Below, piece by piece: positions 1 to 64,000 of a DNA stretch of 64,000 nt. Each line of letters starts with the position of its first letter. Within the stretch, counting starts at the first letter, position 1. Origin of the DNA: Heterostelium album PN500 (lineage: Eukaryota > Evosea > Eumycetozoa > Acytosteliales > Acytosteliaceae); NCBI RefSeq assembly GCF_000004825.1, contig NW_008805073.1:930001-994000 (forward strand), in the 5' to 3' direction. The translations under genes were made by a program, and so were the position numbers. Under the pieces are notes generated by a model. That model made no database searches. It worked only from the letters and a program-made list of their open reading frames with translations, and was not told where the DNA came from.

Positions 1-1
1 T

Positions 2-682
2 GATTACAAAGAACAAGATCATGTTTTGATGGAAGAGAACAAAGACCTCTGGTACAGAAAGATTGCTGAAGATATCCTTGAGAAGACAAAGAAAGAAAGA
101 GCTGTCATCGTTGTCTTTGAAGATGAAAAGATATTGATCGATTTTGAAACATCACATTACTTCCAACAAGTTGACAAGAGTTCGAAATTGGTTGAAAGTA
201 CAATCGATAGAGATACAGTGATCAAGAAAGCAACAACATCAAATCAAGTAACACTCATAACAAGATCATTTGGTCGTGGTGTTGATTTCATTGTCAATGA
301 TGATAAAGTGATTGATAATGGAGGTGTTCATGTCATTCAAACATTCCTTTCAGAAGAGATCACCGAAGAAATTCAAATCAAAGGAAGAACCGCTCGTCAA
401 GGTCAGAAAGGATCATACAAGATTATTCTCCAAAAACCAGATCTTGTGAAGATGGGAATGACATCAGAGAGTCTTGACAAAGGAATCAAGAGCGAAGGAT
501 TCTACAAGATGATCGATGAGAAGCGTCAAGAATTGTTCTCTTTGAAATGTGAGAAACAAAAGAAGGTTGTCAGTGAAGCCAATGAACGGGATAACCTATC
601 GAACAAATATTTAAGTTTAATTTGCAATTATAGTGAATCCAAGAAATCTGAAATTTCAAATCTATTATCTCAATTCAATTAA
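2..682 (+). CDS. SecA-like ATPase, C-terminal end (copy A, cut by window start)
   Basis: The frame is already open at base 2 and matches the same region of the large gene at 8763-14930 (shared motif KEQDHVLMEENKD with the copy ending at 29043), so the ATG at 26 is internal and the gene begins outside the window. The visible part is the second half of a SecA-type motor. It has motif V (FGRGVDFIVND, compare SecA GRGTDI) and motif VI (IKGRTARQGQKG, compare SecA GRSGRQGDPG), followed by a Lys/Glu-rich helical tail. No stop or frameshift breaks this part, so copy A may be functional. A motor role is inferred from the family; no substrate can be named. Confidence is high for homology and low for function. 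Confidence 0.8.
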   Translation, partial: DYKEQDHVLMEENKDLWYRKIAEDILEKTKKERAVIVVFEDEKILIDFETSHYFQQVDKSSKLVESTIDRDTVIKKATTSNQVTLITRSFGRGVDFIVNDDKVIDNGGVHVIQTFLSEEITEEIQIKGRTARQGQKGSYKIILQKPDLVKMGMTSESLDKGIKSEGFYKMIDEKRQELFSLKCEKQKKVVSEANERDNLSNKYLSLICNYSESKKSEISNLLSQFN

Positions 683-1017
683 TTAAAATATAAAAATAAA
701 TAAATAAAAATTTTAATTCTAAATGATTTTTCATTTTATTGGTTGGGTTTTTTTTTTTCTTAGTATTCTCACATTATTTTACAAAAAGCACACAAATTTT
801 TTTTCTTTTTGGGGAGGCTTAAAATGAAATTAAACAATTTTGAAGGTTTAGTGAAGTATTATAAAATCTAATTCATATTTAAGTATTAAATAAATTGAAA
901 TAAATTTTGTTTTAAATCAAATTTTAACACTAACAAAAACCAATAGGTATTTATTTATTTTTAAATTTTATTTTGTTATTAATCTATATTTTTAATTTTT
1001 TTAAAGATCTCAAGTCA
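683..1017. other. AT-rich spacer
   Basis: Follows the stop of copy A. It has an AATAAA-like stretch just after the stop and T/A homopolymers. No coding signal is seen. Confidence 0.6.
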
Positions 1018-1646
1018 AAGATCAAATAGATAAACTCTTTCAACTTACAATGATGTATTCACATCTGTCAAATTCAATACAATCAAATCATTGACAAACA
1101 GAAGTAATGATCTTTTGGAAGATACAATCAATGAAATCAAATCACATAATTGGGAGCTCTCTAGTGATCAAGAAATCAACAACATCAAAACAAGTATCAC
1201 TCATAACAAGATCACTTGGTCGTGGTGTTGATTTCATTGTCAATGATGATAAAGTGATTGATAATGGAGGTGTTCATGTCATTCAAACATTCCTTTCTAA
1301 GTACATCACTGAAGAGGTTCAAATCAAAGGAAGAACCGCTCGTCAAGGTCAGAAAGGATAATACAAGATGATTCTTCAAAAGACAGGCCTTCTTAAAATG
1401 GGAATGACATCAGAGAGTCTTGACAATGCAATCAAGAGTGATGGATTCTATATGATGATTGACTCAAAACGAACAGAATTATTTAGTTCTGAATGTGAGA
1501 AACTCAAGAAGGTTGTCATTTAGGCCAAGATAAATGATGGTATTTCTAACACCTATTTAAGTTTACATACCAATTATTGTGATTCAAAGAAATCCGAAAT
1601 TTCAAATCAATTAGAAGAATTTAACAAATATTTTATTCTAAAATAA
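1018..1646 (+). pseudogene. Internally deleted GTPase/SecA-like relic (copy B)
   Basis: Bases 1018-1155 match the helical middle of the full-length copy (around 10171-10313, ending at the Ser-His-Asn-Trp-Glu codons). From about 1160 the sequence matches the motor's C-terminal part (around 14453 onward). Some 4.1 kb of the parent is therefore missing, with the junction at about 1155-1162. A C-to-A change makes a TAA stop at 1359-1361 where intact copies read GGA TCA TAC, and a TAG lies near 1522-1524. Motifs V and VI survive almost unchanged at about 1210-1360. This is a dead copy produced by deletion and point decay. Confidence 0.85.
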
Positions 1647-2356
1647 ACATAAACATTAACAAGTATCAATAATTACTATTTTAACTGATTGTTGTTCAAT
1701 TAAATATTTAACTGGAGATACGATACATGTTCTTATTATAGACTCACTGAAACTGATAAGATCGGTTCAACAAAGTTGCTGCTCCTGGTTTAATAGATAC
1801 CTTTATTGATATTATAATCAGTTCCATTTTGTCTACTTAGTTTTATCTTAAATTTAACTAAAACCAGATCCAAACTTCTTCTTTATCTCTATTTGTAGCC
1901 ATGTTTTACAAAGCCATTGGCAGACTCCTCGATCAGTCATAAATACTGCATGAGGCACGTACCGACCTTTTGATTTCGTCAAGCTCCAGAAGTATAAAAC
2001 TAAGGTACATCATATATGAGCTGGTTCTTGGTCGATTCGACCTATTTTAATCTACCACTTTGATTGAGATCAACTCGTCCAAAAGAACTACAGAGTTGAA
2101 TCCAGGTCGGCATGGAGAAGATGATTAAATGGTTCTTCTCCTCTGGACTCTCTACACTGGTTGATCATCTCTTTTTTTATTTTGATAATAAGTAAAGTGA
2201 TCCTTTTCCTGTAACTATTTAATCTGTAATTTGGTTTGAATTTAAAACCGTATTAGTTTATTTCAAAGTCTTCCATAATCAATGTATTTCCTCGTATTCA
2301 CAATACTCTGGCTGTAGAGACGTTATGCAGAAGCCATTCACTACCTGAGAGTTGAT
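1647..2356. other. Gene-free stretch with a degenerate repeat
   Basis: No open frame of interest. Base composition is less AT-extreme than the other spacers. About 2096-2180 resembles a repeat that recurs near 3140-3300, 6405-6720 and 6828-7115. Confidence 0.5.
2096..2180. repeat. Degenerate dispersed repeat, copy 1
   Basis: It contains GATGATTAAATGGTTC followed by a CCTC-rich run and CTCTACACTGGTTG. The same order of words occurs near 6655-6700 and 7050-7095. The copies are strongly diverged and the element type is unknown. Confidence 0.45.
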
Positions 2357-2935
2357 CTTTGTTCTAAGTATTATACTTTCACTTCTTGGATTCAAAGTTT
2401 CATGTATTTCATATAGTGGATACATTTCAAAACGAGATTATACAGCATTTGAAGATATCTTTTCACTCTTTGGTGTCACTGATAAGATTACCTATTCCAC
2501 TTTTGAAGATCTTTGTGGAGTTTTGATTACAGAAGGAGGTGATGTCAGAACTCTTACAAATCAATTCATTAATAACAAATTAAACCATCTCATCTAAAAA
2601 ATTCATCACAATGTCCAAGAATTCTTTTGATTGATGAAGTCGATGTATTCTTTGGTGATCAATTTCATCACTTATAAAAGCAAGTGACTATAAATACCCT
2701 GAATACACAGTTGATAAAGTAAATCAGAGAATTGGATATAGAAATCAAGATGGTATTTCTTATTCAACAACTTATGGATGTAGAACGTCATTTGCATAGA
2801 TTGCTGAAAAAGAAAATGGAAAAATCACAGAAGAGATTATGAAGCAAAATCTCCAAATCTCAATAATATGTGGTCGTTGGTCATATGTCAAAATTCCATT
2901 CAAATTTGAAAGAATTCTGGGAGTTACTATGTACT
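2357..2935 (+). pseudogene. SecA-like motor relic (copy C)
   Basis: Homology starts abruptly just after the Walker A region (ILSLLGFKVSC at 2365-2400). It runs through the Walker B region (ILLIDEVDVFFGD, about 2625-2662) and the segment before the GVTGT-like motif near 2925. It has a TAA at about 2595, a frameshift before the DEVD region, a deletion after FFGD, and TAG in place of a sense codon near 2798-2800. Both ends are missing. It resembles copy E (27490-28255) more closely than copy D. Clearly a pseudogene. Confidence 0.85.
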
Positions 2936-4282
2936 ACCACTCGCCTTCTTTTATCACAGTAAGCTTCCTACTGTATCTATATTTCTATGTTGGTCAGAAA
3001 TATTAAATCTGACATTTCGATGGATGAGATCATCCATTTAAATAGGTGGAATCTACAAACACGAACATACCTGCTCCCGAACGTTCAATATCTGTAAACT
3101 GACATCATCAACATGATCAAAGTTGGTGGTGTAACTCTCTATTCTCTGTCACTTGGAACATAGTCCACCATCGAGGTCATATGTGCTTCCCAAGTTACAT
3201 GTACCTTGAGTTACCAAATGAATACCGGCATAGGTCATCGAGAAGATGATGAAGTCACCTCTAGATTCTAGAACGGTCGTTACCTCTCATAACTTAAGTT
3301 AATATAAAGTAATAGCATCAGATCATGCTTCCTTTATGATCAAGGTGGTACCAACTACTTCAGTCTACTGAGTACATGGTTTGTATGATCAACAACAGGT
3401 ACCTCTTCTCGAACAATCTTTGGTTACTTTGCCAACTAGAATAAAAAAAACTATTCTGTTCTAATATAATAATTATTTTATTATTGGATTCTCCCACATC
3501 ATCGTGTTCATAGCAGGTGCCAATATCAATTCCTTTGTCTTGTAACTTACTTGCTTGCTCTAACTACAGATGTCTAATTATATTGTTGATTTCATTTCAT
3601 TTCATTTGTTATAATAATAAATATAACATAACAAAACAAAGTGTTTACATACTAATAGATTATCAGCCTTTCCAATTCTGGAAATACATTAGGAATAAAC
3701 TTATCGGAACCTTGTTGGGTCCAGCTCTGCTGTTTAACGACCTATACCTTTAATACACCTCACTGTTACATTTATATACATATATACACCAACTTGAGGA
3801 TAGTGTTTGGATTCTTTAATATATCTTATTAACTTACAGCACTACTATAAAATAGCACACAGCCCTCGGAACTCTCAATCTGATGCTCTTACTAAATTTA
3901 AGCACAACTGGGACATATTCAAGGTCAGTTGAAGTCATTTGCTCATAATAAATGTACTCCTAGCCAAAAAGATCTTCTTTTCTACAAATAATTTATTATA
4001 AATCAATAAACAGAGTATAATATTACAAGATGATGAATTATTTGAAGATCGGGATCTTTTATTTTGATTAAAACTGTGACTTACGAAATTAGTTTTTTTT
4101 TTTATAAATTTAAAAATAATCAAATTTTTTTTTTAGTTCAGCCAAAGTTCCCAAAAATTATTCATAATAACGAGAATGACAAAGATTATTTAAATTTCTT
4201 TTTGGTGACTGGTAGTATAAAAGTTTATACACATGTTCAAACAAATATATCTTGTTATATAATTATTAATTATTTTTATTAA
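2936..4282. other. Gene-free stretch with repeat remnant
   Basis: Short frames here show no recognisable protein. About 3140-3300 carries words of the dispersed repeat (CTGTCACTTGGAAC, ATATGTGC, CCTCTAGATTCT). The last ~300 bases are AT-rich and form the upstream region of the PDI-like gene. Confidence 0.5.
3140..3300. repeat. Degenerate dispersed repeat, copy 2
   Basis: Similar in word order to 6520-6680: a CTGTCACTT word, then an ATATGTGC word, then GAGTTACC, then a CATCGAGRAGATG/CCTCTAGATTCT block. It is diverged and its boundaries are uncertain. Confidence 0.35.
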
Positions 4283-6051
4283 ATGATGAAAATCAATAAA
4301 TTTGTAATATTGGCAACAATTGTTATATTGTGTGCCGTCGCAATTGGTGCTCGTCATTCTCACTTTGAAGAGGAGGATGGTCCATCCGATGACAATGTCA
4401 TCAGCATGAATGAAACAAACTTCAACGAGGTCATCACTGGACACTATCTCGTCCTTGTTGTTTTCTGTATGTCATGGAGTGGTCACTGCAAGAACTTGAA
4501 GCCACACTACTCGGAGGCTTCCAAGTCATTTGCCACCAACAATAAGGTTGCATTTGGTAAAGTAGATTGTATTGTTGAAAATAATCTCTGTCAATCGAAT
4601 AAAGTTGAATTACTCCCAACTTTGATTCTCTTCAGGTAAATATATCACTATTTAAATATAATCAAATCTTATAAATACTAACTTATCTTAACCACTAAAT
4701 TCTTTTCTTTTTCTTTAAAGAAACGGTGAACCAGAACCATTCGAATTAGGTGATAAAACAGCTTCCGGTATTATCATCGCGCTCACTTCGTATGTACAAG
4801 AACGACGATAGGTTATTGTATATTAAACATTTAAATGATCATAGAAACATTGTTTACAAACATTTCTTTTTCTTTTTTCTTGTTTGATATATCTGTTTAT
4901 ATTATTAAAAACCAAAAATGAACAGTTCTCTAATATAATAACATAATAATTTAACAAATTTGTAGAGTTCTTTTGCCACCGATCACCATTATTGGAACCG
5001 AGAAAGATTTGGATAGGTTGAAGGCTTTTGAAAAGGATGTTATTGTTGGTTTCTTTGATAACGATCACGACAACCATTACGCCACCTTTAAAAAGTTGGC
5101 CTTCTCCATGAAGAAGTTCATCAAGTTTGGTGCTGTCATCAACAACAAGGAGTTCTCTGCCAAGCACGTCAAATCGATTCCATCCGCCAACATCTACACC
5201 AAGTTTGATGATTTTCCGGTTGTCCCATTCACTGGTAACTCGTTCGAACCAGAGGAATTGACTCGATTCATCCAATCAAGTATTTTGCCAACTTTGGGTG
5301 AGTACAGCGATCTCATCAGTAGGAACTACCCTATCGATCTCCCAATTGCCTACCTCTTTGTCAACACAAGCGAGAAGGAAACCACAGAAACCACCATTGC
5401 TGAAGTCACCAAGATAGCCGCTGCCCACAAAGGTAAGATCATCTTCTGCTCCGTCAACAACCCACGATACGCCGAGTATCTCGGTTTGTCTGGATCCAAG
5501 TTTCCAGCTCTAGTCATCCAGAACATTGCTAAGCAAAAAAAGCTCTTGTTCCCAGAGAACAAAGAGTTCACTCAAACCGCCGTTTCCGAATTCGTTCAAC
5601 AGTATTACAAGTTTGCACTTTTAAGAAAGTCAGAGTCAATTCCAGCCAAAACCAGTCTGTCAAGATCATCGTTGGTAATACCTTCGATCAGATCGTCCTC
5701 GATGAAACCAAGGATGTCTTGGTTGAATTCTACGCTCCATGGTGTCCTTACATCTGGAGTTTGAAACCAACCTACGAAAAACTCGGAGATTACATGGCCA
5801 AATACCCACATATCGTCATTGGCAAGATCGATGCCACCGCCAACGATGTTCCACCAGAACTTGACATCCGTGGTTTCCCAACGATCAAGTTCTTCAAGGC
5901 CAACGATAAGAAGAACCCAGTTACGTTCGAGGGTGAACGTGATCTCGCAACTCTGGTCGAATTCATCAAAGAGCATTCCATCCAAGCTTTGAAGAGCACC
6001 GAATCCAATGAGGTGTCTACGGATTCTTCGATTTTTCATTATCTTTGGTAG
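4283..6051 (+). pseudogene. Protein disulfide isomerase-like gene, frameshifted and lacking complete CXXC sites
   Basis: Exons are 4283-4635, 4721-4789 (GTATGT donor) and 4966 onward. An N-terminal signal peptide is followed by a thioredoxin-like a domain, b-type domains and a second thioredoxin-like domain, the order of ER protein disulfide isomerase. The first active site reads WSGHC (first Cys replaced by Ser) and the second WCPYI (second Cys replaced by Ile), so neither site has the Cys pair needed for disulfide exchange. The frame breaks near 5649: one base is missing between the codons for SIP and QNQSVK, and the second thioredoxin domain continues in another frame to 6051. The end reads FHYLW with no KDEL-type ER retention signal. 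A one-base sequencing error cannot be excluded, but the Cys losses argue for decay or a non-redox role. Confidence 0.85.
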
Positions 6052-6404
6052 AAATTTATGCAAATATTTGAATAAAATTATATTCTTTGCATGAGATATA
6101 ATTATTCTGAATCCGTAGTTATTTACATCTATTTATTATTATTACTTTTTGTTTGATTTCTTTTTTCTGTTTCTATAGTAAAGAGATAAACTATTGCTCT
6201 TTGTATCGAACTTTGGTAAAAAATTGATTGAAAATTAATGTATACTGAGTTTGTAATGGTGATTTGATTCGAAATCTGAATAGAAGTAAGTAACCCAAAT
6301 AAGTTTTTCTTTTAAAACTATAGTAAATCGTATATGGTGTGGAGATCTACAGTGCTGGTTGTCTAGATGATTTTAAAAATATAAGTTAGTTTGGTATCAT
6401 TGAG

Positions 6405-6720
6405 TAGAGTATTTGAATGAATACAAACCTATTACTAGTATCAAGTTGCAATTTACCACTGGTTCTACTCCTCTACACTACTTCTTCTCGTTCTGATGAC
6501 CAAAGCTCAGGCACTTTTATGTAAAAACACGCTTCGCTGTCACTTCGAGTCAAGTCTGTTGTTACCAAGTAATATGTGCTGCCAGGTTAATTTATGATCG
6601 GTATTTAGAGTTACCTAGCGATGTTGATTTAGTCGGCATCGAGGATGTTGAATGATCCTTTTCCTCTAGATTCTTTACACTGGTTGTATAGACGTTATCT
6701 TTAAAGAAATTATAATATCT
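6405..6720. repeat. Degenerate dispersed repeat, copy 3
   Basis: Shares ordered words with 6828-7115: TAGAGTATTTGAAT, then CTCCT/CTTCTTC runs, GTTTCTGATGA-like, AGCTTCGCTSTCACT, ACCTAGCGATGTTGA, and a CCTCTAGATTC/CACTGGTTG block. The spacing of the two copies (~420 bp) suggests an old tandem or nested insertion. Confidence 0.5.
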
Positions 6721-6827
6721 GTCTGGTTTAGTTACCTGCCATCTTTAGGTTTGAATTTACACGGTTTCAATCTATGATTAATGTTAGTTAGTTTTAGAGT
6801 GTTGGTTACTTTGAATACTCTAGAGTA

Positions 6828-7115
6828 TTTGAATCAAAACATACATATTCCCAATATATCTGGTTGCTATTAGTACTACTACTGATTTTACTACTCTAAT
6901 GTCTTTTCTTCTTCTTCGTTTCTGATGAACATAGCTGACGTTACTCTATCTGTTTAAACAAGCTTCGCTCTCACTCAGAGTCGGTCAAGTCTACCATTAT
7001 CAAATCACATATGTACCTAGAACACCTAGCGATGTTGACTAGGTGTCACCAAGAGGATGATTAAATGGTTCGCCTCCGATATACTCATTATACCGGTTGT
7101 AGTGAGGTATCTTTG
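6828..7115. repeat. Degenerate dispersed repeat, copy 4
   Basis: Same ordered words as 6405-6720, including AAGCTTCGCTCTCACT at about 6960 and ACCTAGCGATGTTGACT at about 7024, ending with ACCGGTTGTAGTG. No coding capacity is visible. Confidence 0.5.
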
Positions 7116-8215
7116 ATGATTATATAAGAGTTGAGAAGTGTATTCTATAATCAGTAGGTTGGCATCTACCTACACTATATCAAATGTTCTGTCATCAATA
7201 GTAACAGTTGGTTAACAACGACTACAACATCATCAATATCTAAATAATATTGTGGTTATAACTTACAATTCTGGTGTTTGCTACATTAAAAAAAAACTTC
7301 TCTGAATCTGGAGTTATGTTAAAAGAAACTAAAAATAAGTATCTCATTGCTGCCAATATCATTCTTTCTGTCTGGTTTATTGTTACCTGTCATCGATGTG
7401 TGGTGATAAATGGTGATCATGACTTTTAAATTAATGTCAATATACTTTTGGTGAGAGCTTAGCAATTGGAAACACCTACCAAAAGATACATCAATATAAC
7501 TGTAGACAAACAAAATTATCGATACCTCTATTGATTTAGTTAAAAATATCTATTTTGCTGATGCCTTTAGAGTTTGAATATTGCTCTAAATAAACTCTAA
7601 AGGTTGGTGAATCAAAAAATTAGCAGTTGTTGTTCGTTGTTGTGTGGATATATAAAACATTTATTGAACATACACTGAAGGTTTTGGTAGAAATAGGTAA
7701 ACTCAAATTCAACCATCCAAGTCTGTATATGTTGTGACTCGTCGCCCTCAGAAGGGGAAGACCGCCTCTAATAGACGTAATAGTATTATTTCTACTAGAT
7801 TTTAAAATTTTCCGTAATGCTGAAATTTCTACTAACAAAACATGTCTATTCATACTCATAGTAATCTAACTGTTAGATATTTAACACCCGTTGAAAATAA
7901 TAAATAAATAAATAATGGGTATGTGTTTGATTTAAAAGTGCGGATTTAAAGTGAGTGATCACTTTAAACCTTAAAGGTCCACCATTTTTTTTTTTGTGTG
8001 AAGATGAAAAATTTACGTGGGTAGCCACACTTACATTTAGTTGCAGGAGAAGGAAGTGACTTTTGAAACTAGTTTTTTTGTTTTTTTTGAACTTTTTTGG
8101 TGGGTACTCGATGTTGTTGGCTTGAGAAGTGGTCAAAAAAAAAAAAAATTTTGTTGTTCACAACTCCTTCTGCGTTAATATTTAAAAAACACCTAATTGA
8201 CTACCCATAAAAATT

Positions 8216-8246
8216 TAAAGGGTGTGCACAAGATAAACACCCTTTA
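8216..8246. repeat. Perfect inverted repeat (10-bp arms)
   Basis: TAAAGGGTGT at 8216-8225 pairs with ACACCCTTTA at 8237-8246 around an 11-base loop. ACCCATAA, which resembles the dictyostelid DUSE element of small RNA genes, lies just upstream at about 8207. No small RNA is recognised, and chance is possible. Confidence 0.4.
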
Positions 8247-8762
8247 GAATGTTAGTTTACAAAAATAAAAACAGTTCCAGCACCCCTTCTAAAGGAAATC
8301 ACATCATACCAAAAAAACATCATTTTTTTAAAAGTTAATTATTTCATTTGTTTTTCCTCCCCCAAATAATGAAACCTCCCAACTCCTTCCACTAGTGAGA
8401 AAAACAAAAAAAAACAGACATATCAAACCACACTTTAAAAAAAAAACTTTTTTGTATGCCGACAAGTTGAGATTATAAAAATAGTTGCATAATAATTCAT
8501 CTCGAAAGTCAAAAAATAAATTTAAAAATAAAAATGGGATTCTATTTTTATAACTTTTGCTATGATTAAATTAAATAATAGACCAAAAATCAAAAACATC
8601 TCCCACTTTTTGATCAGAATTTTAAGTTTTGCAAATAATTAATGTTTGCACATTTGATTGCAAATTTCATTAATTAATTCAAACTATTTTATATTTTTCT
8701 TTAAATAACTAAAACTAATTATTTTTAATTTTTGTAAGTAAATTTTATCTAAAAAGTTAATA

Positions 8763-11700
8763 TTGAGTCACAAAAGAATCCATGGATCTTCAAAACGTTT
8801 TTTTAAAAATAATCTTGTTCAAGGTAAATTATTTACTTTTTGGAAATTTTTATTTTATTTATTAATTTTAAATATTTTAGATCTTATTAAAGAAGGAGAT
8901 TATCCATGTATTGTTAATTTTCTACAAATTTCTAAAACTTTGAGTATTATCAATGGTAAAGACATTCATTTGTTATTGGGAACTGGGTCAGTAAAGACAA
9001 TGATCACACACTATCTCTGTGGAGAGAATATGATAACTGCTGCTTCAGGTATTGGTGAAGGTAAGTTTGTTAAAAAGAGTAAAATAACTATTAAGAAAAG
9101 AAAATTAATATTGATCCATTTTATCCCAGGAAGTACCAGTGGCAATGAAAAAATTTCGGGAAAAGAAGTAATTTCATATAAAATTACTTCCAATAATGAA
9201 CTCATTATTACCTTGGACGATCAAGTTCCTGCCATTGATCTTTCCATCGCAATAGGAGTGACCAAAGTTATCCATTCCTCGAAATCAGTTCGTCCCATCA
9301 TTGTTCTGGACAAAAACACAATTACCTCTGTTGGTGGATCAGAGCTTGGTCAAATTCTCGATTATTTACCAATTCTAATTGAGAATATTCAAGGTAGCTT
9401 TGGTTCATTCTCAGTGTTGTTTACTGATTTTGATAGTTGTAAACCAGAAATTGAAAACTACAATTCAATCAAGGATAGTTTTATCCAACAAATTCAAATC
9501 GAGAATCAAAAAAATCCAAACAGTAACAGAGCCACTCTTCTTCGCTTCATTTTCAAGGGTGTCGAAAATAAAATTGATAACCTTAATCATGGTGGTCAAC
9601 CAGAGGAAGGTTTATATGTCAAAATTGTAAATCCAATCAATACAAACGCTGTCCAAGATATCCTTTCAATGGTTCATAGTCGTCCACCAATTGAAAATCT
9701 AAGTCAAGTGTTCAAGTACAATATTTCAACTTCGTCACAAACAAATATAGGAAATGAAATAGAGACTCTTCAAGATAAAATCAACTTAGAGGGAGGAAAC
9801 TATAAATTAACGGCTGAATATTTGGATTTAATCAAATCAATTGCAAAATATATTGATGTAAATTCATTGAAAGTATCATACAAAGATTCACTCGTTATTG
9901 TTATCAAACATTACAATGAACTTTGTTCTGATGTCAAGTCATATCTTATTGGTGCTTTGAATCCATCTGGTTCTCTTTCGATTGAACAATTAGATTCACA
10001 TTTATCAGCAATCAAATTGATTTATCATCTCATGAAACAAAGAGATTCGGAAGAGAAAACACATTTTACAAATGACATTCAATCATATGATAATGTCATT
10101 CAATGTCTCTTGCAAATAACAATAGATTGTGAAAACTCATTAAATACAATCATGTCTTTCTCTGTTCTCAAAGATCAAATCTATAAACTCTGTTCACTTT
10201 CAGATTTCAATGATGTATTCACATTTGTCAAATCCAGTGCAATCAATTCATTATCTAATAGAATACAACATCTAATTGATGATGCAAACTATGAAATCCG
10301 ATCCCATAATTGGGAGAATTCATACAATTCATGTCAATCAATTCGACAATCAATTTGTATCCAAGAGTTTATCAAAATTCAAATTGAAAATGAAGTTCAA
10401 ACTTTGATTAGTTCAATAAACAAGATAATTGAAATTTCAAGTGAATTCATTAATCAAATATTGAGTAGTGAAGGAGAGATCTCAACCCAAGATTTAGATA
10501 GTATCCCAGTACACTGGAAGATAATTCAAACATCTTCTTCATTCAAACCACTCAGAGAGCTAATAAATATAGAAATTAAAGAAGTTTATTACAATCCAAT
10601 AGTGGAATCAATTGTCACATTCACAGAAATATACAACCTCTCAGATGTTGTAGATTGTACAAATTATCTTCGAAATATCTCAATGCTCATAAACATGGAT
10701 GCAAATATCAAAGATCGCACCTTCAATTCTCTTCTCGAGAAACAAAAAAATATCAAGATTAAGATAGATTCTTTAAAGGATGAAGTGTATTCATCACTCA
10801 ATATTAATAGTGATCAAAATAAGCTCGAATGTGTTTTCAACAATCTTTCTAAAATAAAAGAACTTTCTCAATTGGATCAATATTTTAGTCAGCCTCATGG
10901 AATGAAAACCTACGTAGAAGCAATTGAAGAGATTATAATTTTCATTGAAAAGGTTAAAAAAGAAATTTCAGACTCTTTTACAAGTAATAATCATAAACTT
11001 TCAAACACACTCTCACAAACAATTTATTGTCTGGTTAGACAAATCGAATTTGGTCAGAATGTATCTCAAGAAGAATTAAAATTGATAGATTGCATTGAAA
11101 ATACCAAAAATCTTTTCAAGAATTTGGTTTCAAATATTTGTATATCTTTCAAATCTGATGATAGCACAAATGGACTATGGTCAACACTCTCTAAACAACT
11201 GGAAATTCTTGGAATATTCAAACATAATCAGATATTTTCTTCCAAGTTACTTATTACTACATTTGAAACTAAAATTGTTAAATATTGTTGTACTTTACTA
11301 GAGGAGTTAGAAATATATTTATCTAAAAATGATTATAAATCGGCTTGTGGTAGTTTAAATCAATTTCAAGAAGCTCAAACTTTTAATAATATTGAACCAA
11401 TAGTCAATAACCAATATCTTTTAGTTAAAAGTACTACAATGACTTCAATCTACTATTTCGTTTTAAAGATGAAATCATTAATTGATGATTTTAAATTTAA
11501 AGAATTCAAAACACTTAAACCTCAATTGAACAGTTTGGTTGATCTTGAACACTATTATCCTTCGATCAATTCAAAAGTTCAAGAAATTAATAATCAATAC
11601 CGAAAGTATAAAGATATCAATTTTAATATCAAGAATGGTTACTTTTCATTTTTGACCGAAATTGACCATCCAACAATGAAGATTCTCCAAGAAAAGAGTC

Positions 11701-14700
11701 AAAAACGTTTATATTCAATTCAAAGAGATCTCTCAGCTCTAAAATATGAACAAGTTGCTCAAAATCTCACATGGATAATCAAAATGTGTTCAAACTCCTT
11801 ATTTCAACAGAAATTAGGAACCAAAGTGAACAATAATAAAGAAGAACTTTCTAAGATTCTGAAACAAATAATAGATATTGCCGAAAAATCATCCAGTTCT
11901 ATTAAAGAATCGTTAAAAACCGATAATCTTAAAATGTCTGATATCGATCACTATTATTCGATCAAAACACATTTGTCAACATTCATCAATCATTTCCAAC
12001 AAATAGATAACAAATTGATTGAATCATTGGAATCATATTTCGATTCATTCCGCCAAATTTCGAACAACATTGAGAGTTGGAAGAAAGGAGTTATCGAATT
12101 TAATACAGTATCACTTTTAATGTCCAAACTTAGCACTCTAGAAGGATGTCAAACTGAATTTTCTTCTTGTTCAAATTTGGGTCTAAAAATACCTACTCAT
12201 TCAAGTTTAATGGATCAATTGAAACTATGTTTGAAAGATCTTATAAATACATTTCAATTTGGTTTAGAAACACAAGCTTATCATAAATGTCGAAGCACAA
12301 TTCTACTTGTTATCAAATTAGTTGATCATGAACTTGTGGAAAGAAACGACTATGAGTTGTTGATTCAAAAAGTAGAAATTCACAAGAATGGGTTATTTGA
12401 TAAAGCAGAGCAATATTTGGATAGAAATGATCCAATGAATTATCAAGTGATTGCATCAGAAGTGAACTATTTGAATGATTTTTTCAAGCAAATTCCTAAG
12501 GTAAAATCCCAAAGTTTTTGTCATTTAATCCTTTCGCTTGGTCATAAACATATTGAAGAATTATCAAATAATTGGCAAACCAAAGATCTGAACTCTCTAA
12601 TTTCAATTTTAAAAGAATTTAAAAAATTCTCCACTAACTGCATACTTCTCAGAGAACATGCTAACACCAATATTGCAATGATTTTAGATCAATACATTGA
12701 AACAAATGGATTAGAAAAGTTTCAACTTTTGGGAAAAGAGCTTGAAAGTTCAGGTTCTTTAGGAAAAGAAATCATTTCTGAATTCAAACAATTCCAGTCA
12801 TATTCTATTTCAATGTGGAATTCAAGATCACCAAAATTAAATCTTGTATTTGAATACATCTTAAAGAATATGACAGGAGATGAAATTTCAATGGATATTT
12901 TGAAATCAAGTTATGATTCTTTCTCGATAAAACATCAGGAAATGGTTGATAAATTAAAGGTCAATAAATATCAAGATGTTCTCAAGGAAATTGTATCAAA
13001 CTCAAAGAAACTTTCTCTCAGAATTCCAAAGTATATGGATTTGGAAACATCAAGAGAGGATGTCATCAATTTATTGGCTCATATTTTCGCAATATGGACA
13101 ATTTCAAAATCAGGTGAATCATATGTCGCTCTCAAATTTGATCCAAATGTATTACTTCGTCCTCATCATTTTCAGGTATTGGCAATTATGAGACTTCTTG
13201 GAATTGACAAACATGTTTCTCTGATGAAAAAGACACCAACTTTAAATTTAATAGGTGTTATTCCTGATAGTATACCGTTAGACAATCATCTCATTGAAAT
13301 ATTGACTGGTGAAGGAAAATCAATCACACTTGCTGTTCTCAGTATTATACTTTCACTTCTTGGATTCAAAGTATCATGTGTTTCATACAGTGAATACCTT
13401 TCAAAACGAGACTTTTCTTCATTTGTAGATATCTTTGAACTCTTTGGAGTCACTGATATGATTACTTATTCAACATTTGGTGAACTTTGTGAATCTTTGA
13501 TCTCTGAAGGAGGTGATGTCAGAGCTCTTACAGATAACTTAATTCACAACTCTTTGGCCCCTGTCCATTCTCAAATATCACAAAGCTCAAGAATTCTTTT
13601 GATTGATGAAGTCGATCTATTCTTTGGTGATTCATTCTATGGTAAAACATATAATCCAGCAACTACCCTTCACTCTTCATCAATAGTTAAGCTATATGAA
13701 TATATTTGGAATAATAGAAAGAATATTAAATTTGCAACTCTTTCGAAACAAATTGAATACAAGAATGTTATTTCAGAATTCCCAGGATATGAAAAGCTTC
13801 TTTCTCTAAAGATATCAGAAATGGTAGAGGATGTCAACAACTATAAAAATACAGAATATGAAGTTGATAATGTTAATAAGAGAATTGGATATAGAAATCA
13901 TGATGGAATTTCATTTACACACGAACATGGATCGAAAACAGCATTTGCTTACATAGATGCTTTTGGTATTAACAAAGAAGATGATAAAACCGATAAAGAT
14001 GAGAAAACCAAAAAAGAGGAGATAGCAAAATTTGAAAATTTTAAGAGAAAAAATCTTAAAATAACAATAACATGTGGTGGTTGGTCATATGCAAACATTC
14101 CTTCTAAATTTGAAAGAATTCTTGGAGTAACTGGAACTTTGAAGACACTCACTCCAACTTTAATGAAAATAATCAAAGATGAATTCAAGATCAACAAATT
14201 TACATTCACACCTTCAATCTTTGATGAAACAAAACTCGATTTCAAAGAACATGATCATGTTTTTATAGAAAAAGATAAAGATCATTGGTATCTAAAGATT
14301 GCTGAAGATATCCTTGAGAAGACAAAGAAAGAAAGAGCTGTCATTGTTGTCTTTGAAGATGAAAAGACTTTGAACGATTTTGAAACCTCACATTATTTCG
14401 GTCAAGTTGAGAAGAGTTCGAAATTAGTTGAAAGTACAACAGACAGAGATACAGTGATCAAGAAAGCAACAACATCAAGACAAGTAACACTCATAACAAG
14501 ATCATTTGGTCGTGGTGTTGATTTCATTGTCAATGATGATAAAGTGATTGCTAATGGAGGTGTTCATGTCATTCAAACATTCCTTTCAGAAGAGATCACC
14601 GAAGAAATTCAAATCAAAGGAAGAACCGCTCGTCAAGGTCAGAAAGGATCATACAAGATGATTCTCCTCAAATCAGATCTTATCAAGATGGGAATGACAG

Positions 14701-14930
14701 AGAAATGGCTTGAAGATGAAAAAAAGAGAGATGGATTCTACAAGTCAATCGATGAGAAACGTCAAAAATTGTATTCTTCTAAATGTGAGAAACTCAAAAA
14801 GGTTGTCAATGGTGCCAAAGAACGTGATTCAGAATCGAACAAATATTTAAGTTTGCTTTCCAATTATAGTGAATCCAAGAAATCCGAAATATTAAAAATA
14901 TTGTTTGAATTTAATAATAAGAATAAATAA
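8763..14930 (+). CDS. GTPase-like/helical/SecA-like ATPase giant protein (copy D), start codon and GTPase motifs lost
   Basis: A 2,055-codon frame without stops. Homology to copy E puts the start at TTG 8763, where E has ATG, and a conserved intron at 8824-8880 (57 nt, GTAAAT...TTTTAG) that is in frame. The first in-frame ATG is at 9000. Residues ~60-300 match the GTPase-like domain of copy E, but the P-loop reads LLLGTGSVKT instead of GRTGAGKT and the DTPG motif is gone. Residues ~300-1450 are helical, Ser/Asn/Lys/Glu-rich. The motor has Walker A LTGEGKS (residues 1516-1520), Walker B LIDEVDLFFGD (DEVD from 1615), GVTGTLKT, FGRGVDFIVND (~1913) and IKGRTARQGQKG (~1951), the SecA DEAD order. 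It may be a recent pseudogene, or a motor translated from an internal ATG. The role is unknown; conserved motor residues suggest an ATP-driven translocase or unfoldase. Confidence 0.75.
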   Translation: MSHKRIHGSSKRFFKNNLVQGKLFTFWKFLFYLLILNILDLIKEGDYPCIVNFLQISKTLSIINGKDIHLLLGTGSVKTMITHYLCGENMITAASGIGEGKFVKKSKITIKKRKLILIHFIPGSTSGNEKISGKEVISYKITSNNELIITLDDQVPAIDLSIAIGVTKVIHSSKSVRPIIVLDKNTITSVGGSELGQILDYLPILIENIQGSFGSFSVLFTDFDSCKPEIENYNSIKDSFIQQIQIENQKNPNSNRATLLRFIFKGVENKIDNLNHGGQPEEGLYVKIVNPINTNAVQDILSMVHSRPPIENLSQVFKYNISTSSQTNIGNEIETLQDKINLEGGNYKLTAEYLDLIKSIAKYIDVNSLKVSYKDSLVIVIKHYNELCSDVKSYLIGALNPSGSLSIEQLDSHLSAIKLIYHLMKQRDSEEKTHFTNDIQSYDNVIQCLLQITIDCENSLNTIMSFSVLKDQIYKLCSLSDFNDVFTFVKSSAINSLSNRIQHLIDDANYEIRSHNWENSYNSCQSIRQSICIQEFIKIQIENEVQTLISSINKIIEISSEFINQILSSEGEISTQDLDSIPVHWKIIQTSSSFKPLRELINIEIKEVYYNPIVESIVTFTEIYNLSDVVDCTNYLRNISMLINMDANIKDRTFNSLLEKQKNIKIKIDSLKDEVYSSLNINSDQNKLECVFNNLSKIKELSQLDQYFSQPHGMKTYVEAIEEIIIFIEKVKKEISDSFTSNNHKLSNTLSQTIYCLVRQIEFGQNVSQEELKLIDCIENTKNLFKNLVSNICISFKSDDSTNGLWSTLSKQLEILGIFKHNQIFSSKLLITTFETKIVKYCCTLLEELEIYLSKNDYKSACGSLNQFQEAQTFNNIEPIVNNQYLLVKSTTMTSIYYFVLKMKSLIDDFKFKEFKTLKPQLNSLVDLEHYYPSINSKVQEINNQYRKYKDINFNIKNGYFSFLTEIDHPTMKILQEKSQKRLYSIQRDLSALKYEQVAQNLTWIIKMCSNSLFQQKLGTKVNNNKEELSKILKQIIDIAEKSSSSIKESLKTDNLKMSDIDHYYSIKTHLSTFINHFQQIDNKLIESLESYFDSFRQISNNIESWKKGVIEFNTVSLLMSKLSTLEGCQTEFSSCSNLGLKIPTHSSLMDQLKLCLKDLINTFQFGLETQAYHKCRSTILLVIKLVDHELVERNDYELLIQKVEIHKNGLFDKAEQYLDRNDPMNYQVIASEVNYLNDFFKQIPKVKSQSFCHLILSLGHKHIEELSNNWQTKDLNSLISILKEFKKFSTNCILLREHANTNIAMILDQYIETNGLEKFQLLGKELESSGSLGKEIISEFKQFQSYSISMWNSRSPKLNLVFEYILKNMTGDEISMDILKSSYDSFSIKHQEMVDKLKVNKYQDVLKEIVSNSKKLSLRIPKYMDLETSREDVINLLAHIFAIWTISKSGESYVALKFDPNVLLRPHHFQVLAIMRLLGIDKHVSLMKKTPTLNLIGVIPDSIPLDNHLIEILTGEGKSITLAVLSIILSLLGFKVSCVSYSEYLSKRDFSSFVDIFELFGVTDMITYSTFGELCESLISEGGDVRALTDNLIHNSLAPVHSQISQSSRILLIDEVDLFFGDSFYGKTYNPATTLHSSSIVKLYEYIWNNRKNIKFATLSKQIEYKNVISEFPGYEKLLSLKISEMVEDVNNYKNTEYEVDNVNKRIGYRNHDGISFTHEHGSKTAFAYIDAFGINKEDDKTDKDEKTKKEEIAKFENFKRKNLKITITCGGWSYANIPSKFERILGVTGTLKTLTPTLMKIIKDEFKINKFTFTPSIFDETKLDFKEHDHVFIEKDKDHWYLKIAEDILEKTKKERAVIVVFEDEKTLNDFETSHYFGQVEKSSKLVESTTDRDTVIKKATTSRQVTLITRSFGRGVDFIVNDDKVIANGGVHVIQTFLSEEITEEIQIKGRTARQGQKGSYKMILLKSDLIKMGMTEKWLEDEKKRDGFYKSIDEKRQKLYSSKCEKLKKVVNGAKERDSESNKYLSLLSNYSESKKSEILKILFEFNNKNK

Positions 14931-17183
14931 TTTTGTTTATATAAAGTTTGTTTACAGATTTATTTTATTATAATTATTAACATATTGTAAACAGACAGTA
15001 CTAGTTTCGTTTTGAATTAAAAGATATAGTAAAGTCAATAGAAAAGTTTATTCTTAGTCCTACAACAAGTCAACAAAGATAACCGAAATATCTTTGTTCT
15101 AGGTAAACATAACATTGGAGGCAATAACCTACGACCATATTAGAATGAAAGAAATCTTATAAACTGTGACTGCTCTTATTTTGATCTATTCAATACATTT
15201 CGAGATTGATGCAACCACCCTAGAGCACTATGGCACATTAACGACATACATCCATCAAGGATAGAGAGTCTGTCTTTCTAGTGGTCGGGCTGCTTAACCA
15301 GTGCGATGATGTCGGGTACCTGAATGTGTTATTGTCGATCTCGGAGATTGAAGCTGGTGGTTGCTATGATGTTATTATTGTTGTTGCTGTGAGACTCTTT
15401 GTACTGACATTGAAGTCACCAACAACAAGAATGTCAGAAGTCGGTTGTAAAGTGTTATTGACTTCTGAAGCTAGATGCTGAACGTCTGTGCTACTAGCTG
15501 TTTATGTGTTATTTGTTTATTATTAAGATTGATTATTGTTATCCTCTGCCAATCATAGATGAGTATGACACTTCGGTTAGAGTAACTGGATCGTTGACTG
15601 TCCAATCCGTTCAATTACTACCATGTCACTCTGTCTGTATTAGTGAAGAACAGCAGCTTTACATATACTTATCACGGCCTACTCAACCAGTTAGCTATCT
15701 CTGGTACGTTCGAACTACCCAGAGATATAATTCAATTGCAGTGCCAACTTCATGATCAATTCAACACACCTGGTTGTGAGACGTTAACTCCATAGATTCT
15801 ATATAAGGGCAATGTCATCTTTATGGTGATAAATAAACGAATTATTAAGATATTATTTAATGCAAACAATCAATACAATATAGTATATACACATTACTTA
15901 CAATCTACAATAAATATCCGAACCTTTAGATGCCCTGGCTAAATTTAAGTTGGACCAAATTCAAGTTTAGTATCTTCACTAATCATCCTCTGATAATTTT
16001 ATTTGTATTGTTAAATATATTTTAAATTTGAAAGCTATGTTGAAAGAAAAGAAAAGTTTGTAAATCTATTAAATGTTAAACATAAGGTTGATTGAACTCT
16101 AGGATTATAAAGATTTGTCAAGAAATTGTAATTAATTTTCCATTAATGAGTTATATGTTTAAAATAAATAATGAATATTACTGATATGACTTTACTAAAT
16201 GAAACTTAAGTGAGTATTTATAGATTTATTTTTAACAAATATTAAAATTATTAAAAAATTAAATTTAATTAATTTTTTTTTTTTTTCTTTTTTCAGGCAA
16301 AAATGATTTACATCAATCTTTGCAAAAAAATTGGGGGTGTGTTGTTTTTCACAAGCTATTTGTTTAAGTGTTTTTTTTTTAACAAAAAATTTTCGCTGTG
16401 AATTCAAATTACATACACATATTGATTTTAGATAATAAACAACAAGAAATAAATAATTAATAAATATAAAAATTGAATTTTAATAATAAAAGAGATGTTC
16501 TATTAACTATATAAGATAAAAAGATTTTTTTTTTTTTATTTTCAAAGAGATCTCTATGCCAAGTTCTTATATTTATTATTTTTTATTTTCTAAATTTTTT
16601 ATTCATTCAATAACTCAGTTTCTATGTTCTACAACTTAATAATTTTGATTAACTTGAGGTATCCTTTGAACCCCATAATAAATAAACAGCTATCATAGAC
16701 ATTATGTCTCTTTAAATTTGAAAATTTTTTTCTGAAACTAAATTTGCACTTTGTTTATTTTTGATCAAAAATCAGAATATTAATTAAGTGGTTTTTTTTT
16801 AAATTAAACAAAAGTTTTCTAAAGAAATATTCACTTCTTTTTTTTTTGGGGAGATCTTTATTATGACTCATTTTTTCATCATGGTGAAGGTTTCTCTGTG
16901 AAACAAAAAAAACAAATTAAACTTAAATTTACACTTTCTTTATTAAAATCAAAGGATTGTTATTATTTAAAATTTAAAGTTTAAAAATATTGAATTTAGA
17001 GTTGATTAGTTCAACAATTTTAATCACTAGTAAATTAGTTTTTAAATTTTATTTTTTTTTTATTTGTAATAATAGATTAAATTAATTTAAGTTAATTTTT
17101 TGTAAGTATTTGATTTTTAAATAAAGAGGTCCTCCTTTACAAAAATTAATAAATGTTTTTTTTTAAAAAACAAAAGTTAGAAT
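14931..17183. other. Gene-free stretch with a retroelement relic
   Basis: Bases 15240-15780 are less AT-rich and include an antisense coding remnant (listed separately). From 15800 to 17183 the DNA is AT-rich with many homopolymers and no coding signal. The last part is the presumed promoter of copy E. Confidence 0.55.
15281..15500 (-). mobile_element. Probable non-LTR retrotransposon endonuclease relic
   Basis: On the minus strand, roughly 15490 to 15370 reads HLASEVNN, then PTSDILVVGDFNVS. An ILVVGDFN motif preceded by such a helix is typical of the AP-type endonuclease (exonuclease/endonuclease/phosphatase fold) of LINE-like elements such as the dictyostelid TREs. Frames upstream and downstream are broken by stops, so only a dead fragment remains. 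The call rests on one motif and its context; an unrelated degenerate gene is possible. Confidence 0.45.
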
Positions 17184-20100
17184 ATGGGTTCAATTTCAAT
17201 CGAAGATAAAGAAATTGTTGGTGAATATAACACTGATCTTTTTTGTAATAACAACAATCTGGTTCCAGGTATTTATTTCTACAATTTTTTTAATATATCC
17301 AAAAAATAATATTTATTTTAATTTTTTATAATATTTAGATAAGAATGTAAATGATTTTTACAATGAGAGTATTGATATGTTGTTAAAAACCATTTCCAAA
17401 GCTATTGAAGCTTCTTACATTACAAATGATCAAATTATCAATTTGCTATTGGGAAGAACTGGTGCTGGAAAGACAACGATCACTCATTATCTCTGTGGAG
17501 AGAAAATGGTACTTAAAGATGTGGTTACGGTGGTCGATATTGAAGGTACCAAAGACACCATTGTCGAAAAGAAAATAGATGTTGAAGATCCCAATGTCAA
17601 AGGAGGTTCCATCTGCCATGAAAAGAAATCTGGAACCAAACTAATGTCCTGTAAATCCACTCATGATGGTGAGATCTTTGCTGATACTCCAGGAGAATTG
17701 GATGATCAAGGTCCTGCCGCTGATCTTGCTCATTCAATTGGTGTAACCAAAGGAATCCATTGTGCCAAAGGAGTCCGTCCAGTAATTGTACTTGACAAAG
17801 ATACAATTACATCAGTTAGAGGACCTGAGTTTGACCAAATTCTGGATTTCTCATCAAATCTAATTGAGAATATTCAAGATAGATTGAATTCATTTTCATT
17901 CTTATTCACTCATTTCGATTGTAGTAAACCAGAGGTTGAAAACTATGAATTAATCAAAACTAATATACTCAAACAAGCCAAATATGAAAAGGAGAAGGAT
18001 CCTAATAACAATAGAGTTAAACTTCTCAATTTCATTTACTTTGGTATCTCTGGTAAAATTGATTTGCTTAAGGTTGGTGCTCAAACTGAAGGTTCCTACG
18101 TTCACATTGTAAATCCACTCAATCCAGAGGCCATCCCTGACATTCTATCAATGATTAAGAGTCGTCAACCAATTGAGAATCCAAGTCAAGTATTCAAATA
18201 CAACATATCTAATGCTTCAAGTATATTCATTGATCATCAATGTGTATCTCTCCAATTCAAAATCAGTCAATCCATTGAGAGAGGAAACTATTCTCAAGCT
18301 GCTGAATGTTTGGATTTAATCAAACTGTTGGAAAACAGACTGGGTTTAAAATCATTAAAAGAATCTTACAAAGTATCACAAGAAGAAATAACCACACATT
18401 ACAACCAACTTTGTTCTGATGTCAAATTATATCTTGCTGATGTTCTGAAACCAGCCTGTTCTCTTTCAATGGAACAATTGGTCCCACGTTTATCATCAAT
18501 TAAATTCATTTATCATCTCATGAAACAAAGAGATTCAGAAGAGAAAACACATTTTACAAATAACAATGAATCATATGATCATGTCATTCAATGTCTCTTG
18601 CAAATTTCAAATGATTGTGAAAGTTCATTCAATACAATCATGTCTTTCTCTGTTCTCAAAGATCAAATCGATAAACTCTGTTCACTTTCAAAATTCAATG
18701 ATCTATTCACACCTGTCAAATCAAATGCAATACAATCATTGACAAAGAGAATAATATATCTAATTGATGATCATCAAATCAAATCAAAAACACTTTTCTT
18801 ATTTTTTTTGCAAAGTTCTAAAAATGAAGTTTTGTTTTTTCATGGCAAATATTAATATTCATACAGAATAATGTATCTATCGTCTCTCTCTCTCAGATAG
18901 AGCTATTTATTATTGTTTATGTGTTAACCAAATTGAATTAGATTATTTTTATTTTTTTTTTTGATGTTATATCATCTTATAAAATAAATTGTTGATTAAT
19001 ACGAGCACTCTGACCAGATGGATACAAAAGAACCAACAACTTATTTAAAAGTTGTTTTCCAGCTTCCTCGTTGCGGATTGTAATTATTGGGAATGAACAG
19101 GGTATCTCTTTCTTTGCAATTTCGATATCTGAGGGAGGGAATTGTTCATTATCGAGCAGTGTTTTCAATTTATCAAAAACACTTTCGATTATAGTCCATC
19201 GGTTGACACCCTCATCAAGATCTCGCTTGTTGCCATATGGGAAAATAAGTTGATATTTGGTAGATAGTAACTCATCACATTCATCGAGAATGTTAAACAA
19301 ATTATTGTTTGACCATTGAATGATAGAGTTGAATAGGGTCTTTGATTTAGAGAGCATAGATGAGTTTTGGAATGAAAGCCAATGATCAGGTGTTGAAATG
19401 ATGATTCCTTGATTAGTTTTGCAGTGTTTGAGATTGCTAAGTATTCTCTGAAATTGAATATCATTCAATTGAGAGACAATATCTCTTCTAAATGGATAGA
19501 CGTGAATGGGACGATTGAAAATAGATGATCCCATTGTCAAGAGCATGTCTTCAATCGATGTTTCCAAGAGCGATGGTAACACATTGATTCTGGCAATGCG
19601 ATCTTTCAATGCCAAACACATTATCGGAATGATCACCGATGTTTTGCCTTCACCCATTTGAAGTTGAATACAACGGTTGTTTTCCGTAGAGTTCAACAAT
19701 TCCATTGCTATTTCCACTTGAATATCATAGATCCAAATGTTTCTTTCCAATTCAAACAGTGCCCAATGAGGATGATCTGAAACACTCCACTTTCTTGTCC
19801 TTGGTTTGGCTTGTTGGATAATCAACATAATCAATGAAATCCTTATAGATATTAACAGGATTACATTGTTTCCAGAGTCCACATTTAATGAATGACGATA
19901 GTTTTGTCCAATTCGAATTGTATATTGATTCAATTTGACTCCATACCAATGTTTTGGCATCGTTGATCTCTTTGTACAATTGAGAAAGTGTTTCTTCAAT
20001 ATATTGTTGGTCTACCAATTCATAAGTTGGTGTTGATTCAATGTGTGAAATCAAATGGTCCTTTGACTTTTCCAATTCATCATAGAAAATAGAACCAATC

Positions 20101-23100
20101 TTTGTTGACTCTTCGTGATCGAGTAGCTGATCGAGTTGGTCAGAAATTGTATATTTCTCTTGTTTCTCTACGAGACATAATGCCAAATAATCTTCTATTT
20201 CGGGGTCATATCCTATTTTGAAAAGATTAGACAATCGTTCATCGATTTCAATTTGGAAATCATTATCCTTCCAATCGATCTTATCGTTTGACTTGCTGTA
20301 TCGAATGATTTTTGGTTTGATATTAAGAATTGATGAGAGTATTGGTGGTGTTTGTGAGTTTAGTGAATCTGGTTTGAATGATATCTTTTGTAACGATTTC
20401 AAGAATATGAATAGTCTGTAGTTTCTTTGCCAACTCTTGAATTCTTCTTGATATTTAATAAACTGTGTTGGTAGTTCACTAACTTCAAGTTTAGGAACTT
20501 TAATCAATTCATATTCTTGAAAGAGTGAATTCCAGGCAGGATCACTCGAGATCTGTTTGTGTGTAATGTGGGGGCTTGTGTGGATAACAGCTTCTGGAAA
20601 TGGTATCATTTTGAATTGTTCTTCATTTGTTGAATCTGGAATTGAGAGATAGATGATGTGGTCAAATAAAGAATGATTGGAGCTAGGTTTCAGAGCAATT
20701 AAGTTTTGGAATGTAAGAAAAAGAATTAACTTTGAGAAAGGTTGTTGTTTCAATCTAATACTCTTTGCCAAATTAAGAAGTGACATGTAGAAAGACGAGA
20801 TTGTGATAGCTGGAAAATCCATAACATTTCTATCAGGTATTCTAAATAATCGAGCATCGAATATTCCCAATATTTCCGAAGTAAAATTGTCAGAGGTGAA
20901 AATGAAAGATTTAGTTGATCTTTGTTGAGTGTTGGGTTGGACATTATCTTTGCAACTCTGGTTGTATAGTTTAGAATATCTGAAGGTGGTTTGGGAATGA
21001 TATTGGTCTCAATAGGCTTGTTATAATCAACTTTTAAACTAGAATATTTTGCATTTGAGGAGAGTACTCTCTGATTTCTCCAACAACTGGCAGCATTAAT
21101 TGAATTTTCTTGTTGAAAAGTTGTGACTGTTTGTGTCAGTGGTTCTGATTGTTGTTTGGATTTATCACTAACTTCATAGAGAAATTGACATTCTTGATTG
21201 TGAGAGATGACACTGCTGACCAACATATTAATAAAGTCATGACAAACAAATCCCGGGATCAATGGATATTTATATTCAACTTCTTGGAATGCATTGTGTT
21301 CTTTAGTTGAAAATAATTTTCGGGTTGGTGAGATTGATTGTATTCTTTTGAGGATAGCGATAGACTGAGTGGTGAACAATCGATTGGTTTGGAATCTTTG
21401 AAGCAATGTAACAGCCATATCGAAACCAGTTTGACCGAGGAATGGATCTGGCATGGTTGAAGATGTCATCAAGTGGAGATATGCAAGGTAAAGATTGGAT
21501 GTGATCTCTTGGGGAGTCAACACTTTTATATTATCATCTATTTTATATCGGAAATATGATGGAGTATCCAGACTGTTAACATCAGCTTGACAAACTTGAT
21601 AATCTTTGAAATCCATATCACCTTGTTCAACTGATAATATTGAATGTGGTGTCAAAACAATCTTTTCTTTGGTATGGTTATTCTCCAACAGCAAATAGTT
21701 TGATAATCCAACCATTGTTCCCATGTATTGATTATCACAAATCGTAAATGAGCGTGAATAAGTGATTGTTCCTTCTTTGGCATCTTCTATGATTTCAAAC
21801 AACAGATCTTTGTGTTGAACGAGTTGTATTATAATTTTTGAATGTGTTTTCCAAACAAGAATATTCTCTGGTGAATCAATTTTGAAAACGGTATGGAGAT
21901 GAGATTCCAGTTGACCATCCATTGTTGTCTTTAAATTCACCAATTCGTTGGTTGTATTGAATTGAACAATGATACCATCAATATTTCCACTGAACTTTGG
22001 TTCAAATTTATCAAAGAATTTGTTGATTTGTTTTGGTCTGAACTCTATGCTGTCATCATACTTCTTCCACAGAGTATACTCTTTGGTCAATGATTTTGGC
22101 AAGTCTTTCAACAATTCACTTGGAATTAAATCAAAAGTGTCGCCACCATCTTGTATTTCTTTGACTTGTAAATGACCATTGGGTGTCAATTGTAATTCAT
22201 AATTCCTATCTTTAATCTTTATCACACTGTCATGTTAAATTAAATATTATTATTAACAAAATTAACTAATTTAAAAGTTCATTAAAATTACTTACTATCT
22301 AGATTTCATAAACTTAACTGAAAATTTTGTGTTGGCAAATAACATGATAAAATCAGGTTTAGATGAGATATTGTTTGGAAGTTGGTGACTTGACGATCCA
22401 TTAAAAATGATATTTCCATTGTTGATATTCAATTGAATTGCATCATTGATATCATATTGACAATACCAAAGGTGTGAATCTTTCAGTTGTTTCCATTCCA
22501 TAAATGCATTCGGTTCATTGAAACAAGGTTCATTCATCATGATATAGTTGGAAAGTACTGTTGGTGATTTAGAAATGATCGATTGTATCGCTGGAATCAT
22601 CTTGAATGTAATGACACTACATCTATGCAACAAACTGATATTAATAATGGAATTAGGAAATTCAATATTCTTAAACTTTTCAAAAAGAATATAGTTTGAT
22701 TTAAGATGAAAATAGAAATCGTTGTGACCCAATTCATCTTGATCCTCTCCAATTGTGAGTGATTCCATTGATAGAATTAGCGCCATTGAAGTGAAAACCA
22801 GTTGTGTGTCTTGAATCTGAGAATTAGAGTCAAGACTATTGTTATCTTTGTAGAGGAGTCTCATCCATTCTTTGGCTTTGGTACGACACTCATATATCAA
22901 GCGTTTGACATCTATATTAAGTACAAGCAAGTTAGAATCAATTAACCATGACGATAACAATGAGAGAAGTTGAACAAAGAAAACCAATGAATATTGATCT
23001 TCAGAGGATAGTGATGTAATTCTTTCTTTGATGACCTCAAGCAGAGTCTGAACGAATTGTACATCTTCGAAAACACCTTTTGAAAATCGACCTTGTTCAC

Positions 23101-26100
23101 AATCCTCACCAATTTGGTAGATCATATTGTTGAATGACACAAATGTATTAAGATCAATGATTGTGTTGTGATTTTCGAGGAATTTGAGAATATTCAACAT
23201 AAAGATAGTCTCACTGTGCGATTGCAAAGATCCAAAGTTTAGAAATTGGAGTTTGGAACTGCAGTGTATCGCCTTGATAGACTGGTCTGTAAGAACTGTA
23301 TTCTCTGTTGTTTTGCCATCACAATATTTCTGAAGAGCATGCACTTCCCTCACCTCTGGTTTGACAGGTATACTGTATTTAAAGAGAATTGGTTTGTCAG
23401 CTTTTTTTAATGGTAAAGGTTGGTTAATATTAGGATTTGATATTGGATTTTAAAAATAAAATAATTGAATCAACATACGTTGACGGAATCTAAGATTAGA
23501 CTTTCCAATTTTATAGTAGTCAATACAACGTTTTCTCCTCACTTCTGAAAAGTTTGAGAAATCGAAAATTTTATAAATACATTGGCCATTGAAAGATCTG
23601 TTCAATTTCAAATCGGTAAAAGATTTGAAAGGTAAAGAATCGCCACCAATGAAATCAGATCACACAATTGGGAGAACTCCTTAAATTCGATCATTTCGCT
23701 TCAACAAACAATCTTTATTCAAGAGTTTATCAAAATCCCAATTCAATCTGAAATCCAAATTTGTATTAGTTCTATTGTCAAAATTCTCGATTCATCTTTT
23801 CAATTTATCAATCAAATATTGTGCAGAGATGGAGAGATTTCACTCAATGATTTAGAGAGAATCAAAGAACACTGGTTGATCATTCAAACATCATCTTCAT
23901 TCACACTACTCAGTAAATTGTTGGAAATCAAAATTGAAGAAGTTTATTATTCTCCAATTATTGATTTAATTGCCAAATATACAAATGACATCCTTAATAA
24001 TCTAACTGATCCAAATATTTTGGTGTTTTCACTCCAAAAGGTTTCCCAACTCCAAAATTTAGATTCAAATATCAATGATCAAACTTCTAATTCCTATCGA
24101 TTAGCACTTCGAACAATTAATCATAGAGTTACATCAATGAAGGAAAATATTATTTTATCACTCAATACAAATTGTGATCAATATGTTCTTCAAAAAGTAT
24201 TCAAACAGCTTTGTGAAATCAAACTACTTTATCCTTTGGATTCATATTTTTCAGAACCTATCTGTAAGAATAGTTATCTCCAAACGATTGAAGAAATTCG
24301 TATTTTCATTAAAAATGTTGAAGATTTAATTGTAGATTCAATCACTCATAATGAATATAAATTTTCAAATTCATTCTCACAATCAATTCATTTTCTAACC
24401 AGATACTTTATATTTGGTGAGAATGCATCCGAAGAAGAACAACAACTAATTATATGTATTCAAAATACTAAGGATCATATTAAGGATTTAGTTTCAAATA
24501 TTGTTATCTTCAATCTGGATAATATCACAAATGGACATTGGTCAACACTTTCCAAACAACTTCAAACTCTTGAAATATTCAAATATAATCAGATTTGTTC
24601 CACTTCTTCTACAATTAAGACCATAGAATCAAAGATTGTAGAACATTCTACAACTATTTGGGAACAAACATCAAAGTATTTATCATTGAATGATTATAAA
24701 TCAGCTTATGATGGTCTAAATCAACTTCAACGAGCACAGAAATTTGATAATATCAAATCAATAATCAGTGAAGATAGATATTCTGAAATAGAAGAAACAC
24801 TTCGTCGTTCTGTTACCAATTTTCTTTCAAAGATGAGATCGTTCATTGACAATGAGAAATTTAATGAATTCAGAACTCTTCAACCACAACTCAACTGTTT
24901 GGTCGATCTTGAGAATCCTTCAATCAACACTTTTGTTATTGATATTAATACCCAATTTAGAGAGTCTCAGAATGATATGCTAAGATCGTTGGATGGTAAG
25001 ATTAATTCAAGAGATTTCTCAGGTCTCAAAGACAGTTATCAAAATCTTCCAGAAGACTCGAAAGTTCGACTTCTCAGTCATATTATAGAAGTTATTAGAC
25101 AGGACGAACAAAAGATAATGGGAATAATAGGTCAAATCGAACAAATGAAGTTGAATGATGAATTTTCAAAATCATTATCAACATTCCATCGGGCATCAAT
25201 TTTTTCATCAATTCTCCCACAAGAATTTAATTTTGAGAGAAGATTGAAAGCTATAGAAGTTTCGATCATCAAACAGATTAAACTTGTTGTTGTCACCCTC
25301 AAAACCTCAGTAACAAATCATGATTTCAATTCAATCCATCAATACTCCAACTATATCAGAACTCTATGTCAACAATTAAGATATTGTTTATCTAATGGAG
25401 ATCAAATCACTGAAATATTGCAACAAGTGGAATCAATTGTCACCGAATCACTTGTCAATATTAATGAAAAGATGTTTGAAGATCTAAAGAGATTTTCAGT
25501 AACTACTATCATTGATAGTTTAAAGAAAGTTAAAAACAACACTTTATTTGATCTTAAACTTTTACAAATTGAGAACTTTTTCTCCTCTCATATTGTAAAG
25601 AAATCAGAATCCATTAAAAAGATGATAAAGAATGGTCTTATCTTGGAAGCCAAAGCTGAAGTAAAAAATATTGAAATTGAAATTCAATCAATTTCGAAAT
25701 TTATATCAACCACTGAAGCATTTTCAAAACTTGAAGAATTGAAGAGTTTTCTTTCAGAATCAGAAATATTAAGATTAAAGAATATTACTACGATAATCAA
25801 ATCTGGAAATTTCGAAACTATTGTTGAAACAGATTTGGATACTCAAACTGTAGAGAAACTTAAAGAAGAGACTCTTAATCGAAAATCTTCAATTCAAAAA
25901 GATCTTTCTCCACCTCCGAGATTTGAACAAGTGGCTGTGGATCTCAATTGGCTTATCAATATGTGTTCCAACTCTATCATTCCAAAGAAATTAGGAATTT
26001 CTCATCAAAATGATATTGATAAATTTAAGAAAAAAATCTTAGAAATTGTTAGAAGTACTGTCAATAATATCGCTGAGAATCTAAAGTGTGATAATATTCA

Positions 26101-29043
26101 AAATATTAACATCGATCACTATTATTTAATCAAAACTCATTTATCACAGTTCATCAAAGATTTCAATGTAATTGATAAACAATTGATTGAATCAATGAAA
26201 TCATATTTCAAAACATTCTCTGATATTATTTCAAGAAACATTGATAATTGGAAGAAAGATATAATTCCATTTGAAAAGAATGCAATTTCAGATCTTCATT
26301 CGAAACTCAACACCCTCAGAAACAGTGATATTTCCTTTTCTTCATGTTTATCTTTGGTAGGAAAAATTCCAACCTATTCAGTTTCTATTCATGAGTTGAA
26401 ATCAGAGATTCAAGCTCGTATGCTATCATTTTCACCCGATTTGGATAGTTCAAAATATGAGAAATCAGCATCCACCATTCTTCTAGTTTATGAAGTTTAT
26501 AATCAATTAAACACTCATAATATTGTATCAAGTAAAGATCATCCTCTATTAATTGGAATTTTACATACCCATATGGAAATGTTAATAAAAGCTGCAAATG
26601 AATATTGGAACTGTGATGATCTTGGATCTTTCAATCAAACTGCAAAAAGAGCCACTGATTTTCAAAATCATTTCAATCAAAATAGATTTCCTCAAGTAAA
26701 CTCTAACTTTTTTGGTTCAATCGATTGTTTTTGTAGCTAAAAAACATATCGAAGAATCATCAAGCCAATTGCATAAGAAAGATATCATTGTTATTGCTCA
26801 AGGTCTGATTAAATTAAAGGACTATTCCGATAGATCTCCACTTCTCAAAGATTGTGTTAATATAAATATTAAACGAGTATTGGATCTTTATATTAATATC
26901 AATGGATTAGGAAATATTCAACAACTTGGGAAGGAACTTGAAATCTCTGGTCGTCTCGGAAAAGAAATCATTTCTGAATTTAATCAATTCGCTTCATATT
27001 CAATTTCAATGTGGAACACAAGATCATCAAATTTAACTTTAGATTACATCTTGGAAAACATGACAGGTGATGAAATTTCAAAGGAACTTTTGAAATCTAG
27101 TTATAATTCATTCTTGATTCAGTATCAGACAATTGTGGAAAGAGAAGTACACAAATATCAAAATGCTCCAAAGAACATTCTAGCAAAAGCCAATCTTATT
27201 ATTGCCAAAATTGATACTAATATGGAATCAGAAGCATCAAGAGTAAATGTCATCAGTTTGTTGGCTCATATTTTTGCAATGTGGACTGTCGTAAAATCTG
27301 GTGAATCATATGTTGCTCTTAAAAAAGATGCAAATGTATTACTTCGTCCTCATCATGCTCAAGTATTGGCAATTATGAGACTTCTTGGAATCGATAATAA
27401 AGAATCTTGGTTGAAAAAGAAATTTGGAAGGACTACCAGATCACCATTAGATAATCATCTCATTGAAATATTGACTGGTGAAGGAAAATCAATCACACTT
27501 GCAGTTCTCAGTATTCTTCTATCAAGTATTGGATGTCAGGTTTCATGTGTTTCATATAGCGCATATCTATAGAAACGAGATTATACAGCATTTAAAGATA
27601 TCTTTTCACTTTTTAACGTGACTGACAAGATTACCTATTCAACCTTTAGCGATCTTTGTAACAGTTTGATCGAAGAAGAAGGTGATGTTAGAACTCTTAC
27701 AAATCAATTCATTAACAACAAACTAAAACCATCTTTTAAATCAAAGTCAGAAAAACCTACAAGAATTCTTTTGATCGATGAAGTAGATGTATTCTTTGGT
27801 GATTCATTCTATGGTAAAACATATAATCCATCAACTTCTATTCAATCATTTTCAATTATTCAACTAGTTGAATACATTTGGAAGAATCGTAAGAACATTA
27901 CAATTTCTACCATCTCTAACCAAAATGAATACAAGAAAGTAATGGCTGAGTTCTCTGGACATGAAACAATTCTTTCTCAGAAGATTTTCTCTATGGTTAG
28001 AGATGTCAACAGCTACAATATTCCAGCTTATGAAGTTGATAAAGTAAACCAGAGAATTGGATATCGTGATCAAGATGGTATTTCATTTACAACAACCTAC
28101 GGATCAAAAACAGCATTTGCATACATTGCTGAATATGAACTTGGTAATATCACAGAAGAGGTTATGAAGAATAAATCTTAGACTCTCAATTGTTTGTGGT
28201 CATTGGTCATTTGCAAACATTCCATTCAAATTCGAAAGAATTCTTGGAGTTACTGGAACTTTGAAGACACTCACACCATCTTTAATGAAAATCATCAAAG
28301 ATGATTTCAAGATCAGCAAATATACATTCACACCTTCTATCTTTGGTAAAACACAACTAGATTTCAAAGAACAAGATCATGTTTTGATGGAAGAGAACAA
28401 AGATCTTTGGTACAGAAAGATTGCTGAAGATATCCTTGAGAAGACAAAGAAAGAAAGATCTGTCATTGTTGTCTTTGAAGATGAAAAGACTTTGAACGAT
28501 TTTGAAACCTCACATTATTTCGGTCAAGTTGAGAAGAGTTCGAAATTAGTTGAAAGTACAACAGACAGAGATACAGTGATCAAGAAAGCTACAACATCAA
28601 AACAAGTAACACTCATAACAAAATCATTTGGTCGTGGTGTTGATTTCATTGTCAATGATGATAAAGTGATTGATAATGGAGGTGTTCATGTCATTCAAAC
28701 ATTCCTTTCAGAGGAGATCACAGAAGAAGTCCAAATCAAAGGAAGAACCGCTCGTCAAGGTCAGAAAGGATCATACAAGATGATTCTTTTGAAATATGAT
28801 CTAGTTTGTATGGGAATGACTTCAGAGAGTCTTGGCAATGCCATTAAGGGTAATGGATTCTACAAAATGATTGATGAGAAACGTCAGAATTCATTCTCTG
28901 CAAAATGTGAGAAACAAAAAAATGTTGTAAATAAGTCAAACGATCTAGACAACGAATCAAACAAGTATTTGAATTTACTTTTGAATTATGACGATTCAAA
29001 GAAATCTGAAATTTCAAAACTTTTAGAACAATTTAATAAATAA
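17184..29043 (+). pseudogene. GTPase-SecA-like giant gene (copy E), split by inserted DNA and broken
   Basis: ATG at 17184; exon 1 17184-17268, intron 17269-17338, exon 2 from 17339. The N-terminal GTPase domain is intact: G1 GRTGAGKT (~17455), G3 ADTPG (~17685) and a THFD-like G4 (~17910), resembling AIG1/septin-like P-loop GTPases. Homology stops at about 18774 (codons for LIDD) and resumes in frame at about 23642 (TNEIRSHNWEN). The ~4.87 kb between carries an antisense DUF3638 gene piece. Downstream breaks are a one-base insertion near 26710-26725, a TAG at 27570-27572 where copy D has TCA, and a frameshift near 28170-28180. Walker A (LTGEGKS, ~27475), Walker B (LIDEVDVFFGD, ~27772) and motifs V/VI (28630-28770) survive. 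Only the first ~530 codons could make an intact product. Confidence 0.85.
18977..23641 (-). pseudogene. Internal segment of a DUF3638/DUF3645-type giant ATPase gene
   Basis: Read from 23641 to 18977. A first coding block runs to about 23480 (IYKIFDFSNFSEVRRKRC), then the frame to 22296, an intron 22295-22227 (GTAAGT...ACAG, joining as SRYVIKIKDRN), and coding blocks to ~20890, ~19815 and 18977. Signature motifs are HPHWALFELERNIWIYDIQ, LQMGEGKTSVIIP (Walker A-like, ~19640) and NILDECDELLSTKYQL (Walker B-like, ~19270), which are hallmarks of the DUF3638/DUF3645 proteins, normally ~3,000 residues. No start codon or N-terminus is present, the C-terminal third is missing, and the frame changes near 20890 and 19815. 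The retained intron means the piece arrived as DNA, not as a processed transcript. It sits inside copy E. Function unknown. Confidence 0.75.
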
Positions 29044-29122
29044 ATGTATTGTTTTTAATATTAATCCTATTGATACTTTGTTTGGATGAAACCGGAATGA
29101 ATTTCTTTATTAATTTTTATGA

Positions 29123-32100
29123 TTAGTGTTGTTCACATTTTAAAATATGTTGAATGTTTTTGTGGATAATTGATTCGTTGATATACGGACATGAATATCC
29201 ATGACATTCAAGAATAGTATTAGTTGTATTATTGTTATCGATTGGATATTGTGAAAGTGTTGGTATCATCTTATTGAACGCGTTAAACATTGGTTGTAAT
29301 GGGTTGTTTGTTTGCGCCAATAAAAGTTCAGTCCACCTTGGAAGACTTATCATTTCAATAGGATAAACTTTGTTCATTGATAAGCAAAAATCATTGAATG
29401 TGATTGATTTCTGATTTGTCAACAAGAATGTTGGTGTCATATCATTGTTATCAGCGTCATTCCATGATCTATTCAAGGAAATATTGATTATTGACGATGA
29501 AACCCAATCAACTGGTGACAGATTCAAAAGGTTTACCTTTTCATTGGAAAGATCGGGATAGTATCCAAGATGTAATATTCCAGACAATACCAATCTAATG
29601 AAATCATTTGAATTATCAACACCTGTTTCTGTATGGCTATAGATGACACCTGGCCTGAAAATAATGATTGGGAATCCTCTTTGGTATGCTTTATGAATGA
29701 GTTGCTCGGCAATCAATTTCGATTGTGAGTATCCTGACATTGAATTCAAATTGTTTAAACTTGGTTGTTTGGTGTCATCGATTTCTTGATTGAATTGGTG
29801 GAATGTTCCAATTGTGGAAATATGTGAAACTGGTATGATATGGTCTCCAATTGTAGATAGTCTTAATACTTCCTCAGTGCCTTTAACATTTGCCATTTTC
29901 ATATTTGAATATGGATTCATCAAGTGAACATATGCACCATTATGAATGATAAGATCGGTTTGATTTGAAAGATCAATGAATTCATTGATATTCAATCCGA
30001 ATAATGGTAATTCTAAATCACCAATGATTGGATAAATTTTTGAAATTTCATTTTCTTTGATCATCATATTATTCTTTAATCTGATGATCTCAACCAATTT
30101 ACTTCTTGCATCTGATTGTGAACCTGATGATCTTATCAAACAAAATACTTTTGAAATATTTTGATTTCTAATGAGATCATACAATAAGAATGAACCATTG
30201 AATCCAGTTGCACCAGTCAAGAATATATTGTTAAATCCACTTGATTTCATTGATTTTCCATTGGTTTGAATTGAATCATCCAATTTCATTTCATCTTCCC
30301 AATTGATTTCATTGTTTTTGATAATATTCTTGAAGATATCAATTAAATTGACATTCTTATCTAAAATTTGCTGAGGTTTAACATCTATTTTCGCTTTATC
30401 TTTGAGAAGATTTGATAGTTTAACAGCGCCAATTGAATCTCCTCCTATTTGTGAAAATGATAACTTTGATAAATCCATATCAGATATATTATCTAAATCA
30501 AGTCCCAGAACTGATTTAAGATAATTAAACAACAGATTTGTTTTATCATTGGATTCTGATGAAAGACCATCTTGGATCGAATTCAAAGTGTTATACATCG
30601 ATTCGATATCTTCTTTATAATATTTATCAAGGTGTGGTCTGCTGGGTTTACCAGTGGGCGTTAATAGTTTATTATCTATATTCCAATTTGTATGGTCAAG
30701 AGTGATAATCTTTGGAATTTCATAATTTGAACTCTATAATAAATAAATAGATTTAATTCAATTAATTAATAATTTGTTTGGGTAGATATAAGAAATAAAA
30801 ATAATAACCTTGTTTAATTGAGAAATTCTTTCAAAATCATCAAGTATTAATCTTTTCAATTGATTATTATCTTTGAAATTATTATCGTTTGAATTGATCT
30901 TATCCAAAGCAAATTGAGATGGAATAACAATTGCAACTAAAAATGATTGACTAAGGTCACCATAAACATAGATATTCTTGATTAATGGTGAGTTTAAATA
31001 AAGTAATTCAATAACCTCAGTACTATTTAAAATGTAATAATTAATAAAAATGTATATTAATAAATTTATATTTAAATTAAGTTACCAACATACCTAACGA
31101 ATTCACCATTCATCAATTTGAATGAATTCTTCTTTCTATCTATAACTCTGACTGATCTTGGTGCATATTCTTCAACGATATCACCAGTGTAATACCAACC
31201 ATCTTTAAATACTAGATCTGTAGCTGCCTTGTCTTTATAATATCCAACCGATACCTTGTTCGAACAAACAACTAGTTCACCTCTTGGGTATGGTTTATCA
31301 TTTATTGTGAATCCCAATTCTGGAACTGATTCCAATCGGTATTCAGTATTTGCAACTACTCTCTCATTCAGAGCTATGGCCATCGTCTCGGTGGAACCAT
31401 ATAGATTATAAATGCCTATACCTTTCCAGCATTCTTTTAGAAAATCGGTAACAACTTTTGGCTGATTTGCACTAAAATAAACAATATTGGAGATACGATC
31501 ACCGAGTATAGTTTTAAATTGATCTATAACATTTGAAGTGCAATGTTCCAACGATAATTCAGTGTGATCCGAAATATATGATTTTAAAGTAGATTCATAA
31601 TTTGAATAAATAACTTTAAAAACTCTAATTAATTGAATTAAAAATATTAGTAAATATTAACTATAAAAATGTAATATTTTAAAATTGATTTTACCTTGGA
31701 ACAGCACTAAAATATTGTGGTCTAATTGCTTTTACAAAATCAAAGAGGTAATCGAAATCACCAGAATACATTCCAATTCTACCACCAAACATTAAATTAT
31801 TATAATCGAATTTTCTCTGTATATGTGCTATTTTGAAATAATTATTATTAGTAAAGATAAGATGATTCCAAAAAAATTAGAAATGTATTAATAAATCAAT
31901 ACCTAGAGTTAAAAAACTAATCTCTACTCTTGGATATGGTAAAAATCTCTCATTTATAAATCCCAAGAAATCTCTATTCGATGAAATCACACCTTTTGGA
32001 AGACCAGTAGAACCAGAAGAATATGCTATTTTTTTAAAAAAGTATAGAAATAATAATAATTAGATTTTATATAGCTATTTAAAATATGGTAAATAAAAAT

Positions 32101-33166
32101 ACATACACAATGATATTATATCAAGTTTACCTTTAGATGGTGGGGTTATTTCTGCTACGGACAACATCTCTGAAAATAATTTAAAGATAACATTGGACGG
32201 TAATTTATTTCTTAATTCTTGGTCAAAATCATCATCCACATGAATAATCAATTGAATATTGACGTCATCCTTTGACTCGATTAATTCAACAATGTTTTTA
32301 AATGAATTACGATCTACAACCATCACAGTGGTATCAGAACTTTTCAAAACAGAATAGAGAATCTCTTGATCTAAAGATTTTTACTATTAGAATTTGACTC
32401 CAAATATTATTAATTCTAACAAAGCAGACTTACTTGATTGATAATGAAAAGGAACAGTAACCATTCCATACCAAAGACATGCCAAATCTGTAAAATACCA
32501 TTCTGGAATATTGGGTAAAAAATACCAATAAAAGTTTCCTAAACAAAATATTATCATTTTAAATCAAACAATTAATTTAGCAGAAGGTTAAATTTAAAAA
32601 AAAAATTCTTTTTAAATTAGTATTACTTGTGGAACGATTTTAAGAAGTGAAGTTCCAAATTTTGTAGCACTTTCATAAACATCTTGATATGTTAACCATT
32701 TAATTTTCATTTCAGATGATTTCATTGGAGATTTAGCATCTAAATGACCCAAACACAATCTATTTTTAAATGTTTCAAATACATTGCTAAAAAAAAATAA
32801 AGATTAATAATAAAAACTCATTTACAATTCAAAGTTTTAATGATTGAGAAACCTACAGTGAAGTTTGGAAGAGGGTGTCTGCTCTATGACGTAAAAAGTA
32901 TTCCTGGTTGACATCTGTAAAAATGGAAAAATAGGTGTTAAATTATTTTTATAATGATTTTAGTTTTTTTTGTATTTACATTTTTCAATTGTACAATAAT
33001 GAGGAAGAGGGGCAGTATCTGTATGAACAGAGATAGAATGTGATTTTGGGTAACATTCTAAACAGATTGTAAGATCAATGCATTCCGAACAAACATATCT
33101 TTCCTGACCAGAGATAATAGTGTTTGAGCAAACTTTACAATTTTTATCAAAATTATTATTAATCAT
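29123..33166 (-). CDS. ZZ-type zinc finger + adenylation + carrier + thioester reductase (carboxylic acid reductase-like)
   Basis: Ten exons by splice motifs: 33166-32980, 32914-32857, 32786-32627, 32538-32434, 32370-32107, 32025-31903, 31827-31695, 31624-31094, 31022-30809, 30733-29123 (~1,128 aa). Exon 1 encodes a ZZ-like zinc finger (repeated CxxC, then H-x5-H). Next is an AMP-forming acyl-adenylation domain (SSGSTGLPKG, YGSTET, WYYTGD, LTPTGKPSR), a carrier domain with the phosphopantetheine Ser in GGDSIGA, and an NAD(P)-binding reductase (TGATGFNGSF, GYSQSK with YxxxK). This order predicts ATP-dependent activation of an acid, thioester formation, and reductive release as aldehyde or alcohol; the substrate is unknown. 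The exon 3/4 join is one base short of keeping frame, so there may be a sequence error or a lesion there. The zinc finger is unusual for this family. Confidence 0.82.
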
Positions 33167-33665
33167 AGAGTTTGTTTTTTTTTATAAAAAATTAATAATT
33201 AATTTGTATTTGTTATTAAAATATAAGTATTTTAAAATAATGATGTTAAAACAACAAAACTCAACAAGTTAGTCTATATATTGATTTGTTTTAAAAAAAA
33301 AAAAAACAAACATAAGTAATTTTTTAATTGGGAAACAAACAACACCGATAAATTTTGATTTATGAAAAAACACTACAAATAAAAAAGTGGTGGTATTATA
33401 TATTTTTTGAATATAAATCAAATAACAAATAACCACAAGTGTCCTGTTCAACCTTTTTATAAATTAAACAAATGTCGCCTTAAAAAAAAAAAATAATAAT
33501 TGGGCCACCCTTTAGGTTTTAAATTAATGTTTGTATAAAAGTAAAATACACGTGGGTTGATATCTATCTAGATTTGATTGTAGTCGCACTATATAATGAG
33601 ACCAGTAAGCTAACTAAAACAATGTGTTAGTTATTTTATCAAAAACTGTTTATTATTTTTTAATT

Positions 33666-35509
33666 ATGTGTTGTTTTAATATTTATATATTCTTATTATT
33701 TATTATGACAATAAATCTGTCTGATTGCTTTAGTGGTGGTGGTGGTGTTAGAGGTGAAAGTAGCAGTGTTATTTTTAAAAGTGGTGGTTGTAGTGGTGGT
33801 AACTGTGGTAATAATAATAATAATAATAATAATGATAATAACATTCTACCAATAATAAATGATGGATATTTTTATTCAAGCATCGATGATTCAATTGAAC
33901 AAAATGGGCCAACAGTTGAAATGTTGGAGCATCTCTCAGATTTTGTCAATATAAAATCAATAACGGTACCGACTTTGTATAAGAATGATGACTATTATTC
34001 TCTTTTGTCAAAAAAAGATAATGCTGCTCTTGGTGTCATAGGTAGTTATGAACTCTTTAATGATCTAAGCTTATTAAAATTATTAATAAAGAATAGATTA
34101 TCAATTATTCTATTGTATGTATCAAAACAAAACAAAACAAAACAAAACCATTATTAATGTAATTATAATCAATATTTTTTAAAACTTGTAAAGTAATGTT
34201 ACAAAATATGAATTAGAAACACTATGTAAACTTGTAGATGACGTTGGTTGTTTTGCTAGTGTTAATGGTCATGTTATGAATGATAGTATATTGTTTTGTT
34301 GGATACCAATGACTTTTACGACAACTACAACAACAACAAATAAAGATGATGTTGTACAACAACAACAACAACGACAAGCACATAAGATTATAAGTTGGAG
34401 CTCATCAACAACAATGAATGGCAATGATAATATAGACTATAGACAACCTATGTATATATTGGCTGAGAAATTAAAGTTGCAAGATACTCCGATACAATCA
34501 CTTGTACCACCATGTATGTATATAAATTAACAATAATATTAAAACAATGATTATCATTATTATCATTATTATTATTATTATAAACTAACACTTCTGTTTG
34601 TTTGTTTTTTTTAATGAATTAAATATAATTAAATAGCAAACGTACCTTTTATTTACTTTGAAGTAATAGATTTAGATCAATTCATAGTATCCTATCAAAC
34701 AATAGAACAAACATTCTCGCATACCATTAACAGTCATTATTATATATATGATGATATTAATGCCGATCAAATATATTTACTATTAATTCAAAGTAAGTAT
34801 TAGTTAGTATATATGTATATGTTATTTTAGTTTAAAATAATAACTAATTAGTATTTTGTTTGTAATAGATACCTATGCATATCCTGATATTATAGGAATA
34901 GTTAATCCTGTTAGTGCAATCGGTTTCTTCCAATCGTCTTTTGAATTGCAAAACTTGATTACCTATAATGGCGGTAGTTCAGTGCCACCACTACAAGCGA
35001 GACTGGTGAATAGTGCACCGTCACCAGTCGACCAAAATCAGAATTACACTACGATGTATGATGTGTATGGAACTGTTGCTTTGAGCGATGGATGGAGTGC
35101 AAATAGCAGTAGATTCCAATCGACCATTCAAAACTGGGCTATCACCGAAGCCTCGAACACTGCGACACTCTCGCCAGGCTGGGTATTCCATCAGCAGCAG
35201 CCATACGATGCATGGGCATCCGGTTACAACGAGTTCGCGCAGTGGTACGCCGATGCCTACTACCAAGGCGAGGTTCGATATCCACCGCAACTCTCTATGA
35301 GTACACTACAGATGACCACCGTTAGTGAGTGGTGTTTCGATAAATCGCTAATCAATCAAACCAACAACCAACTTCAGATTGAAATCCAACATGTCGTACA
35401 ACACGCTGCTATACTCGTTGCCAACCCGGGTTTCATTGATTCTCATCATAAATTGCTAACAGGTATTGAATCTTTTAGCTATGATCATCAATTTAACATT
35501 GTTATCTAA
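33666..35509 (+). CDS. Secreted protein of unknown family
   Basis: Four exons fit canonical splice sites with frame kept: 33666-34114, 34194-34513, 34637-34792, 34869-35509 (about 521 aa). The start (MCCFNIYIFLLFIM) is a hydrophobic signal peptide, followed by a Gly/Cys-rich and poly-Asn stretch and then a globular region. A Thr-run and Gln-run lie near the middle. The last exon is less AT-biased and rich in aromatic residues (WVFHQQQPYDAWASGYNEF), with NxS/T sites. I do not recognise a domain; a substrate-binding-like or enzyme fold is possible but unproven. The 3' end is uncertain because AACAG|GTATTG at ~35461 could be another donor. Confidence 0.7.
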
Positions 35510-36045
35510 TGATTTAGCAAAAATACATATATATTATCAAAGTGAAACTATTGCAATAAGGATATTTTGATATTTAAAAAAAAAAAAAAATAAAGATTTT
35601 TTTGAACTTATCATAATCTTTTAATAGATTAATATGTTTAATTAACAAACAAATAAATAGATAATACTAGATGATATTTGTTAACATTCTAGTTTCTTAT
35701 TATACTATTTACTAAAAACAATTGTTAATATCTGAAATACACATTTTATTAATCTTAAAATAAAATAATTATGTGTGTATGTATCACTATTTTTGATATC
35801 ATATTAATATAAAATTAATAGATAGATATTTATATATATCTCTCAAATATATATATATATATATATGTTGTATATTTATTAAAACTTAGAAAAAAAAGCC
35901 AAATTTAAATTTATTATTTCTAAAAAAGGTGTGTAAAATTTCTGATACCTTTTTGAAAAAAAATAAGCAACTTCAAATAATTTCATTTAAATTTCTTTCA
36001 ATACATATATATATATGTAGATAATTAGATTAGTATAGATAAACT
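35510..36045. other. AT-rich spacer with TA microsatellite
   Basis: Between a presumed terminator and the promoter of the SET-MYND gene. It contains an (AT)n run at about 35847-35867 and another ATATAT run near 36005. No gene is seen. Confidence 0.6.
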
Positions 36046-38295
36046 ATGGATAAAATCAAAAGTGAAATAGACAAGTTGACAAAGGAAATTGGATCTAAAG
36101 ATCCATCTATGTTTTTTAAATATTTAGTAAGACAGAGTGGATTGTTCAAAGAGGATTACAAACAACAGATCCTATTTGAATTGCCTGATATTCATAAACC
36201 TGAATATCCACCTATTCAAAAACAACAGATAGATACAAAAGATAAACTATTCAATAGATTAGAATCATTGAAACTCTCTGGTAATCAATACTTTGCCAAA
36301 GATCACAATGAATTTGCCGACTCCTATTATTACTTAGCACTACAATTAGCCGATAGATATATCAATCCGAAAAAAGACGACGATAGTAACAACAACAATG
36401 ATAGTGATGAAAAGGTGGAATTCGAATTAACATTGAATCAAAGTGAAATGGAGAGATTGCGGAAACTGGCATCTGTGGTAGCAGCCAATCTTTCGCTGTC
36501 AATGTCGAAACAACATCGCGTCGAAAAATCATTGGAATATGCAAGACAATCGATTGGCTATGATGTCAGTAATGCAAAGGGCTACTATCGTGCCGGCTAC
36601 TCGTTGGTGCGGCTCGGTGACAACGATGGCGCGGAACGGATGTTCAGAGAAGGTTTACAACACTCGAACGACGTCAACAAGCTGCGGCCACTCTTTGAGA
36701 AGGAGTTGCAGATGATCGAAGACCGACATCTTCTCTTTGACGTCAATCGTGAGCATACGCTACGACGTATCGATGGTGATCAGCAATACGATGAATTCCC
36801 GGTTGCTCTGACATGGGACGACTCGATGGGTCGTAAGATCATCGCGTCACGTGACATCGCCAAAGGTGAACTACTCCTACGTGTTGCTCCCTACGGTGCA
36901 GCACTAGTTGACGATACACTATTAACTCATTGTACATCTTGTTTCAGAAATATAAGTTGTAAGTATAAATAACATTGATCAAACAAGTTATTTCTGAAAC
37001 AAACTAATATTTCTTAAACTCTCTCTTTCTCTCTCTCACTAGATTATAAACATCATCTATGTCAGAAATGTAAACAATGTATATTATGTGAGGAGTGTAA
37101 TAGCGATGTGGATTTGGTGAATGAACACAATGAGGAATGCGATATATTGGTGTTTCTAAAGCAGAATGTTCCGGGTGCCGATACTAGGGATTTTAGATTT
37201 ATGGTGCGTGTTATGCTCAAGTCGATTGCTATTCTCAATGGGAAGCTGTCGAAAGAACAATCGCCAAAGTGTTGGTCAAAGAATGGTGTACCATTTATCT
37301 TTGATAGCTACGATGATCTCACTCACCTGACTACCGATACGTCGAACATCGACAGGAAACAGATGGAGTCATTCGAGACTGCTACTCAATCGATTATCAA
37401 TGTTTTCAAGCTGGCGAAGGGACCGAAATCACTGGAACCTCTCACCAACCAACAGATCCTCGATCTCTATCCAAAGATGCTGTTCAACGCACACGAATAC
37501 ATCGATCCTCTCTACCACTCCGAGGTGGCGCGTGGAATCTACCCAACGGCCGCGTATCTCAATCATTCGTGCGAACCAAACACCGTCTGGCACAACGATA
37601 ACAACGGTATGATAGCATACCGTAGTATCCGTGATATTAAAGCGGGTGAAGAGATAACGACAACCTACATCGATATCACCAAATACAAATCGACGAGACA
37701 GCTCAATCTTCTCTCGCAATACGCTTTTCTTTGTCAGTGCGCGCGTTGTCAGGATCGCGCCACCGGCTTCAAGTGTCTGGACTGCGAAGAGGCGCTCGAG
37801 GAAAGCGACCTGCGAATCATCGAACCCGATCCAAAGGAGTTGTTCGACGGACAAATTTTCCTCTGTAAAAACGGTCACTCGCATATCGCAACGATCTACT
37901 CGATTCTCGAGACTTCGGCGATTGCCGATCCACCGTTCCTGAACTTGATGGATCAGTTCTACAGTTGTTTCGATAGGAACAGTCTTGCCTATCTGCCGCT
38001 GTGGAAAGCATCGTCCTATATCTATCTGAAATCAGAGAACTACAAAGAGGTGATCAATTCAATGCTGAGACTGTGGAAGCACTACGACTATTGTTTTAAT
38101 AACCCACGTGAGCAGATCTCCTATGCATTCGTCAACGATTGTCAGACACTCTTCAAAGCCTACGAATGTCTGAACGATCGAAACGGTATGATCAAAACCA
38201 AACAAATCATCAAAGATATCTTGGAATCACTGATCGGTCTTTCAAAGCATCATTGTAAACCTGAATTTGAAGATATTTATTTAATAAAAGATTAA
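36046..38295 (+). CDS. SET and MYND domain protein (SMYD-like methyltransferase)
   Basis: Exons 36046-36958 and 37043-38295 (GTAAGT...ACTAG, frame kept as Ser-Tyr). N-terminal residues ~70-230 are TPR-like helices (AKGYYRAGYSLVRLGDNDGA). The SET domain starts at about residue 250 (GRKIIASRDIAKGE). It is interrupted by a MYND zinc finger (CTSC, then CQKCKQCILCEEC, H-x4-C) whose first CxxC is in exon 1 and the rest in exon 2. The SET core resumes with NHSCEPNT and GEEITTTYID, followed by a post-SET zinc cluster (CQCARCQD). This is the split-SET arrangement of SMYD lysine methyltransferases. The C-terminal helical tail also fits. Substrate unknown. Start supported by the first in-frame ATG after an AT-rich leader. 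Confidence 0.88.
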
Positions 38296-38899
38296 AAAAA
38301 AAAAAAAAAAAAAACAAACATCAAGATTTTTATTCAAATAAAAAAAAAAAAAAAAAAAAATTATTCTTTTTTTTTATCATTGTAAATGTTGTTGTTCCAT
38401 TCCATTTCTACTCAATTTTATTATTTCTATTTTAAAAAAAAAACAACAAATAATTGACAATAAAAAAAACACACAATTTCAATTACACACACAACTCAAA
38501 TTATTTCAAAAAATTGGAAATATTTTTATTTTTTATTTTTTTTCAATTTTTCAAACAGTTGTGTGCTTAATTTGTGTGGACTGCTGTTTTGTTATTATTG
38601 TATAACAAGTCTTTTATTTTATTTTTATATTTAATTTAGTTTAGTTTAGTTAATTTTTGGTTTATCTCTTTATTTATTATAATATTATTATTAAAGTGTT
38701 TATTTGTTTATATATTTAGAATTAATTAATTTATTATTTTATTTATTTTATTTGTTTAATTAATCGTTATTTTTATTTGTTAAGTTATCGGTTATTTTTT
38801 AGATATATATATTTAAAATATATTACAATTGTTTTTGTTTTGTTAGAATAGAATAGAATAAGATATATACAGAGATAGATAGATAGGGAGAATAGATAG
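38296..38899. other. Homopolymer-rich spacer and promoter region
   Basis: Two A-runs of about 20 bases follow the stop of the SET-MYND gene. T-rich and TTTAGTTTAG-type repeats follow, and a GATAGATAGATAG run lies just before the ATG at 38900. No coding signal. Confidence 0.6.
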
Positions 38900-39505
38900 A
38901 TGTATACATCAAAAGGATCATTTCAATTTCAAGCACCTGCACCTGATCAGATGGCACTGACTCAGGAAAGACTACGAAATGCACAGTGGCGTCAGCCATT
39001 AGGAAACACTAAATATTGGAATAACAACAGTATACAGCAGTGGATCGATAAATCATATGAAGAGTCGGAAGTCTATATAAAGAAACAGAAGGAAGATGAA
39101 ATCGAAGAGTTGAAAAAGAATCAAGAGAAATCGAGTAGTAGCAGCAATCAAGAGAACGATGGTGGAGGTGGAGATCCTACAACATCAACCACGACAACAA
39201 CAACTCCTGTTGCCGCTGCTGCTACTACAAATGCTAATGATATAACAACAACAACAACAACAACAACCAACAATAACAACAATAACACAGATGACATGAA
39301 TATCGATATAACAAAACTAAATACAAACAACAATAATAACAACAACAATAACAATGAAAATAATAATAATGAAACAACAGATTTAACACAAGCCGACAAA
39401 GATAAAGTAAATTTTAATTTGATGAGACAGAAATATCGATCATTCAAAAAACCAGGCGGAGAGGAGTTCTCAACAAATCTCCATCAAGTACATATTGAAA
39501 GATAG
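38900..39505 (+). CDS. Small Asn/Thr-rich protein of unknown function
   Basis: A single 201-residue frame. The N-terminal ~75 residues are globular (QERLRNAQWRQPLGNTKYW, IQQWIDKSYEESE), followed by a Lys/Glu helix. A long low-complexity part follows (Ser, Gly, Thr, Ala and Asn runs, residues ~80-165), then a conserved-looking C-terminal end (NLMRQKYRSFKKPGGEEFST). The order-disorder-order pattern and a typical A-rich leader make it a real gene. Not recognised. Confidence 0.7.
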   Translation: MYTSKGSFQFQAPAPDQMALTQERLRNAQWRQPLGNTKYWNNNSIQQWIDKSYEESEVYIKKQKEDEIEELKKNQEKSSSSSNQENDGGGGDPTTSTTTTTTPVAAAATTNANDITTTTTTTTNNNNNNTDDMNIDITKLNTNNNNNNNNNNENNNNETTDLTQADKDKVNFNLMRQKYRSFKKPGGEEFSTNLHQVHIER

Positions 39506-39926
39506 GCCATTCCTACATATTCTTTAGATGGTATGGTATATATTTAATTAATAAATAAATAAATAAAAAACAATCAAATTGTATCTTATTATTAATATAT
39601 GTAATAAATATATCTATTATTTAGTTTTTTAAAATAATAATATTAATTTAGTGCAACAAAAAGAAAAAAAGAAAAGAAAAAAAAGAAAAGAAAAAAGCAA
39701 AACAAAAGCAATCAACAAATCTTATCTAAACTTTACATATTTCCGATTTTGTAATAAATAAAGCCTAGGACAATGTTAAATGTCAAATCTAGATTACTTT
39801 TAAAATGATCAAAAAAAAAATTACTATATTTGGATTTAGATCAAAATCTAAAATAGTTTGTTAGTTTTACAAATTTATTACCTTTTTTTTTGTTAATATA
39901 TTTATGATTGTTATTATTAAAATTTT
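39506..39926. other. Convergent intergenic spacer
   Basis: Lies between two convergent genes. It holds a purine run of AAAAGAAAAG type at about 39657-39700 and AATAAA-like signals on both strands. No gene. Confidence 0.6.
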
Positions 39927-42800
39927 TTAAAATTTAAAATTGATGGTCCAATCAGATGAAATTGGAAGATCTGGTTTTCTGATGACAACGGATGATAGTG
40001 ATTTGTCGTATTCGAATTGCAGTGGTTTGTCGGCGTAGCTGATGGCCGATGGTTTGTTGTTGATACCGAGAACAACGATTCTCTCGACGGTATTGACTGG
40101 TTTGAAGGTTCCTTTGGTGTCCAATGATTTCGATGTAAGTTGACCGTTTTCATAACGGAACTGACGGTATTGGTATTGTCCTTTCTTGTAGTTGAAGCTG
40201 TGTTCGTCGTCCATAAACAATTCACCGGTGGCGACTTGATCGGTGTTGAGTGCAACCTTGAGGGTGTATGGGTCGTCACGCATCTGGTAGGAGGAACGAC
40301 GGAGACGCTCCTTCTTGGCGACGATCGATCCACCTCTCTGGTAGACTGGGATCTTCTGGAGTGGAGTATCGACGTCGTACTGGCCTGGCTTGTACATCTT
40401 GTTGGTGTCGATGTCGAACCACTGTTGCTTGGCGGCATCACCCGGTAGGATAACTTTAACTTGTTTCTGACCTTGTTCGACGACTGGGTGAACGAGGAGT
40501 GCGCTTCCAATCATGTATTCGCTCTCGACTGCAAAGAGGTTGGCGTCCGAGGGGAACTCTACCCAGAGAGGACGCATAGTGGGTGCTCCGTTCAGTGTGT
40601 TCTGATAGAAGATTGTGTACCACAATGGGAGGAATGAATAACGCTGTTGGATAGCCGATCTCATCACCGAGAGATATGGCTCGCCAAACAACCAGGGTTC
40701 ACGACGCTTGGCGTCGAGATGTGCGTGGCCACGGAAGAATGGCTGGAATGCACCGGCTTGATACCAACGAGCCATCAACTCACCGTCTGGATTTCCAAAG
40801 AAACCACCGACGTCTGCACCACTGAATGTAATACCGGCGAGACCGAGTGACAGTAGCATTGGGTTGGCGACCTTGAGATGACTCCACTGGGCGGCGTTGT
40901 CACCGGTCCAGATGGCACCGATTCTCTGTGAACCGGCAAAGAAAGCACGTGACAAAACGAATGGACGATCGTTTTGGTCGGAATTACGCTTGACCAAACC
41001 ATCGGCAGTTGCCATGTGATAGTAATAACCGTACATATTGTGGAGGTCACGATGCTCAACGGAACCGTGGTGAAGTGCATCTTTGTGCATCGAAACCTCT
41101 GGACCGTCGAATACCGATGGCTCATTCATATCGTTCCAAACGTAAAGTGTTGGTGTGGAGCCAATGTACTTATCGTAGGCAAACTGTTCGGCCCACCAAT
41201 TACGAACGACCGGATTGGTAAAGTCGAGGTATGATGAACTGCCTGGCCAACACCAACCTTCGTAGTCGGAAACGCCGTCGGCCTTCTTGACGTAGTGATT
41301 GTTACTGGTGGCCTGTGAGTGAATGTAGTAGTTGTTGTCACGCTTGATATGTGGATCGATAATGGTAACCATCTTTCTGTGCTTGATTGCGATCGACTTT
41401 TGCATGGCATCTGGTGTTGGGAAGTTGGCTTTATCCCAAGTGAAATATCTCTTTCCATCGGTATGTTCGATATCCAACCAAATTACATCGTATGGAATAT
41501 TATTACTATCGAATCCTTCATCTACTTGTTTAACATCATTTTCATCCTGTCGACAAATAAAATAGATTAGTTATCATTGTTGAAATGTAATATCAACTAT
41601 TTGTTTGTTTTTCAAACATACCTTATAATTCCAACGACATTGATGATAACCTAAAGAGAATAGTTGTGGCAATGCAGTTGTACCTGTGAGTGAAGCATAT
41701 TGCTTGAAGATTTCCATTGGTGTTGGACCGGTAAGGAAGAATACATCCATTGCTCCGGTCTCACTTATCCAGTGGGTGTCTTTCGATGGAACATTCTTGT
41801 CGTCCTTAGAGTCGGAGACGTCGATGAATGTCTCTGCTGCGTTCAACCAGAACAGTGCAACTGTCTTTTTGGTGTCGTGTGAGATCATAAGTGGAACGGC
41901 ACCGTACAACGCCATTGTCTTGTCGAGTTCATACTCAAAGACATCGAGATTGTAAAGACGGTATGGATTCTCGTTGATTCCTTCGCCACGAGTGTTACGA
42001 AGTGCGAGCGAGGTGGTGTGCTCTGGAATACCATAGACGTGTTGCGATCCAACGAATTTGATGTCCATACCAATCGACATTGGTCCGTGTGGTTTCGAGT
42101 CGTGGTGCGACTGGAAACGCTCTTCCCACATGCCCTCGGGTACGACTGGCTGTTGGGGTGCGGGTGGCTCCTCGCCTTCGGGTGGATTTGGATTGGGAAT
42201 TGGCTGAGGTGGCAGTGGTTTATTACGCATATGCTCAAAGTGGAAGAGTCCACGCGAGTTGGCTGACATTGCCAGCTCGCCGGCTACATACACATCGAGT
42301 TGGAACGGACTGAATTGGAGACGTGCCAAGCTGTTGTTGTTCTCGCCAAACTTGAAAGACAATCCGTTGTTCTCCTTCTGGAAACTTGGAATCACTACAT
42401 ACTTGATGTCGTCAAGCAGTACGTCCTGCACTTGATAACGCTTCTTGTTGGCGAGTGGCGACTTCTCGAGCACACGGAAACGCAAGATGCCATTGGCAAT
42501 CGCGCGAATCTCGAAGCTCAACACGTGATCGACTTCGCCGTCCTGCTCGACAATCTCACCTACGAGACGGCCGTCTTTGAGTTGCACGGAATCGGCAACG
42601 ATCTGATGTTTGTACAACGACATCTGAGCAGCGTCAGTGATGTCGACTCTTCGGTTACGTTTACAAAATGACAAGTCGTTACAGGTTTTGAACTTACTGG
42701 AATCGACTGCCTCTGTCAATGCAATGAATGTTGTAACTACAAATAGCAATCCTACTACCAATAACGGTAGTCTAATTGATGATTTCTCCAACATCTTCAT
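39927..42800 (-). CDS. modA: Glucosidase II alpha subunit (GH31)
   Basis: Exons 42800-41622 and 41546-39927 (GTATGT...GACAG, phase 0), about 932 aa. It is an ER glycoside hydrolase family 31 enzyme that trims the inner glucoses from N-glycans during glycoprotein folding. A hydrophobic signal peptide opens the protein. The catalytic nucleophile motif WNDMNEPSVF, the IWTGDN acid/base motif, and FFRGHAHLD are all present, and length fits the family. In D. discoideum the orthologous subunit is modA. The first ATG in frame is at 42800. Upstream codons without ATG are not used. Codon use is noticeably richer in C/G than in the surrounding spacers, as expected of a well-expressed gene. Confidence 0.93.
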
Positions 42801-43046
42801 CAACAATATAATTTATTAAAAAAAAAAACTAAACCAACCACGCACAACACCTTGCTAATGTTAAAAAAATTTGAAAAAAAAACTAATAAAAAAAAAATAA
42901 ATTAATTTTGAATTTTTTTTCAGCAAAAAAAAAAAAGTGATTCATCTGACTCTTACCACCCACAAAGACTGAGTGTATTCGTCTTGACAAATTTTGATGA
43001 TGTTCAAGTAGTCGTCAATTACATATGACAGACAGAAGATTCAATA
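42801..43046. promoter_or_regulatory. Shared divergent promoter region
   Basis: 246 bases between the divergent starts at 42800 (minus) and 43047 (plus). It has A/T homopolymers flanking a less AT-rich block (about 42930-43020). Regulation of both genes from here is inferred from layout only. Confidence 0.4.
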
Positions 43047-43894
43047 ATGAATAACAACAACAACAATAGCATTAGTAAAGATAATGATAATGATAATAGT
43101 AGAAATAGTAAAAGAAATATTATAGATGTTGATTATTTATTAAAATTATATTCATCGAGATGCTCGCTATCTTCTATTCATATGGCACATCAAATCTACC
43201 TTGATTTGATGATTCTAAAGAATTGGTATCAAATTGAATTCGACACGATCTCATTTCAATCATTGGTTACATCAAACATCACACATTTAGGTGGTCAAGA
43301 TAACAGAGATATCATTATCTTAAAAGCATTAGAATCTAATGTTGCAAAAGTTTGTATTATTTTTACAATAAATAAAACTAAACTTAAAAAAAAATTGGGG
43401 ATTAAAGAAACAAATTAAACTTTTAAAAAAAAACAAAAATATCTATTTTCTCTTTTTTTTTTTTTAATAATAAAAAATAAAATGATTATAATAATGAATG
43501 AACTAACAATGGTTAACTTACTTACTTACTATCTGTTCTATTTATCATTCATCCTTTTGTTTTTTTTATAAAATATAGGAATCAGTTATTATTTTCCCAA
43601 CTAAAATAACCACTGAATGGTCATTTGAAAAGTGAGTAAAGATTAGATTACAATCATCTTTTTTTATTAATTATGATAAAATATGAACCAAATTTTTTAC
43701 AAGTAAAGTTACTTACCATTAGTTTATTATTATAATAAACAATAAATTATAGGTTAGATAAATTATTAAAGGAATCAGGTACAAAAGTAGATTACAATAT
43801 AAAGTCAATAGTTATTTGTTGGATGGATCAAGATTCTTCTTTGTCATACTACAGGTTGGCCAAACCTACATTGAAACCAATTCCCAATAATTAG
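43047..43894 (+). CDS. Orphan protein, at least three exons
   Basis: Exons 43047-43349, 43579-43631 and 43753-43894 keep frame (AAA|GTTTGT, GTGAGT, ATTATAG). The protein starts with an Asn/Asp/Lys-rich run, then a globular stretch (VDYLLKLYSSRCSLSSIHMAHQIYLDL; NITHLGGQDNRDIIILKALE; TTEWSFEKLDKLLKESG; SIVICWMDQDSSLSYY). Not recognised. The third exon may instead splice at ACTACAG|GTTGGC to TTAG at 43894, giving RWSGDACFFDGGKCKAMALK, and the gene could run on to about 44260 through a Gln/Thr/Pro-rich exon. The 3' end is therefore uncertain. Confidence 0.6.
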
Positions 43895-46380
43895 ATGGAG
43901 TGGAGACGCTTGCTTCTTTGATGGTGGCAAATGCAAAGCCATGGCTCTTAAGGTGGTCTTTTTCTTTTGGATTGTTTTTATTAATTTAATTTACACAATT
44001 CCCAAATAACTCCAACTTACTGCTACGAGGGAACAGGTCCTGGTTCAGTCTATAAATTGACTTTAGACTTTGTTCTTTTAATAGAATCGATGATTACAAC
44101 AACACTACCTATCCATTACAACAACAAACAACACCAAACCCATACACAGCACAGCGATCACAATCTCAAAATCGGATTGGTCCACAAAATGCTAAAAATG
44201 GAAATTTAATATACGAAAAGTATTTAAGATTAAATATCTTGATATTCTTGGTTAGGAACAGACCTTTGGTAAAAAAAAAACAAAAAAAAAAAAACGGTTA
44301 ACAAATTAAATTAATTATTTTTGTTTTTTTTTGTTTTTGGCCGATTTTAAATAAATCTATTCAAAACGAAACCGTGACTTTTTTTTTGGGTTGTGGAAAT
44401 GGGTTTTTTAATTCCTTCCTACAATTCCATACAATTGATGGTAAACCAAATTCCTAAATTACTTTTCGATCGACAATTATTAATGAGTAAGAAATTAATT
44501 AAATATTTTATATAAATAGCCATGTGAAAAGGTGTGGAATCATTTATAAGGAAATACCGCGGTATTTCAATTTGATTTGTTCTTAAGATTTGAGTTGCTA
44601 TCCGTGATGGAATGCAGAAAGTTAAATTGAATTGTTGATTTTGGTGCAGTAGTGGTTTTAAAGTGGTAGAAAATATCTATCTTCTAGGAGTTGGCTTGTG
44701 GATTGTTTGTTTGATATCGGAATCCAATCATAGTGTGTGATAGGGAGCTGTTATTGCCATGGTATTTTAGCGCAACAACATTGATTTATATGTCGCTGGA
44801 AAATGACTCCATCATTAAGACATGAATGTTCATAAAAGTATTTGCAACCATCAATTCCCAAATAAATACAGAGTTTAGGAATTGAACTAAGTTGAGTGTG
44901 AATTTTTAGACAGACATACACTTAGCACCATGTTAGCACCCACCACCATTGCCAATCACACACACTCACACTGCTCCGATAATTAATGGTGTGGTAATGT
45001 CAATTCGTAATATCTATCTTTGGGAATGAGACCTCTCACACCTCTTTGATAAGTTGGAGTTACAAACCAACACCCAAAAACACCCTACATTTCAGTTGGT
45101 TTCGTGGTTGTTTTTTTTTTCAATAATATCAAAATCTAGTAAAGCAAAATACACTATGAGAATTTTCATAATAAATTTATTAAATAATTCTTTTTTTGTG
45201 TGGAAATAAGGTTGTTTACATCCCAACTGATCGCTCCGAATCCCCGAAAATATCAAAAAAGTGGCGACCCTGCTTATGAGTACCCAGATTACGCACAAAT
45301 TTTTCTTAAGATTATAAATACACCACACAATAAAGTGTTGCGAATTAATCACACATTCAACACAATTTCCAAAATAAAAAAAATTCTAAATTTCCTTGTT
45401 TAATGTGATCAAAAAAATAAAAATTTGAAAAATTTCAATAAGATGACAATGCAAAGTGTGACTGCTGCCTGATGATAAACTTTTTTTTGGTTTTTTATAA
45501 AAAAATCGCAATTTTAAAAAATCTATTTCGATGTCACAATCCTTTGCAAGTTGTGTTGCCGACATTAAATAAAAATGGGATGCTCTGATGTTTTTTTTTT
45601 CTAGTGTGTGTGTTAAAAATTGATTTTGATCTTTTACTAATCTTTTAAGGCTTGTATTTTTTTTTTTTTTTTTTTATACCAAATCATCAAAATAAAAAAA
45701 CAATAAAAATCAAAGCTTCCAAAAAAATTCACCATCAACTTTTTTTTATTGTCTAAAAAAAATAAAAATCATATGATTTTGTTTTTTGGTAGTATTTGTT
45801 CTCGGCTTAATCAAAAAAAAACAAAAAAAAATTAAAATTAATTAAAAAAAAAACCTCACCCACATCAAAAGAAGGGCTCACCCCACCTCTGGTTTGATAG
45901 TTTCCTGAAATTCTTTACACATCTTAACAAAATTTTTTTCTCTCAAATCTTTTGTTTTTGATCGGTATCTTCTGTTCATAAAGGAACGGCATTTATTAAA
46001 ATCGCGGAAATTAATTTGCTCTCACTAAACACAGTCTCTCTCACAATTCTTGGTTCTCCTATACTACTTCACCCTCACAAAGAGTAAATAATAAAAACAA
46101 GCGCTCCACAACATTCCTAAACAGAACATTTTGTTTACCAAATCATATAAATAAATAATAATAATAACTTTTTAACTATAAATAAATAATAATAACAATA
46201 TTTTTAAATTTATTAATTATTTCATATAATCAATAATATATTTATTCTTTTTATCTTTAATATCTTTATCTCTTCTCTTTATATTTAACAAACATAACAA
46301 TCAAAAATAAATACTTTCAATAAAGTTTATTTTATGTTTTATAAAAAAATTAAGAGATACCTATAAATACAAATAACTAA
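43895..46380. other. Long AT-rich stretch upstream of the GATA gene
   Basis: The first ~370 bases may hold further exons of the preceding orphan. After that come many A/T homopolymers, several less AT-rich islands (44580-45080) with no coherent frame, and an 18-bp perfect palindrome at 44551-44568. The last ~1 kb looks like a long promoter and leader of the transcription-factor gene. Confidence 0.5.
44551..44568. repeat. Perfect 18-bp palindrome
   Basis: GAAATACCGCGGTATTTC equals its own reverse complement and stands out by its GC-rich centre in AT-rich DNA. It could be a dimeric protein binding site; there is no independent support. Confidence 0.45.
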
Positions 46381-48012
46381 ATGGATATTCAAGATTCTAT
46401 ATATTTTGGTAACTCAAATGTTACTGCTCAATCAAATTGGAAGTTAAGTTGGAAAAAAGGTAATTATTAAATTTTATTTATTTATTTTTATTTTAACTAA
46501 TAAATTAATTTTATTTATTTATTTTATTATATATAGATTCAACAATGCGGATTCGACTTTCAGTCAGTCGCCGGTTTGATACTTAGTGAGGGATCGAATT
46601 TGGGACAACACGATATCGCTGATATCTTTGAAAAGTCGTTGATTCTCTTGTTATTGGTTGAGAACAACACTCGTCAGCTAAATTCTAACAAATCATTATT
46701 AAATCAATACATTGAACTCCTCTCTGGTTCTTCCTCCTCTTCCAACGCTTCAGACAAAAAGTCTGAGCTCGTCAACCTGTTTGCCAATCACGCCCAAAAA
46801 GGTAACCTTGTATCATTGCTCTACAATATTTCAGAGCTTTCTTCTACAATTGATATCAATCAATTGTTTAAACCACAACAACAACAACTATCATCACAAC
46901 CAGTTGCTGTTACATCTTCTACACCATCCGCTTCTTCCACATCTTTAGTTCCAAGCTGCAATAGCACCCAAAGATTCGTCCAACCATCTGCTCTCATTCC
47001 AACCTCCATGTTGACCTCATTGTTCAACATCGCTCCACAACAACAACACCAAGTTGTCGAGATTAAACCATCCACTTCCAGCTGCTCATCAGCTACTACC
47101 ACTCCAGTCTTAACCTCCCAAAGCGACTCTCCAATCTCCTCCCCAAATCCATTGTCATTGTCAGCTGAGGTTGAGAATGACGATGAATTCGATAGCAACG
47201 AGAACCCATTGTCCTCCTCCACAGATGTCGTTCCACAATCCAGTGGTAGCAACATGCCAAACGGTGCCAACAATCAATCAAATACCAAGCGTAAGCGTCG
47301 TCCAAGAGCACCAGCTCCATTCTTGGATTCCTTGTTCTGCCATTCCTGTGGTGAAACTCAAACCTCACAATGGCGTCGTGGTCCAGACGGTTGCAAATCT
47401 CTCTGCAACGCCTGTGGTATTCGTTTCGCCAACATTGTAAACAAGGAGAAAGCATTGGCTGCCAAAGACAACAACAAGACCATTTCCATCAATATGCTTC
47501 TCAACGACTCTGTCCAAGCTGACACCTCCAAGAACGATGCCTTCCCAATTGTGCCAACCACCCCACTCTCACTGCCAACCACACCAACATCGGCACCAAA
47601 GTCCATTCCATTCTATAGCAATACCAAGCTCTCATATGCACCAGCACCACCACCCAAAAAGTCGGTTTCCGCTACCAACTTGATTGGATCACCATCGTCT
47701 TCACCACAACTCTCACCAAACCTCCTCCTCAATAATAACAACAACAACGCAACTCACAAACGTAAACTCTCAAACTCAACCAACACTACTCTCCCAATCA
47801 TTTCACCATCTTCATCATCGATGAAATCACACAAGACTTTCCACCCATTTGAAAGTCACGATCTTACTGCTTCGATCCACCAATCACTCAATAACCTCAC
47901 CGCATCCGCTGCTCCAACCAAATTCGGTTTTTCAAGTTTCCCACTTGATGCACTGTCTACCATTGCTTCATCAGAGGCACTGCTCATCAACAATGATCAT
48001 ATCATCAATTAA
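46381..48012 (+). CDS. GATA-type zinc finger transcription factor
   Basis: Single GATA finger CHSCGETQTSQWRRGPDG...CNACG at about 47336-47420, preceded by a basic stretch (KRKRRPRAP). This is a DNA-binding factor acting in the nucleus on GATA-like sites. The N-terminal helical region (GSNLGQHDIADIFEKSL) is followed by Gln/Ser/Thr/Pro-rich low complexity on both sides of the finger. Exon 1 is 46381-46459 (donor GTAATT). The strong-looking acceptor ending at 46536 would put a stop in frame, whereas CAG ending at 46567 keeps the frame (KK-V-AGLILSEG). I therefore use 46568-48012 as exon 2. Either way the finger is unaffected. Confidence 0.85.
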
Positions 48013-48595
48013 GCGTCTTGGTGATATCTATACGACAACATACTAATTATATGTGCCACGCGGTGGCCAATTAACACACTTCAACCAACTAATTAACCCA
48101 ATTCACTTTTAGTTGTTATTTATTTAATTCATTTTGTTATATTATTCTTCTCCTCCTTAATTATCCTCTCCACCCATCTACTCCTTATTTATAGAGTTTA
48201 ACAACAAAGCAAAACAAACTTGTATATTTTAAACAAAAACCAAAATCCACAGAAATTTAATCAACATCAATCCTCCCCTTTATTTAAATAAAAAAGAAAG
48301 ACTGAATAGTCTATTCATATTTTAAATTAACTAAAAAACAATATTTTATTTTTATTATTAAATAATTTAACCAAACAAATTATAATGTGATTGAGATTTG
48401 ATTGTGTTTTTTTTTTTTGCGCTATGAACGTTTCTCTGGGAGTGGTTGTGTGACGAGGCAATACTGACACCACTCCAATTTCTTATTTTTGGTTTTTTTT
48501 GGAATCGTGAAAGATTTTAATTTAATCAAATTAAAGATTTAAGTTTAATTTAATAAACTGTAGAACAATTTTCTTTATTTTATTTTAGTTTAAGA
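48013..48595. other. Spacer and promoter of first B-box gene
   Basis: AT-rich 3' flank of the GATA gene followed by the upstream region of the B-box gene. It contains TGACGAGGCA at 48451 and a 20-base block at 48531 that recur upstream of the next gene. Confidence 0.55.
48451..48550 (+). promoter_or_regulatory. Promoter blocks shared with the tandem B-box paralogue
   Basis: TGACGAGGCA (48451-48460) and TTAAAGATTTAAGTTTAATT (48531-48550) recur at 50826-50835 and 50885-50904, at similar distances from the two ATGs (145 and 137; 65 and 78 bases). They may be conserved regulatory sites or simply remains of the duplication. Confidence 0.45.
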
Positions 48596-50578
48596 ATGGA
48601 TACTATAGTATTAGATAATAATAATAATATTAATAATAATATTAATTATAGTAGTGATGGTATTAATAATAAAATTCCAAAATGTTTAACTCACAACAAA
48701 CAATTTAAATTCATTTGCTATAAATGTAATGAATTATTATGTTCAAAGTGTAACAACCTTCATATTCAGTTAAAAGGCACTGGACACAATTGTCAACACA
48801 TCGATGATATTTCATCGAATTTATCGAGCCATTTCAAAGAGGGTGGTAGTGGTGATGGTGTTGTGGCAACAACTTCCGATAATATTAAGAAGAGAGTAGA
48901 TAGTCTTTGGCAAAATATCAACCATTCTTCAAATTCACTGAGCAACTTGGAGGAAAAGGAAAATGAGATAGCCAAATACTATGAAGAGCTGCATGAGTAT
49001 CTACGTATTAAGGAGTGCTATTTGAAAAAGCCAATAGTAGCTGAGAAAGAGAGTGTTTTCAAGCACATTAAAGATTCACTTGTCGAATTGCAATCGTATT
49101 TCAGCATATATTGTTGGAATAAACATTATCTGGACAACTTGGATATAAACAACAAAGAGGACAACAGTAGCACCAACAGCTCCAACAATAGTAATAATAG
49201 TTTGAGTGGAGTTGATGAGCAGTCATTGCTTAGTCAAATCAATGAGTCGGCCGATTTTCAGCCCAAAGAAATAATAGTTCCATTTACCGAGAAAATCAGA
49301 AAGATGGATGAAGATCAATTTATGGAAATGCGAAAGTCTTTGAATGAATGCCAATCTGTTTTAGCTTTTCTTGAAGCTAACAACCAACTATTTGGAATGG
49401 AGGGTGGTGGAGAAGTAGAAAGTAGCACGGGTTCCAAAGTCAGTATCGATCCTATCCTATTTCAAGTGTTCAACTATAATGAAATGTATAGAGTCAAAGA
49501 GGAGATTAGTCCATTCTTAATCAACGAGTACACCATCACCAAGAGTACCGATCTCAATAAGGAGTTTGGCGATATTCTTCAGAGATCTATTGTAATGATA
49601 GTCAAGACACCAGAGGAAGCAAGCATCGAGCAGAGACTAATCAGTCAGATCTCAACAGAGGATCTCCACTCACAAACTATTAATACTCATCAACTGTCCA
49701 ATAGTGGACACTCCAGATTGTTGTTGGAGCGAATAAAAAAGTCATATATATTTACAACCAATATTGGTGGTGCCACCTTGATTGATATTACAGATCCCAA
49801 TAATATCAATAGCGAGTCAATTGACTATTCACACTCCTCAGAGTACACTTTCAATTCAGTGGTATCAGTCGGTGAAAATGTCTATGTATTCGGTGGTGGC
49901 AAAGACACCGTCAATCAATCGAAATACTTTAGATACTCCACAAAGAAGAGATCAATGGTAGTAGGTGATTTCAAAAGTGATATCAACGGAGTGGCATGTG
50001 GCAGATCGATATCAGTGTGTTACGATGGTAAGAACCATGTGTATTTAATCAACGGACATGAGTTTTCAACGGACAAGTATCACCAAAGAATCGACCGTTT
50101 CAACTTGGCGAATATGAGTTTCGAGAAGTTCTTTGATTTCCCAGAGAGCGAAGAGAATCACAATCATATCTTTTCATTCTTCTACAAAGACATTCTCTAC
50201 ACGATAAGCGACCAAATCTATACATTCCAAGCAGAGAGCAGGTTACTCTCGCACCTATCGATCAGGGATATCAAAGATATATGTACTGCCTGTACCGATG
50301 GAGTTGGAAACCTTTTTATTCTCATGAAAAACCCGTACAATGTTAGAGGATTCTGTCGACTCAACATCGATACCAACAGAATCGAAAAACTGCAGCTACC
50401 CAATGATATTAGGTTTGGAGATTCAATGCTCTATCATGAAGGTGTTATCTACTTGATCGGTGGTAAGGATCGTAAGAATTACACTTATTCAGTTGAGAAA
50501 AAGGAATGGTCTCGTTTCTTTAAGAATGACACATCGAAAAGAAGGTTGTGTGGATCTGCAATAGTCAATATAAACTAA
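48596..50578 (+). CDS. B-box zinc finger / propeller-like protein, copy 1
   Basis: A single 660-residue exon. After an Asn-rich start, residues ~30-72 form a B-box zinc finger (C-x2-H, then CYKCNELLCSKC and closing His residues). A coiled-coil helical segment follows (LSNLEEKENEIAKYYEEL). The C-terminal half has repeated Kelch-like blades (VYVFGGGKDT, VYLINGHEF, ILYTISDQIY, VIYLIGGKDRKN). B-box plus coiled coil without a RING resembles a dictyostelid-expanded family whose roles are mostly unknown; protein-protein interaction is likely. The neighbour at 50963 is a close paralogue in the same direction. Confidence 0.85.
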   Translation: MDTIVLDNNNNINNNINYSSDGINNKIPKCLTHNKQFKFICYKCNELLCSKCNNLHIQLKGTGHNCQHIDDISSNLSSHFKEGGSGDGVVATTSDNIKKRVDSLWQNINHSSNSLSNLEEKENEIAKYYEELHEYLRIKECYLKKPIVAEKESVFKHIKDSLVELQSYFSIYCWNKHYLDNLDINNKEDNSSTNSSNNSNNSLSGVDEQSLLSQINESADFQPKEIIVPFTEKIRKMDEDQFMEMRKSLNECQSVLAFLEANNQLFGMEGGGEVESSTGSKVSIDPILFQVFNYNEMYRVKEEISPFLINEYTITKSTDLNKEFGDILQRSIVMIVKTPEEASIEQRLISQISTEDLHSQTINTHQLSNSGHSRLLLERIKKSYIFTTNIGGATLIDITDPNNINSESIDYSHSSEYTFNSVVSVGENVYVFGGGKDTVNQSKYFRYSTKKRSMVVGDFKSDINGVACGRSISVCYDGKNHVYLINGHEFSTDKYHQRIDRFNLANMSFEKFFDFPESEENHNHIFSFFYKDILYTISDQIYTFQAESRLLSHLSIRDIKDICTACTDGVGNLFILMKNPYNVRGFCRLNIDTNRIEKLQLPNDIRFGDSMLYHEGVIYLIGGKDRKNYTYSVEKKEWSRFFKNDTSKRRLCGSAIVNIN

Positions 50579-50639
50579 TCTAACTGTGTTTTTACCTTAT
50601 ATATATGTTGTTTTTAAAAATAAACAATCATTATTTTTT

Positions 50640-50795
50640 TATTCATTATACCATTATTATTGGATAGTTTTCAACTACTCTTCTTTCTTTACCAAAATCG
50701 GACCTTAATAAACATCCATTCCGGTGTCATTTTTAAAGTTATAACTTTTTTGTTGTTGACATCCATTATTATTATTATTGTTATTATTATTAACA
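50640..50795 (-). pseudogene. Duplicated fragment of the Ap4A phosphorylase-like gene
   Basis: Words such as CATCCATTCCGGTGTCATT, AAAGTTATAACTTTTTTG and TTGTTGACATCCATTATTATT match about 53087-53265, part of the last exon of the minus-strand gene, but intervening bases are missing. It looks like a partial copy carried by the tandem duplication that made the two B-box genes. Confidence 0.6.
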
Positions 50796-50825
50796 ATGGG
50801 TAAAAATTGTTTTTCTAGGTGTGGG

Positions 50826-50904
50826 TGACGAGGCATCAATAATTATTTCTTGTTTTTTTTCAACCATGTCAGATTTAATTTAAATTAAAGATTTAAGTTT
50901 AATT
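50826..50904 (+). promoter_or_regulatory. Promoter blocks of B-box copy 2
   Basis: TGACGAGGCA at 50826-50835 and TTAAAGATTTAAGTTTAATT at 50885-50904, both also present upstream of copy 1. Confidence 0.45.
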
Positions 50905-50962
50905 TTAAACCATTTAAAAAAAATTTCTTTACAATTTAATTCATTTTAGTTTAATTAAGAAT

Positions 50963-52879
50963 ATGGATGTATCAATATCAGATAATAATAATAGTAGTGA
51001 TAGTATTATAAATAATATTTCAAAATGTCCAACTCATAACAAGCAATTTAAATTCATTTGTTATAAATGTAATGAATTGTTGTGTTCAAAGTGTATCAAC
51101 ACTCATCTTCAGTTGAAAGGTGCTGATCACTATTGCCAGCACATAGATGAGATTTCATCGAACTTATCAAGTCATTTCAAAGAGGGTGGTGTCGTAAATT
51201 CTTCTGACCATATGAAGAAGAGAGTAGATAATCTATGGCAGAATATCAACCATTCATCAAATTCACTCAGCAACTTGGAGCAAAAGGAGAACGAGATAAC
51301 CAAATACTATGCAGAGTTACATGAGTATTTGCGTGTAGAGGAACTTAGACTTAAGAAACCAATCTTAGCAGACAAGGAAAGTGTTGCTCACAATATTAAA
51401 GATTCACTTGTAGAATTACAATCTTATTTCAGCATATATAGTTGGAATAATCATTATCAAAACAACCTAAACAAAGCCAACCACATCATCGACAACAACA
51501 ATAGTAATTGCTTCAAAGAAGTTGAAGAGAAATCTTTGGTCAGTCAAATCAATGAAACCGACTCAGTAAAACTTCCCTTTACTGAGAGAATCAAACAGAT
51601 ATCTCTGGAGGATCACCAATTCATGAAAATACTAAAGTCTCTGAATGAACGCCAATCTCTTTTAGAGTTTCTCGAAGAAAATAGCGATCTGTTTGGAATG
51701 GAGGGTGTCGGTAAAGTACAGAGTAGTCGTCGGGATTCCAAAGACACTATTGATCCTATTCTGTTTCAAGTGTACCAATATAACGAAAAGTATAAAATTG
51801 AAGAGGTGCCTAGTCCTTTCTTAATCAACCAGTATACCATTACCAGAAGCGACGATCTTGACGAGATATTTGGCGATATCCTCGAGGAGTCCATTGTAAT
51901 GCACATCAAGACTCCAGAGGAGGCCAGCATTGAAAAAAGACTAATGAGCCAGAAATCAATAGATGAACTCTCCCAAAGTATGATTCAACAATCGAATATC
52001 GGACATTCCGAATCGGAAAGAATCAAAAAGACATATATATTCTCTACCAATATGGATGAAGGTGCTACTCTAATTGATATTACCGATCCCAATAATATCA
52101 ATAGCGAATCCATCGAATATTTCTACTCATCAAAGTACACATTCAATTCGGTGGTTTCGGTAGGTGAATTTGTCTATGTATTCGGTGGTGGCAAAGACAT
52201 CAAGAACCAATCGAAATACTTTAGATACTCCACTAAGGATAGAAAACCGGTTAAAGGTGATTTCAGGAGCGAAATCAACGGTGTGGCAGGTGGTAGATCG
52301 ATATCGGTGTGCTTTGATGGACAAAATTATATCTACCTGATCAACGGGCATGATTGCTCCACCAACAAGTATCACCGAAGAATCGACCGTTTCAACTTGA
52401 AGAATATGGGATTCGAGAAGTTTTATAGTTTCCCAGAGAACCAAGATCAACGCAATCATGTCTTTTCATTTTTCTACAAAGACATACTCTACACGATGAT
52501 GGATCATGGTCATAAAATATATGCTTTCTGTCCTGATACCAAGGTACTTTCACATCTACCCAACAAGAATATCGATGAGATATGCGCTGCCTGTACAGAC
52601 GGAGCTGGAAATCTATATATTCTCATGAAAAACCCGAACAATGTCGAAGGATTCTGTCGACTCAATATCGATACGAACAACATTGAAAAACTACAGCTAC
52701 CCAAAGACATAGAATTCGGAGATTCAATGCTCTATCACGAAGGTGTTATCTACTTGATTGGTGGCAAAGATTATAAGAACCATACTTATTCAGTTGAGAA
52801 AAAGCAATGGTCAACATTCTTTGAGAATGATACATCCATAAGAAAGATGTGTGGATCTGCCATAGTCAATATAAACTAA
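50963..52879 (+). CDS. B-box zinc finger / propeller-like protein, copy 2
   Basis: A single 638-residue exon colinear with the gene at 48596. B-box residues lie at ~21-63 (C-x2-H, CYKCNELLCSKC), then a coiled-coil (LSNLEQKENEITKYYAEL) and Kelch-like blades (VYVFGGGKDI, IYLINGHDC, VIYLIGGKDYKN). The two proteins differ mainly in the Asn/Ser linker regions and in scattered substitutions, while the zinc-binding residues are kept. The frame is clean, so both copies are probably active. Arisen by tandem duplication that included the promoter. Confidence 0.85.
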   Translation: MDVSISDNNNSSDSIINNISKCPTHNKQFKFICYKCNELLCSKCINTHLQLKGADHYCQHIDEISSNLSSHFKEGGVVNSSDHMKKRVDNLWQNINHSSNSLSNLEQKENEITKYYAELHEYLRVEELRLKKPILADKESVAHNIKDSLVELQSYFSIYSWNNHYQNNLNKANHIIDNNNSNCFKEVEEKSLVSQINETDSVKLPFTERIKQISLEDHQFMKILKSLNERQSLLEFLEENSDLFGMEGVGKVQSSRRDSKDTIDPILFQVYQYNEKYKIEEVPSPFLINQYTITRSDDLDEIFGDILEESIVMHIKTPEEASIEKRLMSQKSIDELSQSMIQQSNIGHSESERIKKTYIFSTNMDEGATLIDITDPNNINSESIEYFYSSKYTFNSVVSVGEFVYVFGGGKDIKNQSKYFRYSTKDRKPVKGDFRSEINGVAGGRSISVCFDGQNYIYLINGHDCSTNKYHRRIDRFNLKNMGFEKFYSFPENQDQRNHVFSFFYKDILYTMMDHGHKIYAFCPDTKVLSHLPNKNIDEICAACTDGAGNLYILMKNPNNVEGFCRLNIDTNNIEKLQLPKDIEFGDSMLYHEGVIYLIGGKDYKNHTYSVEKKQWSTFFENDTSIRKMCGSAIVNIN

Positions 52880-53038
52880 ACCAATAACAATAGTTTTTGT
52901 TTTAAGCAATATTTTAACTTTGTATTACAATATTAACTTTATTGTTATTATTATTTAATTATATTATGATAGAATTTATATTAATAAAGATTTTACAAAG
53001 ATAAACAACCATTATTTTTTACTATTATTACTATTTAT

Positions 53039-53250
53039 TTATTGTGTTTTGGTGAATGATACATCTCTTAGAATATTCATTATACCGTATTGTTTGATAG
53101 TTTCCAACTCCTCTTCTTTCTTTACTAAAATCGAACCTGTATAACCGACAGAGTTTATAGAGATACCCTTGGAGTGATATATTTTTCTTGGTACCATAAA
53201 CATCCATTCCGGTGTCATTATAAAGTTATAACTTTTTTGTTGTTGACATC

Positions 53251-53295
<45 letters not shown>

Positions 53296-54391
53296 TATGA
53301 TTGATTAAATCTAAATGATTCATTAATGAAAGATATTCAGATTCTAAATATTGTGAGAGTTCTTCGAGATTAAGTGCTTTTATCTTGTTTTGATCGAGTG
53401 GAATGAATGCATTCTTAAATTGTAATGTTGGTATATCGATGATTTCACTACTGTTTTTACTGTTATTATGATTGTTGTTATTTATATATTTTCTAAAAAG
53501 TGATTCCATTGGACAATTTATATTACTGTCACTCTCGAAATATGGTAATCTAAGTAATTGAAAATGTTTATGAGGTTGACTAAAAAGTAATATAACCAAA
53601 AGTTTAGTAAATATATCATATTAATATGTTTTGTTTAAAAGGTTCATTATACCTTGCACCACTATTAGATCCACAATTAAAGAAACATAACATATTACAT
53701 GAAACTATACATTCCCATCTATAAATATTGATTGATCGATTCACATATAAATTAGTTTATTTGTAATATGATTGATTATTGATTAGATACATACATTGCT
53801 TTAAAATCATTTCTATTTAGCGGATCGGTCTGTTCTTGAAAGTCTTTGGTAGCAATGATCGAATGATGATTCGATACATTGAATTTGTTTAATACAAGGT
53901 TATGTGATTCATGTAACTCACAGACAAAGAGATCTTTATCACAAGGTAAGAATGGATCGATGAATTCCTTCTTCTTTATAACTACTTGTTGTTGTTGTTG
54001 ATTATTGCTATTATTATTACTATTATCATTGCATATATCATTTGTCGATTTATTATTATTATTATTACTTTGTGGTGTTGTACCATTAGACGATGTTGTC
54101 GATGTTGTTTTATCGAAATTGAATGGTCTCTTTGCAAGTGCAGTAGCAACACTAACCATAAACTAAAAAAATAACAATCAATAACTATATATAACCAAAT
54201 AAACAGTAGTTTTGTATTGTATTGAATATACATACATTTACACCACCCTCTTCAATGAAAAGAGGTGAGGATTCAATCTTTTCAATCGCACTGATCTGTG
54301 TAGCTCTCTCTGATACCTTTTGAATCATCTCCCATAGTTGTCCAGGTTTATATTTAAACATTGAAGACATCTTTATCTTTGAATTAAACAT
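53039..54391 (-). CDS. ATP adenylyltransferase / Ap4A phosphorylase-like
   Basis: Exons 54391-54236, 54162-53795, 53718-53653 and 53579-53039 all keep frame, giving about 376 aa. Family motifs are PFLPCDKDLFVCEL, HNLVLNKFNVSNHHSIIAT, CFFNCGSNSGAS, and the HIT-like catalytic SQPHKHFQ with alternating His. These match fungal APA-type enzymes, which split diadenosine tetraphosphate with phosphate into ADP and ATP in the cytosol. The C-terminal part (NFIMTPEWMFMVPR, ISINSVGYTGSILVK) also fits. Two Asn/Gln runs are inserted, which is normal for dictyostelids. Confidence 0.85.
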
Positions 54392-54801
54392 TTAAAAAAA
54401 TAAATAAAAATGTTACTACTAATTTTAATAAAACATTCATGAACTTTCTGTTTTTTCAGAATTTTTATTCAAAAAAAATATAAAAAAAGTAACTTTTATA
54501 ATTACTTTATTTATTTATTTAGTTAATGCTTTAAGAATTTAATGTTTATTATTAAGCTAAGCCCACATAACTTTATCACCGATTTAATAAACTCCCAGGT
54601 TATAATTTGATTTTTATTTGTAAAAAAAAAAAGTAAAAAAAAAACACATTTGAACAAAACAATTCTCAAGGGTTAATTCAATTTAGAAATTGACATTAAA
54701 TATATTTACATGTGTTATTTTTACTTAATTTAGTTAATATTAATATAAAGTAATAATTAAACAGAAGAGTAAAAATAAGATAGATAGATAGATAGATATA
54801 T
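54392..54801. other. Divergent spacer
   Basis: Between divergent starts at 54391 (minus) and 54802 (plus). AT-rich with a GATA tetranucleotide run at about 54780-54797. GCCCACATAA at ~54562 resembles but does not match the DUSE small-RNA element. No gene. Confidence 0.5.
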
Positions 54802-56057
54802 ATGGAAAAGATTGTAAAAACATCATTGATAACAGTTGGTATTACGGCTGCATTCGCTGCTTTTCTTGTATATATAAATCAGGAGGAAGGTGCAAACAGC
54901 GATGGTAACTCAAGTAGTGGAAGTAGCAGTGGCAGTAGTAGTGGTGATGAATATTCCTCTTCTTCAAACAGTCATGAAATGTCAACTGATTCAAATGGTG
55001 ATGATGATGACGATGGTATGTTACTAACTGTTACTTTACGTAAAGAATTAGTTATTAAAACTATCTATCTAACCTAACTATCATATCTATCTCTTTCTAT
55101 AGATGGAACAGTATCATCACCGAGAACAATGTATGACTATCTAAAGATATTGAGAAACGAAGAGAATACAGATTATTATATATTAAAGAAATTGGAATCG
55201 ACCCAAGTTTTACTTTCGATTAGCGCATATTGTAGGTATATTATATATATGAATTACTTTACTTTTTCATTATTTAATGAATGAAATCTAACTATTATCA
55301 ACGTTGAATTACAATAATAATAATAATACTATAGCTGAAAGCTTTCCAATGCTGGAAGAGCTCGATGTTATAAATATAGTTTTAGATAATATGAATTACA
55401 TTCTTTCGTTGGATATTACCAGTCCTAATCAAGATGGCCTGCTGATAAAGCTCGGTTTGTTCCTCGGCAATCTACTGACCAGTAAGAACAGTCAGAAGAA
55501 AGTGATCGACAGTCGATTCGTACCCACTCTTTTAAGTTTAGTCAATGACAAAGTGGAATCAAGAGCTGATTTCTCATTGTTGTGTTTACAGAATCTATCA
55601 TTAAACGGTACGAGTAACAAGAGCTTCGAGACAGTTTTAATATTGTTTTGTTTTTTTTTGTTTATATATTACAAATACTAATACCAAGTTGATTATAATT
55701 AAAACAAATAGAGGAAGGAGCAGAGGAAATCATTGTTTCACAAGGTTTAGACTCTTATTTGAAACTTTTAAATAATGCATCGAAGCCAAACAATCTTAAA
55801 AAACAAGCACTTTATACTATTTTAAATATTTCTTTGATAAATAGAGGTATGTTATGTTATGGTTATTGGATTTGTTGACAAAATCAATGTTTATTTATTA
55901 ATTGCAAAAATATAATTATACAATATTAGTTAAAAATATGATATCCAATAATAATGAGTTAATCGATACCCTAGAGAGAATTGATTCTGGATCACATCTA
56001 GACCTTTCCAATCTTACATCGAGAATTTTACAACTTTTACAATCCGACGACGAATAA
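54802..56057 (+). CDS. Membrane-anchored armadillo-like protein
   Basis: Exons 54802-55015, 55103-55231 (GTAGGT donor), 55335-55607, 55712-55846 and 55930-56057 keep frame. About 293 aa. Residues ~7-27 (LITVGITAAFAAFLVYI) form one transmembrane segment, followed by a Ser/Gly/Asp-rich linker. Armadillo-like helices follow (LLIKLGLFLGNLLTSKNSQK, DFSLLCLQNLSLN, KKQALYTILNISLINR). An N-terminal anchor plus armadillo helices recalls ARMC10/ARMCX-type organelle-surface proteins, but that is an analogy only. The end of exon 3 could be 55607 or about 10 bases later. Confidence 0.68.
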
Positions 56058-56487
56058 TAATATAATATAATATTTTTTATTTCAACCATTATTTTTTATG
56101 AATAAATCCATAAAGAAACAATAATTGTGTGGTGAATCAACCAATCATATAGGTATTATTCATTATTGATAACAAACAAAAAACTAAACGGAGATGTTTA
56201 ATAATTTTGAAAGCAAACTCAAAGAAATATTGATTTTATGATAGTAAAAGTGTATAACAAATTAATGATAAAAGAGTGTTAAAGACTGGAATTTTAGATA
56301 TGTAGAGAGCCCCAAAAATTTGAAAGAAAACTGTAACCACGTGGATAAGCGGTTATTACAATAAATAATAGAAATCAAGATATCTACTTTTACTCAGCAG
56401 GTAATTTGTACCAGCGGTGAATTCATTTTTGATAAGAAACAATTAAAATAATTTAGGTCATTAAATTTTTTGAGATAATCAAAAAGT
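56058..56487. other. Spacer upstream of tRNA gene
   Basis: AT-rich 3' flank of the armadillo gene. No coding signal or further RNA gene recognised. Confidence 0.55.
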
Positions 56488-56568
56488 GACAGCTTAGCCA
56501 AGTGGTTACGGCGACAGACTTGAAATCTGTTCCCTTCGGGGGCGCAGGTTCGAACCCTGCAGTTGTCG
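56488..56568 (+). tRNA. tRNA-Ser (anticodon UGA)
   Basis: The acceptor stem GACAGCT pairs with AGTTGTC (one G-U), discriminator G. The anticodon stem CAGA/TCTG encloses CTTGAAA with anticodon TGA. A long variable arm (CCCTTCGGGG hairpin) marks a class II tRNA, consistent with serine. The A box (TAGCCAAGTGG) and B box (GGTTCGAACCC) are intact. No intron. A T-run is not obvious immediately downstream. Confidence 0.95.
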
Positions 56569-56689
56569 AAACATATTAAAATAAAAATCCCATAAAGCGC
56601 GCAATTGGTTAATTTTTTTAAAATCTTCCAAATCATGAGCATTTCTTCTTCAAATGCAGGAATGTAGTTTCACAGCAGTTCCTTTCCTT

Positions 56690-56960
56690 AGTCAAACATA
56701 TATACTACAAGTACTGTAACTATAGACTTCGTAATTGGAAGCACTCGTGCATCAAGTTCGACGGTCCTATTCGTTCTACTGTCCACTTCACCCATCTTAC
56801 TGCTGCTATCGTACATTTGTTATGGCAGGCGCTGTCCTGTCAAATGTTTGGTGATGATACCGCTAATTCTATCTCCCAAGGAATCACTGTCGATTGCTCT
56901 GCAATAACGCGTAAATTTAAATCTGATTGGAATCTAAATCCTTCCAACTAAGTGCCACCA
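56690..56960 (+). mobile_element. Possible retroelement remnant downstream of tRNA
   Basis: Starting ~120 bases after the tRNA, the DNA turns less AT-rich. One plus-strand frame from about 56709 to 56951 is open (NYRLRNWKHSCIKFDG, TVHFTHLTAAIVHLLWQAL, GITVDCSAI, ending SDWNLNPSN-stop). Dictyostelid TRE3-type non-LTR elements favour sites within ~150 bp downstream of tRNA genes, so a decayed end of such an element is a reasonable guess. No reverse transcriptase motif is visible. Confidence 0.35.
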
Positions 56961-57129
56961 CTTTATACTGTTGTTCATCAACACGCAGCTACTGTTAGAT
57001 CTATTCCTATCCTAATACCCCACTCAACTTATTAATTAATAACAACTATAAACCAATAATAATAATAATAAAAATAATATTTTTTATTGGTTATTTTCCA
57101 CGGCCTGTGTGAGAATGTATATATAATAT

Positions 57130-57282
57130 AAAACATCAACTAGCAAGTTAATATCAATACCTGCAATTTATTGACTGATCATGAGTCAACAAATCTTTTT
57201 TGCAAAAAAAAAAAAAAATTAAAAATAAAACACGAACTAGAAGGTTAATATCAATACCTGCAATTTGTTGATTGATCATAAA
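57130..57282. repeat. Pair of diverged ~50-bp direct repeats
   Basis: The word TTAATATCAATACCTGCAAT, followed by TT-TTGA-TGATCAT, occurs at about 57150 and again at about 57246, each preceded by ACTAG-AGG/CAAG. The spacing is ~97 bases. Origin unknown; possibly flanks of a lost element. Confidence 0.6.
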
Positions 57283-57444
57283 ACAAAATATATATTGTTA
57301 TTGACAGCATTTAGACATTACATAGGTACATTAGATACACTATATTAATAATAAATGAATAGTTTATTAAATTTTTTCGCTTAAATAGATTATAATTTGC
57401 TATCCAATCAATAATTTCAATTTAGATGCTTTATGTTTATTGAA

Positions 57445-59313
57445 TTAATTTGGCAGACGAACATATTTATTTGGTTGTTCGCCAGAGTTGTCAAAGGTCA
57501 TTCTTCTTTTCATTGGTTGCTCTGACTGTAATCTAATAATTAGTCGATCGAATATCTCCAATAGCTTGTGAGACTCTGGGTATTCCTCTTCTATTATTGA
57601 TTGATATTTGATGAGTTTGTAATACTTGAAATGATGATTGTTCAATATCCAATCGATGGTTTCATATTGATCTTTGTCGATCAGTTGTTTCATGAGATCA
57701 TTGTCGATCTTCTCTCTAAACTCGGTTCTATTGCAAAGTATCCATCCAATTAATTCCATATTGTTGCTGGATATAGCACCTATATACACATCATCTATCA
57801 TGTTAGATGTTATGCGCCCATTCTCAAATAGCCATTTGATATTATCCAAACCTTCTTTTGATTGGAAAAGTTCTTGGCTGATTGTAACAGAAGCCGAAGA
57901 TACTTCAGTTCTATTCGTTAGAAGCCATTTGATCATTTGGAAATCAAATGTGTTCGTCAAAGCTTTCGGTGTGCATCCTTCAGTTCGATTCTCATGAAGC
58001 CATACAACAACTTTCATATGTCCATTCTTTGCTGCTTTGTCCATTGCTCTTGATGTGCACCGCGCACTTGTATTTGAATGCAGCCATTTGATTGCTTCAA
58101 GCTTGCCTTTTTTAGATGCTTTGTCAATTGCAGCAGTGGTACAACCTTCACTTCTATTCTCATGAAACCATTTCAAAAGATCCAAGTCTCCGTGCTTAGC
58201 AGCAGCATCCATATTATCACTTGAGAATTTCACTCCTTGTTTAGTTTGTAAATATTTGATAATTTCCAAAGAATTGCTCTTTGCTGCAATACTGATTATA
58301 TCATCAGGATATTTAATTGATGTATTCTCAACTAACCATTTGACCATTCCAAGGTTGTTGTTCTTTGCTGCACTTTTTATCAAACTCTTAGGATATTTTG
58401 GTACACTATCAAAGGTCTCAACGATCCATTTCAGCATTTCAAGATTGTTTTTCTCTCCTGCCAACCAAATAAGTTCAGTTGTGATTGATGATTCTTTTGA
58501 AATATTAAATTGGTGTAAGAGTTTCATCATTTCCAAGTTGTTGTTGGTTGCTGCATGTTCATATAATATTTTATCTTCAGACTCTGAGTTAAATAGTGGA
58601 CCCAATTGCAAAAGATATCTAACCGCTTCAAGTTTGTCATTGATTACTGCGAAATAAAGCATCTTATTTCCTCTTTCTAATCCGTTGGGTCTGTTGGTGA
58701 TCAACCATTGAATGACGTTGGTATTTCCATATGCTCCAGCCTTATTAAATACATCTGAATTAACTTTTTGTTTTTGATCTGGATGTCTATCCAATTGGTT
58801 CGCAAGATATTCGACCATCGCTACATTCATTGATCTTGGTGATTCGGTATATGCTCCAGCATAATCCCATTGATAATCTACCGATTCAATGAGATACTTC
58901 ACAATATTGATCTGATTGCATATAATTGCCATCATTAGGACTCTTTGAAATTCCTTTTCATATTGTCTCTCCTTACTTCTTTCAATGATTTTGAATACTT
59001 CTATCAAGTACTTGAGAATATCCAATCTACCGACTCTTGCTGCCTCCATAAATTGCTTATCACGACCACATAGCTCGGTATTAGCTGATATTAATAAAAT
59101 ATCTTTTATTCTTTGATCATAGAATATCTTAAGGAGATTGAAATAACCAAAGGTAATCATCAGTTTTGGTGATTTAATAATTGTATTCCACTTATAATAA
59201 TGATGATGATTCTCATCTTGATATATTCTATTGATTTCATATACTCTATCAAATATATATCTATATAATACTTTATTTTTTAATACTGTACTTATAAATA
59301 TATCTTTATTCAT
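57445..59313 (-). CDS. Divergent ankyrin-repeat protein, intact copy
   Basis: 622 aa from the ATG at 59313. Upstream in-frame codons are hydrophobic without a homologous match in the paralogue, which starts at the same MNKDIFIS. About a dozen ankyrin-like units of ~30 residues recur, with cores such as DILKYLIEVFK, MVKWLVEN, DLLKWFHENRSEGCT and AIKWLHSN. An N-terminal unit reads YIFDRVYEINR, then MITFGYFNLLKIFYD. The family is expanded in dictyostelids and its roles are mostly unknown; protein binding is likely. Two decayed paralogues follow on the same strand. Confidence 0.85.
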   Translation of the reverse strand: MNKDIFISTVLKNKVLYRYIFDRVYEINRIYQDENHHHYYKWNTIIKSPKLMITFGYFNLLKIFYDQRIKDILLISANTELCGRDKQFMEAARVGRLDILKYLIEVFKIIERSKERQYEKEFQRVLMMAIICNQINIVKYLIESVDYQWDYAGAYTESPRSMNVAMVEYLANQLDRHPDQKQKVNSDVFNKAGAYGNTNVIQWLITNRPNGLERGNKMLYFAVINDKLEAVRYLLQLGPLFNSESEDKILYEHAATNNNLEMMKLLHQFNISKESSITTELIWLAGEKNNLEMLKWIVETFDSVPKYPKSLIKSAAKNNNLGMVKWLVENTSIKYPDDIISIAAKSNSLEIIKYLQTKQGVKFSSDNMDAAAKHGDLDLLKWFHENRSEGCTTAAIDKASKKGKLEAIKWLHSNTSARCTSRAMDKAAKNGHMKVVVWLHENRTEGCTPKALTNTFDFQMIKWLLTNRTEVSSASVTISQELFQSKEGLDNIKWLFENGRITSNMIDDVYIGAISSNNMELIGWILCNRTEFREKIDNDLMKQLIDKDQYETIDWILNNHHFKYYKLIKYQSIIEEEYPESHKLLEIFDRLIIRLQSEQPMKRRMTFDNSGEQPNKYVRLPN

Positions 59314-59520
59314 TTTAATTCTTACTAATAAATAACTAATGACAAAAAAAAAAACAAAACTAAAAAAGAGATCACAAAAAAAAAACTGGCTCCTAACTAC
59401 TTTCTCCTGCATTAATTTTAAAAAAAATCTAAAAATTAAAAATTGGTTTTTTTTATTTTATTCAATTTATGGTTACAAACAAGAATATGTTTTGTTTTAA
59501 AAAAATAACCATTTGATAAT

Positions 59521-60732
59521 TTCAAAACCATCTTTTGATTTGAAGATATCTTTGCTGACTGTAACCTTTTGGATATATTTCAACTCGATTCTCAAAGATC
59601 CATTTGATCATTCTGAAATTAAATAATTCCTTCAATGCATACTCCATTGCTTGAAATGAAGATCGGATGAGAATTTCACTCCAGGTTTGAGTAAATATTT
59701 TATAAATACAAAGCATTACACATTGCAGCAGTACTGATGATTATCAGGATACTGAATTGATGTATTCTCAGCTAACCATTTAACCATTCCAAGATTGTTG
59801 TTCTTTGTCGCAGTTTCCATCAACTTCTTCGGATATCGTAGTGCGTCAGTAAAGGTCTCTGCAACCCATATCATCATTTCAAGATTGTTGTTCTCCACCG
59901 CCAACGAAACAAGAGCAGAAGATGATGTTGTGTCTTTTGGAATATTATACTGATGTAAGAGTTTCATGATTTCCAAATTGTTTTTGGCTGCTGCATGTGC
60001 ATATAAACCTTGTGATTTAGAGTCAAGTGGTGAATCCAATTGCAAAATATATCTGACCACTTCCAGATTTTCTTTGCACACTGCCAAATAGAGCATTCTA
60101 TTATTTTTTCTTTCCTCTGGTCTGTTGGTGATCAGCCATTGAATTACGTCGGTATTTGCATATTTTCCAGCTTTATCAAATATATAAACTTTACATTTTT
60201 GATCCGAATGATTATCGTATTTATTCGCTAGATATTCGACCATCGCTACATTCTTTGATTTTGGTGATTCGGTATATGCTCTAGCATAATCCCATTTATA
60301 ATCCACCGATTCAATGAGATACTTCACAATATTAATATGATTGCTTACAATTGCTTTAATTAGGATTGTTTGAAATTCTTTTTCATATCGATCTTCCTTT
60401 ATTCTCTCATTGATTTTGAATATATTGATCAAGTACTTGAGAATATCCAATCTACCGACTCTTGCTGCCTCCATGAATTGTATACCATGACCATAAAGAA
60501 AATTATATCTTGATTTTGATAAAATAGATTTTATTTTTTTATCATAGAATATCTTTAAGATACCGAAATAACCGAATGTAATCATCAAATTAGGTGATTT
60601 AATAATTGTACTCCATTTATAACATTGATTCTCATCTTGATATAATCTATTGATTTCATATACTCTATCAAATATATATTTATTTATGATTTTATTTTTA
60701 AATATTAAACTTATAAATATATCTTTATTCAT
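59521..60732 (-). pseudogene. Ankyrin-repeat paralogue 2, truncated
   Basis: ATG at 60732 (MNKDIFISLIFKNK). About 330 codons are colinear with the intact paralogue through MVKWLAENTSIQYPD. Near 59735 a short deletion shifts the frame (NHQYCCNV-stop at 59716). Later fragments (FNFRMIKWIFENRVE, about 59620-59580) are joined after a loss of some 200 codons. The remains end near 59521 at a match to 57835-57870 of the intact gene. A shortened 338-residue protein could still be made. Confidence 0.8.
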
Positions 60733-60904
60733 TTTAATTTGTACTAATAAATAACATGGGACAAAAAAAAAAATGTGTTTTTGCCAGACCCAAAAAAATT
60801 TTTTCCTAATAATTCTGATTTTTTTTTTTTTTTTTTGTTATTAAAATATGATCATTTTACCAGAATCGGTTGTTTAGTAATAAGAAATCATGTTTGATAA
60901 TATT

Positions 60905-61285
60905 ATAATGGATGTATAGTTACTGCGAAATAAAGCATATAATTGTTTTTTAATTCACTTGGTTGATTGAATATCTATTTGCTTGAAGTAGGATTGCTTG
61001 TAACTCCAATGAATAGATCCTTTTCTTTCCTCTCCCATTGACTTTGAATAGATCTAACAAGTACTTGAGAATCTCCAGCCTACCGACTCTTGCTGCCTCC
61101 AAGAATTGTGTATCATGACCACACATCAATAAATCTTTTCTATTTAACAAAATAGATTCATTATTAATCAACTCCAAATCACAACAAATAACTTATATTA
61201 AATAACATTAAATTATATCTTTTCATCCTCTATTAAATATATATTTATTTAATACTTTATTATTTAATATTAAAATCAAAGATCA
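60905..61285 (-). pseudogene. Ankyrin-repeat paralogue 3, remnant
   Basis: Starts near 61285 with ILNNKVLNKYIFNRG (counterpart of YIFDRV). It continues after a deletion with QFLEAARVGRLEILKYLLDLFK at about 61110-61040, and ends after further losses near 60905 with a sequence matching the ALF codons of paralogue 2 at ~60090. There are internal deletions and no complete frame. It is the most decayed of the three. Confidence 0.8.
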
Positions 61286-61907
61286 AAGAAAGGAACCTCA
61301 AAGAAAAATTAAATTAAGTTTTTAAATATAAGATAACTATCTATTGATTCTAAATTTTTGCTCTTTAAACTGTTCTCGTCTATTGTTGATAATGTATTTG
61401 CTACCTCTCTCAAGAGGTGGGGATTTCTTTGATCAAAAATGTATTAAACTGTTTCACCAGTGCACCGAAAATTGATCTACACAATCCCACTTAATTTTTT
61501 TTTTTTTTTTGAAATTCATTAATTTAGTTGAATTTAATATTTTTTTTTTTTATGTGAATGCTAGTCAGGTAGATATCTGGACTCCGAGTTTCCAAAAAAT
61601 CAAATCTCCAGATCACTTGGTGTATCAAATTTGATCAAGTTTGCTTTAATTTTCATTTATTAATAAAATTAATGATTATGTCTTTATCTCTAGTACTCAG
61701 ATTGAATTTGATTATGACTCTTGGTTCAAAGAAATTAATGATATTATTTAAGAGAAGTATACTCGGCGACAATAACAATTTTTCTAAACAATTAATGATT
61801 ATTAATAGAGGAACTTTCAAAGTCATTTGAATATCAAAACAAAATAAAATAATAAATAAACATTAATATTATCTTTGCAAACAAATACATAAATAATCAA
61901 AACAAAA
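61286..61907. other. Spacer
   Basis: AT-rich with T-runs near 61494 and 61538. A less AT-rich block at 61370-61470 has no frame. The last ~60 bases are an A-rich leader to the next gene. Confidence 0.5.
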
Positions 61908-62393
61908 ATGGTCGTCGCACTCCAATGTTTCATTAACAATACTCCATTCAGAGTCGCTTTTAATAACTTAGAGAATTCTGGTGATAACTTTGAAATGACC
62001 GGTAACTCTAAACATGTCAGTAAGTAGAGCACTCATTGTGATATTAATGTTTAATAAAAGATATTTAAACATTGATTTTATATGTTTTGTTTGATATAGG
62101 TGGATTGTGGGTTCCATATAAAAAATCAGGTAAATCAGTTAGAATCTTAGTAGGCTCCACTGTATTCACAATGTATGACGATGAATGGAAGATTGTCATT
62201 GAGAACAATGTTACCTTTGACCTTGCTCATGATTGTATGAAGTTTTTCTTAACTGTCAATGGTAATGATGAATCTAATCTTAATTTCCAATTGTAAGTCT
62301 CTATTGAATAAGATATGATATAAATAACATAAATATATATATATTAACACTTTATTCTTTTTATTATTTAGAGAACAAATCAAAGCCTTTTAA
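61908..62393 (+). CDS. Small orphan protein (~108 aa), three exons
   Basis: Exons 61908-62019, 62100-62292 and 62372-62393 have GTAAGT donors, TATAG/TTTAG acceptors and a kept frame, so this is a real gene despite its size. The protein starts MVVALQCFINNTPFRVAF and continues SGLWVPYKKSGKSVRILVGS, MYDDEWKIVIENNVTF and NFQLEQIKAF. Alternating hydrophobic and polar residues suggest a small all-beta fold. No signal peptide, no membrane segment. Not recognised; a lectin- or adhesin-like beta domain is one guess. Confidence 0.7.
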
Positions 62394-62853
62394 AGAAAAA
62401 ATAGACAAATTTAAATAATAAATAAAAAAATAGTATTATTCTATTAATAATAATTTATATATTATTGTTTCTTTTATATCTTTTAAATGAGATAGTTAAA
62501 ATACACCTGTATCAATACAAACGAATAAATGTTTTAAAGTATTTGAATCCATTATAAGTGACTTTAATATTTAAAAATTCATATAAATAAAACAAAAGTG
62601 CGAGCTCTTCAAGTGATCGATAACAAAATGAAATCATAGTTATATCAAGATAGGTGTTTAACATTTATTGATTCCTAAATATTGATTTCGCACATTTTTT
62701 TATTATACTGATTGTTGTTCCCGCCCAAAATCTTTGATTGCAAACATTGGCGCCTTTTTTGAATTTAAATTTTATTTTTACAACTTCAGTGATTAAGCAC
62801 ATTAAATTTAATATTAAATTGTAATATTTATTTAATTATATATATAATTAAAG
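62394..62853. other. Spacer
   Basis: AT-rich 3' flank and upstream region of the kinetochore gene. No coding signal. Confidence 0.55.
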
Positions 62854-64000
62854 ATGTCAGCTTTTAATAATAGTGGTATCAATTTCAATTCACAGATTAA
62901 TATGAATAATAATCATATGAAACAATCTTATTATCATTCGACCATGGGAAATCAACAGCCATTCACTGCGTCTTTATTGAATAGTACAACAATAACCAAT
63001 AATAATAATAACAATACTTATGATAGTATGATGATGACATCTTCACAAATGACAAGATCACAAAGACCAACACAACAACAGCAACAGCAACAACAAACAT
63101 TAGATATACCAGAGTCATTCTTAGAGGAAGTGGTCAATCAGATGCGAAGAATCGAAGATAATGTCGATCAGTGGAAATCGGAGCATCTCGACACTCTTCG
63201 AAAGAATAAGATATCACACTTTACCAGTACAACTAAATTAAAAGAGAAGATCGATAATCTAAACAATGAAGAACTGTTCTTCAAACAAGCAGATGAACAT
63301 TCAAAACAAAGTATGTTTAATAATATATATATTTTTACATAATAATGAAATCAATTTTATTAACAATCTCTCTCTTTTCTTTGCAATTATTACTATTTCA
63401 AGTTATCGAAAGACAACGTGCAGATATACAATCATTTATAGATCAAATCAAAGAGTTGAAAGAACGTCAGGATAAACTACCACCAACAGTCCAACATCTC
63501 TCTGGATTGATACGCGACGAACAGAGAGAAGTACACGAGAAACAACAATCAACAAATCAAACAGAATCCGACAATACCAAACAACTTTATTTCATCAACA
63601 AGAATCTTGAATTTTTTAGAGAGTATTTAGCATTGGATATAAAAGTTTCACAAGGTAAAGATTAATCTTATTTAAATTTGATCATATTATAACTTAACTT
63701 ATAAACATCATTAACATAACTTTTAACTTTATATTGTATATATATTTATATAGATGGTGTAGAATTTAATTATAAATTAATAGATAGATTAAACCCGGAT
63801 CATTTGTTTTCAGTAAAGATAGATTGTGAATCGGATCGCTATAGATTGGTCAGATGCGAACCGAACCTTCCCAATATCAATACACTGGTAGACACACTGA
63901 ATGAAACAAGTCATTTATCAGGTTTTATAAAATCAGTTAGAAATTCTTTTGTACATTTTTGCAATTTAAGAAATAACAATAATAACAACAATAATATTAC
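62854..64000 (+). CDS. spc25: Kinetochore protein Spc25 (3' end outside window)
   Basis: Exons 62854-63310, 63403-63654 and 63754 to beyond 64000, frame kept. An Asn/Gln-rich N-terminus (~residues 1-80) precedes a long coiled coil (ESFLEEVVNQMRRIEDNV; SFIDQIKELKERQDKLP; HEKQQ). The last exon holds the Spc25 C-terminal globular domain: NYKLIDRLNPDHLFSVKID, then YRLVRCEPNLPNINTLVDTL, NETSHLSGFIKSVRNSF. Spc25 pairs with Spc24 in the NDC80 complex that links kinetochores to microtubules. The frame is still open at the window end in an Asn run. Confidence 0.85.

Follow-up and report, generated by a model that had tools for sequence, protein, structure and literature searches.

SecA is taught as an export motor of bacteria and plastids, and the locus described here raises the question of what such a motor is doing in the amoeba Heterostelium album PN500, where it lies next to a GTPase. 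The window, a 64,000-nucleotide stretch of contig NW_008805073.1, had been read before from its letters alone, and this sequence-only reading proposed that two neighboring copies, D and E, show one architecture, with a P-loop GTPase at the N-terminus followed by a long helical stretch (the arm) and a SecA-like motor. No report of a GTPase-SecA fusion was found in a full-text literature search.

Searches with copy A (tblastn and blastn) demonstrated a tandem array of copies A, B, C and D/E up to window position 29043, in which only one of the four, copy A, looks intact. The features, in window coordinates, are the following:

2..682, plus strand: 3' end of copy A (NBD2 of the motor); the remainder is upstream of the window, contig C12 about 923667-930682 (locus L008)
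1015..2961, plus strand: copy B, decayed arm and motor fragments, located by tblastn and blastn of copy A
8742..14930, plus strand: copy C, an open frame of 2,062 aa with a complete motor
17184..17268, plus strand: first exon of copy D with ATG at 17184, read by eye
17269..17338, plus strand: GT-AG intron of copy D, read by eye
17339..18786, plus strand: GTPase domain and arm start of copy D
18787..23646, no strand: insert of about 4.86 kb splitting the D/E gene
18977..23449, minus strand: four antisense ORFs inside the insert
23647..26707, plus strand: arm of copy E
26700..29043, plus strand: arm end and SecA-type motor of copy E, in two frames
29123..30733, minus strand: NAD_binding_4/PP-binding gene

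Duplicated DNA brackets the whole array, and a near-copy (86% at the amino acid level) of the NAD_binding_4/PP-binding gene sits upstream of copy A. The GTPase of copy C is degenerate, with an altered Walker A and a lost DTPG, and its arm is shortened. No RNA family reached the gathering threshold at window positions 16000-30000. Overall, these are genes for a GTPase-arm-SecA protein, in a tandem array that has partly decayed.

Copies D and E match consecutive parts of copy A (residues 1-508 and 511-2308, respectively) and are, therefore, one gene. The motifs named in the sequence-only reading were found in SecA order: the open frame of copy D (17332-18855) has GRTGAGKT at about 17452-17475, DTPG at about 17683-17694 (hand-counted positions) and THFD, and copy E (23636-29043) has LTGEGKS, LIDEVDVFFGD, GVTGT, GRGVDFIVND and GRTARQG. 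As assembled, D/E is a broken copy, since it is split by the insert and carries three lesions in E, namely frame breaks near 26707 and near 28170 and a TAG stop at 27570-27572. No string longer than 6 bases was found in common between the insert edges, and positions 19057-19802, within the insert, are 84% identical to another site of this contig, at a distance of about 400 kb. One insert ORF (18977-20011) matches the Pfam family DUF3638 (E 3e-60), and none of the remaining three matched a Pfam family; if they belong together, the four are probably one DUF3638 gene or pseudogene.

The fusion itself does not depend on the broken D/E, because the intact copy A encodes GTPase, arm and motor in a single frame of 2,308 codons from stop to stop. 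Ahead of this frame lie a short exon 1 and an intron with GT-AG borders (read by eye), the same structure as in copy D. Foreign DNA truly separates D and E in the window, and GTPase and motor could on that account be assigned to separate genes, joined only by an assembly or annotation artefact. This was rejected as extremely improbable on the evidence of the copy A frame and of five bacterial single frames (2,792-3,464 aa) which also carry both GTPase and motor; at the DNA level, the GTPase end is not separate. Acquired symbiont genes decaying without any role in the amoeba would be another explanation, consistent with the fragmentary copy B, the D/E copy disrupted by insert and lesions, and the degenerate GTPase of copy C. 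Against it stand the uninterrupted frame of copy A, the intron common with copy D, and dN/dS values of copy A versus D and E of 0.22-0.38 across GTPase, arm and motor (point estimates), by which copy A appears to show signs of purifying selection. We consider general decay improbable.

The motor is a member of the SecA family by sequence and predicted fold. Copy A matched 17 distinct PDB sequences with E-values of 1 or less, all 17 of them SecA (best 7e-6), which excludes chance, and a profile search of PDB with the motor returned SecA in 24 of 24 matches (best 4e-16). In Foldseek, the motor model (pLDDT 76.5; alignment of 62 sequences, three of them pieces from the window and 59 drawn from the 79 loci located) had SecA in rows 1-36 of the 50 listed, with E under 1e-11. 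SecA_DEAD scored 34.2 bits in copy A versus a cut-off of 24.6, and P-loop_SecA stayed below its cut-off of 27 in copy A as a whole (22.1) and exceeded it in two segments, the copy E piece at 28168-29043 and window positions 2-682. An ordinary helicase acting on nucleic acids, preceded by an unrelated GTPase, might be read from the weak Pfam match to Helicase_C (0.003-0.009, below cut-off) and from DinG and DDX21, which come after SecA in the Foldseek list, where helicases stand at 2e-7 or higher. The exclusive SecA matches in PDB and the SecA Foldseek ranks led us to reject it as highly unlikely; the profile search did not place the C-terminal part in an ordinary helicase family.

None of the five aligned amoeba motors departs from Walker A TGEGKS, DExD or the GR..R arginines. 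The DEVD-to-xTGT spacing is 156 in copy A and 173 in copy C. Among 74 other SecA-type loci, patterns found all motifs in 33, where the spacing ranges from 162 to 229 with a median of 162; the insert of copy A is slightly shorter than in all 33. Retained in the motor are the SecA ATPase motifs and a putative clamp, an insert of about preprotein-clamp length. In SecA, the helical wing, two-helix finger and C-tail lie after NBD2. The copy A motor ends 99 residues after GR..R (reference median 251), so that the helical scaffold, the wing, the two-helix finger and the C-tail are absent; the model of the copy C motor ends with one long and one short helix. A C-terminus this short is also seen outside the GTPase-type family: in 15 of the 33 reference loci, which are short secondary SecAs and contig ends, fewer than 150 residues follow GR..R. 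SecA_PP_bind, the Pfam SecA cross-linking domain, was matched in the ankyrin-type paralogue (see below) and had no match in copy A. Overall, the amoeba protein resembles canonical SecA and SecA2 (PF07517, PF21090) in NBD1, clamp-sized insert, NBD2, motif order and fold, but differs in the fused GTPase and arm, in lacking residues after NBD2 and in falling into a separate clade. A canonical SecA translocase was rejected, as copy A is outside the canonical clade and lacks the SecA C-terminal part.

The GTPase end had been called AIG1-like, a label that did not hold. AIG1 (PF04548) was not listed for copies A, C and D and appeared below cut-off for two bacterial members, L124 and L115; being nowhere above cut-off, AIG1/GIMAP membership was discarded. 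Moreover, no family reached its cut-off in the Pfam search of copy D, and Dynamin_N was below it in bacterial members. The best folds were of IRG/dynamin type and EngB, in a low-confidence model (pLDDT 60): GM4951 and RNF112 came first in Foldseek (E up to 0.001), followed by IRGB10 and mitofusin, all with TM-scores of about 0.2, and the small GTPase EngB at rank 8 had a higher TM-score of 0.54 over its own length. The P-loop, DxPG and a G domain followed by helices are common with IRG, dynamin, GIMAP and septin GTPases, whereas the amoeba GTPase end matches no family above Pfam cut-off and has the long arm and the motor downstream. The GTPase may be dispensable, because copy C lost its motifs and kept the motor. 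The arm, previously estimated at about 1,100 residues, is about 1,400 residues long in copy A, poor in proline (1.7%) and glycine (2.4%), and predicted helical in two modelled stretches, partly at low confidence.

The same genome has further SecA motors, with ankyrin repeats in front (contig C5) or, in two C17 genes, with legume-lectin-like and laminin G matches at the N-terminus. This pattern of swapped sensor domains is what might be expected of host defence, in which an IRG/dynamin-type GTPase would mark bacterial vacuoles and the SecA motor would remodel or extract proteins there. The best Foldseek hits obtained with the GTPase model also fit a defence role, as do tandem duplication and decay, which would suit fast-evolving defence genes. 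However, the confidence and TM-scores of that model are low, with EngB fitting better, and a purely host-side origin leaves the same layout in bacteria unexplained. Host defence as the whole explanation is, thus, rather doubtful.

The sequence-only reading spoke of a eukaryotic gene family, and this has to be widened: the same motor subfamily is present in at least seven bacterial genomes, four of Chlamydiota and three gammaproteobacterial, in searches where only the best candidates were scored and some of which drew genomes from larger groups. A homologous GTPase was found in six of these seven, i.e., in all with a readable N-terminal part. The homology of amoeba and bacterial GTPases had an hhalign probability of 99.7% (E 5e-26, 264 columns), and the true score beat 300 of 300 shuffles for five of six targets, with 3 of 300 shuffles reaching it for the target L114. 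With profiles of 2-3 rows, hhalign found no homology between amoeba and bacterial arms (probability 0.5% and 0.2%); BLAST nevertheless aligned copy A 1284-2308 with 2278-3322 of L115. In the bacterial L124, Walker A is altered to SGQGKS and the GR..R motif is absent.

Two trees were calculated, the first with 44 hand-chosen rows (43 of the 109 extracted plus L124) and the second with 37 rows, in which three plasmid rows were added, L124 was left out because of its long branch, and L030, L043, L058, L059, L060, L062, L072, L091 and L103 were omitted for a shorter run. Neither tree included L117 (E 5.5e-31; Walker A not found by pattern), the broken copy E, or insect and Wolbachia SecA sequences. 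In both, the non-canonical SecA clade and its GTPase-type subclade were supported at 100/100. The non-canonical clade has three subclades, each with one amoeba lineage (GTPase, lectin and ankyrin type) among bacterial ones; a topology with the bacterial members as one clade and the amoeba outside had an AU p of 0.060. Nearest to this clade were L052 and L091 (68/36, 44-row tree) or L052 alone (99/95, 37-row tree). The amoeba, Chlamydiota and Gammaproteobacteria, therefore, have in common a distinct subfamily of non-canonical SecA.

Four scans of viral contigs gave no relative, and a viral origin was rejected on these grounds. Weak or SecA-like matches occurred in phage records (two with copy A and 25 with the C5 motor), several of which look like bacterial contigs, and ten plasmid records weakly matched copy A. 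The presence of this layout in bacteria lends support to the earlier suggestion of a gene acquired from them; movement of the GTPase-type family between amoebae and bacteria is, as far as sequence comparison goes, supported but not proven. The same layout in the amoeba and some bacteria suggests a little-known machine common to both.

A 2013 paper (PMC3639933) described eukaryotic-type SecA-domain proteins from insects, Tetrahymena, Polysphondylium pallidum, Wolbachia (wBol1_1091/1092) and Amoebophilus (Aasi_1610/1144); its section 9 mentions no GTPase. Those described there are similar in being long SecA-domain genes in a clade separate from prokaryotic SecA, with exchange between eukaryotes and intracellular bacteria. 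Secondary SecA_DEAD proteins beside type I secretion genes (PMC4452313, with no occurrence of the word GTPase in its main text) are likewise described as SecA-type motors outside the Sec pathway; L052 and L091 may be of this kind, and their frames (715 and 851 aa) are too short for the GTPase-arm-SecA layout. Effectors of Amoebophilus and giant toxins of actinobacteria are also listed with SecA-like domains (PMC3482391, PMC8195603); in the Amoebophilus repertoire these stand beside GIMAP-type GTPase domains, as separate rather than fused entries.

Our preferred explanation, to which as a whole we give a probability of roughly one half, combines a partly decayed array, a subfamily common with bacteria, transfer between amoebae and bacteria, and a SecY-independent ATPase. 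The protein would be soluble and would thread or unfold polypeptides; it is solely kinship with SecA that makes a polypeptide the presumed substrate. The GTPase might act as a switch or as a membrane-targeting and assembly module, and the arm as a spacer by which the motor reaches its substrate, probably at a bacteria-holding compartment. The bacterial version could be a host-directed effector and the amoeba version a co-opted or defence protein. A bolder form, a GTP-gated, SecY-independent translocating or unfolding machine passed between amoebae and intracellular bacteria and used by both at the symbiont or pathogen compartment, is proposed only tentatively and seems to us rather unlikely.

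The locus presents a SecA motor in an amoeba described as plastid-less, freed from the export channel and placed behind a GTPase. Three types of amoeba SecA, each with bacterial relatives of its own, form a case, open to testing, for SecA motors as a general device at the interface of amoebae and their bacteria. With copy A intact and showing apparent signs of purifying selection, a role of SecA outside the Sec pathway may become approachable by amoeba genetics.

Copies A-E of the GTPase-arm-SecA gene form an array that resembles a segmental duplication. The window lies on contig C12 of a 32.9 Mb genome in 39 contigs and begins with the 3' end of copy A. Copy A is an intact gene, in whose single frame a GTPase (~residues 60-320) is followed by ~1,400 residues of arm and then by a SecA-type motor (~1740-2308), and its GTPase domain as query gave three matches in the genome, namely A, C and D. 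Residues 1-508 of copy A are matched by copy D and residues 511-2308 by copy E, which makes D and E a single gene with an insert between them. The sequence-only reading had already seen D and E as one architecture and placed the ATG of D at 17184; both points stand, the two copies together covering copy A. The interruptions of this gene are as follows.

18787-23646, insert of ~4.86 kb between copies D and E, with four antisense ORFs
near 26707, plus strand, frame break in copy E
27570-27572, plus strand, stop in copy E
near 28170, plus strand, second frame break in copy E

Copy B consists of fragments only, and copy C has 2,062 aa open, with an altered P-loop and DTPG absent. Copies A and D both begin with a short exon that is followed by a GT-AG intron (identified by eye), and the locus therefore looks like a nuclear gene rather than bacterial contamination.

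Only one of the four insert ORFs has a Pfam match, to DUF3638 (E 3e-60). Two places elsewhere on the contig resemble the insert: C12 1352164-1352912, at 1.35 Mb, has 84% identity to a part of it (19057-19802), and C12 706081-706315, at 0.71 Mb, has 96% identity to its left edge (18763-18990). From these two same-contig identities, the insert likely arose by duplication or as an inserted element, and it could be a duplicated pseudogene or the passenger of an element; no shared strings longer than 6 bases were found at its two edges. Separately, ~4 kb of DNA 3' of copy E (29124-33191), which include an NAD_binding_4 gene, match the DNA that precedes copy A in three pieces of 67-80% identity.

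The SecA-like motor proposed from the sequence alone was borne out: the PDB matches by sequence were to SecA only, in 17 of 17 distinct sequences with the copy A motor (E up to 1) and in 24 of 24 with a four-row motor profile (E up to 0.1). The copy C motor was modelled from a 62-row alignment (mean pLDDT 76.5), and in the fold search with this model SecA filled the top 36 of 50 listed rows; DinG and DEAD-box helicases came next, with E values from 2e-7 upwards. Across five aligned amoeba motors, Walker A, DExD and the arginines of GR..R do not vary. The reference set was formed by 33 of 74 other SecA-type loci, those in which all motifs were found by the patterns used. The length of the DEVD-to-xTGT insert is nearly kept, at 156 in A and 173 in C versus a reference median of 162 (range 162-229). 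By comparison, 99 residues follow GR..R in copy A against a median of 251; as fewer than 150 follow it in 15 of the 33 reference loci too (short secondary SecAs and contig ends), the contrast holds versus full-length SecA. In SecA, the residues that copy A lacks at this end form the helical wing, the two-helix finger and the C-tail.

A scan of a prokaryote genome collection (84,980 species) yielded two standout relatives among the matches listed (the best 80 of 188), L016 in a Chlamydiae MAG (E 7e-76) and L017 in a Gammaproteobacteria MAG (E 5e-52). When the query was a profile built from A, C, L016 and L017, strong matches were obtained in 4 of 232 genomes of the L016 phylum (E below 1e-120; 7 of 232 at 1e-20) and in 3 of 369 genomes drawn from the L017 class, L017 included (E 4e-78 or lower). 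None was strong among 143 genomes from the order of the Legionella genome (three weaker, best 5.5e-31) or among 291 drawn from the order of locus L019 (three weaker, best 3.5e-23). Seven bacterial members were found, and the GTPase is present in all six whose GTPase region is readable: it is complete in L017, L114, L115, L124 and L123/L126 and readable in L016 from just before DTPG, while the contig of L116 ends just before the motor. The five complete members are single frames of 2,792-3,464 aa, and the neighbours of L017 appear, in our own reading, to be ordinary bacterial genes. Two further stretches were observed: ~1,490-1,500 residues before the GTPase in the Chlamydiota member L115 (3427-7900), where weak matches to SidM_N (1.7e-4) and LRR stay below their cut-offs, and an apparent vWA-like stretch near the C-terminus of the gammaproteobacterial L017 (~12500-13180; motif by eye, no Pfam match).

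Profile alignment shows homology between the amoeba and bacterial GTPases (264 columns, hhalign probability 99.7%, E 4.7e-26). The real score lay above all 300 shuffles for five of six targets; for L114 it was reached by 3 of 300. The GTPase family has expanded in some Chlamydiota: matches at E up to 1e-10 occur in 27 of 232 genomes, some of which have several copies. Outside the three SecA fusions, the frames around the listed matches are 202-2,469 aa long, and no such match is also the site of a motor match listed for the 232 genomes. No homology between amoeba and bacterial arms was detected by profile comparison, the exception being a stretch before the motor, aligned by BLAST to L115. The GTPase profile matched mixed P-loop proteins in the PDB, among them Der, septins, EngB and GIMAP4, and the fold matches of the GTPase model (GM4951, RNF112, IRGB10, mitofusin) hint at an IRG/dynamin type. 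As IRGs act on bacterial vacuoles, this hint would favour a role in defence, but the model is weak (pLDDT 60, TM ~0.2), and by TM-score over its own length (0.54) the rank-8 hit, EngB, fits better; such a role is rather unlikely.

In two motor trees (44 and 37 rows), whose eukaryotic rows are this amoeba's own sequences, canonical SecA is separated from a clade of non-canonical SecAs, inside which the proteins of GTPase type make up a subclade; both groupings have 100/100 support in each tree. The amoeba pair was placed among the bacterial members with limited support (86/79 and 68/48), and forcing the bacterial members together was not rejected in the 37-row tree (AU p 0.060). For A versus D the Nei-Gojobori dN/dS was 0.25 (GTPase) and 0.28 (arm), for A versus E 0.28 (arm) and 0.22-0.38 (three motor pieces), and for A versus C 0.38-0.45, which suggests purifying selection on the proteins over much of their divergence. 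The breaks in copy E would fit decay without a role and these ratios speak against it; such decay is quite improbable. The lower dS of the motor (0.27-0.45 versus 0.63-0.78 in GTPase and arm) suggests gene conversion.

The SecA_DEAD search of the genome gave seven matches: A, C, E, one on contig C5 and three on C17, the latter belonging to two genes (L011, L012). The C5 protein (L010) carries ankyrin repeats (PF00023 just above cut-off), and its bacterial kin are found in Legionella moravica (38% identity, 3e-104), in a second genome from that order and in Chlamydiota genomes. Both C17 genes have legume-lectin-like matches just under cut-off and also laminin G matches, which pass the cut-off in one gene and fall short of it in the second; for one of the two genes these matches sit in a neighbouring, overlapping frame. 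Kin of the C17 type occur in Amoebophilaceae, other Bacteroidota, a Legionella-order genome, a Legionella geestiana plasmid and two Rickettsiales plasmids. The plasmids of Candidatus Megaera polyxenophila (L127) and Candidatus Bandiella woodruffii (L128), endosymbionts from Euplotes culture, carry very long SecA-domain genes, that of Megaera spanning ~15.7 kb.

A 2013 paper (PMC3639933) reported eukaryotic proteins with a SecA domain, those of Polysphondylium pallidum included, and exchange of such genes with Wolbachia and Amoebophilus. SecA-like genes are also carried by phage WO (PMC5062602), and a SecA DEAD-like protein of Legionella fallonii has been tabulated among eukaryotic-like proteins (PMC4256840). 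The domains recorded in Amoebophilus effectors (PMC3482391) and in giant actinobacterial toxins (PMC8195603) include SecA-like ones, and secondary SecA_DEAD proteins adjoin type I secretion genes (PMC4452313). No report of a GTPase-SecA fusion was found in full-text searches of published, mostly open-access papers.

Overall, the reading frame is intact in copy A, the ATPase and GTPase motifs are conserved, and the layout is shared by some bacteria. With a probability of roughly 0.5, the protein may be a polypeptide-threading ATPase independent of SecY: the motor, freed from SecY, would thread polypeptides, the GTPase would serve as a switch or targeting module, and the arm would be a spacer.
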